Shown one piece after another: positions 1 to 64,000 of a stretch of 64,000 nt of DNA. A program made the position numbers and the translations under genes. The notes beneath the pieces are model-generated. The model had not been told where the DNA came from, searched no databases, and saw nothing but the letters and a program-made list of their open reading frames with translations. Position 1 is the stretch's first letter. Each line of letters starts with the position of its first letter. Source of the stretch: Chloranthus sessilifolius (taxonomy: Eukaryota; Streptophyta; Magnoliopsida; Chloranthales; Chloranthaceae); NCBI GenBank assembly GCA_021018995.1, contig JAJIZI010000023.1:285269-349268 (forward strand), read 5' to 3'.

Positions 1-147
1 CTCGGAGACTTCACTCCTCCTCTAGGGATCACCTAGGGGTTTAAAAGGCTTGTTGTATGCTAAATGCACTGTGCTTCCTACAAAAGTGGCTCTTTACTTT
101 GTTTTTATGTTTCTTTGCTCGTGGACTAGCAAAGCTTAGGTTTGGGG
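1..147 (+). mobile_element. 3' end of internal region of an upstream LTR-element copy
   Basis: This stretch matches 6085-6233, the sequence just before the second LTR, with scattered small differences. Both end in a purine-rich AGGTTTGGGG tract directly before the LTR start TGATAAGTAGTG. It therefore belongs to another internal region whose 3' LTR is the LTR at 148-1929. The simplest reading is a tandem LTR-internal-LTR-internal-LTR array produced by unequal recombination; the left part lies outside the window. Confidence 0.75.
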
Positions 148-1929
148 TGATAAGTAGTGAAAATACCATTTTCACCCCTAAACATGAGCCTTGAAAGACC
201 CTTGAGAGGACTAAATAAGTGCTTTAGTGTTCATATTGCACTAACCAAAAGACAGGTCCAAATCGAAAACCATCCTAAAATGATCAAAAGTCGACAACGC
301 ATGTCAAGCTCAAAGAGGAGTGAAGAAATAGCCTCAAAGAATGGCTAAAAAGGTCCTAAAAGAGCAAGAAAAGACCAAGAAGAAGAAGAAGGATCCATTC
401 GCAAAGAAGAATGGAAGCTAAAAGTCAATTCAAGAAGAATTATACTATTCAAAGAACCTTGAACTTTGCGAAAAGAAGAAAACACTCCTCGAATAGAAGA
501 ATGACCTTTGCGAAAAGAAGAAAACACTGCGAAAAGAAGAGAAGTCCTTTGCGAAAAAGATCTCAAGCCAAAATGCTTTGAAAAAGCCCTTAAACTATGC
601 GAAATGGCATTCGGGATTCATCGTCCGAAGGGTATTTCAGAAACTTTGCACGCCCCAATGCGCTTTTAAAACCCAAGGACATTCCGGAAGATTGAGCACG
701 AACCAAAGGCATATTCCACCCCATGTGAACACCCAAAGATGAAATTACTTGGCGGGAACTTAGAAGCTCAAACAGATTTTTGAATTACATAATGTAATTG
801 ATGCCTCTATTTCGATTGGTGAACTAGATCAAGCATTTCGATTGGCGAACATATCCGGATCCCGGTGCTCGACTCCTATTGGTTGATCTGAGATCTATCC
901 AATTCGATTGGTTGATACACATCCGAAATGGCTTAGGAAAAACTATAAATAGACGAACCATTTGCCCAATTTGGGTATCCAGATTTTAGAGTTTTCATCT
1001 CTGTTTCCCTCATTGCCGAGATAGCTTATTTGAACCCCTCAGAATCCCTTCTTGTAGTTTACCTTTGAGAGCCATTGTGAGTGATTTGTACTTCCAAGTT
1101 CGGATTCAAGATCAGAATCTGAGGGCTCTTCGAGAAGCTCGATCGTAAGTCCGAGGGCTCTCTAAGAAGCCGTGCTCGTAATTGTAACGTTGGATTTTAA
1201 AAGGTTGTAATTTGTGTCTTCTCCATTGGAGTCATGTAGGGTTCAATGTTCACCTTAGTGCATTAGACTTCTTTAGATTCACTCATCCGCATCCAACTTC
1301 CCTTAATTCATCATCCTGCGAATTAGCGTTGGTAACCTAATTCAAGATTTACTGATGATGTTCATGTTACGAACTAAAGAATAGGCTACTAGGCGAGATC
1401 TGTGACCATTTAAGTGGATGATCACGACCATAAGTCTAAACCTATTCCTTAATTCGATTTATTTCTCTTACATCCGTCTTGGTAGCCGATGAAGATTGAA
1501 TCTGCTTTCTGTTGAACTCTGATTCTCCATTAAAATTCGAGGCTAAAGTACATGAAGCTATTATTTCTGCATTTGTCTTATTTTAAACACCTCCCCAACT
1601 CGGATCTGGATCATGTAGTTAGTTCTTTTCTTTATTTGCTTATAGTTAAATGTGACACAATCCAACACTCTCTTTTATCTATTCTTTATTTTAGATAATT
1701 ATAGAGCAGATCTGGTAGCACAGATCTGGAGGTTTATCTCTCTGTTTAGACAAACTTCTCGTGGACGATCTTGAAATACTTACTTTTAAAACTTGCTACA
1801 ATTGGCGGTGTTAGCCCCAATGTCTTGATATCCCTTTCATAAGTTAACATCCATATAACCTAGCATTCTTTAATTCTTTAATTTTTGATTCATAATGCAC
1901 ACAATTATGGCACACCTGGAGCGACAACA
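148..1929 (+). repeat. LTR (copy A) of non-coding LTR retrotransposon
   Basis: It begins TGATAAGTAGTG and ends GCGACAACA, matching 6234-8084 nearly end to end and the solo copy at 31270-33165. It is 1782 bp, about 70 bp shorter than copy B because of many small deletions. A TATA box (TATAAATA, 944-951) marks the probable U3 promoter. U3 contains repeated CTTTGCGAAAAG-like units around 470-560. No protein is encoded. It lies between two internal regions, so it acts as 3' LTR of one copy and 5' LTR of the next. Confidence 0.85.
944..951 (+). promoter_or_regulatory. LTR TATA box
   Basis: TATAAATA in the context ACTATAAATAGACG is conserved in all three LTR copies (7088-7095 and 32202-32209). It is the probable retroelement promoter; transcription would start some 25-35 bp downstream. 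Confidence 0.6.
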
Positions 1930-1935
1930 AGTTTT

Positions 1936-1953
1936 TGGCGCTGTTGACGGGGA
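1936..1953 (+). other. Primer-binding site, tRNA-Asp type
   Basis: TGGCGCTGTTGACGGGGA lies 6 bp after the LTR end. It resembles the tRNA-Asp-complementary site known from Athila-like and related plant gypsy elements (TGGCGCCGTTGCCGGGGA), with two mismatches. This places the element near the Ty3/gypsy superfamily although it has no pol gene. Confidence 0.7.
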
Positions 1954-4283
1954 AGTTTGTTCTAAAATAGATAGACCGATGTTTATTTTCATTTATTTTA
2001 ATTTTTGCTTTAAACCTGCACGTTGCATGCCAAGTGCTTGATTAAATGTCTATGTAGCTTTGTATAGAAAACCTGCTTTTTCGCCAGTAATTTTATTTTA
2101 TTTATTATTATTATTTTTTTTTTTCCGAGTTTTTATTCTTTGCCTTCTAGTTATTTGAATAAATGTCACGCCACTCTTTTGTCTTTTGTCAAATTTGGGC
2201 GTGAGTGCTGAGTTTTCTTTTATTTTTGTCAATACTTGAATAAGATGCTGCTGGGTTTTGGATGTTTGCAGATCCGAGCATAGTCCAACAAGGAGCATCT
2301 GGACCAAAGTGGAGCAGATCCGCTTGAGTTTGCATCCTTCTCCTTTGCATTCATTTTCTATTTTTAAATTCTTGAGAACCAGTAGCTTCATTGTGTTTAA
2401 TGTTTGTTTTGATTATAATTTCTCTGCCTTTTTAGGCATGCCGATTTTTTTTACAAAACCAAATACAAAATAAAAGAAGTCTGAAAACACAAATAGAAAA
2501 TCTGAGTTGTTTCTCATTATTTTCAAGAAGAGTAAATAAGGGCTCTTGTTGAGGCTGATCCAAAACAAGTAAAAAAAAAAATTATAATAATAAAAAAATA
2601 GAAAATTATACATACAAAATAGATATCTTAGGATGGGCTGTTTTCTCCATTTGCATCTACTTTTCCCATCGGACTCTTTGAGATCATTTTTTTTTTTAGG
2701 AATCATGTAGGATAATGAGTAGTGAATCATAGGCTGTTTTGAATATTCAATGGACCCACTAATTTTATTTTCCTTGAGATTTCTTCATCATAAAGGGTCT
2801 CAAATTGTGTGTGAACCCTGCTTTTAATATGTGCTCCCATGCTTCATTATTTCTTTTTTCATACACATCATCAACAAAGGGGTCAATCTTATGAATCTTG
2901 CTTTTCACGTATTCTCGCTAATCATTTTTATAATCACTTAGATTCATAAGTATCTCGTGCTTTTGGGTTTGTTTCTTTGGGCTTAGGATATATCATTTGG
3001 CATTAGATTTTCATTTTAGGAATTTTAGTTTCAAATTCTTTTTAGATCGCTGATTTTTTTCTTTCTTAGGTTAATGTGTCCTCGTTTCTTGATTTTCGTC
3101 ATTTTTCTGAGTATAGTTAGTTTATAACTTTGTTTTCCTATTTTGCATTCACAAATTCAGTTTTGTATCAACACTTTTCTTTTTCTTTTTTAACTTTGTA
3201 TTGGTCCCTTACCTTGCTTTTCTTTTCTCTGTTATTAGCATTAGTTTCCTTTCATTTGCATAGTAATCCTTCTATTTGTTAGATTTTATTTAGCAATTCT
3301 AGCATTGTTTTGTTGATTTTTCTTGCATTTGTATATCATGTTTTCCTTTTCCTTGCTCATATCTTCGCTTTTACATTTTATTTTTCTGCTTGCATATAGT
3401 TTAGATTTTTCTGTTCTTAGTTTTTCTTTCTTCTTTTTACCTGCTGCCCTAGTCTCTCATTGTCTAGAACATTGAGGACAATGTTCATCTTAGGTTTGGG
3501 GATCCACGAGAAAGAAGGAAAAGGAGATCAAATTCAAAGGGAGTCTGCACTTTGTGCAAGGCACTCACCAACTGATCATCAAGTTCTCTCTCTTGGAGAC
3601 CTGCTCCTCTCCCTCTTCCACAAGTTACCAAGGTACCTTTGCTGCCCTCTTTTCTCAGCCCACCTGAATTGGAACTCAAACAGCTCCCCAAAAATCTGAA
3701 ATATGAATTTTTGGGTGATCATCAAACACTACTGTGATTATTTCTTCCTCCCTTACAGGAGCAAGAAGAGGAGGCATTGGTAGTTCTAAGCGACAAGAAA
3801 GCAATTGGCTGGACCATTGCTGATTTAGGAGGACTAAACCCACTGTATGCATGCATTTGTTTCTATTGCTTCTTAGTTTCATGTTTTTAGTTTCTGTTTA
3901 GTTTTTTCACTAATTTTTTTCTTTTTCTTTGGTTCGCTTTTCATAAATTCTACCATTTAGATCAGAGTGAGCCTGCTATTTTCTTTGTTTTTCCTTACAA
4001 CAACAAGTGAGGACACGGTTCCTCACACGCTTTCCCCAATTTCAGTTGTTACTCACTTATTGGGAATTAAATGCAGTTACTGCCGCCTCCCTACTTGTCG
4101 CCCAATGCTACTTAATGACCTGATTCTGGGCCATGAGCATTACCAATGCCCCCCATTCAAGTCCCACCCTTCGGCTTCCCACCTTACCTATAAATAACCA
4201 ACCTCTACCAAATTCCCCACATCTTTCCCCACCTTCCAAAATGGCCGACCAAGCCAATAAGCCACCACACCGCTTTTACCCAT

Positions 4284-4505
4284 GTGGCTGGACCCACCAC
4301 CACCGAAGGTGCCAGATCCGGCCCCTCCGGGGACGAATTTGAAGAGGTCCTCGCGATTTTGGCCAAAGAAAAGGAGGCCCAACTCCGCCTTCGGAAAAAA
4401 CAAAAAATCAACCTTCCTGCCACTTCCACCCTCCACCGCCCCACCCCCTCCCTAAAAACACTGTCCCTATTCTCATCTTTATTTTTTATTTTTATTTTTA
4501 TGTAA
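4284..4505 (+). CDS. Small open frame inside non-coding element, doubtful
   Basis: A 73-codon frame starts MAGPTTTEGARSGPSGDEFE and contains an acidic then basic stretch (EEVLAILAKEKEAQLRLRKK) that could form a short helix. An overlapping frame at 4133-4342 is proline-rich. It lies midway in the internal region of the LTR element, downstream of a possible second purine-rich tract. I recognise no family. It may be a relic of an extra ORF or mere chance. Confidence 0.15.
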   Translation: MAGPTTTEGARSGPSGDEFEEVLAILAKEKEAQLRLRKKQKINLPATSTLHRPTPSLKTLSLFSSLFFIFIFM

Positions 4506-5193
4506 AATATTTCTAGTTAATAAACTTTACTTTCTCCCATTCTCCATGTCATTTTCATTGCTTTTTTTTTTTCTTCTTATTGTGCCTTGTTTCAATTTTT
4601 CCAGATAAAGTGACCATGCCACCTTTGAACGGTGAGGACACTTTGTTCCCCATAGGTTTGGGGGTGTGGCGGACAAGTCCCGCCTTAGGAATAGTTAACA
4701 TAAGGGCAGCAGAATCACTAAGTAATTAGGAAATGTATTAATTTACTTTAGAATCATGACAACTAGAAAATTTAAAATTCCCTTGCCAAATTTAGACATT
4801 CTAAACCTTGCGATATTCTACATTTCCATGATGATTACACCATAAAACATCGGTATCGACGTAGTAAGTCAAAAGGAAGAGAAAAGGTAAAGATATACTT
4901 AAAAGCTCAAGGAAAAACCATAACGGTGAGAATTGAGCCCATATATTTTCCATCTCGTTGAAGAGTGATCGAGGCAATTTTTTCGATTCAAAGGATTGGT
5001 GAGGCATTAGATCCACTAGAAGTTAGGAAACTCCAAATTAAAACAAATGTGACACTCATGAAGCGAGGAAAGATCAAGGCCTTCTTTGGACACTTGAACC
5101 TATGAGAACCAACCAAGAAAAATCTGCTGTTTGTACCCCATTTGAGTAAATCCTACAATTCTTCATCAAAAATACTCAAAAGTACTTGAACCT

Positions 5194-5481
5194 ATGGAAC
5201 TAATTCAGCCTTCCCTCACTCGAGAATTCGTGGAGGTAAAGGAGAAAGAATCAAGATGGACCATTTCGGGCAACATCAAGAAAATGAAGAGAAAATACCT
5301 CAAAACAGGCAATATGGTGGTGAGAAAAGAAGAGACAAACAATGTGAAAAAGTTGCAAGCAAAAAGGCAAAAAAGGGACCTTATGTTGAAAATGCAAGAT
5401 CAAAGAAAGAACCGATCACGTGAATGTGAGAATCTCGAAAAGAAGAAGAAAGAAGCTAAACTCAAAAAGGTGGAGTCATGA
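5194..5481 (+). CDS. Lys/Arg-rich open frame inside non-coding element, doubtful
   Basis: A 95-codon frame (MELIQPSLTREFVEVKEKES at the start) becomes strongly basic, with repeated KK, KR and EKKKK runs to the end. The DNA is A-rich here, which biases codons to lysine, so the frame may be compositional. No domain is recognised, and no zinc knuckle or protease motif is present. If translated it could resemble a basic gag-like RNA-binding peptide, but this is speculation. Confidence 0.15.
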   Translation: MELIQPSLTREFVEVKEKESRWTISGNIKKMKRKYLKTGNMVVRKEETNNVKKLQAKRQKRDLMLKMQDQRKNRSRECENLEKKKKEAKLKKVES

Positions 5482-6218
5482 ACCATCTCCGCACTTCCCG
5501 AGTTCTCAAATTCAAACCTCTGTTCAAATTGCCTTTCCTTGAAACTTCACTCCATAAGCCATACAAACAAACCTAGATTAAAAGCCCTTGTGATCCAAAG
5601 TTGAGTGAGCTGTCATGTGGAGATGAGAAGTGACCCAATCTATGGTGAGGAGATGTCAATGATGCCATTGCCTAAGAATCATGCCTATGCTCATGCTTAC
5701 ATCCATTTGGGAGATGTAACTGCTCTTGAGCTTGAGTGAAAATGATGCCCTCAACAAAAACACTGATGAGTATTCCCTGGTGAGTGTTTGGGTTGGAACT
5801 TGAGCAGCTTAAGTATGACTTATAACCTAATTTTTATCCATCGGATGAGCTTACTCCTGGCACATTTGTATGATTTTCTATGACTGTCCACAGATTGGAA
5901 ATATTGAAACATTCATGAGGTTTATAAATGTTTAAATTCCTGTGCGAACAATAATCAAATTTTCTGTTTCATCATTCATTCAAGAGTAACTATCCCTGCT
6001 CCTTGATTGCTCATTGGATAATATTGCACTGATGTTAACTGGTTCATGGTGAAGCTTGTGGGTACCTTCACTGAAAACCCTCACGAGACTTCACTCCTCC
6101 TCTAGGGATCACCTAGGGGTTTAAAAGGCTTGTTGCATATGCTAAATGCACCTGTGCTTCCTACAAAAGTGGCTCTTTATTTTGCTTTTACGTTTCTTTG
6201 CTCAGGGACTAGCAAAGC

Positions 6219-6233
6219 TTAGGTTTGGGGGTG
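6219..6233 (+). other. Polypurine tract before 3' LTR
   Basis: TTAGGTTTGGGGGTG lies directly upstream of the LTR start TGATAAG. The copy at 137-147 occupies the same place before LTR A. This is the expected plus-strand priming site. Confidence 0.6.
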
Positions 6234-8084
6234 TGATAAGTAGTGAAAAATACCATTTTTCACCCCTAAACATGAGCCTTGAAAGACCCTTGAGAGGACT
6301 AAATAAGTGCTTTAGTGTTCATATTGCAGCTAACCAAAAAGACAGGTCCAAATCCGAAAACCATCCTAAAATGATCAAAAAGCTGACAACGCATGTCAAG
6401 CTCAAAGAGGGAGTGAAGAAATAGCCTCAGCAATGGCTAAAAAGGTCCTAAAAGAGCAAGAAAAGACCTGAAGAAGAAGAAGGATCCATTCGCAAAGAAG
6501 AATGGAAGCTAAAAGTCAATTCGCAAAGAACTTATACTATTCGCAAAGAACCTTGAACTTTGCGAAAAGAAGAAAACACTCCTCGAATAGAAGAATGACC
6601 TTTGCGAAAAGAAGAAAACACTCTGCGAAAAGAAGAGAAGTCCTTTGCGAAAAGATCTCCTGAAGCCAAAATGCTTTGCGAAAAGATCTCCTGAAGCCAA
6701 AATGCTTTGCGAAAAAGCCCTTAAACTATGCGAAATGGCATTCTGGGGATTTGCAGCTCGTCCGAAGGGTATTTCAGGAAACTTTGCACGCGCCCCAATG
6801 CGTTTTAAAACCCAAGGACATTCCGGAAGATTCTGAGCACGAACCAAAGGCATATTCCACCCCATGTGAACACCCAAAGATGAAATTACTTGGCGGGAAC
6901 TTCTAGAAGCTCAAACAGATTTTTGAATTACATAACAGAATTGATGCCTCTGCTTTCGATTAATAACCGGATCAAGCATTTCGATTGGCGAACATATCTC
7001 GGATCCCGGTGCTCGACTCCTATTGGTTGATACAGATCTATCCAATTGTGATTGGTTGATACACATCTGACCTGGCTTAGTGAAAACTATAAATAGACGA
7101 ACCATTTGCCCAATTTGGGTATCCAGATTTTAGAGTTTTCATCTCTGTTTCTCATTCCTGGATATAGCTTATCCTGAACCCCTGTAATCCCTTCTTGTAG
7201 TTTACCTTTGAGAGCCATTGTGAGTGATTTGTACTTCCAAGTTCGGATTCAAGATCAGAACTGAGGGTTTTCGAGAAGCTCAGATCGTAAGTCCGAGGGC
7301 TTTCTAAGAAGCCGTGCTCAGTAATTGTAACGTTGGATTTTAAAAGGTTCTTTGAATTTGTGTCTTCTCCATTGGAGTCATGTCGAGGGTTCGAATGTTC
7401 ACCTTAGTGCATTAGACTTCTTTAGATTCACTCATCCGCATCCAACTTCCCTTAATTCATCATCCTGTGCGAATTAGCGTTGGTAACCTAATTCAAGCAG
7501 ATTCTGATGTTCATGTTCGAACTAAAGAATAGGCCACTGAATGACAGATCTGTGACCATTTAAGTGGATGATCACACCATAAGTCTAAACCTATTCCTTA
7601 ATTCGATTTATTTCTCTTACATCTCTTTGGTAGCAGATGAAGATTGAATCTGCCTGCTGAACTCTGATTCTCCATTAAAATTCAGAGGCTAAAGTACATG
7701 AAGCTATTATTTCTGCATTTGTCTTATTTTAAACACCTCCCCAACTCGGATCTGGATCATGTAGTTAGTTCTTTTCTTTATTTGCTTATAGTTAAATGTG
7801 ACACAATCCAACACTCTCTTTTATCTATTCTTTATTTTAGATAATTATAGAGCCAGATCCGTAGCAGATCCGGAGGTTTATCTCTCTGCTTAGACAAACT
7901 TCTCGTGGACGATCTTGAAATACTTACTTTTAAAACTTGCTACAATTGGATCTTGCGGGCCGTTGTTAGCCCCAATGTGCTGATATCCCTTTCATAAGTT
8001 AACATCCATATAACCTAGCATTCTTTAATTCTTTAATTTTTGATTCATAATGCACACAATTATGGCACACTTGGAGCGACAACA
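6234..8084 (+). repeat. LTR (copy B), 3' LTR of the non-coding element
   Basis: 1851 bp, from TGATAAGTAGTG to GCGACAACA, colinear with copy A. U3 contains a perfect tandem duplication of about 32 bp around 6648-6711 (unit includes AAGATCTCCTGAAGCCAAAA), which is single in copy A, and several TTTGCGAAAAG units. The TATA box is at 7088-7095. The sequence after 8084 (CTAAC) is unrelated to the internal region, so the array ends here. Confidence 0.85.
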
Positions 8085-8254
8085 CTAACGTCCCAAAAAA
8101 ATGACCTGAGGACCAAATCACTTGCTGCTCATGCCACTTACCTAATACTAATTCCCTGTCGACCATATATTGCCTCCCTTAGAAGAAAATCCTAGCTCCG
8201 CCCAACGATAGCTGTTTGTTTGCAAGAAGCAGTTTTAATTATTTTTAAACAAAA

Positions 8255-8410
8255 TGGGAGTGCTTTTTTGTCTATTTGGAGTGCTTTGTTGCAAGTCAAA
8301 TTTGAGATTTAGAAGGAATAAAGTGCACTTATCATCTCCTCAAATGTATGTGCAATTTATACCTTCTAAATCTCAACTGACTTGCAAAAACACCCAAATA
8401 GAAAACCACC
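8255..8410. repeat. MITE-like hairpin
   Basis: Two arms of about 60 bp pair imperfectly: 8258-8320 (contains GCAAGTCAAATTTGAGATTT) and 8345-8407 (its reverse complement). About 25 bp separate them. The downstream 8410-8580 carries two direct degenerate copies of a unit with GAGATTTAAAAGGAGA and AATAGCCCAAACAA. No TSD could be fixed. Confidence 0.55.
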
Positions 8411-8559
8411 TAAAATCGTTACTTGAGATTTAAAAGGAGATGTGGTATTAATAGCCCAAACAAAAAAGAAAATAAATGATAAAACAGAAAACCATCTACA
8501 ATTTTCGTTTGAGGATTTGAAAAGGAGAAAGGGTTAGTAATAGCCCAAACAAGGAACCA

Positions 8560-9010
8560 AATAAGTGATAAACTTGAATTATGGAGAAAGGCCATGGAGT
8601 CAAAGAGATTTAAAAATTAGCTGGTGGATTTAAAGAGGGCGTCTCAAAGAGGAATAATGCAAGCTGGATGAACAGAGACAAGTAACTGAGTGCATCACGA
8701 TCCAAAATTTCCACTTGATTGGGGGAGTTTTTATAAGACCGCGGTAAGACCAGCCATACTATATGGTGCAAAATGTTGGGCTACGAGGAAGGTACAAGAA
8801 TATAGAGTACATAACATTGAGATGTGTATGCTAAGATAGCTGTGTGGAATAACAAGAAATAATAAAATTAAGAACGATTGCATAAGAGAAAATTTCAGGG
8901 TAGCACTTATAAGGAAGGTACAAGAACACAGAGTACATGATGTTGCGATGCGTATGCTAAGATAGCTGTGTGGAATAAATAGAAATAACGCAGAGCAAAT
9001 TTATAAAAAA
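8560..9010 (+). pseudogene. RTE-type LINE reverse transcriptase remnant (C-terminal part)
   Basis: Broken frames read like the C-terminal third of plant RTE-clade LINE proteins: the segment around 8575-8610 resembles KLELWRKAMESK, and 8745-8800 resembles the RP-x-LYGAKCW motif that follows the RT palm. A matching region is found in the better preserved copy at 53602-54420. Part of the sequence (8789-8860) is repeated in tandem at 8915-8987, a 126-bp period. There is no catalytic RT core here, an internal deletion separates the first two segments, and all frames have stops. Confidence 0.7.
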
Positions 9011-9293
9011 ATAGAAGTAGAAAATTTAAATTTTTAGTTTCGGAGCTTCACCTCTCTAGGCATAAGGGTCTTGGGTATAACTCTGCAAAATTAACAAAGG
9101 AGTCAGAGGCAGAAAACCCATCCACCAAGTGATCAGTAATAGATAATCACCTAAATAGATTAATTAAACAAATAAATGTTAATGATACCCCGATTAACTC
9201 TATCCACCAACTGATATGCTATATTGATCAAGACCGTCAAATCAAGAAACCTGAAAATTTAATTTCATCGTAGGAATTTTCTGCAATATTTAG

Positions 9294-9716
9294 GGTCATG
9301 GCCGGGGATTCAAAGACCGAGATATATATCGGAGTATCAGCTGGGTCTCATGCCAATACGTATTGGTTATATTGGATACGTATAAGCCAAACCAGGGATT
9401 TAAAGACCGGTATATCTCAGCGTATCAGTTGGATCCCATGCCGAAACACATCAGTTATATTGGATATGTAAGCCAAACCAGCCCATATATATTAAAGTAC
9501 CTTTTTTCTATTATTAACATAAAAAAAAAATACATAATTTTGCTAACATTAGGGCATTTTTAGCATTTTGTCTGGTTCATATTGGATAAATATGACCAGA
9601 TATTGGGCGGATATTTGACCGGTTTGACCCAATATTTAACCCCATATTGAATCGTACGCTAACCTAATACAATATCAGCCTCATATGCATTGGATATGGC
9701 TGAAATTTAAAACCAT
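9294..9716. repeat. MITE-like repeat with internal direct duplication
   Basis: Two degenerate direct copies of a unit of about 115 bp lie at 9305-9395 and 9398-9485 (shared words: GATTCAAAGACCG / GATTTAAAGACCG, CGTATCAGTTGGATCCCATGCC, GCCAAACCAG). The ends resemble inverted repeats (CATGGCCGGGGATTCAAAG against the reverse complement of CTGAAATTTAAAACCATG). The end sequence CATGG recalls the 230-bp family at 51257 and 63463, but the TSD is unclear. Confidence 0.4.
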
Positions 9717-10499
9717 GGTCACAGCCGATCCAAGTGGTGGCTAATCAATTCAATGGTTTGGATTGAAGGACACATGCACCAATATGTGGTAGAGATCAGA
9801 GGTGATTATGATATTTGATGGAGCTAAACGCCACCACATAAATAGAATGAAAATATCTTTATCTCTTCATCAAAATTAAAGTCACAGAATCAGTAAAAAG
9901 AACCAGTACTGAACTATTGCTTATAACCTTAAAAGATGGAAAACTTGGTAATGAAGAAAAAGGTTTCCACTAGAAAGAACATGCATCAAGTTGATATAAA
10001 GCAGAAAATATCAAGTTGTCATAAAGCAGAAAATATGCAGAGAAATTTAAAAAAAATTAAACGATATGAAAAAACCGTAGGGATCTGCGAAGACTAGCTT
10101 TTTCGATTTTGTTTTTCTTTTTGTTTTTTGAAAAATCAGTTAAGGCAACCTAAACCGAATGTGCAGTTTTCAGTTCGATTTAATGAATCAATCAACCGAA
10201 AAATTTCGTTCTAATCTTAATTGAATCTGCACCAACCATCTTAGTAATATGAAAATATAAAATTAAAAATAACAAAGCACTAATTATTACACTTGGCATG
10301 TAGCAATAATAAGAACAAAAACTAATTAAGAACCCATTTATTTAAACATTATTTAAGATAAAAACAAAAATTCTAAAACCAGGAAAACGTAAAGAGAAAG
10401 CAATGTTTAATTCCATTTATTTTAATGTAAAAATAATATATTATATATTAGAACATGGCGTCCTCCATCATGAACAGCTTGGGAAACAAGTCCCATATG
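9717..10499. other. AT-rich stretch with no recognised feature
   Basis: No coding frame or repeat could be identified. 10090-10200 contains words such as AACCGAATGTGCAG and CAGTTCGATTT that recall the CCGAA-type repeats at 16660, 21740, 30400 and 44000. Confidence 0.5.
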
Positions 10500-10504
10500 A
10501 ATGA

Positions 10505-10795
10505 GGGGGATTTAGGGTTTGAGCGAGAGGGAATGATGGGGATTTAGGTCTCGTTGACGGAGAAGTGAAAACTAGCTAGGGTTTCTTAGGGATTTAGGGT
10601 TTGAGCGAGAGAGATTTGAGCAAGAGGGGTTTGAGTGAGGGGGAATGAGAGGGATTTAGGGTTTGAGTGAGAGGGAATGATGGGGATTTAGGGTTTGAGG
10701 GAGAGGGAATGAGGGGAGAGGGGAGAGGGGAGAGGGGAGAAGGGGGATGGGAGAACCGGAGAAGGAAGAAGGGAGAAGGGAGAAGGGAAACATAT
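10505..10795 (+). repeat. G-rich minisatellite with G-quadruplex potential
   Basis: A unit near 32 bp containing GGGATTTAGGGTTTGAG and GAGAGGGAATGA recurs about five times (starts near 10509, 10588, 10651 and 10683, plus a partial near 10540). It passes into a run of GGGGAGA units at 10702-10740, where at least four G4 tracts are separated by AGA, a textbook G-quadruplex sequence. The words TTTAGGG match the plant telomere unit, but the array is not telomeric. Confidence 0.7.
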
Positions 10796-10854
10796 ACTTG
10801 GCCCGATTGAATAGGTCGTGGGCTTAAGTGGAGTGGGTGGGTTCGGCCCAAATC

Positions 10855-10916
10855 TCCCCCTACGCCGACGGCATCTTAATTTCAGCCGTCGGCATATCCG
10901 TTATTTTTTGTAGTGG
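10855..10916 (-). mobile_element. CACTA transposon terminus with subterminal repeats
   Basis: Read on the minus strand, this begins CACTACAAAAAATAACGG and continues with two inverted copies of TGCCGACGGC. This is the classic terminal and subterminal arrangement of plant CACTA (En/Spm-like) elements. The element would extend leftwards from 10916. I could not find the other CACTA end or any transposase frame, so this is a truncated or non-autonomous relic. Confidence 0.65.
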
Positions 10917-11165
10917 GTCGGGAAAACATTCACCAACGGTTTTCCCGACGGCATAAACTATCAGCAATAATATTCCTTTCCCGGCAGTTCTAGCCACCGG
11001 CAAAAGGTCAAACCTGTGCTGCCACAAGAGTTAGACAAATTTTCATGGTGGCAGTTTCAAACTGCCAGGAAAATATTTAATTTTTAGATTCGCCGGCAGT
11101 TTAAAGCTGCCGGGAAAATGTTATCCTTATAATAATTTCCGGCAATTTAAAATTGCCGGCAAAGA
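10917..11165. repeat. Block of CCGGCAGTTT palindromes
   Basis: Short palindromes follow each other: GGCAGTTTCAAACTGCC near 11051, CCGGCAGTTTAAAGCTGCCGG near 11092, and CCGGCAATTTAAAATTGCCGG near 11140. Before them are TTTTCCCGACGGC and CCCGGCAGTT. They look like subterminal repeats of a second CACTA-like element with a different motif from that at 10855-10916. They abut the broken end of the gypsy element. Confidence 0.6.
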
Positions 11166-11350
11166 GTGTTTTTAAAAAATAAAGGTAAAACCTGTAGCAT
11201 TTATTAAGTTCACTGGGTAGCCAAAATTTTAAGAAAGACGTCTGGATATTCACATGCAACTGTGATAAGAGTGACGTCCCTCTTCTTCTCCTGATGATCT
11301 TGCAAGTAAGCAAGATATCCACAACATCCATTCTTCATCATGTGCTCTGC

Positions 11351-11785
11351 TCAAATAGCTGAAACAAACGGCGTGTCCTTGGATTTAATTCCACAGAAGC
11401 GAAAGGATTTTCTCTTTGGGGGTCGGAAGGTTACAATCTTCCGAAGACAATCCACGTTCGCATGATATGCTGATAACCAATCCATTCCAAGGATCACGTC
11501 AAATCCTTCCATATCCAACGTGATCATATATGTCGTCGTCTTGTGATCTTCAATCATCACTATCACTGACTGGCATATCGTATCCGTTTTTATTGAATTC
11601 CCCGTAGGTACAGATACCGCCAATATAAAATCAAGAGTCCTGGGCACGATGCCTAACTTCTCAGAGAATGACGGCGTGATAAATGAATGACTAGACTTGG
11701 GGTCTATCAATGCACGAGCATCTACCTGACTCTCGTCACCCATACGTCGCATAACAAGTGTACATTTTATTGTTATATTAAACAA
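11351..11785 (-). pseudogene. Gypsy retropepsin-like protease
   Basis: The 144-codon frame contains ALIDPKSSHSFIT and, downstream, VILGMDWLSAYHANVDC, the two hallmark blocks of plant Ty3/gypsy aspartic proteases. The family normally has D-S/P/T-G followed by S/A-T-H-S-F. Here the Asp is kept but the Gly is replaced by Lys, so the active site is probably dead. It would have processed the Gag-Pol polyprotein. The frame stops before the RT domain and no longer joins gag. Confidence 0.85.
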
Positions 11786-12028
11786 ATAGAGTTAAGTGCA
11801 CAACAATTTTAATTATTCATATACTTAAAGTCATCAAAACACACCAACACATATGAATATTAACTACTAATTTAACTCTCAAACCGTAAAGATACCTTGG
11901 ATGCCATCATTCGATGTCAGGGCATCCGTTGTTGTGATGGCATATGCTCGACCTTGCACAATAGGTCTAGAGGACTTGTGGGTAGATACCGATCCAGCCC
12001 GCTCTTTGCTTTCCTTGCTCTCCTCAGG

Positions 12029-12826
12029 TCAATTTCTAATCATGTGGCCCATCTTACCACACCTGAAGCATGCCCCTGTATCTCTCCTGCAGTCCTCCGT
12101 CTTGTGTGGTTTCCCACACTTTACACATAATGGAGCCGGTGTAAAAGAAGAAACCCGTGAAGATCCTTGTGCAATAGAAGCTCCACTAACAGAAGAACCA
12201 GATGCTCTGAATGGGTTGGATGATGCAGGCACTGTTGGTCTTTGATAAGAACTCGGCCCTGAAGATACCGCTGGTCGGGAGTGAGTAGGGTATCTGGGAG
12301 GTATGGAGAATCTAGCCCTCTTGTTGTGCTCAGGGTCCTGAGATTGTCCTTGAAATGACCTCTCCTTATTCTGCTTATCTCTCCACATGTATTGTTTCTG
12401 ATTCTTCTCCTCTGCGATGAGAGCTTTGGACATAACACTCTCGTATGTCTCTATTTCCCACATGGCTACATCCTTATGAAGATTCTGCCTCAAGCCAAGT
12501 TGAAATTTACGAGCTCTCATCAACTCAGTGGCTACATGTTGTGATGCGAATCTAGATAATCTGTCAAACTCAGCACCATATTCTCTTACCGACATAGCAC
12601 CTTGCTTCAACTCGATGAATTTAACCTCCCACTGATACCTCACTATCTTTGAGAAGTATTTATTGTAAAAGACTTCAGTGAACTCCTCCCAAGTCCAAGG
12701 AGTATTAGGGAATTCTCTCTCTCTGTTCCTTGATACCGACTTCCACCAAGGTCCGGCATCACCATCGAGTTTGAAGGTTGCCCAACGTACTTTTACTCGG
12801 CAAAATCGTCGAGCTGGTGGGGTGGT
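12029..12826 (-). pseudogene. Gypsy gag (capsid plus two zinc knuckles)
   Basis: Read on the minus strand, the frame opens after a TAG at 12827-12829. The capsid part includes DGDAGPWWKSV, the WTWEEFTEVFYNKYF block and YGAEFDRLSRFA, typical of the retrotransposon gag domain. After a Pro/Ser-rich linker come two zinc knuckles: CVKCGKPHKTEDC (one residue shorter than the usual CX2CX4HX4C) and CFRCGKMGHMIRN. The final Cys codon of the second knuckle appears to be a TGA stop, which ends the frame. Gag would package the RNA into virus-like particles in the cytoplasm. The N-terminus is in other frames up to about 13070. Confidence 0.85.
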
Positions 12827-13140
12827 CTAGCTGCTTGTTGATTCATAGTAGCTATTTGTTGAGCGACGTTGGCAACCAAAGCTTCCAACACCTACTTCAT
12901 TCTGTTATCACCACCTCCTCTTCCACCTCTTGGTCCTACTGGAACTGCATTGTGACCCGATAGGAACTCCAATCCCCTAAATGTACCAGTAACATCGGGA
13001 ATCTCACGCAGTGAGACTTCTCTTTGTCCTTCACATCCTCCAATACGTCCGCCTCGGAACCTCAGGCCCATAAAACAACAAAATTGATCAGTATATAGAT
13101 TGTAAAAACAATCAAACCTAACTCGTGGTTCAGCCTAAAG

Positions 13141-13158
13141 CCTAGGCTCTGATACCAA
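13141..13158 (-). other. Primer-binding site, tRNA-iMet type
   Basis: On the minus strand the sequence directly after the LTR end is ATTGGTATCAGAGCCTAGG-like, the standard initiator-methionine tRNA site TGGTATCAGAGC. It fixes the LTR/internal boundary at 13159/13160. Confidence 0.85.
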
Positions 13159-13159
13159 T

Positions 13160-15765
13160 TGTGATAGCCCGAATTTCCGCACTCGAAAACCCGTGCCAGG
13201 ATGATCCCCAAAACAAATCAAAGAGTGTCTGCTCATCTAGCGGAAATCAGAACAGACTCCGTCCAATAGTGGCAGATCGAGACATCATATAAGGCTCACA
13301 CAGAAAATAAAGAGAATAAACAATGCATATAAGTAATCAAAAGAATATACGTCCTCAAAAAGGAACCAAGAAAAACCACTGGTGATGGACATCCATCACC
13401 CAAAACAATGTTTCCCAATAGTGGTTCTTATAAAATGTATATGAATACAAGTAAAACATCTATAGTAAAATACAGAAAGGTGGCCACAAGGCGCACAGAT
13501 AATTCAAAAATATATGTACAAGACCCAAAATATAAACTAAAATACCCAGGCTAAGGGTAGAACTCGTCGGTCGGGATATCAGTATCCTCCTCCTCAGCCT
13601 CAGCCTCTGTCTCTAACTGATAATCATGGTCGCTCTCCGTGCTGAGAATCCTAACCTCAGAACCTATTATATATATAAATATGGTGAGCTACCATCTAAG
13701 CTCAATAGAAGAAACTCAAGTAAATTGCATTCAAAATGTAAAGCATGGCATACAGAATGTAACTCAAACAGATAGATAATGCAGAGTGCAGACAGAGCAG
13801 AATAAATACAGACAGATAATCAGATATTGCAGAATAATCAGAATGCAGGACTTTTAATGAACAGAGCAGATGCAAAAGTACAAGGACCGACTTAATGTCA
13901 GAGTGATCAGATACATGAGTACAGTAGTTATCATCTTAATTTCTATATACTTAAATAACTCCTGTGAATATAGCACGTGGTAGCCAGATGTGTGCCGATG
14001 GGTAACCCCGACCATCATCGTTCAATGAACAATTTCATAAATGCAATAATGCCTCATCAAAGGAGCGCAATTGTGCCGAGTTTTGTAAATCAGATACACG
14101 GATATCCCGCCGTGCTGGTCGTGGGTATCCTGCCACGTCAGGAGGATTCGTCACATAAACTTTAAATCAAATACACGTAAAGACCTCATAATCAGATAAC
14201 AAAATAGATGGCAGAACAGATAACAGAGCTTGTATAACAGAAGAAAACAGATATCGATGCTCAGAAAATCATGCAGTCAAAATCGGATACAAGTTAGGTT
14301 GAATTTTCCCTACCTTGGAACAAATCTTTCTAAGATGCCCTGATCTTGACCTAGACCCTACGTATAGTATGCTACGTGTCAGAAGTGTCAGAACATAATT
14401 AAATACACTGCCCAACATTATTTTTTTTCCTGAAAACCAAAACAGTACAAAAACAGGGGATTCGATCGATCAATCCCTTCATTTGATCGATCAACTCCAC
14501 ATTTGATCGATTGGATGCCTTACATTTTAAAAAGACAGAACAGAACACATCTGATCGATCAACTCCTCATTTGATCGATCGGATGCCTAGTTGATCGATC
14601 AATTTTTATGGTTGATCGATCAAACCCATCTTTTTCATCTATACAGAATTGACCTGACTTTGATCGATCAATCACCTATTTGATCAATCAAGTCCTAAAT
14701 TCGATCGATCAATCCTCATGTTTGATCGATCGGATCAAATTTTCGTAAAACACACCTCCTGCTTCCAAGTGTTTATAAAATTGATCGATCAAATCCTCGA
14801 TTTGATCGATCAATTTCACGATTGATCGATCGCCTCGTCTGATCTATTACTCATACTTTGATCGATTAGTGCCAAATTTGATCGATCAAACCCTCACTTG
14901 ATCGATCGAGAGCACATCGGCTCCAACTTCTCAAGAAAATCATCCTTCGCTTCAAAGAGGCCTTATAAAATTTGATCGATCAAATCCTATATTTGATCGA
15001 TCGAATTATAGATTGATCGATCAATTCTCCATTGATCAATCGGATATGACAAAGAAGTCGCCATTAATGGGGTTTGTTGAATTCAAACCCAATCATGCCT
15101 AGCCTTTATAATTCACCATGAATCATTTAGACCTCCAAAGACACACATATTTATGACATCAAACTTATATAAAACCCACAACAACTCACCTTTTAAGGCG
15201 ATCCTTGATCCAAGAAATCCTCCAGTTCAACTCGGTTCTTCGGATTCGGATCGAGAGTTTTGTCGAGGTTTGCTCTTGATGAACTGATTAAGTTCACGCT
15301 AACACTCGGTTTTGCTCACTCTCAAACCGGCCGACGACACACGCTCATCGACTCACATTCTCAATCCGAGGTTCTACAACCTAGGTTTCTTGAGCGCTGG
15401 CTTTCTCACAGTTCTCTCACACAGTAAAAGCTTGAAGATAGGAGTTTCGGATCAAGGAAGAGAGGTAGGTGGTATTCCTACCTTTCTTCCTTTATAAGCT
15501 AACCAATGGAAATATCCAGGATAATTCCATTTCTAATATCTTTCACTCCGTGTTGAGCGCACACACACACTACACCCGTATACAATATTCATAAAAGATC
15601 TAATCGTATCTCAGACACGTATTGTAAGTGACATCACACTTCACACGCATATGGATTAAAAGTCCCTATATTAATATTCTTTTATTTTAATTTTTTTGTC
15701 TCGATTTTTGTGCCAGTCACGGGTACCAAAGCAATAGATGTTATCAGAATTTTAGGGTCGTCACA
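13160..15765 (-). repeat. 5' LTR of truncated gypsy element (2.6 kb)
   Basis: On the minus strand it begins TGTGACGACCCTAAAATTCT and ends GGGCTATCACA. It aligns over its whole length, in the opposite orientation, to 40154-42792. It contains the GATCGATC array at 14464-15030 and no credible coding frame. At 2606 bp it is long for a plant gypsy LTR. Confidence 0.85.
14464..15030. repeat. GATCGATC palindrome array in LTR
   Basis: About 17 exact GATCGATC octamers, most inside TTGATCGATCAA, plus several one-mismatch forms (TTGATCAATCA, TTGATCGATTG) lie in roughly 570 bp. Spacing is irregular, commonly 18-25 bp, with a larger repeat of about 190 bp (compare 14761-14830 with 14949-15020, both with TTATAAAA then three octamers). 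It is shared with the solo LTR of this family. Confidence 0.9.
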
Positions 15766-16186
15766 ATTTCCACCCCAATCTTTTACACCAAAGATCTTTC
15801 AATCATAACACACCTTAGTTTGGCCTGGATATGATTCAGTGTATCTTTGTTTGCTGTACGTGGAGTGGCTAACATATGGTTAGCACACCATAGCTCTTGG
15901 GAACCACATGTTGTTCATTTCACTTCAATAAATTTTCTCCGTTATCAAAATATTTTAAAAAAATTATATGATGCAACCATGTTTCTGTAAACTATGATCA
16001 GCATACATCATTACTATTTTCTTCCTTTTTTGGTGACCATCATCGTCATAAGATATGTAAGCATGTTACCTGCAATCATCAACTCATATACCAACAGGTT
16101 TTGGAGCATAATAAACTCTTCAATTTTGATGTGTCTGACACTGGGTCATTTCATTAACAAGGATCTTCTAAACCCCATTATGACAG
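15766..16186 (+). other. Intron-like or anonymous sequence before PP2A fragment
   Basis: No frame is supported. It ends in ATTATGACAG, a plausible splice acceptor directly before the PP2A B' exon, so at least part may be retained intron. Confidence 0.4.
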
Positions 16187-16483
16187 GTGGCCGAAAGGGC
16201 TCTTTTCCTATGGAACAACGATCACATTGTGAGTCTGATAGCACAGAATTGACAAGTTATCCTTAACCTAATATTCCCAGCTCTGGAGAAAAATGCTAGG
16301 AGTCATTGGAACCAAGCTGTGCTGAACCTGATAATGAACATGAGGAAGATGCTCTCTGAGATGGACGAAGAGCAGTTCCAGACTTTTCAAAGGAAGTTTG
16401 AGGAGGAAGAGGCAGAGGCTGTTGCCGGTTTCTGGCCTATGACAGGAAACACAGTTGTTTTGGAGACTGTTGCCATTTCTTAA
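16187..16483 (+). pseudogene. PP2A B' (B56) regulatory-subunit gene fragment
   Basis: After an AG acceptor the frame reads VAERALFLWNNDHIVSLIAQ, then a TGA stop (16250-16252), then IFPALEKNARSHWNQAV, MNMRKMLSEMDEEQFQ and KFEEEEAEAVA. These are the conserved last HEAT-repeat segments of plant B' subunits, which hold and target protein phosphatase 2A. The family usually has NRQ where the stop lies, so CGA to TGA is likely. From 16430 the frame is scrambled, but LETVA near 16462-16476 and a TAA at 16481 may mark the old C-terminus. The upstream exons are absent. The splice-like boundary argues for a genomic fragment rather than a retrocopy. Confidence 0.8.
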
Positions 16484-16660
16484 TTATACTGATGAATCCT
16501 CTTTGAGAAGTGCCCATCTTCTTACTGAGCTTTTGGGGTTCCAGAAATGTGTTGGGACTAAAGAGTCGGGCATGTCAGGAGCATGTTTGGTATGCCGCTC
16601 TGGCACTGCAGAGTGTTGGGGGAGCAGGTCTAGAGAGGGCTTTTCCATAGGGTTGAAAAA
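16484..16660 (+). other. Possible 3' UTR of the PP2A fragment
   Basis: It follows the inferred stop of the PP2A B' fragment. An 83-codon frame here (16455-16706) has no recognised domain and reads out of phase with the PP2A segment; I treat it as chance. Confidence 0.3.
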
Positions 16661-16846
16661 AATGAAAATCGATGAAACCAAACCGAAAAAACCAATCCGA
16701 AATTGATCCAAAACCTAACCTAAACCAAGCCAAAACTGATAAACCAAAACCTGGTTGAGTAGGGAGAGAAAACTGATTATAAAACTGAAAAGAATAAAAA
16801 AAAATTCTTGCAGAATATAAAAAAATTAGAAAAAATCAAAAACCTG
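16660..16846. repeat. CCGAA-rich MITE-like repeat, left part
   Basis: This contains repeated AACCAAACCGAAAAAACC-like words. The matching right part lies at 21739-21905 beyond the copia element, so the copia element inserted inside this older repeat. The same sort of repeat occurs near 30400-30600, 43966-44331 and 45240-45360. Confidence 0.45.
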
Positions 16847-16851
16847 AACGG
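16847..16851. other. Target-site duplication of copia element (left)
   Basis: AACGG directly before the 5' LTR is repeated exactly at 21734-21738 directly after the 3' LTR. Confidence 0.9.
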
Positions 16852-17263
16852 TGTTAGAATTATAAGCTAGACCGGCCCATTTGGTCCATTTTGTCTTTTG
16901 GGTCATTGGCCCATTTGGAATTATATTGGTCAATCTTGGAACTCTTTTTTTTGTCATAGGAAATTGGTGTATTTAATGTAGTGTCTTGAGAATATGGAAT
17001 ATACTTTGAGAATGTAATTTTCTATCTTTTTTTAGGCTAGGTAGTTGCTTTGGAAGTGTATGTTTATTTATTCCCGGTTTTGTATTGTGGGCTATTTTAA
17101 TCACTCATGTATTTTCATTTTACAAGTTATATGAATGAAATTTGAAAGGTTCTAAGTAGTATATTACTTTAGTCTTCATTTTTAGTATTTTTCTAATCAA
17201 AAGAATAACTTTCTTCTCTTTAGAGTGTCATCTTCTTCCAATCCTAGTTGGTGTAATCCAACA
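16852..17263 (+). repeat. 5' LTR of copia element
   Basis: Begins TGTTAGAATTATAAGC and ends GTGTAATCCAACA, matching 21319-21733 almost throughout. Confidence 0.92.
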
Positions 17264-17265
17264 AA

Positions 17266-17279
17266 GTGGTATCTAAGCT
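17266..17279 (+). other. Primer-binding site of copia element
   Basis: GTGGTATCTAAGCTTG follows the LTR closely. It resembles the initiator-Met tRNA site TGGTATCAGAGC with a central divergence, common in copia elements. Confidence 0.7.
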
Positions 17280-17287
17280 TGAGATTC

Positions 17288-18157
17288 ATGGCTTCCAATA
17301 TGTTGCAACCTCAACTTCCTCGTTTCACCGGTAAGAACTACAATCAATGGAGTATTCAAATGAAGGTTTTATATGGGTCTCAAAATTTGTGGGATATTGT
17401 TGAGACCGGATATGTAGAACCGGAGGATCAAGCGGCTCTCACACAAGCTCAACTCAATGAGTTGAAAGAAAATCGCAAGAAGGAAAAGAAGACTTTGTTC
17501 TTTATCTATCAAACTGTGGATGAAGTTATTTTTGAAAGAATTTCATCGACGTCATCGGCAAAGCAAGCATGGGATACTCTAAATACTTCATACAAAGGCT
17601 AAGATAAAGTCAAATTAAAGCGGCTCCAAACTCTTCAAGTGAGTTTGATTCTATAAGAATGAAGGATTCGGAAGCGGTTGAAGATTTTTCAATCGAGTAA
17701 TTTCTCTCGTTAATCAATTAAGGATTAATGGTGAAAATCTTCAAGATCAAAGAATTGTAAAAAAAATTCTTAGAAGTTTGACTTGTAAGTTTGAATATAT
17801 TGTTGTTGCAATTGAAGAATCTAAGGATTTATCTACTTTGTCTTTGGAAAGTTTGTTGGGATCGCTTCAATCCCATGAACTTCGTATAAAGCAATTTGAT
17901 TCTTCTCCTCTAGAGCAAGCTTTTCAAACTCAAATTTCCTTTAAGGAAAGTTTTAGAGGTAGAAGAGGATGGCATTCTAATCGCGGACGAGGAAGACATA
18001 ATGGAGGAAGATATCAAGCAAAGAAAGAGATGAAGATGAGTCATCTTCGTCATCAAGAGAAAGGGGAAGAGGAAGAGGCCGATCTTCTCTTTCTAATGTT
18101 CAATGTTATCATTGTCAAAAATATGGTCACACCATAAAATTTTGTAGAAAAGATTGA
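17288..18157 (+). pseudogene. Copia gag with CCHC zinc knuckle
   Basis: The ATG at 17288 opens MASNMLQPQLPRFTGKNYNQ, the usual start of copia gag (capsid domain, with WSIQMK and LWDIVE blocks). A TAA at 17600-17602 ends the first segment. Near 17635 and 17690 one base seems to be missing each time, moving the frame to the segment 17700-18030 (capsid C-terminus). A further shift near 18020-18030 leads to an Arg/Gly/Ser-rich linker and an intact zinc knuckle CYHCQKYGHTIKFC at 18104-18145. A TGA at 18155-18157 then separates gag from pol. Gag would coat the RNA in particles. Confidence 0.9.
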
Positions 18158-21100
18158 CGGAAGAAGAAAAAGGAATCAAATTTTGTTCAAGAGAACAATC
18201 AAAGTAAGGAAGATGATACTCTCTTTCTTGCTTGCAATGTTCAAGAAGTTGCATTCAATGAAGATTGGTATCTTGATAGTGGTTGTAGTAACCACATGAC
18301 GGGTAACAAAGGCGTATTTGTCACTTTGGATGAATCTATTCAAAGTGAAGTAAGGGCCGGCGATGATAAACGACTTTCTCAGAAGGGAAGTGGTAATATT
18401 CTTGTTCAATCAAAGAAAGGCATCAAACGCATCTCAAATGTTTTCTATGTACCCGGCCTCAAGCACAATCTTCTAAGTGTTGGACAACTCATTTTGAAAG
18501 GACACAATGTTCATTTCAAAGGAGATGCATGTCAAATCAAGGATGTGAACAATGCTCTCATTGCCAAAGTAAAGATGACTCCAAACAAGATGTTTCCTCT
18601 TAAGTTTCAAAATGAAGTTCTACCTTGCTTCAATTCTATCATCCAAGACAAATCATGGCTATGGCATCTTCGGTATGGCCACTTGAGCTTTAGCTTGTTG
18701 ACTCTCATGTGCAAAAATCACATGGTGAGAGGCATGACAAATATAGATCGCAAAGATCAAGTTTGTGAAGGATGCGCACTCGGAAAGCATCAAAGAAATT
18801 CTTTTCCGATTGGGAAAGCTTGGAGGGCATCAAATCCTCTTCAGCTTGTTCATTCGGACCTATGCGGGCCTATGCACACAACTTCGATTGGCGGTAATCG
18901 TTATTTCCTCACTTTTATTGACGATTATAGTCATAAATCTTGGGTTTATTTTCTCAAAAAAAAATCGGAGGTATTCGGCCACTTCAAAACATTTAAGGCC
19001 TTGGTTGAAAAGCAAAGTGGTTTTATGTTGAAAACTTTGCGTACTGATCAAGGTGGTGAATATGTTTCTCATGATTTTCAAAATTTCTTAAAAGATAATG
19101 GCATTTGGCATCAATTAACTACTCGGTACACACCTCAGCAAAATGGTGTTGCCGAAAGAAAAAATAGAACCCTTATGGAATTGGCTAGAAGTATGTTAAA
19201 AGCCAAAGGGATGCCAAATATATTTTGGGCCGAAGCCGTTGCATGTGCCAACTATCTTTTGAATCGTGCCTTTTCCAAAAGTATTGAAGGCATAACACGG
19301 CAAGAAGCATGGAATGGACATAAATCATGTGTTGCGCATTTGAGGATATTTGGTAGCATTGCATATTCTCATGTGCCGGATGAAAGAAGAAAAAAATTGG
19401 ATGATAAATCTGAAAAATGCATTCTTATTGGTTATAATGAAACTTCAAAGGCATATAAATTGTTTAATCCCATCACCAAGAAAACTATCATAATTAGAGA
19501 TGTAAAATTTAATGAAGAAGAAGCTTGGGATTGGGATTTCCAAGAAAAGACACAAAAGTCTATTTGTGTCAATGAAGAAGAATTGAAAGATCCTCAAAAT
19601 TGTGAGCATGAAGATGATAGAACTTCTTCTCCATCTTCATCTTCACCATCTTCATCATCATCATCATCAAGTTCTAATTCTCCTCCAAAGAAGACCAAAA
19701 GTATAAATGAAATTTATGAAGCATCAAGAAGACTTTTTGATGAAGATGAGATTAACTTTACACTATATGCCGATGCCGATCCAATTTCTTTTGAAGAAGC
19801 ATCTCAAGAAGAAAAGTGGAAACATGCAATGAATCAAGAAATTGACTCCATCAAAAGAAATGAGACTTGGGAGTTAACGGAACTTCCAAATGGGCACAAA
19901 TCCATTGGTGTGAAATGGATATATAAAACCAAGTTAAATGCAAAAGGTGAAGTTGAAAGGCACAAAGCTCGGTTAGTGGTGAAAGGCTACAAGCAAAGAC
20001 ATGACATAGACTTCAATGAAGTTTTTTCTCCCATTGCTCGGCTTGAGACTATTAGATTGGTCTTAGCATTGACGGCTCAAAGAAATTAGAAGGTTTATCA
20101 AATGGATGTCAAATCAGCATTCTTAAATGGCATTCTTGAAGAAGAAGTTTATGTTGATCAACCTCCCGGGTATGTGGAAAAGGGTAAAGAGCACAAAGTT
20201 TGTAGATTGAAGAAAGCACTTTACGGTTTAAAGCAAGCACCAAGGGCATGGTATAGCCGTATTGATGGGTACTTCTTGAAGAATGATTTCAAAAGGTGTC
20301 CTTTTGAACACTCTCTCTACATCAAAGAAAACACTCAAGGTGAGTTTTTAGTTGTTTGTTTATATGTTGATGATTTAATCTTCACCGACAATAGTTCAAG
20401 CATATGTGATGAATTTAAAAAATCCATGATGCTTGAATTTGAAATGACCGATATGGGTCTCCTGCATTTCTTTCTTGGCATTGAAGTAAAGCAAAATGAT
20501 GATGGGATTTTTATATCTCAAAAGAAGTATGCAAAAGATTTATTAAAAAAGTTTAGAATGGAAGATGCAAATCCTATTTGCACTCCAATGGAGGTTGGTT
20601 TGAAACTTAGCAAAAATGATAATGAAAAAAGAGTTAATGAAACTCTTTATCGGAGTCTTGTTGGTAGCCTTATGTACTTGACCGCCACAAGACCGGATAT
20701 TATGTTTGCGTTTAGCATGATTAGCCGTTTCATGGAATCACCTAGAATAAGTCATTGGAATGCCGGAAAGAGAATTTTGCGATATGTATGTGGTACCATT
20801 AATGATGGTATACATTACCAAAGGGTTCAAAACTCATGTTTGGTTAGATATTGTGATAGTGATTGGGGTGGAAGTGTAGATGATGGCAAAAGCACTTCCA
20901 GGTACAATTTTAATATTGGTTCGGGCTCAATTTCATGGACTTCAAAGAAACAACAAGTTGTTGCTCTCTCTACAACCGAAGCGGAGTACATTTCATTAGG
21001 ATTGGCCAGTTGTCAAGAACTTTGGTTAAGATGGGTTTTAGAAGAACTTAAACATCCATCAATTGAAGCTATAACATTATTTTATGATAATCGTTCAGTC

Positions 21101-21307
21101 ATTGTACTAACCAAGAATCCCGTTTTTCACTACAAAAGTAAGCACATTTGAATTAAGTATCATTTCATCCGTGACTTGATCAATGATGGAGAAATTGATG
21201 TGAAACCTTGCAAATCACAAGATCAAATAGCGGATATTTTTACAAAGGCATTGAAGAAAGAAACTTTTATCAAGATCAAAGAAAAGTTCGGCATTCGATC
21301 AGTCTAG
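18158..21307 (+). pseudogene. Copia pol: protease, integrase, RT, RNase H
   Basis: A single frame runs 18158-21307 with only two internal stops: TAG at 20087-20089 and TGA at 21149-21151. Order: protease with the D-S-G active site in WYLDSGCSNHMTG (18265-18303); integrase zinc region (HLRYGHLS with later CEGCALGKH) and core with SDLCGP, TDQGGEYVS and the E in NGVAERKNRT; RT with FSPIARLETIR, MDVKSAFLNG and the catalytic YVDD box (LYVDDLIF, near 20361-20384); RNase H with TEAEYISL. The TAG falls where the family has Trp, consistent with TGG to TAG. The catalytic residues themselves are intact. The upstream part 18158-18295 belongs to pol although no ATG starts there. Confidence 0.93.
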
Positions 21308-21318
21308 CTCAGCTCAAG

Positions 21319-21733
21319 AAGTTAGAATTATAAGCTAGACCGGCCCATTTGGTCCATTTTGTCTTTTGGGTCATTGGCCCATTTGGAATTATATTGGTCA
21401 ATCTTGGAACTCTTTTTTTTGTCATAGGATATTGGTGTATTTAATGTAATGTCTTGAGAATATGGAATATACTTTGAGAATGTAATTTTCTATCTTTTTT
21501 TAGGCTAGGTAGTTGCTTTGGAAGTGTATGTTTATTTATTCCCGATTTTGTATTGTGGGCTATTTTAATCACTCATGTATTTTCATTTTACAAGTCATAT
21601 GAATGAAATTTGAAAGGTTCTAAGTAGTATATCACTTTAGTCTTCATTTTTTGTGTTTTTCTATACAAGAGAACAACTTTCTTCTCTTTAGAGTGTCATC
21701 TTCTTCCAATCCTAGTTGGTGTAATCCAACAAA
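21319..21733 (+). repeat. 3' LTR of copia element
   Basis: Matches the 5' LTR; its first two bases appear to be AA instead of TG, so the terminal dinucleotide is mutated. The upstream sequence (AGCTCAAGAA) is a weak polypurine tract. Confidence 0.9.
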
Positions 21734-21738
21734 CGGAA

Positions 21739-21905
21739 CCGACTGTAATCGAAAGCGGATCGGCTCGGCTTGGTTTCGGTTCAAGGGGGTGGGGAGTATG
21801 GTTAACCGAAATTGAAATCGAAACATTTCAGTCCGGGTTCAGTTTTAGGTGAACCGACACTAAAACCGAAATTTTGGTTTCAGTCCGGTTAACCAAACTT
21901 CCACC
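21739..21905. repeat. CCGAA-rich MITE-like repeat, right part
   Basis: Contains TTGGTTTCGGTTCAAG, AACCGAAATTGAAATCG and TTTCAGTCCGGTTAACC. It continues the repeat at 16660-16846 after the copia insertion. Confidence 0.45.
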
Positions 21906-23880
21906 CCTAGTCATAGCGGTTGAAAACCACTCTAATGGGGATCAGACAGGATGCTAGCGCGACTTTCAGTCTCAATGCCAAACACAGCCTTTGGAGCCCA
22001 AAATATCATTAATGCTGTAAACCCCTTACGGTATAATGAAAAAAGTGAACTCAAACCTGTCAAATTTAATGGATTGGAAAGAAATATAAATAATTTGTTG
22101 AGCAAAAAGCATTTAAGCTTTCGCACAATAAACTTCAAATAATAACTCGAAATGATGCAGTTGTCATGTAAGATGTTAGGAGATATGGCAAATGTGTTTG
22201 GGTGGTTTGAATCAAAATTTTGGAAAGATTTGAAAGAAAATAAAGGATGTTCTTTGGTGAAAATTGGAAGAACTATTAATCAGTTACAAAGAAACAAAAA
22301 ATCAATTCAAGGGACCACAAGATGAAAATGATAATGATATCAAATGAATTACATGCATGAAGGCATAAGATATTCATTTTGTCCTTAAATCTCTAAACAG
22401 TCATTTAAGAAACTGAAGGAGCATCTTACGAGTATAAAGTGGAGGATGATTTTAATGTCCATGTCATCCTTAAGTTTCTACCCAACCATTTAATTCCCTG
22501 TTTAAAAACATCGATGCCGACTTTTGGGTGAGGAAAAGCAAAAAACAGTAGGAACCATAGTTTGGTAATGGCAGCTTCGACAGGTTCCTGCAAATGCAGT
22601 TTCTAAGGGAAAAATGAGTGAGAATCCGGAAGCAGCAAAAACCGGCTTCCGAATTCCAGCTTTTGCAGGAGTTAAGTCCCAAAAAGGTGGCGAATGTGAG
22701 AGTTAACAAACAGGACCTAAGAAATTGATGAGAGTGCGCTACAATTATGGCGAGCACCATAAGAAAAGAAATTACCAATGAACCAAGAAAAGGGGAACAT
22801 TGGACCAAATGGTGAATTATATTCAAATTGAAGAAAAAAGAGCCATGGGAAAATCAAAGATGGTTGGAACCCAGAAAAAATATTTGACAAAGTGACAGTT
22901 AAAATGTCATTGAAGCTAGAAGATAGGACACTTCAAGAAGGAATGCTATGAATGTTATAGGAAGGAAGAATGGTTCAAAGGACTCTAGCTTGCTTGAGTT
23001 TTGGAAGCAACATTATCGGTAACTAACTAAATTCCATCGTGATGGCTCAACTCTGGAATCACATTACATGTATGAAGGTCTGGACATAGTTTTTGCAGGC
23101 TTCAAAGAGATTCCCCACAAAACTTAGTATATTTACATAGGCACAAAGATAGTTGGTAATTGAAGGTGTCTGGACATGTCCTCTTAAAGTTAAACAAGAC
23201 TTTACATGAAAATTTACTAATAGTGGCATTAATAGAGGAATGAATTTAATGGACAAAATCTATTGTCGGAAAAGAGAGATGAATACATGTACAAAATGAA
23301 TATATATCTACTTTCGGAATAGAACTCTGACGAGAATCTCTCTTATGGTATAGATCTAGACAAATAGGAAAGGAAAGAATTGGGAGTTTGATTAGAGAAT
23401 GAATATTAAATCTCCAATGAGAAGATCATTCGACTTTTGACAAAAAGGCAACGCTGAAAAAATGGCGGAAGGTAGCATCTTGTACGAAGAAGGAAAGATA
23501 TAGATCAAATCCTACATTTACTCCTTTCAAAAAAAAAAAAGAGCCTACAATTAACTCACTCTGGCAGGTTGCAGACCTAATTATTCATAACAAAATGTTA
23601 CCAGGTACACAAGAAAACAGTCACACGAAGAAGAGAGAGATATCTCAGAAAATTGTTTGCTCTATATTGACTATTGAGTTCTGTAAATGTCACTGTATTG
23701 GGTTTTTTCTTGGGATAATTACACATACAGGATTGGGAAGAAAAGAAAAAGTTTCTCAGTAATATACCGAAACTGAAAGTTTCACAAGATCAGGATGCAC
23801 CCTAATTCGGAGTCCTTGAAATCCGTGAATACCATTTTGTACATTTTAGTGAATTGACCGTTATACCCCGTTTTATAAAC
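21906..23880. other. Anonymous AT-rich region
   Basis: No coding frame, repeat or RNA gene could be supported on either strand. The open frames present are short and lack recognisable motifs. Confidence 0.5.
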
Positions 23881-24339
23881 CTTATGTTACAGCCATTTTC
23901 CTTCGTTCCTCCTCCCACCCGCGACCCAAACACGAGAGCCCTTCTTCGGCGGGTGCTTCGGCGAAGTTCTGGAGGAATCTTTTTGCTCCGGTGAAGTACC
24001 AGGAGGAATCTGTTGAAGGTATTTCGCTGGTTCTTACAGGTACGAACTCTCTGATTCATCGCTTTGTTTGGTGCACATGTCACACATTGCTCAACTTGGA
24101 TTATTTTGATATTGGTGGTGTGAATCTTTTTCTTTTGGCCCTGGCTTTGCCTGGTATTACCAACCCTTGTAGAGAGGGTTTATGAGGGGTTTTTGGAGGT
24201 GGGTCTTGGTGATGATTGGTTCGGTTTTTGGAGGTGGGTATTACGAACACAATGGTTCGGTTTAGTTTTTACATGTGTTTTATTCAGTTCTCGGGTTTTT
24301 ATTTCTTATTTTTTTTCCAGTTTCCGGTGAAAGTGAAGC

Positions 24340-24690
24340 AAAATCAGTTCTATTTTGATCAGTAGTGTTCTCCTGTAGCTCAAGTGTTTGACAAAATGTC
24401 GAGGTAAAGTTTTGGGTGGAAGCAAACCAAAATCAGTTATATTTGGATCGATCGGAACCTTACATCTCTACTTAGACAACTAGATTAGTACAAATTAGGG
24501 TTTATCGTTTATGAAAGTGAGAATATTGTCAATTTATTTTTGTTTGATGATGATGCATCAAATTTATTAACATTATAAATACAAAAGTTAAGGAATTGAT
24601 TTTTCAATAAGTGTAAATATGAAATAATTTTTTTTTAGCGTTCTCTTGTAGCTCAAGTGTTTGACAAAATGCCTAGGTAAAGTAATATAA
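24340..24690 (+). repeat. Duplicated exon-like unit (PPR-like peptide AQVFDKM)
   Basis: Two copies of a 40-bp word (GTAGCTCAAGTGTTTGACAA is its core) lie at about 24374-24407 and 24649-24682. In one frame both read VAQVFDKM followed by S/P-R, like the second helix of a pentatricopeptide repeat. Each is followed by AGGTAAAG, a good splice donor; the second is preceded by a T-tract ending in AG. They could be duplicated small exons of a PPR-like gene, but no longer frame is open, so this is only a hint. Confidence 0.3.
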
Positions 24691-25430
24691 CACTATTTTG
24701 ATTATGAATTTGATTTGAGGACTCCTTAATTGCATGATGATAGAGAAGGTTGGAATTTGAATATATAAAATATTTTGGTTATGAATTTGATTGGGATAGT
24801 TATGGTTTTCCATCATTGGTTTAGATTCGGTGCCCAAAGAGCCACATCCAAATCATAAAATTTTCAAGAGATTGGCTCAGGTTACCTAACAATCCACTTA
24901 GTCCAAGTGATTATATATCATGTGAAATTCACTTAGCCCAAAAAAATATACCCATCAGATGATCAACTTCATCCAATCTAAGCACTTCAATCTATACCCT
25001 ACATTTAAATTTGAACAAATCTATAATAAAGAGCCCGAATTGGATGAGTAAAATCCATTGATTTTGATGGATATTGATTTTATGCTAAAATCATATCACA
25101 TGATGATTTACAACTTAAATGTCTTGGATTAGTTAAGAATGTAGGCCTATTGGTAAAACAAGGTCATCAGATCATCATTAGTAGGGCTGACCAAAAGCTG
25201 GAGCCAATAAAGGGTAACCTATGGGTAATCAAAAGGCCAAGAGGGATCACCCTAGTGGGTTTCCTGCTAATGAGTCAAGGAACAAATTGCCTTTTGATCC
25301 ATAAGGGTTTGTCGATAGTATTTCTAATATGCCTAGCTTATACTCTATAAAAGTCTATAGAATAGTATAGCGATAAGTACATAGTGCCGCACATTGGGGA
25401 AATTTCTAGCATTTGTGAGAGTTTTTATAT
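24691..25430. other. Anonymous AT-rich region
   Basis: Nothing recognisable was found; no frame above 70 codons with a motif. Confidence 0.5.
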
Positions 25431-25433
25431 GGT

Positions 25434-25940
25434 CTGGGTTTTTTTGGATTTGGATGGGTTTTTTTTTGGCATGGGATTTTTCCTGATGATTTTTCCCCTC
25501 ATCAATTCTGATGAATTTTTGTGCTTTTTAGGTTTTGATGGGCTTTTCTGAATTTTTTTAGGGTTTGACATTTTTTTTTTGACAGTTATCTTCTCCAAAA
25601 AAGAAAAAAAAAACTAGGCTTTATCTCTTCCTTCTTCTCAAGTAATCTCTCAACCCATGGAGATTCTGTCATTTTCTATTTTAGAATTTTTTATGAGCTT
25701 TTTCCTTATTTGGATGGGTTTTTTTATTTTGGTCTGGGTTTTTCCCTGCTGAATTTTTTCCTCATCATTTCTGATGAGCTTTTGTGATTTTTTATGGTTT
25801 TTGTGGTTTTTCCTGATGAATTTTTTTTCCCGATTTTGATTTTTTTTATGATTTATTTTTATATCAATTTCGATGGGGTTTTCTTGAATTTTTTTAGGTT
25901 TGAAATTTTTTTTTTTGCAAGTTTTCTTCTCCAAAAAAAG
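25434..25940. repeat. T-rich direct duplication
   Basis: Two T-rich blocks of about 170-230 bp (25434-25604 and 25708-25938) share words in the same order: TTGGATGGGTTTTTT, TTTTCCTGATGA, TGATGAGCTTTTGTG-like, TTGAATTTTTTTAGG and TTCTTCTCCAAAAAA. This is an old tandem duplication. On the minus strand it gives a lysine-rich frame that I consider compositional. Confidence 0.55.
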
Positions 25941-26049
25941 ACAAAGTAACTATGTTTTTTTGGGTCAGCCATAAGCATAAATTATGATCTGGTAATGAAC
26001 TTGTTGCCCTTAGGGTTGTGACATCATCACTCACATAATCCCCCCAAGT

Positions 26050-26168
26050 TAAGGGAAGAGGATTTTTATTTTTTTTCATTTTTATTTTTTTTATGGATAA
26101 GCTGGGCTTGAACCCGTGACCTTGAGGTTGCAATATTGTCAACCTTCCATTTTGCTACAAGCCCAAGC
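26050..26168 (-). mobile_element. tRNA-derived SINE (minus strand)
   Basis: On the minus strand an A box TAGCAAAATGG (26147-26157, exact match to TRGYNNANNGG) and a B box GTTCAAGCC (26105-26113, exact match to GWTCRANNC) are spaced as in tRNA genes. The sequence then runs into an A-rich tail (AAAAATGAAAAAAAATAAAAA, plus coordinates about 26065-26093). The body is not a foldable intact tRNA, so a SINE remnant is the best reading. Confidence 0.6.
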
Positions 26169-27652
26169 CCAGGGAAGATGATTAGTTAAAAGGGAGAATG
26201 TGACTGTTGAAGGTTTTGTGGGACTTCTGAAGATTAGTTGAGGAATCCGGTGGATTGGCGATAATGATAGAAGGAAATAAGAATAATAATTAAATAATAG
26301 GAGATTTACTGATGGATTTAATAGAGATGGGATAGAGGGATAGGAAAACAATAAAATAAATAAAAGGACATAGAGTGGACCATTTTAACACAAGGTTTTA
26401 GATAATATTTCCTACAAAAGTAACTGTAATTGGGACTTACATTGTTTTAAAAGAAGAGGAGACGCGTGAGACTTACGTATTGTTTTAGAAGAAAGATTGA
26501 ATTCCTTGGATGAAAAGGAGAAAAAGATTGAATTCCTATAAGCACTGCACAACACCGATGCATGATTGTTGGGAATAGTAGACAAGAGTTCCTTCACTCA
26601 TATGGACGTGTGTGGGCACAAAGTTAGTCCAGCACCTACGCTTGGCCTCTTGGAATATGAGTCCATTGATTGGAAAGAGCACTGAATTGATGAATACTAT
26701 GAGAATGATAAGTACTGCTTGCTGACAAGAGACATAGTGGCAGGGGGAGAAGACTAGAGACTTAGGGGATGAGTTTTAGCTCTGCTACTAAAGAAAGAGT
26801 AGCTCTAACAAGAAGGATTTTGAGGTGGGCATCTGGTGTTAGATAAAAAGAAGAATATTGCAAAGAAGAAGAAAATTCAGAATTTAATAAAGACACCTTG
26901 ATTCTGCAAATATCAGAAATTATTCAGGTTTTGGGCAAGTGTCAGAATTGATTCTCCAAGTGTCAGAATCCTACCTTCCTCATTTCAACAAAATAACTAG
27001 CAAATAGAGATAGAATGGTACACCAATTAAGGGTTCGAAAACCCCAGAAGAGAGAACTCAAGTTTCACCAAAATCAAACTTTTATTCACTAAAAATAAAT
27101 TCTGTTTTACCGCAGTTTATAAAGCATAAAATCCTATGGCTAATTGGGAAAGAAAGACTTCTAATAACAATTAAACTCCTAATCTTGATACTAATAGCCG
27201 ATAGCTAGAAACTAAAATATTATCTTCAGTCAAATGTGAAAGACAAATACGTCCCAAATGCCCATTCGCATGCCCTTGAAATCTTGTGTTCTCTTTTTCA
27301 TTTCAGATTCCTCCTTTTCTCTCACATGCCTGTGAGGATCCCATTTTCCATCATGCTAGAGTTTTAGATAAACTAGGAAACTAGCCTTTAGCTTATGTAG
27401 AGAATGAATATAGCAAATTATATTTTAGGAACCAAATTTTCACTGGGAAATTTTACAGGGACAGGCTAATTGCAATCCAAGCATTCTTGCCCCTTTATGA
27501 AGCATCATGCGACCCTAAGTTGTCAGGTAATAACTTAAACGTAGGTCATCACATAAACCACTTAAAGATCACGTGTCTTCTTACTAATTTGGGCCTTGAA
27601 GTCTGATTATTATGGACCATAATGCGCGCCATTTAGAACAGGTCCTTGATGG

Positions 27653-27656
<4 letters not shown>
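26169..27656. other. Anonymous region
   Basis: No coding frame, repeat or RNA gene was recognised on either strand. Confidence 0.5.

Positions 27657-27706
<50 letters not shown>
27657..27706. repeat. (TA)n microsatellite
   Basis: About 25 uninterrupted TA units. Confidence 0.97.
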
Positions 27707-27707
<1 letters not shown>

Positions 27708-28494
27708 TTTTATCTATTTATTTATTTATTTTAAATTTTGGGTAAAGATAATTAATCCCCATAAGTGATTTCTAAGATTTACCAAACATATTAGGGGTGT
27801 CAAAAGCTTAGTTAGTTTGGCTCAAAGTCACCAAATTAGCCGATTTTTTTAAAAATTAGCGAATAAATTGCATATTTGATGTTTTGCAAATTAACCGCGA
27901 ATCTTTCAAAATTCATGTGTTTTTATGCAAAATTCACAATTTTTTTTCAATAAATAGTGATTTGTATATTTGTACTCTTTAATTTTCTTTCTTTATTTGT
28001 ATATTTTTTCCTCCGAACTTTCTGAATTTACTCAGATTTTTTTGAATTTTAACCTCGCAGTCCTTGTTAATTTATTGCCGAACCCCCATTGGTGACTATA
28101 GTTAGGCCAATTTCTCATCCCAAACCATTCAAGTGGAATAATCAGCTAAAAAATTTAGAATTACTGATACGTAAATGCTCTCATTTGAGTAGACTTCAAT
28201 AATTTGAGTTCCAAGTAATTTGTAGTGTCCATGTAATATCCATACTGCCTTTTGTGGTTGTAGATGGGAGGAGTTTTGGTAGATGTATCATTGGAAAAAG
28301 CTGACTTTTATCTTGAAACAACTCTAGAAATAAGGTGTCTTGATTAAATAGTTGATTTCAGTGAGCAATTGGGTCTTCATTCTTTTGAAGATAGGCCTTT
28401 GGCAATTTTCAAGATCGAGCGAATAAGAAGGAATCACAGGCAGGCTACATGGTATGCACATGCATTATCTCCTGTTGAATAATGAAGCTCCAGC

Positions 28495-28499
<5 letters not shown>

Positions 28500-28533
<34 letters not shown>
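28500..28533. repeat. (TA)n microsatellite
   Basis: About 17 TA units. The following 200 bp has an open frame of no recognisable content. Confidence 0.95.
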
Positions 28534-28535
<2 letters not shown>

Positions 28536-30042
28536 CAATTTAGTCTTCTCATCTGCAAGCGGTTCGATACGAAAAAATTTGGAACAAAAGGATCAGAACT
28601 CGCTAATAGAAAAGGAGAGAAAAACAAAGCAATGCCAACAGTGGATTCACTCCGCTGTTCATCGATAGACGAAGCTCTCTCTTTTTCATCTCATTTTTTT
28701 ATCTCGTGGCAGATGCAATAAAAGATGAGTCCTTTTTCGAACCACGGGACTAGCACCTGAAGCAAATTTAGCGATAACACAATATTCTCAGCTATGGAGC
28801 GAACTTCTACAGGAATATTGCTTCTTTTACTTAGGATTTTGTTTTTTTAGATATTTTCTATTAAGAAATGATCGTGTTGTTTGATATTGATAGATGAAAT
28901 TTTGAACTTTTTTTTAGAAGTTTTGAGTTCTTGAAAAGGTAACGTTCAGAACGAATTGTACATGATGTGATCATTTATATATAAAATCTAAGTGGGCAGG
29001 CATATTAAGCACTGATACTTAATTACCAACCGTATAAATGTAGTTTAAACAATGTCTATTGTTGCAAATAGTTTAAGCAGAGCTAATATTTATTGGACAT
29101 GTGTCAAGTGAAATACCATCAAAGCCGTCTGATTTGAAGCTCATGATATAAAAATCTTTGCTTTCAATGACATCATCATCTGATTCAGCACAATCAAAAC
29201 CTATCATATAAGAGTCATATATCCTCTTTTTTTTTTTAAGTCTTATATTATATTAAATAATCAAAGAAGTCTGATGGATAAGAAGATACAGATGATGGGC
29301 GAACTTGATCTTACACTCTTAGACCTCGTTCGGTAGCCCAAAGTACTCAGAATCTGGGCAGATTCTGGGTTTTTTTCCAAAATCTGAGCAAAGCCCACGT
29401 TCGACAGCGTTTTTTGCTAAGCGGGATTCTGAGTATTTTCCGGCAGAAGGCGACGTTTGGTCGTCCGACCAAACCGCTCGGATTAGCTCAGATTCTGAGC
29501 TCAGAATCTGGGTTGGTGAAGTATACTCGTCATTCTCTATGCAGCTGATCAAAACTCATTTGTAGTCACACGCATTAGCTTCTTTGAAGCTAGAGCTTAA
29601 ATCTTCCCCAACCATCCATGGCGATAGGTAGGGCGGCTGGATTAAAAACACACCTCCTACATCTCGCTCGATTCACTTTGCGGATTGCATTCACATGGCT
29701 GATTGGAGAGCCATTTAAACCATCTGCTCAATCCAAGAGGGCACTGCTCAACCATTTGCAGAGATTCAAATGTACTTCATTTGAACTGGAAGGCCACTGG
29801 TTCTTGAGCGTTGAAAATCTGGTAGGGGCCAATGCTCATGGTGAGACACGTGTCCCATAGCTTCAACGAGAAGGTTGAGTGAGAATTGAATGGAGCTCCT
29901 TGGGGGGCATTGAAGGCTATAAAATGCTCCCTTGCCTCCCTTGAACCCATCTCGCATTTGCATTCCAAGGCAAAGAAGGTGCTTGAATTAAGGCCAAGGT
30001 GAATTTCTTTGCTTAAATTTTTTTTTTTTGTGGAATTGCTCG
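28534..30042. other. Region without recognised gene
   Basis: 29320-29530 has repeated GATTCTG / CAGAATC words around GCCCAAAGTACTCAG and begins with CCTCGTTCGG, reminiscent of hAT-type MITE ends, but a second end was not found. 29928-29936 contains TATAAAATG, a possible TATA box without a visible gene downstream. Confidence 0.4.
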
Positions 30043-30122
30043 ATTTTGAGTCTCTCTTGCTCGTTTCCACTACCCATCTCGGCATTTTGAGTCTCTCTTG
30101 CTCGATTTTGAGTCTCTCTTGT
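30043..30122. repeat. Short tandem repeat ATTTTGAGTCTCTCTTGCTCG
   Basis: Three copies of a 21-bp word (GATTTTGAGTCTCTCTTGCT core) occur at about 30042, 30083 and 30102. Confidence 0.75.
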
Positions 30123-30246
30123 ACGTTATAGCACTCGTCAATCTTAGCAAGTGCATGCCCAATTTTTTCCAAAAGAAGCATGCCAATAGGAGGAAGTACA
30201 ATTTGACCTCTTACTAATTTGGTCTTTAGCTATAATGGCAATGGTT

Positions 30247-30870
30247 CATGACCAACATTTAAACACCAAAATAGGGTGTCAATGATCTCACACCATTAAA
30301 ATTAGACTTTCTATCTCACCCCATTGAAGTGTCATTTATCATATGCCATGTTGCACACATCTGTGATCACCGTCTATTTTAAAGTAGGAATATGGATGGA
30401 AATTTTGGTGAAATCGAAGATTTCCACCAAACGCATTGGTTTTAGGCATGCAAACGAAACCGACAAACCAAAATTTCGGTAGGAGGCGTATGATGGGGAA
30501 ATTTCAATTGAAATTCATATTATCAACCAAAATTTCGGTTCAAATTTTCGGTTCCCGATCATGGTAAACCGAAAATCGAACCCAATATTTTGATCTTTGG
30601 TAGGGATCTATAATTAGAACATGTTTGAGCCCAAAGAAACATGCTTCTAAGTAGATGTGAACCATCCGGTTGATGAATTTTAATATCAACCATTAATACT
30701 GAAAACAACGGTTGATACTATAATCGATACAAAAGATGGCTTAAATCTCCCTAAAACACCGTTTTTGGTCCTATAGCACTTCAAGCTATGATTGATCACT
30801 TTGATGATCTTACACCATTCATGATATAAGATCATCTAAACACCATTTTTGTGTTTAAATGATGATCATG
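30247..30870. mobile_element. MITE with TTTAAACACC terminal repeats, carrying an insertion
   Basis: Ends are inverted repeats starting CATGACCAACATTTAAAC on the left and the complement of CATGATCATCATTTAAAC on the right. The interior matches the MITE at 62475-62865 except for about 230 bp between roughly 30378 and 30605, which is CCGAAATTT-rich and looks like a separate repeat inserted into it. Confidence 0.75.
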
Positions 30871-31040
30871 ACTTAGGAGTACTGTCAGGTCCTTAACAAT
30901 AATATATGCACACTCCCCAGAGGTAATTTTGGATGGTTCTATATTGCAATATGTTTCAATACCCTAATGCATTATTTCCTAAAAAAAATAAAAAATTGAT
31001 CCACAGTGGACATATAGTTGACATCTTGCTTTGACTTTTC

Positions 31041-31168
31041 ATGTTCAACCACATCTACAGCCTGTGGAAATAGGAGAATCTTGACTGCACTTCTTCCAAT
31101 GAAAATTAATAACATGAAAGTCAAGATTCTCCCACATCCAAAGTCTAGAGATGTGGTTGAACTTGAAA
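31041..31168. mobile_element. MITE hairpin with AGAATCTTGACT core
   Basis: Arms at 31043-31088 and 31117-31167 form an imperfect hairpin; outer words GTTCAACCACATCT and AGATGTGGTTGAAC pair exactly. The 25-bp segment 31066-31090 is identical to the reverse complement of 46588-46612 in another MITE. A shorter direct repeat of GGTCTAGAGATGTGG follows at about 31178. Confidence 0.7.
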
Positions 31169-31269
31169 TCCAGACCAAGGTCTAGAGATGTGGTAGAACT
31201 AGCAATGCTTGCGTAAAGACCAAAGACTACTTGTTTATCAAATAAACTGCACTAAAACCCATCGGCTCG

Positions 31270-33165
31270 TTAAGTAGTGAAAATACCATTTTCACCCCTA
31301 AACATGAGCCTTGAAAGACCCTTGAGAGGACTAAATAAGTGCTTTAGTGTGCTAACCAAAACCAAAAGACAGGTCCAAATCCGCGGCCTAAAATGATCAA
31401 AAGTCGACAATTCATGTCAAGCTAAAAAATGGAGTGAAGAAATAGCCTCAAAGAAGTGGTTAAAAACGACTGAAAAGAAGAAGCAAAGACTGAAGAAGAA
31501 AAAGGATCCATTCAAGAAGAAGAATGGAAGCTAAAGCTCAAGCAAAGCATCTCTTCAATTCGCAAAGAACCCGATTACGGCGAGCAGGAGGAATAAACTA
31601 CAAATAGAACATTGAGCGTAACAAAGTCCTTTGCGAAAAGAAGAAAAGGCTATTCGAGCAGAACAAAGTCCTTTGCGAAAAGAAGAAAAGGCTATTCGAG
31701 CAGAACAAAGTTCTTTGCGAAAAGGCTTTAAGCCAAAGTTCTTTGCGAAAAGGCTTCAAGCCAAAGTTCTTTGTGAAAAGGCTTTACGAAGCCAAAGTTC
31801 TTTGAAAAGGCTTTACAAGCCAAAGTTCTTTCTTGAAAAGGCCCTTAAACGAGAAAGCGGCGTTTTGGAAATTACGACTCGTTCAAAGGGTATTTTAGGA
31901 ATCGTGCAGCGCCCCAATGCAATTAAAGAACAAGGAACATTCTCGGAAGATGTGGCGCGATCCGAAGGCATATTCTACCCCATGTGGGCGCTCGAAATTT
32001 GAATTACTTGGCGGGAACTTCTAGAAGCTCAAAACAGATTTTTGAATTCTATAATGAATTGATGCTTCTAAGCGCTGATTGGTGAACGGATCGAGCATTT
32101 TCATTGGCGAACAGTCTGGATCCCGTGCTCAACTCTCATTGGGCAATCGGATCGAGCACTCTGATTAGGTTAATTGACCATGTGCGGGATGGAAGGAAAG
32201 CTATAAATAGAGAGCCATTTGCCCAATTGGGGCATCCATTTTGAGTTTCATTTCTATTTCCTCCTTCCGGTCCGGATAGTCTATCCGTCACTCTCTGTAA
32301 TAGCTTCTTTTGTTTTGCTTTTGAGAGTTGTTGAGAGTGATTTGTAACTCAAGGAGATCGGATTCAAGATCGCTCGAGGGCTTTCTAAAGCCGTGCTCAG
32401 TAATTGTAAGATTGAATTTAAAAGGTTCTTTGAAGCTGTGTTTCTCCATTGGATTCATGTCAAGGGTTCTTATTGATCACCTTAGTGCATTAGACTCCTT
32501 TAGATTCACTACTTTGCATGCAATTTCCTTGATTCATTACCCCGCATTTAATTAGCGTTGGTAACCTAGTTCGACAAAGACTTGCGATGATGATTCATGT
32601 TCAATTGAGGAAAGGTCAACAACTATTGGATGATCTGTGACCATTTAAGTGATGAGATCATAACCATAAGTCTAAAACCCTTCACGAATTGATTTATTTC
32701 TCTTACATCTGCTACCGGTAGCCGGATGAAGATTGAATCAACTCTGTTTAGTTGCAGATTCTCCATTAAAATTCAAAAGCGAAATCACAGAAAGTTATTA
32801 CTTCTCCATTTGTTTTATTTCAAACACTTTCCCAACTCGGATCTGGATCATTTAGTTAAATCTTTTCTTTATTTGTTTTTAGTTAAACGTGACAAAACCA
32901 AACACTCTTTCTTTATCTGCTTTCTTGATAAATATGAGCCAGATCCGTAGCAGATCCGAGGTCTATCTCCTATTTCGCACAAATTCTCGTGGACGATCTT
33001 TAATATACTCACTTTTAAAACTTGCTACAATTGGCTCGATCTTGCGTGCTATTGTTAGCCTTCAATGTCTTGATATCTATTTCCTAATTTAAAATTATGT
33101 AACTTAATATTCATTAATTCGTCATTCAAAACACACATAAATTAGGCACATGTTAGGCAACAACA
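31270..33165 (+). repeat. Solo LTR of the non-coding element family
   Basis: Colinear with the LTRs at 148-1929 and 6234-8084, from TTAAGTAGTGAAAATACC to GGCAACAACA, with the TATA box at 32202-32209. No internal region follows on either side. The first bases differ from the TGATAAG of the other copies. No clear TSD is visible. U3 tandem repeats are different here: two copies of a 45-bp unit (31625-31708) and then about five units around CAAAGTTCTTTGCGAAAAGG (31708-31840). Confidence 0.85.
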
Positions 33166-33851
33166 GCAACATCCACAATTTATCTAGAATCACAACAGAA
33201 AAAAAATCAATGAGTACTTCAAACCATCTTAAAGGTATTCTCACCTTATCTGATCAGTTCTCGTTGATCAAAGTATAAACATATGCAAATTCTACAATTG
33301 TTTTACAAGTCATATTGAGCCCAATTTAAAATCATATTTGATTACAGTACAAATCCGATACAATGTAATGCGTTAAGGACCTCTTTTGTCTTCACAGGAT
33401 AATCTCATTCCCTCCATCTCCCCTCTCGAGCCATGACAATAACAAGCTCGATGGCAATGACTTCAAAGCTACTCTTCCCATACCCATCAAAAGTAGTAGC
33501 GAGCACCACATCACTTAGAGCTTGTAGCCGCTTCTTACTTCATCAAGGCAATCGTGAAGATCCTTCAACTCATCTCAGATTCGAAATTCATGGCACAAAT
33601 GCATAAATGAGATCTTAGCCGTACAATGTATAGCGAGATAAGGAGATGACAATAGTTTCAACGGTAAAAAAAGGCGTTAAGATGTTCTTTCAATCGATGG
33701 ATCAAACAAAGCTAATGATGTTATAATTGGGGAAGCGATTAAGATCACTCGCTTAAATCAAATGGTGACGGAAAATCTCACCAATTACGTTTACTAAAGG
33801 TTGTAAAAGATGTTTTCTCGACATGTATATACAAATAAAGAGATAATGGTT
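33166..33851. other. Anonymous region
   Basis: Nothing recognisable on either strand. Confidence 0.5.
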
Positions 33852-33975
33852 TCGACCGCCATTTAAACACCGTAAATGGTGTTTAAATGATCTTACACCA
33901 TTAAAGTTAAAACTTTTAATCTCATTCCATTGAAGTGTGATTATCATTATGCCATGTGAAGAAAATCGATCAATT
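33852..33975. mobile_element. Truncated MITE of the TTTAAACACC family
   Basis: Left terminus only: CATTTAAACACCGTAAATGG then GTTTAAATGATCTTACACC and AAGTGTGATTATCATTATGC match the left 125 bp of the element at 62475-62865. The right half is missing. Confidence 0.75.
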
Positions 33976-35306
33976 GGGCCTTGGCCTAGCCACCCCACTG
34001 ACATGTACCAATGGGGCCCATTGGCCCTCTTTTCAGTAAAAAATACACTTGGACACACACATACATTTAGTATATTTAAATATATATTTTATATTCCTTA
34101 TTCATGTATTTAACATTTACTTTTTGTATTTTTCTTAACCCTTATCCATAAAGTTAAAATTAATCCTTTACCTCCCCCCAAATATTTTGGAAATTCCAAT
34201 ATTGTTCCTATAACAGCTTGATATGGAGGTCGAATATATATCGACTTAATACTCAAACATCTAGAATTTGTAAGACTGAGGAGGCGTTACATGATTTGAA
34301 TTATAAAGCAGTGGAAAGGAGGCGAGCCTTCTCATTAATTTGGCTTTTGTACCACCATTTGGCATATCCGGTCTAAAAGGATTTCTACAATTTTTACAAT
34401 CTTTAAAAAAAAAAAAAAGGACTTTGCTCAAGGCAATTGTTCGGATGTGGTGTTGTGGTTGATGGAGCAAAAGGATATAAATGATGGAGAAATTACTTGA
34501 GGTGATAAGTGGAGTAGGTTTGAGGAGCCAAGTGACCATATCGAGTCCCTTGTAGGTGGCAACCACTTGTTCAAGATCAAATAAAGTTGAATAGATGGAT
34601 CTTATTTTAGTGAAGTTCTTTGGATTTGGAGGACTATTTAGAACTACAAAGGAAAGAGTTTGAATTCTTCTTTGGTCCTTCCAAATATTCAGATATTTTA
34701 TAGATTGAATTGGAGGCTATATTTAAAGGTTTACTGCCGGCTATTGAATTGAGCTTCAGGATTGTTACGGTTGAATCGGACTCTAATGTAGCCATTGAAA
34801 TTCTCGTTGATTCATGCTTCGACCTTGAGAACAATCAGTTGGTGGAAGACATTAAAATCTTGAAAACTAAGTTCGATGATGTTTTTCCATCATATATTGA
34901 GAGAATGTAATCGATGTCGATAACTTCACTAACTTTGGATCCAATGGCAAAGACTATTGTTCGGTGGCAAGATAGTGGACAACCCTCCATCTCTTACCTC
35001 TTTCTCGCCAATGAAGATTTGAGTATAAGATTTGTTATTGTGTGTAATCTTCACATTTAATAATGATAAAGGTGTGGACCCTGCAACCCAAATTGATTAT
35101 ACAAGCGCTGCCAATTTCAAAGTGACCATATTTGCTTCAGATTCTCAGAGAACTCTGAGTAGATCCCAAAATTCAAGGAATTGAAAATATTTTTAACGTA
35201 ATTCGGTGGCTCTTTTTTTTTGAGGCCACCTATGCTATCATTTTAAAAGGTTTGAATCAAAAGGTTTTTGTTTTAGAAATGAGATAACAGGGCATTAGAG
35301 CCATAC
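33976..35306. other. Anonymous region
   Basis: No supported feature. Open frames are short and antisense to each other. Confidence 0.5.
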
Positions 35307-35403
35307 TCTATATTATTGAAAAGCCCCACTTTAGACAGGCTCCTGTGAACTTTGACTTCCATGAATTTCAAGGCGGAACAAATAAATTGTTCAGCCTTGA
35401 CAT
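35307..35403 (-). pseudogene. Possible neighbouring exon, unrecognised
   Basis: On the minus strand, after a T-rich tract and TTTTCACAG, one frame reads KAEQFICSALKFMEVK, helix-like and similar in character to the exon at 35598-35750. A GTATGG donor would end it at 35307. Its phase does not join the upstream exon without a one-base shift, so either the gene is decayed or this is chance. Confidence 0.25.
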
Positions 35404-35597
35404 CTGTGAAAATCTTTTTTTTTTTTTACAAAATTCCAAGGCAAATAATGTATACTCCATTTTAGAAATATTTTGCATTTTATTGATAAAATAAAATGTG
35501 AGCACTACTGGATGATTAAATACGAAAGAATATGCCAAAACCATAAATACTAAGTGAAGAAGTGATACAGCTTGCAAACATGAGGTGTAAACCTTAC

Positions 35598-35750
35598 CTG
35601 CTTGACTGTGCTTTTGGGGTGCATCTCTGCTGCAGTGAGTTCTCGCCGACTACAAGTGGATGAAGCAATTTCCATGTATACCTTACAAAGTTGCAAGGAG
35701 GCATGCGCAAATTTTTTAAATCTATCTTTATTATGCCACAGATCTGCTCC
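35598..35750 (-). CDS. Isolated exon of an unrecognised host gene
   Basis: On the minus strand, CTTGTTTCAG precedes and GTAAGG follows an open segment of exactly 153 bp (51 codons, phase 0 at both ends). It begins GADLWHNKDRFKKFAHASLQ, continues with CKVYMEIASS and ends STVKQ. The composition is that of paired amphipathic helices as in TPR or HEAT proteins. Codon use and the intact splice signals make chance unlikely. I cannot name the family. No matching upstream exon was found up to 37 kb, so it is probably a gene fragment; it might instead belong to a gene with large introns. Confidence 0.5.
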
Positions 35751-36210
35751 CTGAAACAAGAGTATGTTGGAAGTGGGGACTATAAACAGGATGATTACAA
35801 CATACAATCTATGCTACAACCAGATATATAACAATCTAGAAAATTTGCTAGGCGCAAGGGATATTTTTTCATGGAAAACTATTAGCTGTTCATTTGAAAG
35901 AAAACTTGGTGACATTGTGACAACATATCTCACTAACCTTGAGAGAAGAAATGGAAAGACTCCTAGGATGTTCAAATCATAATTCAACACAAACTATAAA
36001 GCTTACAAAAGCTGAAGAAATTTGAACTGAATTCGACGAACAAAGCAGAATCATATGAGATATCCACAACACTTGAATCGTCAATCGCAAGTGAAATGGT
36101 CATATGATTAGTATTTCCATCCCAAAACACAAATGAGAAAATTCTCCGCTACGAATTTTTCATTCACAAATCGGCGATTATCCATATCGGCCGATAAGTA
36201 TCGGAACAAG
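35751..36210. other. Region flanking the isolated exon
   Basis: No feature supported. On the minus strand a CTCAAG/GTTAGTGAG donor-like site lies near 35941, but no convincing exon precedes it. Confidence 0.35.
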
Positions 36211-36308
36211 ATGGACCAATACCTTGCTTTTAGTCATGGGCTTGGTCCGTCAGAGTGCAATGGACCAATACCATGCTTTTAGTCATCGGCTTGGGCACAG
36301 CAGCACAA
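36211..36308. repeat. 49-bp tandem duplication
   Basis: ATGGACCAATACC and TGCTTTTAGTCAT occur at 36211 and again at 36260 in the same order, with few differences. Confidence 0.8.
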
Positions 36309-39300
36309 TGTCTGAACTTGTTTTATTCTTGAAGACGAACTTACATGCAAGCGTAACTATATCTAGTAGTGCCAACATCGGAAAATGTAATGCACTCGAT
36401 TCAACGATACATGCACACCTATACTAGTACCAAAATCGACTCACTCTCACCATATTAACCTAATTGGCGTTCACTCATGGATCAAAATTCAGACGAAACC
36501 GATATGTATCGGTTTGAAGGCATCAAGTTGATACTTGATTGTATCAACCCATATACTTCGGTATGTATCACCGGTGATACATACCAATATATCGTCAAAA
36601 CTCATATGTATTGTCCAATACGTCTTTGATTTCAAGCGATCAACGGTTTCAAAGTGAGTGCCCTCAAACATTCATCATGGATGAATTTAAAGGTACACTT
36701 TTGATATTTTGGGGACTGCCATATGGGAATGTGTTTGATTTGAAGTCCATGATTTTAAGATTTTGCTCATACTCGAATAAGATGATGGCCTTTGTGACAA
36801 AGATTAAATATTACAACATACGACCTTTGGTGCCAATCTTTTGTTGAACATCTTTAGATTATGACCTTTAAATAAACCGCATAAATGGTATCTCCATATG
36901 AAACAGGTGTAAAAATACCAAGTTTTATTTTAGATTAAAAGTATTAATAAATGAAAAATCATTGAAAAAGGTGTGAGTCATTCTTTAATTATTCACAAAT
37001 TTTATGATTTTTCAAAACTCGTGAATCAATTAAATAAGCCACTTCTCACTCTTGCATTCACTAACCAATCTATTTCTATTTGTAGATATGGGTAAATATT
37101 ACGTTGTATTCTGGTAGGAGGCCGGGCATATATATCGAACACAGGAGGAATGCTCGAGAGAAGTAACTGGTTTTCTCATGCTCGCCATCGCTCCTTTCAT
37201 TAAACGATGAAGCACTAAATGCGTTACACACTTAGATGACCCTCATATAACCCACCCACATATCACCATGTACTGCGATAACCCAACAAACACAAGTCAT
37301 AGATAGAGTTAGAGCTACGGCCCCAGATGTTGGTGTGCATGTAGATTGCATGTGTGGAACGTTTGCACGCGCAATTATTATTGTTCTCCTATCCACTTTG
37401 GTTATTTATGTATGGCAGTCACTGTGATTTCTTTATAATTCTCAATATGAAGCTTGTCTCTTTTCATATTTTATTATTTCTCGTGTAAGCAAATCATATG
37501 GGTTGTGTATCGTATCCCAAATGACTCTTCTCGAGGTAAGGGTCACCGTCCCACCGTTGTCATACTCAGCTCCGACTCCTTATGGTGACGACGCCGTACA
37601 ATCGTGCAATGGTAGTGTTAGGGACCCATTTTAAAAATAATAGTAATTAAATCAAATTCGAAAAAAGACTCCGTCAAATATGTTCAGCCCCATCTCGATT
37701 GGTTGCCCGTAAATTTTGAGAGAAATTCGAGTACGGCACATAAACCGATGATTAAGATCACGTTCCTACGGTCGTAGTATAACCACTGATTGAAGCTATT
37801 CTGAGGATTTTCTGAGAGGAATCTGAGTGGTATAAGAACAAAGGATTTTGAGTTTTGTAAGAATCTGTCAGGAATCTGAGTGGTTAAAGAACGCATATGG
37901 TGAAAACCAGGAATCTGAGTTTGCTAAAGAACTCGAGAACTGAGTGTCCAAAATCGAGCAAAATCGAGCTTTTGGAAAACCAAGAAACACTTAACGAGGC
38001 CTTAAAGTCCTGCCATGGATATGATGTAGAAGATGGTGGAAGAGAATGATGAAAAAATTCTAATAGAGAAGAAGAGAAAGAAGTCTGGCGTCGAAGAGAA
38101 AGAAGTCTGGCTGTTATTTTTCACTATAGTTTTGACGGACTTTATCGAAGGAAATTATGAGGGGACCTCAAAAAGCAGACCAACAACGGATAGCTTATGT
38201 GGCGCGATGCAATTGGATGGCCCAAACTGTATTGATAGGATACATTGGGCTTCCATTGTGCCAAATAAGGATCCGTTGAATGGTCTTTTGTTTGTGGTCT
38301 GCCATATATTAGTGATATCCGTCAATGCCTGATCCATAGTGACAAATTTCGGCGAACCCATCAATGTCTGATCGTGCACCAGCATGATATCGATCAATTC
38401 TGACCCATAGCGACAAGCTTGGCGAAATTCATCGAAATTCTCCGAAATGGGGGTACATCAAAACATTTGGGAAAATTTAAGTGATTTCGAAGAAAATTTA
38501 TAAATTTCTGCTATTTTCACAAAATTTTGAGATTTCGGATCTTTTTTGGTGGCATGTACTTTGGCCTCCTCCGATAAAAATTTATGGCTCCGTCCCTGCA
38601 TGTGATCTTGCTACATGCAGATGACCTGTGTGCCCGAGCCTTCGATGAAACTGATTTGGAAGGGTAACTTGATACTCGGGTCACTTTTTAGGCCGTGCCA
38701 TGTCACAATAATGCGTGTGCCATCTGATTTGAAGGTGATGCTCGGCTAAGATTACATGGAAAAAAATCTCCATCTTGTCAAAATAGTTAACGTCTTTAAA
38801 ATTACTGTATGTGGGATTTTCATAAGAGGCCTGCTACACTCACAACCCAAAATGTCTTCACTCGTGCAGTTAATGGTGCTTTTAAGGAAAGGTAAATTGC
38901 AAACAGTCGGGCAGGTGTGCAGGCAAAGTGCAAACGGCTGACGTAGCATGACATTACAGGCTACCCGACCAGCATCTCTTGGGCCGCACTACACTGGCAG
39001 TCAATCCCGCCGCGACACACCAGCCACGGGCACTTTGCCTTTCAGCCATATAACACTGTTCTTAAGGAAATTGATTAAGTAGTGGATGCAAATATATTTG
39101 ATACTTTCTGTATCTTCACACCAAATGACAATAAAGAAACTGCGCGGCACCTGATTTTGGAACCATTTTCTTTTCGGTAAGTAAAGGTAACCTGGTAACC
39201 AGGACTACCTGGTCCTGTATTTGTTTGCTGTCACGTGGAACTCAATCATATGATCAAGTGCATATAAAGGAGTAGCAAAAATAATACCAGAGTGAAAAAA

Positions 39301-39687
39301 ATTAAAATAACTCATAAAATTGTGCAATCAATGAGTCAATTGAAAAAAATGAACAACAAAATCACATTTGATTTCATCATTCATCTGTCACACAGTTGAT
39401 AGTATTAAAAACCTAAGTAATTTTCAATACTTGGTAGTAGGACTTGAACACCTAAGGGGTCAATCTCATACCACTAAAAAAGTCAACAATGTACTTACAT
39501 TGATTTTGCCCGTGTGAGCATTGTCCACTCCTAGGGCACGGTTGATCAAATATCGTAAGGCCCCCTCATCTTACGTGATTGGAAGCCTTCCCACGTGTTG
39601 TTGACCTTATATATGTTTGATAGTTTTTAAAGGAAACGTGTTTAATCGCTTTTTACACTACCACTTATATGAAATGGTGTACGAACT
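36309..39687. other. Anonymous region
   Basis: No coding frame, RNA gene or clear element was found in 3.4 kb. 36490-36600 has short palindromic words (CCGATATGTATCGG, ATCACCGGTGAT) recalling the 230-bp MITE family. 37800-37990 repeats GGAATCTGAGT several times. Confidence 0.45.
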
Positions 39688-39917
39688 TAAACCTTAAGAG
39701 GTTAGGTGAGCTGGCCAGGTACCTTGCTTCCAAAAGTAGGAGACCTGAGTTCGAATCCCCTCCTCTCCTAGAGGCCACCCTAGGGATTTCTATCCTATGC
39801 TGACCCGACATGTGCTAAATTTGGGATGCACATGTGCCCCTGGGATTAAGCAGGAGCTCTAAAAGGCTCGGATACCCAGGTTATAAAAATAATAAATAAA
39901 TAAATAAATAAACCTTA
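39688..39917 (+). mobile_element. tRNA-derived SINE with TSD
   Basis: A tRNA-like head has an A-box-like TAGGTGAGCTGG (39703-39714) and an exact B box GTTCGAATC (39749-39757). An unrelated body follows to about 39885 and then an (AAAT/AATA)n tail. TAAACCTTA at 39688-39696 recurs at 39909-39917 as target-site duplication. It would be transcribed by RNA polymerase III and moved by a LINE. The A box has a mismatch at the conserved pyrimidine. Confidence 0.8.
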
Positions 39918-40153
39918 TAGCTCCTCGTATGCTCTCGTAGTAATAAAACGTGTAAGACCGGTTACACAGATAATACATTATGAGTTTCACTACATTATCA
40001 ACCCCTGCAAGATATCCTAACCCATTTTGGAATGGAAATGGGTTGCGAAGATTTGGTCTTCATCTCATCATCTAGGCTCGGACCCAGTCCAACTTGCTCC
40101 AACTCAATGGGCTGAGAGCCATAGTTAGGTGCAAGTCAAAATGGGTCTGTTAG

Positions 40154-42792
40154 TGTAACGACCATAAAATTTTGAACAGAACTCGACTGCTTCGATAAGC
40201 GTGCCCGACATAAAAATCGAGACAAATTTAAAAAAATTGTAAATTAATATTATTGAAGATAACATTAATCCATAAAAAATTGAAGTCATAGGTGACTTCT
40301 TACGTAAATCCAAGTTGTGTCTGATGTGTGATGAGATGTGATACGCTAAAGAGGTGTGTATGTGCTCCACACGAGAAATTAGAATTTAGAAAATAGGAAA
40401 ATATCTAGATATCCCATTGGTTAGCTTATAAAAAAAGGATGAAGGCTGGAATGATTATTTTTCATCTTCTCCTTCTTGTTTTCCTGAAAATATGTAGCCT
40501 AGGTTATTGTTTTTGACGATTGCTTTGAGAAACCACAGTGGAGAGAGACCTAGGTTTGAGGTTGTTTGAATTGAGAAGGCAGAATCAACATCATAATGTC
40601 GAGTTGGCTTGCAAGGTTGCGTACTACCTCTGTGTGTTAAAGCGGAGCCGAGCATCTACTGTTCCGGGTCGTGACGGCGACAAAAACCTCTGAAACCCTC
40701 TTCGGATCGCTTTGCCGAGATCCCGAAAGGGATTTTAAATAGGTGAGTTTTCATATTAAGATTGTTAAGGTTTAAACCTCATGAATGTGTAAAAGGATGA
40801 GTATGAGTGGTTGTTAGAAACCATTAAGGGTTAAAATCAAAATAGGTCAAAATATAGTGATCGCCATTAATGACAGAAACTGTCATTATTGATCGATCAA
40901 GGTAGTTGATTGATCGATCAAGACTGGGATTGATAGATCAAGGCAGTGAATTGATCGATCAATTCGTATAACGAGTTAATAAGAACAGTAAGTAAGTTTT
41001 CTGGAAGTTCAATGCCCGATGGGCATTGATGATCAATTCTGAAGGTTGATCGATCAAATTTGAAATTGATCGATCAATAAGAGAGGTTGATCGATCACCT
41101 CATTGTGATCGATCAAAGTCAATAATGATCAATCAATATGAACATTGATCGATCAATGAGGAGGATTGATCAATCAATTTAGAGATTGATCGATCAAATT
41201 GTATAAGTCAAGTGTGCAAACAGGAGGAGGAAAATTTGAGTTTGATAGGATTGATCGATCAATGAAAAGATTGATTGATCAATGAGGTGGATTGATCGAT
41301 CAAGCAAGAGTGTTGATCGATCAAATCTCATACGTTAATTATGAGTTAAAGGAATACATTGATCAATCAAGGGAAGTAATTGATTGATTAATTGATGATT
41401 GATCGATCAAGTAAGGACATTGATCGATCAATCACCCCTGTTTTCTGCTGTTTTAGTTTTGTGGACAAGACACTATTAGACACTGTACCAGTTCATATTC
41501 TGACATGTCTAATACCAAGTATGTTATATATATGGTCTAAGATCAAACCGTGATGCTTTGAAAAACTTTGGATTTGCTTAGAAAAGTCTGATCTGAGATA
41601 GAAAAAATTCAACTTAAAATATATCTAATTTTGACCGCATGATATCTTAAATATCTGTATTCTGACTCTAGTTTTAAAAAGCATGTCTGCATATACATCA
41701 AGCTCAGTCAAACTCTGATTTCTGTATTCTAATGCCTATATATGATTTATGTCATCTGCTCTAATATTTGATTCTTGAGGTCATATGTATGTATTTGATT
41801 TTAAGTTTGAATTTAGACGATCCCCACCGACTTGGCAGTATAACCATGATTGGCACAACGGTATATCTGTGCATCTGCTTGAAAATTTCTCCTGGCACAA
41901 GTTACTCTTCTATTGTAGAGGCTTGTTGCACATTATGAAATTATTCATTGAACGACGATTGATTGATGTTTCCTATCGGCACACATCTGGTTACCACGTG
42001 CTATATATTCTCGGGAGCTACTTTAGTTAGGGATATGCATGATTTAAGTCATCTAAATACTGTACGCATAGCATCCTGCAAATTCGAGGTTCATGCTCTT
42101 GCGATTCGCATTGATTTTTACGCATGTATGATCTTACATCATGCTCTGTTAGATTCATTTATACTCTGATTTCCTTATTTGTTTGAGATACGTTCTGAAA
42201 TCATGTTTTACAATTAAGATGCAAGTTTAATTTGAACTTCTTCTACCGAGCTTAGATGTAGCTCACCGCTTTTCTATAACATTAATAGGTTACGAGGCTA
42301 GGGCTCCCGTGAGCGCGACCATGACTATTAGCAGGCCGAGGTGAGGCTAAGGAGGAGGATAAACACCCTTTGTGAAGTTTTATTAGCACATTGGGTACTT
42401 AGTTATATTTTGTATCTGTTTTGTACTGGGATTATTGTGCTTTGGCCACCTCACGTATTTATTACTATAGATGTTGTTTTCTTTTACTTGTATTATTATA
42501 TATTTTATAGGAACCATTATCGTGAACCATTGTTTTGGGAGATGGATGTCCATCACCGATGGTTCCTTTTATTCCTTTTGAGGATGTATATTCTTTTGTC
42601 CTTATATATATGCATGATTTTATTTTCTTTATTCTTTTAATGTCTTATATGATGACTCGATCCATACTCTTTGGACCGTATCTGCTCTAATTTCAGCTAT
42701 ATGAGCAGAAACTCTTTGATTTGTTCCGGAGAACATCCAGAGCATGATCCTGATAACACTAATTTTCGAGTGTGAAAATTTGGACTGTCATA
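40154..42792 (+). repeat. Solo LTR of the GATCGATC gypsy family
   Basis: Begins TGTAACGACCATAAAATTTT and ends TTTTCGAGTGTGAAAATTTG near the right border, matching the reverse complement of 13160-15765 in order, with substantial divergence. It is flanked by GTTAG (40149-40153) and GGTAG (42793-42797), a 4/5 TSD. No internal sequence is present, as expected after LTR-LTR recombination. Confidence 0.85.
40891..41437. repeat. GATCGATC palindrome array in solo LTR
   Basis: About 14 exact GATCGATC octamers plus many one-mismatch variants (TTGATCAATCA, TTGATTGATCA) lie in about 550 bp. It is the counterpart of 14464-15030 in the other LTR copy. The sequences between octamers have diverged more than the octamers. 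Confidence 0.9.
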
Positions 42793-43180
42793 GGTAGGGA
42801 GGTCAACGTGTTATGCTAAAAAAAACACGTGGAACTTATTGACTGCTTGGAATCAAACAATGGGGAATGATTTTTACCTTGATCTTCCACACGTGGATCG
42901 CGAGACCATGAGAATTATTCCACCAGGTAGCATAAATCCCAAAAAGTGGCCCTAAAATATATGCACACATCACATTCAAACCTGATTTTAGGGTCATTTC
43001 TTGGAATATGTGCCTCATGGAATAAAAAACTGACTATTGGATGATTAACTCAGTCTCAAGATCCATTGTGTGCTAGTTACACAAACACTAAAGCTGGGCT
43101 GTTTATGTCTTATGGCACTATATAAAAAAAGAAAATTCTAGCTTGTCTTTATGCAGATATATTTTAAGGCTACGACTATT

Positions 43181-43554
43181 CTCACCCATTTTTGGAGTAA
43201 GGACTACGAAAATCAGTGACTGATTTGAATCAGACGATGGAGATTATTTTTTGTTCCAAACGTTCCCACGATCTATCTTAAGATCAGGGCGCACTTATCA
43301 GATAGTCAAATGTTGATTTCACGTGACACACATCCCCAAAAGTATCCTAGATCATGAGAAAAGGAGTTGACCTTCACTTTTGGGGACGTGTACCATGTGG
43401 AATCAATATCTGAGAGTCTGATAGGTCCGACATGATCTTAAGATCTATTATGGAGAAGATTAGTATAAAAAACAATTTCTGTAGTTTAATTCAAATCAGT
43501 CAATGATTTTTATCCATGAATTATTGTGTGATCCTTACTCAGAAAACATGTGAG
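43181..43554. mobile_element. Long-hairpin MITE
   Basis: Imperfect inverted repeat over nearly its whole length. Left arm words GGAGTAAGGA, TGACTGATTTGAAT, ATCTTAAGATCA, TTGATTTCAC and TCCCCAAAAGT recur as complements in reverse order in the right arm (TTTTGGGGA, GGAATCAA, GATCTTAAGATC, ATTCAAATCAGTCA, TCCTTACTC). Termini are about CTCACCC and GTGAG. No transposase is encoded. Confidence 0.7.
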
Positions 43555-43885
43555 GCTAGCCGGTACCATATTTTAATTACAACATTATAAGAAAACGTCA
43601 AATGACGTGTGTGCATAAAAATCACATGCACAGGATGATTTTGTAAGAGGGGGTCGTAGGATGGGTAATGAGGACACCCAAATCTGGCACTATTGAAGTC
43701 AAATTTGGACTTAAGAGATGTTGATAATATTGGATCTCGGGGACTGGAACGAGAGGTTATCCAAAGTCTTTCGAGCAGCCAGGGGACTGAGGAAAGGTGC
43801 AAAGCCCTCTTTGAGCAGCGGCTGCACCCTTTTTTATTTTGTTGTCACTATTTGGCTTGTGTATTACACAAGCTAAGTTAAACCT

Positions 43886-43890
<5 letters not shown>

Positions 43891-43957
<67 letters not shown>
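43891..43957. repeat. (AT)n microsatellite
   Basis: About 33 AT units, directly left of the element at 43966-44331. Confidence 0.97.
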
Positions 43958-43960
<3 letters not shown>

Positions 43961-43965
43961 GGGAT

Positions 43966-44329
43966 GCAGGTTCGGTGTACCAAATTAAACTCGATTTTTT
44001 CAGTGTTCGATTTGATACACCCCAAATCGAAATCGAATCGAAACCCATTTTGTTCTGTTCGGTTCAATATATTTTTTTTTCCTAAAACTGAAATCGAAAT
44101 TGATTTGGTTCGGTTTGGTTGATTCGATTTAGGTAAAATACCTATTGTTAGGGTATTTTTTGATTTTTCAGGTTTTCTCCAATTTTTTCGATTTCCTCAT
44201 CCTACACACTCGATTTTCGGTTTCAAGCCATCCAAACCGAAACCGAACCGAATTGGGGTTCGGTTTGGTTTGTGTCGGCTTACGATGCAGTTCGGTTCCC
44301 TCGGTTTGTGTTCAGTTCAAAACTTACAT

Positions 44330-44331
<2 letters not shown>
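43966..44331. mobile_element. CCGAA-rich MITE inside an AT microsatellite
   Basis: The segment starts GGATGCAGGTTCGGT and ends as the complement of GGATGTAAGTTTTGA. It is rich in GGTTCGGTTTGGTT and AACCGAAACCGAACC words and is flanked on both sides by (TA)n tracts, consistent with insertion into one TA array. Confidence 0.55.

Positions 44332-44373
<42 letters not shown>
44332..44373. repeat. (TA)n microsatellite
   Basis: About 21 TA units, directly right of the CCGAA-rich element. Confidence 0.97.
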
Positions 44374-44374
<1 letters not shown>

Positions 44375-44600
44375 CCGAAATCCTGAGGTACGAACTTATA
44401 TACGGATCTAAATCGATTTTTTCATTTTGGTTGGCCATTTGACCTCGATTGGTGCTATGTCTTTCCTAAACTACCCATTTATCATTTTTAATACGTTTTA
44501 CCCCTAATGAACATAAAAATTAATCATTTTATCACTATTCTACTCTCTCATAGCCGTTTCTAGAAAAATTCATCCAGGATTGTCATTGAGGAGAAGAAGG

Positions 44601-44730
44601 GCAATCCTAGTGCTCTTTTGAGAGCCCATAGGAGCTTAGTATTTTTCATGACACTTGTCATGCCCGCAATCTTTGTGCTCTTTTGAGAGCCCATAGGAGC
44701 TTAGTATTATTCATGACTCTTGTCATGCAT
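44601..44730. repeat. 65-bp tandem duplication
   Basis: GTGCTCTTTTGAGAGCCCAT and the following 30 bp are present twice, starting at 44601 and 44666, with a few differences. Confidence 0.9.
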
Positions 44731-46460
44731 ATAATAATTTCTCTTTTTCTTTCTAAAATAATTCTTCAATGAAGGACATTTATCACATGCAAGGATTATT
44801 CTTGATAGAAGCTAGCATAGATCATTGTGACCTTTAGAGACCCAAATGGGGCATAACACAACTCTTGGATGAAAGTCAATTATCTCAAAACTTAAAAATC
44901 TACTCTTGGGCAATGGCTTTTCCTAAATTTCAGTATGAAAAGAAAAACTTCTTTAAATAGAGGTGGCTACAATCAATTAAGATCTCAAATATAAGATAAA
45001 CATCTTAAAGAAGGTGTGATTCGTTATGTAAAATATTAGCATTTGATCTCATGAAGTAGCTTGCCGATAAATGACCTAAAACGTCCGATCGTGTTTACTA
45101 GTGGTTGCCTTGCCGATAAACGACCTATAACTTTTGTGTATACGCTAGGGTTTCTTGTGGAAAAGGTGAATCGACATGGTCGATCTTGTAGCGAAACTAA
45201 AACTGGTTGGATGGGTGTAGCAAACCGACCTAAAATGGGGAAAAATTGAAAATCGAAAAATCGAAAACCAAAGCGATTTGGAGAGAATGTTTTCAATTCG
45301 GTTTGATTTTATGTTTTGAAATTCAACGAATCGAACCAAAAATAAAAAATTTTGGTTTCGGTTCCGTCCATAGATCAAAATATTATCCGATACCGATACG
45401 TATCGATTTTGGACATAAACAATACAGTAAATATCCTTTTTACCGGGTACCCCAACAAATCAGGATGATACAATGAAATTTAATTTTAAATTATCGAATG
45501 ATACATTCAAATTATCGTCTGATATAGATGATAATTCGTAATTTCAAATTATTGTCTGATAATATGATTTTTGGGATTTAATTTAATTTTATTATTTATT
45601 TATTTATTATTTTTATTTTTATTTTTTTAATATCAAAACGATGCATTAGATTGTATCGGAACTATACTTATCGAAATTCCTATAACGACGTTAAAGTAAA
45701 AGATTTCAAACAGAAAGTCTATAGTCTAAAGTCTAAACAGAAAGTCACATAGGCTCTTGATCTCACGCCAACTCCCTCTTCCAGTTTTGAACTCTCGGTT
45801 GTAGCTGTATTTGTCGATGTACTTCATCCACAAAGTCTAAATAGGGCCGAAGCGCGCGTTAAGGAAATAAATCCCATCTAAATAGGCAATTTCGCGGTTC
45901 TTATTTCGCACACTAACATCTCTTTGTTTTTTTTTTTTTTTTCTTTTCCCAACCAAAATTCTCCTGTCGATAGGTTAATTTCTGTGTAAGAGGAAAAATT
46001 TCCTGTATCATAGTAGTTATAAGATTTCTTCCCCATTTTCTCTCCATTTCTCTTCGAATCGAGGTAAGAAAATAAAAGATCATTTGATTTTCTTTTTCTA
46101 TTTTTTAGAATGACATTGTCCTAATTTGTGCTTTGAATTCGATATTTGGAGAGTTTATTTATCTGTCCTGCATTTTTTTTTATCAATTTATTTACTCGAT
46201 TTTAGGCTCAAGAATGGGTGTGAATTGCCAAAAAAAAAAAACTCTGGGTGTTAAAACAATTTCTGAGACACTGCATTTTTCTGATGATGCTCTGTGTCGC
46301 TCTGTTATTAAGTTATTTAGATTTTATTATTGGTGTTGCTACTAACCCCCCCAATAAATGCTAACAATCCCCTACAGTAAACTCCACATTTGATCAAGAG
46401 CCTATGTGATCATGAAAATAGTTAGAATGTGAGAGGGCCTCGGAGCCCAATTAGATGATA
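44731..46460. other. Region without supported gene
   Basis: 45240-45360 is CCGAA-type repeat. 45366-45410 (ATAGATCAAAATATTATCCG, then CGATACGTATCG) resembles the left end of the 230-bp MITE family. 45840-46068 is pyrimidine-rich and ends in CGAG/GTAAGAA, which looks like a 5' UTR with a donor site and might relate to the kinesin exons 2 kb downstream; this is speculative. Confidence 0.35.
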
Positions 46461-46982
46461 TGTGGAGTAACATAAAGGGGCAATGGTAGTCCTTCCCGTA
46501 GAATTAGATTTTCAGTCCTACCCCATACATTGTCATTGGAAATAGGAGAATCTTGACTTGCTTGGTTTTCACTTTTTATAGTACGATGTGCAGTCAAGAT
46601 TCTCCTATTTCCATGCACAACAGATGGGGTAGGATTATAAATTTGGTTCTACTTGGTAGGACTCACCATTACTATATGAAAGGATAAAATTAGAAACGAG
46701 CACATAAGAGGAAATTTGATATTGGCACCGACCTATAAAGGAAAAAAAATCCTTGAATGACGTTTGAGATGGTTTAGACAAGTCTATCAGGAGCTAGAAG
46801 ACAAGGAAGTAGGAGAAAAGGAAGAACAATGAAGACTTGGAGGGAAGTGATGAGAATGGGCATGAAGGATTGCAAAGTCATTGAGAGCTTCACGCTAATC
46901 AGAAATGAGTAGGGAAAAGGACTTGCAAAGTCAACCACAAATAGATAGGCTAGAGCTATGATGATGATGGTAGTGGTGATGA
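46461..46982 (+). pseudogene. RTE-type LINE 3' end, interrupted by a MITE
   Basis: 46461-46479 (TTAGATGATATGTGGAGTA) and 46683 onward (GGATAAAATTAGAAACGAGC) are contiguous in the other RTE copies (8845-8875 and 61365-61400); a MITE separates them. The remainder reads as a degraded C-terminus with Arg/Lys-rich segments. It ends in GATAGGCTAGAGCTATGATG and a GATGAT-type microsatellite tail, like the copy ending near 61690. It is 5'-truncated and has stops in all frames. Confidence 0.75.
46480..46674. mobile_element. MITE inserted in the RTE remnant
   Basis: Imperfect inverted repeat of about 80 bp per arm: GCAATGGTAGTCC to GGAAATAGGAGAATCTTGAC on the left, mirrored by GTCAAGATTCTCCTATTTCC to GGACTCACCATTAC on the right. 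The neighbours CATAAAGG and ATGAAAGG suggest a diverged 8-9 bp TSD. Shares a 25-bp identical core with the MITE at 31041-31168. Confidence 0.85.
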
Positions 46983-47031
46983 GCGAGTTAAATTTAGGGT
47001 TAAAGAGTTAGCGTTAGAGCTTGGTAGGATA

Positions 47032-47033
<2 letters not shown>

Positions 47034-47068
<35 letters not shown>
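47034..47068. repeat. (GA)n microsatellite
   Basis: About 17 GA units. Confidence 0.95.
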
Positions 47069-47071
<3 letters not shown>

Positions 47072-48030
47072 AAGTAGATGAGAGAGAAGGAATATTAGGG
47101 CTGAGTGGTTACAACTTTTCTATTATTAGTATATATACCGCCGATCATGATCTCACGTAAATCAAAATAAAGGAAATACTTAAACACTAAAGTGGCTAGT
47201 CCACTACCCACACACCCAGAATGCGTAGGCATATTGTAACATAGCAGGGCTCTTAATGATTTTGAAGGTGGGTGACTGAGAGCCAAGTTTGAATTTGACT
47301 CATAAGGGATCAAGCCCAAGTCTGGCAAATTTTGAGGGGGAAGCATACAAGTTATCGGTGCCAGTTGAATTTGGGTGTCAGAAATCGAATTTGGCAAAAG
47401 AAAATGTGAAGAAGGACCTTCCTATTTTAGTTCGAGGACTCATTCTCGGTGAAGAAGCCCCCCACCATGCATTCCCTAAAGGGTTTAATATGGGTTCTTT
47501 ATATTTGTTCGAGTTTCAAACATTTGCAATTTGCATCATCAAATGACCTACCATTTGATCAACATCTCTCATAAATTGAAGAAATAAACGAAGAAGAAGA
47601 GCTGGTTTATAAGAAGAAGTTAAAAAGGCAACAATATTCAAATGAATGTTTTCAGTGGGAGTTATTAGTAGCTCCCTCTATTATTTGCTTACGAGTTTTC
47701 TTCTCTACCGATAAATGCATTTGGCTTTCTTAATTTTTGACACCTTGAAATCGAGGCGGAGGAAGTTTTCTACCCATGTAATGCCTCTTCCCAATACTAC
47801 ATGAAACGCGGTCGAGGATTGAATATGTCCAACGGAATTGTTAATGGAAACGAGTTAAAACTACGGAAATTCGAATTTCAACTCTGATGAAAGTAAGAGA
47901 AATTACTTACTTTTTTTTATAAAAAATTTTATTTAAAAATTTCGTTTTCTATTGTTCCCGTTTCGATCAAGAAGTATCTATTTGTTCTATTGATCCTGTT
48001 TTGATCAAGAATTATCTATTTGTTCTATAG
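47069..48030. other. Region before kinesin exons
   Basis: No coding frame with a motif is visible. 47940-48020 contains a near-duplicate of TATCTATTTGTTCTAT (47977 and 48014), the second copy giving the acceptor before the kinesin exon. Confidence 0.4.
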
Positions 48031-48370
48031 CCAAGCGACGAGCAGATGTTCTGGAGTGGTTAAATAGTAAACTTCCGCATATAAAAATTGCACCGGAAGC
48101 TTCGGAAGAGGAACTGAGAACACATTTGATTGATGATCCTCCATGATCCTCGTGAACAAGCTTAGTCATGGTTCTGCAACTGAGGTTGAATCTCTACTAC
48201 TACTTGTGCACTTGCCCTAATTTTGAACTTCTTATGCTCTTCTTTATTAATTTCAGAGCCATGGAGGTTCTCATCTTTCTCCCCTTCGGCGTGTGGAGAA
48301 TGACAAGGCATTTCTGTCAGCTGTTGGTGAAATCGGTTTTCCGAGTTTCAAAGTGTCGGACCTAGAGCAG
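48031..48370 (+). pseudogene. Kinesin-14 calponin-homology domain, two exons
   Basis: Exon 1 (48031 to about 48134), after TTGTTCTATAG, reads KRRADVLEWLNSKLPHIKIA then PEASEEELRTHLID, the conserved start of the calponin-homology domain of plant kinesin-14 motors. The frame then departs from the family (DPP and stop) and no GT donor is seen. Exon 2 (48257-48370, 114 bp, phase 0 both sides) lies between TTAATTTCAG and GTATTTG and ends FLSAVGEIGFPSFKVSDLEQ, the next conserved CH block, which in this family also ends an exon. The middle of the domain (TVLC-x-LNRL region) is missing. I find no motor-domain exons in the rest of the window. It is probably a gene fragment; a heavily interrupted gene is the alternative. 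Confidence 0.75.
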
Positions 48371-48481
48371 GTATTTGTTATATTGCATAGCCTATGTTTA
48401 ATTTTATTTTATTTTATGAGATGATAATTCGTTAAGATATTAAGATTTGGCAGAAACAATGTATGTATATATATGTAGGAT

Positions 48482-48790
48482 AGTGGTAAGGTGCCCCAGC
48501 GGAGCATGGTGAGCATGTCCTAACAGTCCACGTGGAGCCCCCGTCGCACTCAAAATACTGTTTTGGTGCCACGTGGAGCAAGGTCGATTTGTTAAACAAA
48601 GCTTTTCAAAAAAATTCAAAAACCCATTTACATGCGTTTTTTTTGCCTTGAAATTTGAACCATTAAAATAGTCAAAGTTTGACTTATTTTTTTTTTTTTT
48701 TAAATTGAGCTAAACAAAGCATTTGAATTCCACGTGGCACCAAATCAGTGTTTGGGTGCCTTGTGAATTGTTGGGGCACACAACCTTTTA
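48482..48790. mobile_element. MITE with GTGCCCC ends
   Basis: Ends pair as AAGGTGCCCCAGC against the complement of AAGGTTGTGTGCCCCAAC. Inner arms contain TTTGGTGCCACGTGGA (48562-48577) and its exact complement (48729-48744), and GTTAAACAAAGC pairs with GCTAAACAAAGC-type sequence nearby. No coding capacity. Confidence 0.7.
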
Positions 48791-48802
48791 TATATATATA
48801 TA

Positions 48803-49496
48803 TGAAATTTCGGGGTTATCGATGATATCACTAAAGAAAATATACAAACACAACCACAAAATGAACACAGACGATTTTAACGTGGAAAACCCTTTCATAG
48901 GTAAAAACCACGGGATCTATCTCAGATCCAAGGCAAACAATCCACTATGAAAAATAAATTATTATAATGTTTCAAGAATGAAATGCCCTATCACTCTCCT
49001 TACTAACAATGACCGCATCTCACGATCATCCCTTTCATAATGACATCGCCTTCAACCGTCACCTCTCACGATGGTCCACTCGTTTCACACACTAGCCAAT
49101 CACAAATTTGAAACATAAAGATCTACCTCCATTTACCGAGGCAAAGTTTCTTTGAGATTTTTTTATCCATTCAGAATAACACTTAAATATCTCAAAGAGA
49201 AGGAGATGGGGAACTTTGAAGAGATTTTTAACATGAAAAACTTTCCCCTAAAAGCCTTACTTCCCGAATTACAAATATCCTTTTTAAACTATCGGGGCAT
49301 AGATGTCCTTGAGACACTAACTTCCCATAACCGTCGGAACCGCTGGAACATGGACGTCCATGAATCACTCACGGATGTCCGTGACCACGGATGTCCATGA
49401 GTTCATTCACTGACGTCCGTTCATCCGAATCACTGAATCTACTTGCACATAGGAGCACTTTTAAATTTGATCATGATTATGATAAAATTTCTAACA
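48803..49496 (-). repeat. 3' LTR of TRIM-like element
   Basis: 694 bp; carries GGACGTCC-type palindromes at 49345-49425. Confidence 0.85.
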
Positions 49497-49785
49497 ATCT
49501 CCCCCTTTGTCATAATCATGATAAAACCTAGATTACAAGGACTCGATTAAAAAACATCAGATTAACTCTCATCTAAGTCCTATACAACAATCTAGTATGC
49601 AAAAAAAGTTACAACTCTATTGCTCCCCCTTAACTAATTAGCTAAGTAAGATCAGATTAAGTAGGACCATTGCAAACGAGGTCTAGTTGTAAATGCAACT
49701 TCTCTAGAAAGATCATGATATCCCAAGTTGGTCATGACACTCGATTCGTGAGAATCAGACAAAGTGTACTGGCTCTGATACCAAT
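49497..49785 (-). other. Internal region of TRIM-like element (PPT and PBS)
   Basis: 289 bp with the two priming sites at its ends. An AGGGGGAGC-type purine run on the minus strand near 49621-49630 may be a second polypurine tract. Confidence 0.8.
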
Positions 49786-50418
49786 TGAAATTTCGGGGTT
49801 ATCGATGATATAAGAAGAGAAAAAAACACAACCACAAAATGAACACGTGCATTTATTTTAACGTGGAAAACCCTTTCACAGGTAAAAACCACGGGACCTA
49901 TCTCAGATCCAAGGCAAACAATCCACTATGAAAAATAAATTATTACAGTGTTTCAAGAATGAAATGCCCTATCACTTTCCTCACTAACAACGACCGCGTC
50001 TCACGATCATTCCTTTCATAATGACATCGCCTTCAACCATCGTCTCTCACGATGGTCCACTTGTTTCACGTGAGCCAATAACTATTTAAAACCAAATAAT
50101 ATCACTTTGGCAAATGGGGTACTTTAAAGAGAATTTTTAACATGAAGAACTTTATCTCAAAAGCCTTACTTTCCGAATTACAAATATCATTTTTAAACTA
50201 TCGGGGCACGGATGTCCTTGACCAAGGATATCCTTGAGACACTAACTTCCCATAATCGTTGGAACCGCCGGAACACGGACGTCCGTGAATCACTCATGGA
50301 TGTCCGTGACCACGGATGTCCGTGAGTACATTCACGGACGTCCGTCCATCCGAACCACTAAATCTACTTGGCACATAGGAGCACTTCTAAATTTGATCAT
50401 GATTATGACAAAATTTCT

Positions 50419-50422
<4 letters not shown>
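49786..50422 (-). repeat. 5' LTR of TRIM-like element
   Basis: 637 bp, about 57 bp shorter than the other copy, mainly by loss around 50065-50100. Carries GGACGTCC-type palindromes at 50275-50350. Confidence 0.85.

Positions 50423-50423
<1 letters not shown>

Positions 50424-50462
<39 letters not shown>
50424..50462. repeat. (AT)n microsatellite
   Basis: About 19 AT units; the right half of the tract split by the TRIM-like element. The left half is at 48789-48802. Confidence 0.95.
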
Positions 50463-50466
<4 letters not shown>

Positions 50467-51248
50467 TTCAAACTAAGTTTTAAATTCTCGGGTTTGGTAC
50501 TAGCACTGGTCACGATTAGTAAACCAGCTAGTATTTCCGGTATATGCTGGAAATTTTAAAGTTTTTTAATAATAATGAAATATTATTATTTAATATGATA
50601 GGCAGGCAGATTTAGGAACGGCTGGAAAATATTGGCTGGTATTTCTTGCATTTCCGAGATTTTTAAAATACCAGGCGGTATATGCCTAGTATATTCATAC
50701 AGGTATATCTGTCCTGGCTTCCTGGGTTCATCCGGTACCTGATATACAGGCCAGTAAATCCTTTATTTTCCGTGCTTTTGAACCATGGCTCATGCACATC
50801 CATTTGTACCATGCTTCCATATGTTGACGTTTTGATGAAATATCCACATCTCAGTAGCAGGAAGCTTCCATTAAGGTTGTGCTCCGCAATCTCACTCTCT
50901 ATCCCACTTCAGGACCTCAAATTGCTCATAGTAGAAACTACCATGCCTATTGTTTCATCAAAATACCTTGTACTCATTTAGTTTTTGTAGTCATATGCGT
51001 TTGTTTCGTTTTGTACCTAGAGATTGCAAATATCTATATACACAACCAAATAATATTTTCTGTTCTTTATTTAATTTGCACAACCACACAATAGTGTTTT
51101 ATACAAGAAAATATGCGCTCCTGCCTTGTCAAATTTTGAGCAATGTGGCTTCCCTACTCTGGCATCTGAGTTGCTTCTACTCCTCTGCTAGCTTTGTTCA
51201 ACTAAGGTTTTATTACGTCTTTGTGCAAACAGACATACAAAGAGATGG
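50463..51248. other. Anonymous region
   Basis: No supported gene. 50500-50760 repeats CTGG/CCGG and TATATC words (GGTATATGCTGG, GGCGGTATATGCC) in a MITE-like way without clear ends. Confidence 0.4.
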
Positions 51249-51256
51249 GCATAAAG

Positions 51257-51486
51257 CATGGATCAAAATATCTTCCGATACCGATACGTATCGGACGATA
51301 TGTATCGGTATCGGAGGTGGACGATATGGTATATTAAATGTACCGTATCACCCTTTTATATGGCTAATACCGGACGATACATTCAATGTATCGTCCAGTA
51401 TGTTACTGTTCCGGTACGTATCGTCCGATACGTACCGGTTATTGGCTCGGACGATACGTACCGGTTTTCCGGCATTTTGATCCATG
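51257..51486. mobile_element. 230-bp palindromic MITE with 8-bp TSD
   Basis: Terminal repeats CATGGATCAAAAT and ATTTTGATCCATG bound a 230-bp element. GCATAAAG is present exactly on both sides (51249-51256 and 51487-51494). The inside is filled with self-complementary words such as CCGATACGTATCGG, GGTACGTATC and GATACGTACC. An 8-bp TSD suggests hAT-type mobilisation. A second member is at 63463-63692. Confidence 0.9.
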
Positions 51487-51494
51487 GCATAAAG

Positions 51495-52628
51495 TATCAA
51501 ACATGGCAAGCCTGTAAACCATACACATTGATACTCATATGTTTATTATGAGAACTTGAGATATAGGCTATTAGACAAATTTTAGGCCATGCACAACTAA
51601 TTGAGATATGGCAAGCCATGCTGACATCATCGTGATGTCAGCAGCGATGTCAGCAATCAGCCAAAAAATTCAATGATAGATTTCTGCTCTGATTCCAAGT
51701 TAAAGAAGAGAATTCTGAATTAGGATTATGGTTTCGGTGAAGAAGAAGAAGAGTAGGAGAAAACTTATGTTGAGTTTCTTACCCTCATACCCTTATCTTA
51801 TTAGTGTTTATCTCACTTAGTTACAAACTAATGTTGGCACACCCATTAACACTAATGCACCAACTTACATAAAGGGGGGAACAAATAATACTGACCTACA
51901 GACCAACTTAACTAGCTACACCCCCAATGGGTCTACATACACAGCACTAAGACTAATATAACATCACCAACATGAGTTTCAACAACCACACTCCTCAAGA
52001 ATTCTAATGAGACAGGGTATGCTGAATTTGCAATATTAGCGGTTGAGATTGGCGATTCAAAATGTTGTTAATCTACATCCAGTTTGGAGGGTCGACAATT
52101 CTTTTCAATTGTCTTTACAAGTGGAGGAGCAACAAAAGATAAATTATAATAAATGCTTGAATGATGATTGGGTAGGTTCTAATTCATCTAGGAAGTCTCA
52201 AGTGGGAGAACCACTAAAATCAGCTTCTTTTGCTATGATTGAATGTGGAACTGGGACAACAACAGGAAAACCTTCTAGTGCATTGATGCTAGGTCATCCG
52301 ATTGCCCATGGAGGTCAACTGAAGTACAACTGGAAAAGTCAACCTAACAGAACAAATGGAAAGCAAATTACACTAGGAATAGGCTCCGAACTAGTCATTG
52401 TCCGTCACTTTTCATGACAGTCTAGCAACTAACCAAGTATCGGAAAGTGGTGTAAAAGAGTTTGCCATCGGAGGGGATTCATAGTTGGAGACTTTGTGAC
52501 ATGTTGGGTGATGGTAGCACTTGAAAGCGACAATGAGGATCGGAGGTTAATATCAAAACATCTTCCCTACAACGCGTACATTGGAGGGAAAGGTATGTAA
52601 TGGTAGTGTAAACACCATGGTTTCTAAA
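51495..52628. other. Region with one unrecognised open frame
   Basis: 52043-52417 (+) is a 124-codon frame with moderately coding-like composition (contains PHPVWR-like and FAMIECGTGTTTGKPSS segments). No domain, splice context or homologous copy is recognised here; it may be chance. The rest has no feature. Confidence 0.25.
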
Positions 52629-52800
52629 GAGATTATGGACAAGTTCCAATTTCCATTAGAAACCATACAAGGTGACAGGGTCCAAGAAAGCGGTTAAGCA
52701 TAAGTATTTGATAAAGTTCCAATTTCCATTAGAAACCATACAAGGTGACAGGGTCCAAGAAAGGGGAGAGAAAGCGGTTAAGTATAAGTATTTGATAAAG
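52629..52800. repeat. Tandem duplication, about 70-80 bp
   Basis: AGTTCCAATTTCCATTAGAA and the following GGTGACAGGGTCCAAGAAAG, AGCGGTTAAG and AAGTATTTGATAAAGTTC occur twice in order. The second copy has a 12-bp extra segment (GGGAGAGA). Confidence 0.95.
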
Positions 52801-53601
52801 TTCTCCGTCAGAAAGATATATAGTGATGAGGTTTGATGCGATGTGATGCACATGGACACATGCCATTTTGTGGTTGACAATTCATTAATGAAATCATGTT
52901 TCGCGAAATTAAAAATACATATACATTCATCAAGGGTAGCATCCAAGTGACACTTCTTCCTCAATGTGAACGAGAGTCAAGCAGGAAGGCGACCACAAAT
53001 CTCTAATGCTTTTCTTGGAACTGATTGAACGAGAGAGTGGGAAACTGGTCCAAAAGGAGGGGCTTGACAAGTCAAACTCGAGGAGAGTTTCTTCCAACTT
53101 GGAGGAACTACTGAAAAGCAAAGGCAAGGGATGCACTAGGAAGAAATATGCAAAGAAAGAATGAAGAAGAAAGAGGTTAGGAAGGAGGAAGAAAAGATGT
53201 ATTGGCCCACAAAATAAAGACCCCAAAAAAACATTTGAGCAGAAAGAGGAGCCCAAGTATTAAAAGGGTTGTCACATAAACACTTCTAGTGATCACGTGA
53301 CCAGGTAAAGTGGTCCACATGCAACTTGTGAGAATTTTGAAGAGTTATCTCTCGTTTTTAATCAACTTGTGATATCTGAAGTTGACTAAAAGCGAGGATA
53401 GGGAGGGGAATGACTCATGTGATCTCTTAAGTGATCATGTGCCCCTTTAACACTCAAAAATCTTGAGAAATCACAAAAAAAGAAGGAAAAGGAAACTATG
53501 GCTGTTTGATTGAGTTTTGTTGACTTTATTTATTCTTTTGATAATTAGGCAAATTATTTTGTTATTTTGTGAGTTTTTTGTTAAAACTATGTTAGACGAT
53601 G

Positions 53602-54420
53602 ATTGCCGGGAAGATCAACAATAGAAGCCATTTTCCTATTGAGGCAACTTATGGAGAGGTTCATAGAGAGAAGGAAAAACCTACATTTGGTCTTGATTGA
53701 TTTAGGGAATGCTTATGATCGAGTGCTCACACAGATAATTTGGTGGACGCTGAGGAAGTAATGCATCCTGAACTTATCCAAGACATGTATGAGAGGGCGA
53801 TAACTAGTGTACGCGTGACGTGTGGAGAGATGAGTGAATTCTCTGTTGGAGTTGGGCTGCATCAAGGATCTTCCTTGAGTTTTTATTTGTTTTCCCTAAT
53901 CGTGGATGCGCTAACCATAGATATGTAAGAAGAGATCCCTTGGTGCATGCTATTCGCAGATGGCATAGTTTTAATTTCCCAAATGAGAAAATAAATAAAT
54001 GATAATCTGAAATTATGGCAAAAAGCCTTGGAGTTAAGGGGTTTGAAAATTAACAAAATAAAAACGGAATGCATGGAGTGTAAATGTAGTGAAGATGATA
54101 GCGTGGAGGAGGTTTAAGTCAAATTAGAAAATTATTTAGTGCTACATTGCCATAAATTTTGCTATTTAGACTCTACTTTACAATTAGATGGTGGATTTGA
54201 AGAGGACGTCTCAAATAGCATTAACGCATGCTGGATGAAATGGAGGCAAGCAACCAGATTTTTGTGCGACCCAAGAGTTCCACTTAGATTGAAGAGCATT
54301 TTTATTAGATGGCTGCTAGACCTTCCATATTATATTGTCCAAAATGTTGGGCTACAAAAAGGCGATTAGAAGATAGAGTACATGTGACTAAGATGCTTTT
54401 GTTGAGATCAATGTTGTTAG
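53602..54420 (+). pseudogene. RTE-type LINE reverse transcriptase, 5' part of split copy
   Basis: Broken frames give the conserved RT blocks in order: GRSTIEAIFLLRQLMER and IDLGNAYDRV (first catalytic Asp region), MYERAITSVRVTCGEM, VGLHQGSSLSFYLFSLIVDA, WCMLFADGIVLIS and, downstream, FCYLDSTLQLDGGFEEDVS and CWMKWRQATRFLCDPRVPLR. The family has F/Y-A-D-D at the active site; here the second Asp is Gly. Stops occur at 53929, 53995 and others. The N-terminal endonuclease is missing, as usual for 5'-truncated LINEs. The 3' end continues at 61346 beyond the nested insertion. Confidence 0.88.
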
Positions 54421-54423
54421 GCA

Positions 54424-54449
54424 TATGTGATAGTATGCCATGACATGAT
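54424..54449. mobile_element. Left end of TIR element (split by gypsy)
   Basis: GGCATATGTGATAGTATGCC pairs with the right end near 61322-61345 (complement of CATATGTGATCGCATATGCC). The flanks ATCAATGTTG and ATCAATGGTTG suggest a 9-11 bp TSD, as in Mutator-like elements. The gypsy element inserted 25 bp inside this end. Confidence 0.6.
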
Positions 54450-55311
54450 TGACAGGGACGCCGAGTATATGGACGTCGGTTTTGAACCACATCGCTTTTA
54501 CCAGCGTCGGAAGAAACGAAAAGGAAGCCTGAGTGCTACAACTTCAGGAGAAAAACGGAGGCAAAAGACGTCATCAGGCGAAGGACGTCCACAAGATATT
54601 GACGTCAGAAATAAGGACCCCCATGTTTTTGTGGGGACGGACGTCCGTGACCTCCGAGGAACGTCGTGGAGACGTTCCACCCATGACAAAACTACTAGTT
54701 TCGCGAAAATTTAGCTTTTTCAGTCTTTTATTATTATTAGGACACTTTAATTCAAATTATTTTTTGGTTGCCTATTAAGGAGGCTTGTAAATACAATTAC
54801 TTTAGTTTGTATGAATATTGATTGAGCTTTTGCTTGAATGGAGAGAGAGTCTTCTTCCCCGTGATGGGTTTGGTGTGAGGCCAAGGGAGTGATTTCCATT
54901 ATTTTCTTCTTTATCTTTCAACCTCGTTATCTATCTATCTATCTCTATTTAGCCTTTACAAAATCTTAATCTATTTGTTCATCAATCCCGAAGCCTCAAA
55001 TCATTCCAAAACCCTAGTTTTCCTCTGAGCCATCAAACACAACCCTAGTGTGGACAGAATCTACATCGATGACGAATGCCCACCGGAAAAGCTAGAGTTC
55101 AATCTCTAAGTCCGATCCCGCCTTAAATCTAATGGGACTTGCGCATTGGACTGAACCTTACCCGGATCTCGCGCGATCTACCCATCAGAATTCTCAGAAC
55201 CCTAAGGTATTTGAGATAATTTTGCGATTAAACTTGAATTAATTTTATTTAATTTCGGCAAAACTCCATTAAAGTACTAATCACGCATTTTAGGGTTCCC
55301 GTCCCGCGTCA
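54450..55311 (+). repeat. 5' LTR of gypsy element
   Basis: 862 bp, begins TGACAGGGACGCCGAG, ends GTCCCGCGTCA. GGACGTCC-type palindromes at 54583-54680. The TATA box present in the 3' LTR (TATATAAGG) is reduced to TATTAAGG here by loss of two bases. Confidence 0.9.
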
Positions 55312-55312
55312 G

Positions 55313-55330
55313 TTTTGGTATTAGAGGCAG
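55313..55330 (+). other. Primer-binding site, tRNA-iMet type
   Basis: TTTTGGTATTAGAGGCAGG directly follows the LTR; it matches TGGTATCAGAGC with a C-to-T change and one added base. Confidence 0.8.
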
Positions 55331-55444
55331 GTTTTCTAGGTTTGGGCATAATTGCTTGTCATATTTCATTCTGTTGCATTATTTTTCTTTTGTGAGTCCA
55401 TATTGCATTCCATACTAGAACCCTAATAGACCTTTGTGATCACC

Positions 55445-56697
55445 ATGGATTCGAATGATATTCTCGATACTCTAAGAGTTATGCGAGAAGAGTTGGGTGC
55501 AATTAATACGTGACTGAATACAATAGTGCAATCCCAGACAACTCTAGGGACTTCTAATGATAGGCTACGTGATCGAATCAACCAGTTAGATGAGTTTGAT
55601 GAGCACCATGATCAGCGTCGAGAGCGTGAAGGCCTGCGCTTTGAACGCAATGGTCGCCAAGATGATCGGAATTGGAACCATAGAGATCATCGAAGAGATG
55701 ACTACGACCCCGAAATACAACTCCTCAAGAATGTCCGAGTTGACATTCCAACATTCGATGGAAGAATGGACCCTGCAGTCTTCCTCCATTGGTTTTCTGA
55801 CATGGACCAACACTTTGATTGGTATGACATGAATGACGACCGTTGTGTCAGGCTCGCAAAAATGAAATTAATTAGGCAAGCTCGACTTTTCTGGGTCAAT
55901 GTTGAGCGCATAAGGGTGAATGCCTGTCCTCCCATTATCCGTTGGGACGACGTGAAGGAAAAGCTTGCTGAGAAGTATGTTCCTTTATTATACTAGCAAT
56001 GCCTCCTCGACCAATGGCAAAACTTATGCCAAGGCGGTATGCCCGTAATCGGGTACATTGACAAGTTCGAAGAGTTTATGATGAGGGCCAAGGTATCGGA
56101 AGACCCTGAAATCACTGTCTCTAGATTCCGCACTGGATTGCGATTAGATTTGCAAAAAGAGTTGATTTCTTACCCTGTGAAAGCTCCTGAAAGATGTTAT
56201 GCCGTTGTGCAAGATCTTGAACGGTATTTGAAAACATCAGTGGTGAAGCGAATTGAGCCACAACATAGTGGTCTTCGCTCCGGTGAGGGATAGTTTAATG
56301 TTGAAAATCCTCCTCCCAAACCTACACAACCTGTCCCTACCAATGCAAGGTTTGAAAAGGGAAAAGGTGTAGTCGGAGAATCCTCAAGGGACAACTCTCA
56401 CGTCAAATGCTATAAATGTCATGGGATGGGATACTTTGCCGCCCAATGGCCTACAAAAGATCTCCAAAGGAATCTCTTCATTGAGGGAGAGGAGGATGAT
56501 GACGAGTTAGTGGTTGAAGAAGAAATGTTTGAGCCGGATGTCACACCCAGTAATGAGGAGGGTGATGATAGTAGTCGTGTTTTAGTTGTGAGGTGTGCGC
56601 TTGCACAATCTCAATGGGATGAGAAGGATGACTGGCGAAGGGAGAACATCTTCCACACCTTTTTCAGATTGGATGAAAAGAGTTGTAAGGCCATCGT
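55445..56697 (+). pseudogene. Gypsy gag
   Basis: The ATG at 55445 opens MDSNDILDTLRVMREELG. One frame runs through 56697 but is cut by TGA (55514), TAG (55994) and TAG (56291). Contents: charged N-terminus, DIPTFDGRMDPAVFLHWFSD, AKMKLIRQARLFW, and VSRFRTGLRLDLQKEL of the retrotransposon gag capsid. The zinc knuckle at 56408-56449 reads CYKCHGMGYFAAQW: the His and last Cys of CX2CX4HX4C are replaced by Tyr and Trp, so it cannot bind zinc normally. Confidence 0.9.
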
Positions 56698-59686
56698 GAC
56701 AGCGGTAGTTACACCAATGTTGTGCCAACTCACACTATACGCCGCTTGGTGCTTACACCAGAAGCCCACCCGAGACCCTATAAAGTTGCATGGGTTGACT
56801 CTTCATCCATTCTTATGTCAAAAAGGTGTCATGTACCGATTCAGTTGGGTTCTTATTTGGACACCTTATGGTGTGATGTGGTGTCGATGGATGTGGGTCA
56901 TATCATTTTGGGAAGGTCGTGACTCTACGACATGAACGTGACCCTTTTGGTCGATCAAATATATGCACGTTCATGCATAAGGGCAAAAATATCACCTTAC
57001 ACGATTCGGAGTGTGACAAGGTTTCTTTGGGTGAGAATCTGGTCTACGTTGTCGTCACTGTTGTGGGCGCTCCCCAGTCAGTGAGCGAGCACCCCAAGGA
57101 GGTTGAGCTGATCTTGAACGAATTTGCGGATGTCTTCCCAGAAGACTTACCCAATGAACTCCCTCCCATGCGTGACATCCAACATGCAATCAACTTGGTT
57201 CTCGGATCTACCCTACCGAACCTGCCCCACTACGGTTGAATCCGATTGAGCATGTCGAGTTGACTCGACAAGTCAATGAACTCCTTCAAAAGGGGTTCAT
57301 CCAAGAGAGTATGAGCCCGTGTGTGTCGTCACCGCCTTCTCACTCCTAAGAAAGATGGTACATGGCTCATGTGTGTGGATAACCGTGCAATCAATAAGAT
57401 TACGATTAAGTATCGGTTTCCCATACCGAGACTTGACGACTTGCTCTATATGATGGTTGGTGCCACTATCTTTTCTAAGATAGACTTCAAGAGTGGCTAC
57501 CATCAAGTCTGAATCCGCCTCGGTGATGAGTGGAAAACCACCTTTAAGACCAAGGACGGTCTTTATGAGTGGACGGTCATACCATTTGGGCTTCCTAATG
57601 CTCCGAGTACTTTCTTGAGGCTCATGACCCAAGTGTTGAGGCTGTTTCTAGACAAATTCCTTGTTGTTTATTTCGATGAAATCTTAATTTATAGTAATGA
57701 CAAGGAACAACACTTGAACCACCTTAGGTTGGTTTGTGAAACCCTCAAGGGCGAGAAGTTGTTTGCGAATCTCAAGAAGTGTACCTTCATGCAACGTTCC
57801 GTTGTCTTCTTGGGATTCATTATCTCGGCAGATGGAATGGTCGCGAACCTCGAAAAGGTTAGAGCCATTGTGGAGCCGAACCTAAGAACATACACGATGT
57901 CTGTAGCTTTTATGGATTGGCTACTTTCTATCGTCTCTTTATCAGAAGCTTTAGCACCATCATGGCCCCAATCACTGCTTGTATGAAAAGGGGGGATTTT
58001 CGATGGGGCAAAGCCGTGACGAAAGCGTTTGCCGAGATCAAACAAAGAATGAGTAATGCACCTGTCATGCGTTTGCCGGACTTTTCTAAGGTCTTCGAAG
58101 TCGCATGCGACGCATCGGGTGTGGGCATAGGAGTGCTTAGCCAATAGTGGCCTATTTTAGTGAAAAGCTTAATGAGGTAAAGAAAAAATAATCCACCTAT
58201 GACAAGGAGTTCTATGCAGTTGTTCGTTTCTTATGGTATTGGAAACATTACTTTAGGCCGCAAAAATTTGTGTTGTTCTCTGACCATGAAGCCTTACGCT
58301 TCTTAGCCTCTCAGAAGAAGCTAAATCCGAGGCACGCAAAATGGGTTGAATACCTCCAGGGGTTCACCTTCGTATTGAAGCATAAGGCCGGTGTTGAAAA
58401 TAGGGCTGCTGATGCGCTTAGTCGTTGGGTGGCGACTTTGCACTCTATGAGCACCGTGGTTGTCGGGTTCGAACAATTAAAGGATGAGTACCCCGGTTGC
58501 CCAGATTTTGGGGTAGAGTACACTGCTCTCCTTAGTGACCTGATCAGCACACATTCCTCATACACCATCCAGGATGGGTACATGTTCAAGGGCAATCGCT
58601 TTTGCGTCCCTCTCACTTCATTGCGTGACTTCCTCATTTGGGAGTTACATGCCGGAGGGTTAGTCGAACATTTAGGGCGTAATAAGACTATTGCGCTCGT
58701 AGAGGATAGGTTCTTTTGGCCTAGCCTAATGAGAGATGTCGCCCGGGTTGTCAAACATTGTCGTACTTGCCAAGTGTCGAAAGAGAGTAAGCAAAATACC
58801 GACTTATACACCCCGTTACCCGTGCCACACACACCATGGCAAAACCTCTCATGGATTTTGTGCTTGGACTTCTTAAAATTCCAAGGAAGCACGAGTCCAT
58901 CTTTGCTATAGTGGACCGATTTTCCAAAATGGCCCACTTTATACCTTGTTCGAAGACCTCCGATGCTTCTCACATTGCTAAGTTGTTTTTCATGGAAGTC
59001 GTGCGTCTTCATGGGTTGCCCAAAACCATCGTGTCTAATAGGGATGTCGAGTTTACTAGCTATTTTTGGAAGACCCTTTGGCACATGATGGGCACCATGC
59101 TCCAATTTTCGACGGCCTATCACCCTAAAACGGATGGCCCAACCGAGAGCGCCAATAGGAGTTTAGGGAATCTCCTTCGTAGTCTTGTCAGTGATCATGT
59201 TAGGAACTGGGATACCATTTTGTCCATAACTGAGTTTGCCTATAATAATTCTGTCAATAGGTCTATAGGCATGAGTCCCTTTGAAGTTGTACATGGTCAT
59301 AGGTTTAAGACACCTTTAGATTTGATCCCCATGTCAGCGTCGCATAGAGTTTCTGAGTCAGCCGATTCATTTACACAACACATTCAAAGTTTGCATGCCG
59401 AAATTAAACAGAAGATTAATTCAAACAACAATCAATAAATTATCTGTTGATGCTCACAGCATTTAAGAAATATCAAGTGGGTGATCGGTGATGGTTCGGC
59501 GGTTCCTTGGGATCCGCAAAGAAGCTCCATTCCGAGGTCTTTGGACCTTTTAGAATTTTGGCAATGAGTGGTCCTAATGCATATGTACTTGAGCTTCCTC
59601 CAGGTACAGGGGTTAGTTCGACATTCAATGTGGAGGACCTGATTCCTTACCTGGGTTCAATCCTGCCTCCTGCAAATCCTTTCTAG
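56698..59686 (+). pseudogene. Gypsy pol: protease, RT, RNase H, integrase
   Basis: Protease (56698-56922): the D-S-G codons GAC AGC GGT at 56698-56706 survive, but one base missing just upstream puts them out of frame with gag. RT (57040-57990): [31 protein letters not shown] (followed by a TGA at 57510), [11 protein letters not shown] and [11 protein letters not shown], where the catalytic FDD is FDE. RNase H (57990-58440): [39 protein letters not shown]. Integrase (58440-59686): the His-His and CRTCQ zinc region, MDFVLGLLK, SNRDVEFTSYFWK and DGPTESANRSL with catalytic residues mostly kept, and a C-terminus with GPNAYVLELP and SSTFNVEDL. Frame changes occur near 56697, 56918, 57236, 57325, 57890, 58145 and 58840. 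No chromodomain is visible. Confidence 0.92.
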
Positions 59687-59941
59687 CCCTCTCCTAGTCC
59701 CAACCTCACCCAAACCTTGAACCCGGTGCCTCTCCTTCTCCAAGCAAGCGATGACATGATGTGATTGAGGATATCTTAAATGATCATGTCATATCCACAC
59801 GAAGGAGGCTTTGAAATACTTGGTCAAATCGTCGAAAATCGAGTCTAAAAACATATGGATTCATGAGAATGAGGTTAAATCGATTGGACCCCGACTTGCT
59901 TGATAGTTACCACGAACGTGTTTCATCGGTGATGAAACCTA

Positions 59942-59957
59942 TTTGGTCTGGGGGAAT
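59942..59957 (+). other. Polypurine tract of gypsy element
   Basis: TTTGGTCTGGGGGAAT directly precedes the 3' LTR. Confidence 0.65.
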
Positions 59958-60853
59958 TGACGGGGACGCTGAGTACGTGGATATTGATTTTGGACTGCAT
60001 CGCTTTTACCGGCGTCGGAAGAAACAAAGAGGAAGCCCGAGTGCTATAGCCGAGGAGAAAGCGGAGGTAAAAGGCGTTATCGTGACAGACGTCCGTAGGA
60101 TATTGTGAGCGTCCGGAAATAAGGACCTCCACTGTTTTGTGGGACGGACGTCCATGGACCATCACGGACGTCTGTGACCTCCAGTACGGACGTCCGTGGA
60201 GACGTTCCGCCCCCCGACGGAAACTTCTATTTTTGTGAAAACTTACCTTTTTCAGTCTTTTATTATTATTAGGACTCTTTAATTCGAATTATTTTTTGGT
60301 TGCCTATATAAGGAGGCTTGTAAATACAATTAATTTAGTTTTTATGAATATTGATTGAGCTTTTGCTTGACTGAAGAGAGTCTTCTTCCCCGTGATAGGT
60401 TTGGTGTGAGGCCAAGGGAGTAATTCCCATTATTTTCTTCTTTATCTTTCAACTTCGTTATCTATCTACCTATCTCTATTTAGCCTTTACAAAATCTTAA
60501 TCTATTTGTTCATCAATCCCGAAGCCCCAAATCATTCCAAAACCCTAGTTTTCCTCTGAGCCATCAAATCAACGCAATTCCACAACCCTGGTGTGGACCG
60601 TTGAATCTACATCAGATCGATGACGAACGCCCATGTCTGAAAAAACTAGAGTTCTCTCTCTAGGCCCGATCCCACGGGACTTGTGCATTGGACTGGACCC
60701 TAGCCGGATCTCTCGCGATCTACTCATCAGAATTCTCAGAAACCTAAGGTATTTGAGATAATTTTGCGATTAAACTTGAATTAATTTTATTTAATTTCAG
60801 TAAAACTCCATTAAAGCATTAATCACGCATTTTAGGGTTCCCGTCCTGCGTCA
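59958..60853 (+). repeat. 3' LTR of gypsy element
   Basis: 896 bp, begins TGACGGGGACGCTGAG, ends GTCCTGCGTCA. TATA box TATATAAGG at 60305-60313. GGACGTCC-type palindromes at 60088-60210, denser than in the 5' LTR (for instance CACGGACGTCTGTG and GTACGGACGTCCGTGG). Confidence 0.92.
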
Positions 60854-61345
60854 ATAACCCAATCGCATTTTGTCATGGCATACAGTTTTTTTTTCCCAAA
60901 AATTCGAAAAAATATGAAATAAATCCCAAAAAATTCCTAAAAAATCCCCAAATTTTGCAATATAAAAAACCACTATATTTTGTTGATTTTGTGCTCTATA
61001 TTGTAGAATGAGGAGAATATATCTCATATAAGGTAGAAGGAAAAATATAAATTTCATTAAGAGAGAGAGAGAGAGATTATTAAAGTAAAAAACGAGAGTA
61101 AAAGACCCAAAACATACCTTTGAGAGTTGTGGTATGCATTAGGAAGAGAAACTCCCTATTTATAGGGATTGGGGAACCATAAAAAGCAAAAAAAAAAAAA
61201 GAAGCTCTAATGGTCATATTTATGAGCGTTGGAGAAGTATGCCATCATATACACTGTATGTGATGGCATACTTACCTATATCGCAGATGCCATCATGGCA
61301 TATATGAGATAGCCTTCCCAGATGGCATATGCGATCACATATGAC
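60854..61345. mobile_element. Main part of TIR (Mutator-like) element
   Basis: Continues the element whose left end is 54424-54449. The left portion has TGTCATGGCATAC pairing with GTATGCCATGACA at 54433-54445. The right end carries several TATGCCATC / GATGGCATA repeats (61238-61345). A minus-strand TATA box (CTATAAATAGGG, near 61158) and (GA)n at 61061-61075 lie inside. No transposase frame, so non-autonomous, about 520 bp without the gypsy insertion. Confidence 0.6.
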
Positions 61346-61690
61346 ATCAATGGTTGAGATGGATGTGTGGAGTAGCAAGAAAGGATAAAATTCAGAACAA
61401 GTACATAAAAGAAAATTTGAGAGTGGCACCTATAAATGAAAAATATATGGAATGTCACTTGAGGTAGGGGACATGTTCATTGGAGGCACGAAGCATGCCC
61501 TGTCCAGAGGGTTGTTAAGCTACAAGCATAAGGAAATGGGAGAAGAGGAAGACCAAGGAAGAACTAGAGAGAAGCCGTGAGAAGAGATATGAAGGTTTGC
61601 CAAGTTACAGAGCGAGCGGAGAAATTTGACTCCCAAAGTTGACTCCAAATAGATGGGATAAGGCTGTGCTGATAATGATGATTTTGGAGA
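61346..61690 (+). pseudogene. RTE-type LINE, 3' part of split copy
   Basis: Resumes the LINE of 53602-54420: GAGATGGATGTGTGGAGTAG, AAAGGATAAAATTC and GAAAATTTGAGAGTGGCACC match the other two RTE remnants in order. The peptide traces include ENLRVAPI and a basic segment EKRKTKEELERSREK. The element ends GATAAGGCTGTGCTGATAAT and a GATGAT tail, the kind of short microsatellite tail typical of RTE elements. Confidence 0.85.
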
Positions 61691-61880
61691 CCGGTCAAGA
61701 AAAGAAAATAATAAATATTATGTTTTTTAAACGAGATTCTCCTGAATATTTTAGTTGATGGCTCTCTTTATCGTATTGTGGATTTGATCATTTGAGGTAC
61801 TTCAATTTTTTCTGCGGATATTCTCTTCTTATTGGATTCTCTTCCTCTTTTATCACATCAAATGAGTAGAAGCTATAAAA
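61691..61880. other. Anonymous sequence
   Basis: Nothing recognisable. Confidence 0.4.
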
Positions 61881-62064
61881 TATTAGAGTTCCATTATCAT
61901 TCTATGAGTGCACTGAGGATGAACTGTTGAGAGCAACCATGGATGCAAGGGAAGAAATTGTAAAAGTTTTAGCAAAAAAGCTGCTCCCTGCCATGTCTTG
62001 CGATTCAAAAGCCGAAGCTCCAGATGAGAATGGACATGTAACACAGATTACAGAAGCATTGTAA
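61881..62064 (+). CDS. Exon-like frame, unrecognised
   Basis: One frame reads SFYECTEDELLRATMDAREE then IVKVLAKKLLPAMS and SKAEAPDENGHVTQITEAL, with coding-like composition (61939 ATG to 62064 TAA). A GTAAGC donor overlaps the end at 62061, so it may be an exon ending at 62060. No upstream acceptor is convincing and I recognise no family. It is either a small gene fragment or chance. Confidence 0.3.
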
Positions 62065-62474
62065 GCTTCAACACTTTGTTTGGGAAGAGGAGGAACATTA
62101 CAAACATTCTAAATTGACCCAAAAGGGCATTGCAAGCCTCTTTTCGTAAATGTAACCTTGTAGAATAGGAAGATTATTATCTTTCATAGTTTGATCTTTT
62201 GTGCCTTTGATGTTAAATATGTAATGTTTTTTCTCTATTTTTTCTCTTTTAAGTTTTTTCTAGGCTCTAGGGGCAGATTGCCCGGCCGTGACTCAATTGT
62301 ACTCTGTATGATTGAATCTGAAGGGGCAAGTCGGTTCCAAATCTTGGACCTGGTTAAACTTGGACCTGTCCTGGATCCAAGATCTAGATCCAACCTGATT
62401 TGGACCTGGCCCATATGTGTGTGTCTTTGTGCGGCGTGTGCATGTGTCATTATTTTTAGGGATAATGGCTTGAG

Positions 62475-62865
62475 TCTCTAACCGATATTTAAACACCGAA
62501 TGATGTTTAAATGATCTTACACCATTGAAGTGTGATTTATCATTATGCCATGTGCACATCTTGATCAATCTAAATCGTCCAAGTGGTAATCCATCATCGG
62601 AACATATCTCAGCCAATGAAACATGTCTATAAGTGGATGCAAACCATCGATCAATGATCTTTAATATCAACCACTAAAACAAAAACAATGGTTTGATAGT
62701 ATAGTCAGCGAATCGGATGGTTCAAATCTCTCAAAAGTAGGATTTTTGGGCCCATTGTCCTTCAATGTATGATCTATCACTATGACGGTGTGGATTAACA
62801 CATCTTTAATCCTTAATGGTGTAAGATCATTTAAACACCATTTGGTGTTTAAATGATGGTCAGAG
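62475..62865. mobile_element. MITE with TTTAAACACC terminal repeats
   Basis: 391 bp. Left end CTCTAACCGATATTTAAACA and right end the complement of CTCTGACCATCATTTAAACA; inverted repeats extend about 50 bp and include ATGATCTTACACCATT. Each terminal repeat itself contains a palindrome (TTTAAACACC ... GGTGTTTAAA). Relatives at 30247-30870 and 33852-33975. Confidence 0.85.
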
Positions 62866-63454
62866 CGTCAGGGTCCTTATTTTTACTGGTCTATTACTTA
62901 TTTACAGAGGTTAGTCAGAAAACTCATATTGTTGTTAGAAGTGCCACGTACCAAGTTTTTTTTGTGTATATGAGAAATTTGGCTTCCCAATTTCTGTTTA
63001 TTGGCTAAACTAACCATTATCTAACTGAGGTATTTCTTAGTATATATATTTTCAATGAAACCAAAGCAATGAGTGGATTCACAGAAGCGCACTGTAGTAT
63101 GACACACCACATGACAAGGTCATTGTATACAAAATTCAGGGCTATGATGCAGTTGAACATGTGCATAAAAATCTTTGTTAATGTTGGTGCATTTGTAGGC
63201 CTCAATAATATTAAAGTGAACTTGTGCATAAATATCTTTGCTATTGTAGCTGCATTAGTAAGCCTCAAAATTAAGATTAAAGTGCATTTGTTTTTATGTG
63301 GAAACTCTGGAATAAAATTGCTAATTTTTCAGTCTGGTTCTCATTAAAATAGCTGCACCGTTTCAAAATTGTGTTTTCGATAACATGTTCGGTTATCAAT
63401 TTCAACAATCTTTTTCCAGTTGCTGTATTGCTGTTTCTGTGACCATGGTCATCT
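62866..63454. other. Anonymous sequence
   Basis: 63160-63290 has two loosely similar direct segments (GTGCATAAAAATCTTTG / GTGCATAAATATCTTTG, each followed by GCATT-GTAGGCCTCAA-like sequence), an old tandem duplication of about 65 bp. No coding feature. Confidence 0.45.
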
Positions 63455-63462
63455 GATATGTC

Positions 63463-63692
63463 CATGGTTCAAAATCTTGTCCGCAACTGGTACGTACCGG
63501 ACAATACGTACCGGTTTTCGGAGGTCACTGATATAATACTTTCAAAGTATCGTATCAGTGCGCTACATATATATTGGTAATGTATCAGACACTACATACC
63601 AATGTATCATCCGGAACTGGTACGTATCGGGTGATACGTACCAGTTTTGGAGCTTGACGATACGTACCGGAAAATCAAGATTTTGATCCATG
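63463..63692. mobile_element. 230-bp palindromic MITE, second copy
   Basis: Exactly 230 bp between CATGGTTCAAAATCTTG and CAAGATTTTGATCCATG, with GATATGTC (63455-63462) and GACATGTC (63693-63700) as a 7/8 TSD. Internal words GGTACGTACCGG and GATACGTACCGG as in the copy at 51257-51486. Confidence 0.88.
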
Positions 63693-64000
63693 GACATGTC
63701 TCAGAATTCACACATCAGTATGGCTATAAATCATTCTAACATTGTATTGTTCAGTGCAAAACTGAGCTTAGATTAGGTTAATAGATGCAGATGTGATTGT
63801 AATAGACTAATAGTTTTTTCTGCAATAAATAGCATTTAGACCTTTCTGATGAATCTAGAATCTTTAGATTTCTATCGATCTTTTGCAATTTTTTTTGGAA
63901 TGCCTACACAATTTTTTTTAAAGTACGTGTTTGAACCAAAACCCAAATTGGATTTGATTAGTAATGGGTTGAGTCAAGATATGGTGTGACCTGGACTGGA
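63693..64000. other. Anonymous sequence at right edge
   Basis: No feature recognised apart from the TSD copy. Confidence 0.4.

Follow-up and report, generated by a model that had tools for sequence, protein, structure and literature searches.

Palindromic repeated motifs in plant LTRs are described for the Sireviruses (Ty1/copia), each of which carries 8–32 palindromic RM boxes of 10–20 bp, with 3–14 of them in the 3′ LTR (available excerpts of PMC2829016). According to the same excerpts, the palindromes form clusters that start 200–400 bp into the LTR, span 300–500 bp and lie upstream of the TATA box (PMC2829016). Sirevirus palindromes are reported to be small-RNA hotspots (PMC5311732, PMC10760457, in the portions available), and both of these papers cite a maize study (Bousios, 2016) that ties such palindromes to small RNAs.

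Short motifs that act from downstream of the transcription start site (TSS) are known from plants as well. In the accessible part of PMC11525189, plant GATC motifs give a per-copy gain in transcription from downstream of the TSS, every change to the core in a mutational scan reduced activity, and GATA factors are named as the readers of the motif, YVGATCBR. The motif TTNGATYTG, as presented in the accessible part of PMC6760150, is additive up to 20 copies and effective at less than about 1 kb from the TSS, from introns or exons; the arrays of 11 to 20 copies used there were made by hand. In the same source, Gallegos and Rose note that the behaviour of GATA sites fails the strict position rule of TTNGATYTG, and they doubt GATA factors (PMC6760150). 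Finally, the rice element Retrosat2, with LTRs of more than 3.2 kb, is described as having a U3 of 244 bp, in which a CCAAT box is followed by a TATA box, and an R region of about 2 kb (excerpts of PMC3485330).

Palindrome arrays in two LTRs of a Ty3/gypsy family

Two related LTRs, A and B, carry arrays of the octamer GATCGATC at matching places (Table 1). The octamer occurs 32 times in the 64-kb window (the whole stretch of DNA analysed here): 17 copies fall in LTR A (14464–15022), 14 in LTR B (40891–41429) and one stands alone at 24446. The chance level for the whole window, taken from 100 dinucleotide shuffles, is 0.87 on average with a maximum of 4, and the crowding of octamers in both LTRs pointed out in a preliminary description of this DNA is thus real and far above chance. 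GATC itself reaches 40 copies per 580 bp in array A and 34 in array B, compared with a window mean of 3.1 and with 9 in the next-richest stretch. The octamer had also been said to occur usually as the 12-mer TTGATCGATCAA. This holds in B (12 of 14 octamers) and is about half right in A (9 of 17), where the flanks of the remaining eight start with CC, TC or GC, or end with GA or AG.

When degenerate sites are admitted (at most two mismatches in the octamer core and at most four in the 12-mer), LTR A has 23 sites and LTR B has 22. One and two lone off-array matches, respectively, were dropped from these to give the counts in Table 1, and a site of B with a 1-bp deletion (LTR position 873) is left out of its 20. 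The sites are grouped into runs, within which the spacing has a mean of 20.2 bp (n = 33, s.d. 0.95) and is 20 or 21 bp in 28 cases, that is, about two helical turns. Autocorrelation peaks at 20, 21 and 41 bp in the arrays. Seven linkers of 34–83 bp separate the runs, four of them opening with a TATAA-like string, and no helical phase between runs (spacings of 46–95) was apparent by inspection.

Table 1. Coordinates of the two LTRs, their arrays and the associated features in the window
Feature	Position	Strand	Description
LTR A	13160–15765	−	2606 bp; 5′ LTR of an apparently truncated Ty3/gypsy element
LTR B	40154–42792	+	2639 bp; solo LTR
gag ORF of element A	12029–12826	−	Pfam Retrotrans_gag (2.4e-18), Ty3_capsid (4.3e-8)
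Protease ORF of element A	11351–11791	−	Pfam RVP_2 (1.2e-27)
Array A	14462–15043	−	22 TTGATCGATCAA-related sites, 17 exact octamers; runs of 4, 7, 4, 4 and 3
Array B	40889–41431	+	20 sites, 14 exact octamers; runs of 4, 8, 4 and 4
CCAAT/TATA block, LTR A	15491–15509	−	LTR 257–275
CCAAT/TATA block, LTR B	40414–40432	+	LTR 261–279
Candidate intron, LTR A	14430–15189	−	AG|GTGAGT donor to TTTTCAG|G acceptor; spans the whole array
Candidate intron, LTR B	40743–41456	+	AG|GTGAGT donor to TTTTAG acceptor; acceptor weaker

LTR A starts with TGTGACGACCC (TGTGACG) and ends with ATCACA; it is followed by the PBS-like ATTGGTATCAGAGC, then by gag and protease. With its TG...CA LTR, a PBS and Ty3-type gag and protease, element A belongs to Ty3/gypsy, and its ORF list gives it a truncated appearance on inspection. 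We take tRNA-iMet to be the match of the PBS-like string and, from the LTR ends and size, the A/B family presumably belongs to a Tekay-like clade. LTR B is flanked by an imperfect 5-bp target-site duplication, GTTAG (40149–40153) and GGTAG (42793–42797), which match at four of five positions. The two LTRs align from end to end with 1550 of 2458 columns identical (63%), and no further copy of LTR A besides LTR B was present among the 120 self-matches of the window that scored highest. The protease ORF had no match in a PDB sequence search. A pattern of two exact 12-mers 7–8 bases apart was absent from the viral and genome contig collections searched. The pattern does not cover the 21-bp spacing and neither collection holds plants as such, which leaves this negative with little weight.

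Several other features were seen along the way. A strongly conserved palindrome near the 3′ ends of the LTRs, GGTGATGGATGTCCATCACC at 13381–13400 (−) in A, recurs with one base different at 42538–42557 (+) in B; it may be an RNA dimer or hairpin signal. The G-box-bearing ATCGGCACACATCTGGYTACCACGTGC is conserved at 13973–13999 (−) and 41975–42001 (+), followed by TATATTC in A or TATATATTC in B. Elsewhere, the window holds a Ty1/copia element (16853–21733, +) with 413-bp terminal repeats that are 97.3% identical, whose copia-type integrase and reverse transcriptase lie in two same-frame ORFs meeting at the stop codon that ends at 20089. Another repeat family (460–1929, 6596–8084 and 31271–33120) contains tandem repeats of 21, 28 to 31 and 42 bp built on CTTTGCGAAAAG. 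At 54448–60853, direct repeats about 84% identical flank RNase H and integrase ORFs, apparently another gypsy element.

Conservation of the octamers and of their spacers

The palindromes have been kept in two old LTR copies while the DNA between them has turned nearly random. The pairwise identity of the octamers, somewhat inflated by the choice of sites by motif similarity (which favours conserved ones), is 0.942 in A (16 monomers) and 0.895 in B (15 monomers), compared with 0.391 and 0.363 for the spacers, which come close to the 0.294 and 0.319 expected of them from composition. Permutation of octamer and spacer columns gives p = 1.5e-4 for A and 3.5e-4 for B, the two LTR copies being the whole sample for these statistics. 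The identity test took 31 of the 42 sites, namely those with the next site 19–21 bp further on; seven pre-linker sites, two last sites and two sites with spacings of 17 and 18 were left out. Across all 42 sites, the A and T of both GATCs (positions A4, T5, A8 and T9 of the 12-mer) are invariant, and a hole of 41 bp, as expected where a site has been lost, is found in no run of either array.

Of the changes in the core, five of seven in B are CpG transitions, the pattern expected of decay after insertion, and two of six in A fall at the central CpG. Among aligned CpGs, those of array B are retained in A at a higher rate than those elsewhere (12 of 18 versus 14 of 53; p = 0.004), whereas the reverse comparison, of array A CpGs kept in B, is weaker (12 of 29 versus 14 of 57; p = 0.14). 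Outside the core, the left TT of the 12-mer is relaxed in A, with 14 changes at positions 1–2 (including seven T-to-C changes at position 2) against four at positions 11–12, the right AA. Such asymmetric upkeep is unlike the prediction for a symmetric dimer site.

It had been proposed that retention of the array hints at a function, and that octamers mutating at the rate of the spacers would speak for a passive repeat. In each array the octamers are kept far better than the spacers, which favours the first of these views. Repeated homogenisation, offered as another cause of the retention, finds no support, since the spacers would have become homogenised as well. Probably a protein docked at the palindromes and thereby turned the element on.

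Position of the arrays and competing explanations

No exact block of the A/B alignment is longer than the 19-bp CCATTGGTTAGCTTATAAA, which combines an inverted CCAAT with a TATA string, lies about 450 bp ahead of the array and is presumed, from its motifs, to be the core promoter. The only TATA string that is exactly common to both copies at an aligned place is the one at LTR 257–279, before the array. If the start site is assumed to lie about 32 bp past the TATA, the array begins at +422 in A and +431 in B and ends near +1000. Candidate splice sites (Table 1; scored with a splice-site matrix, by which the B donor ranks second in its LTR) and a drop in G+C from before to after the candidate donor (0.47 to 0.37 in A, 0.44 to 0.34 in B) are compatible with an intron around the array. 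The array thus most likely lies in a transcribed leader, the R region, perhaps within an intron, as far as these sequence signals can place it.

The explanation that we prefer, and for which we consider the case about evenly balanced, is that some 20 palindromic sites for a host protein make up a cis-regulatory cluster, which works as a downstream, dose-dependent enhancer. The sites would be read by a DNA-binding protein of the host that is sequence-specific and probably dimeric and, because the sites of a run stand two helical turns apart, the bound proteins would be aligned on one face of the DNA. As long as the family was active, selection would have maintained the sites, with the spacers free to drift. 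From about 420–1000 bp downstream of the start that the CCAAT/TATA block would set, the array would raise LTR transcription in proportion to the number of sites, like the plant downstream GATC and intron-enhancement motifs. The GATA family would provide the first candidate factors. The position, the number of copies and the invariance of the GATC core agree with this identity and the flanks do not, so that GATA/GATC is retained as a candidate: the six strongest published hexamers occur at one of the 40 GATCs of array A and at one of the 34 of array B, YVGATCBR has six matches in A and none in B, and the exact TTNGATYTG is found in neither array. It also counts against this explanation that the array extends in large part past the first 500 bp, the zone of strongest GATC effect. 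Among the functions put forward in the preliminary description, a binding site fits best, and we opt for a selected array of protein-binding sites that acts on transcription, for which a position in the leader is more likely than one upstream of the start.

The upstream position corresponds to a classical U3 enhancer, with the true promoter past the array and the sites acting from upstream, as proposed for the Sirevirus RM boxes, whose clusters sit upstream of a TATA box (PMC2829016, in the excerpts available). We regard this as unlikely, since no TATAAA, TATATA or TTATAA listed after the array occupies aligned places in the two copies. It stays alive through a possible decayed TATA box, ACTATACGTAGGG in A and TTATATATATGG in B, which follows the array at aligned places, and TATATTC adjoins the conserved G-box in both copies.

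A function in RNA is distinctly less probable. On this view the palindromes of the transcript would fold into hairpins or pair as dimers, and would serve in packaging, in dimerisation or as templates for siRNA. The sense RNA is predicted to fold strongly (z = −8.5 for A with 20 shuffles and −12.3 for B with 100 shuffles), and Sirevirus palindromes are small-RNA hotspots according to the available portions of PMC5311732 and PMC10760457. Such folding is, however, expected of any palindrome array, and shuffling the order of the sites leaves neighbours pairing just as well: the observed pairing is reached by 0.40 (A) and 0.57 (B) of the shuffles over the 12 positions, and by 0.25 and 0.45 over the end positions alone. 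Region 13100–15800 has no Rfam match at the gathering threshold. The self-pairing RNA suggested earlier is predicted by the folding, and neighbouring sites show no covariation.

Short motif arrays are the substrate of the VANC proteins of VANDAL transposons. An array serving in this manner for an element-encoded or silencing-related factor, as an anti-silencing or a methylation target, appears very unlikely here. It would agree with the CpG observed/expected ratios, which are 1.69 (A) and 1.24 (B) in the arrays compared with 0.76 and 0.80 in the rest of the LTRs. A Pfam scan of three ORFs of element A, in turn, gave gag, protease and one ORF without a match, which is weak evidence against an element-encoded factor as only these three were covered and the element looks truncated.

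That the array is a passive minisatellite with a unit of about 20.5 bp, in which GATCGATC occurs by chance, is more improbable still. A weak bias shared by the spacers (such as TGAGGA), together with the autocorrelation peaks and the TATAA-like starts of the linkers, indicates that the array grew by duplication. The difference in conservation between octamers and spacers, however, departs from uniform decay: in simulated uniform minisatellites (star phylogeny, 5000 per array) the best eight-column identity is at most 0.530 for A and 0.514 for B. A 28-bp minisatellite at 31706–31842 is, by eye, conserved over most of its unit, unlike the GATC array. The passive minisatellite is rejected for both A and B, as conservation across the repeat unit is not uniform.

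Hi-C with DpnII or MboI yields the ligation junction GATCGATC. An assembly artefact of this origin, suggested by the trimming of the same junction in Chicago/HiRise assembly (PMC5288721, in the part available), has a negligible chance and is rejected, because the two loci share a homologous run structure with TT/AA extensions and degenerate, CpG-decayed copies, and chance ligation leaves the 20-bp period unexplained. Conversely, with 17 and 14 copies of the junction in the arrays, Hi-C read trimming may cut the reads of this family.

Comparison with known palindrome arrays and downstream motifs

Literature searches of open-licence articles gave no description of this array among the matches listed. 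For GATCGATC, nothing relevant by title appeared among the matches listed, and none was obtained in combination with 'DAP-seq'; with retrotransposons, the matches listed included a Chicago junction and a primer. Those for TGATCGATCA as a motif were unrelated by title, and palindromic repeated motifs in gypsy LTRs led only to the Sirevirus paper and to one on Drosophila. The string 'transpos' is absent from the main text of PMC11525189.

The arrays carry a selection signature on a short motif present many times over in the LTR of a plant Ty3/gypsy element, and their spacers provide an internal neutral reference. Should the array act from downstream of the start, it would offer a natural case with many copies in which to test dose-dependent downstream enhancers of plants and the ways in which retrotransposons come by them. 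A bolder reading is that a Ty3/gypsy lineage with an LTR leader built on about 20 phased GATC-core palindromes captured the plant-specific, position-dependent downstream transcription switch; we hold this to be doubtful. Were it true, the synthetic intron-enhancement arrays would have a natural counterpart with a high copy number in this family, whose dispersed solo LTRs would amount to portable enhancers acting from downstream.

The array resembles the plant downstream GATC motif in its strict GATC core, that motif being copy-number dependent and acting from transcribed sequence, and it differs in its flanks, which are mostly T-GATC-G and C-GATC-A, outside the six strongest hexamers. The likeness to the TTNGATYTG motif of intron-mediated enhancement is that both are GAT-based, the exact motif being missing here. 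Retrosat2 provides a parallel for the layout of the LTR, with more than 3 kb in length, a short U3, a CCAAT then a TATA near 210–240 and an R region of about 2 kb; its CCAAT is, however, forward whereas ours is inverted, its tandem repeat is CTTTTT ×7, and no palindrome array is mentioned in the available part of its description (PMC3485330).

The closest match in kind is the Sirevirus array. The preliminary description knew of no LTR of this design, which is wrong in kind, as Sirevirus LTRs do bear palindrome arrays (excerpts of PMC2829016). Like them, LTRs A and B each hold several copies of a palindrome (22 and 20 sites). In both systems a multi-copy dyad motif lies in the upper half of the LTR, with CpG islands and a presumed cis-regulatory role, and the Sirevirus Tnd-1 motif ACAATCGATTGT has ATCGAT in common with the array here (PMC2829016, same excerpts). 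The differences are that Sireviruses are Ty1/copia, whereas the present family has a Ty3-type gag and RVP_2; that the Sirevirus core is CGG-CCG in 12 of 13 cases instead of GATC-GATC; that Sireviruses have 3–14 copies in the 3′ LTR against 22 and 20 per LTR (PMC2829016, as excerpted); that the sites here are spaced by 20–21 bp; and that the Sirevirus clusters lie upstream of the TATA box whereas the present arrays, judging from the conserved block, probably lie downstream. What is new with respect to known palindrome arrays is thus the Ty3/gypsy host, the GATC core, the phasing, the higher copy number and the probable downstream position.
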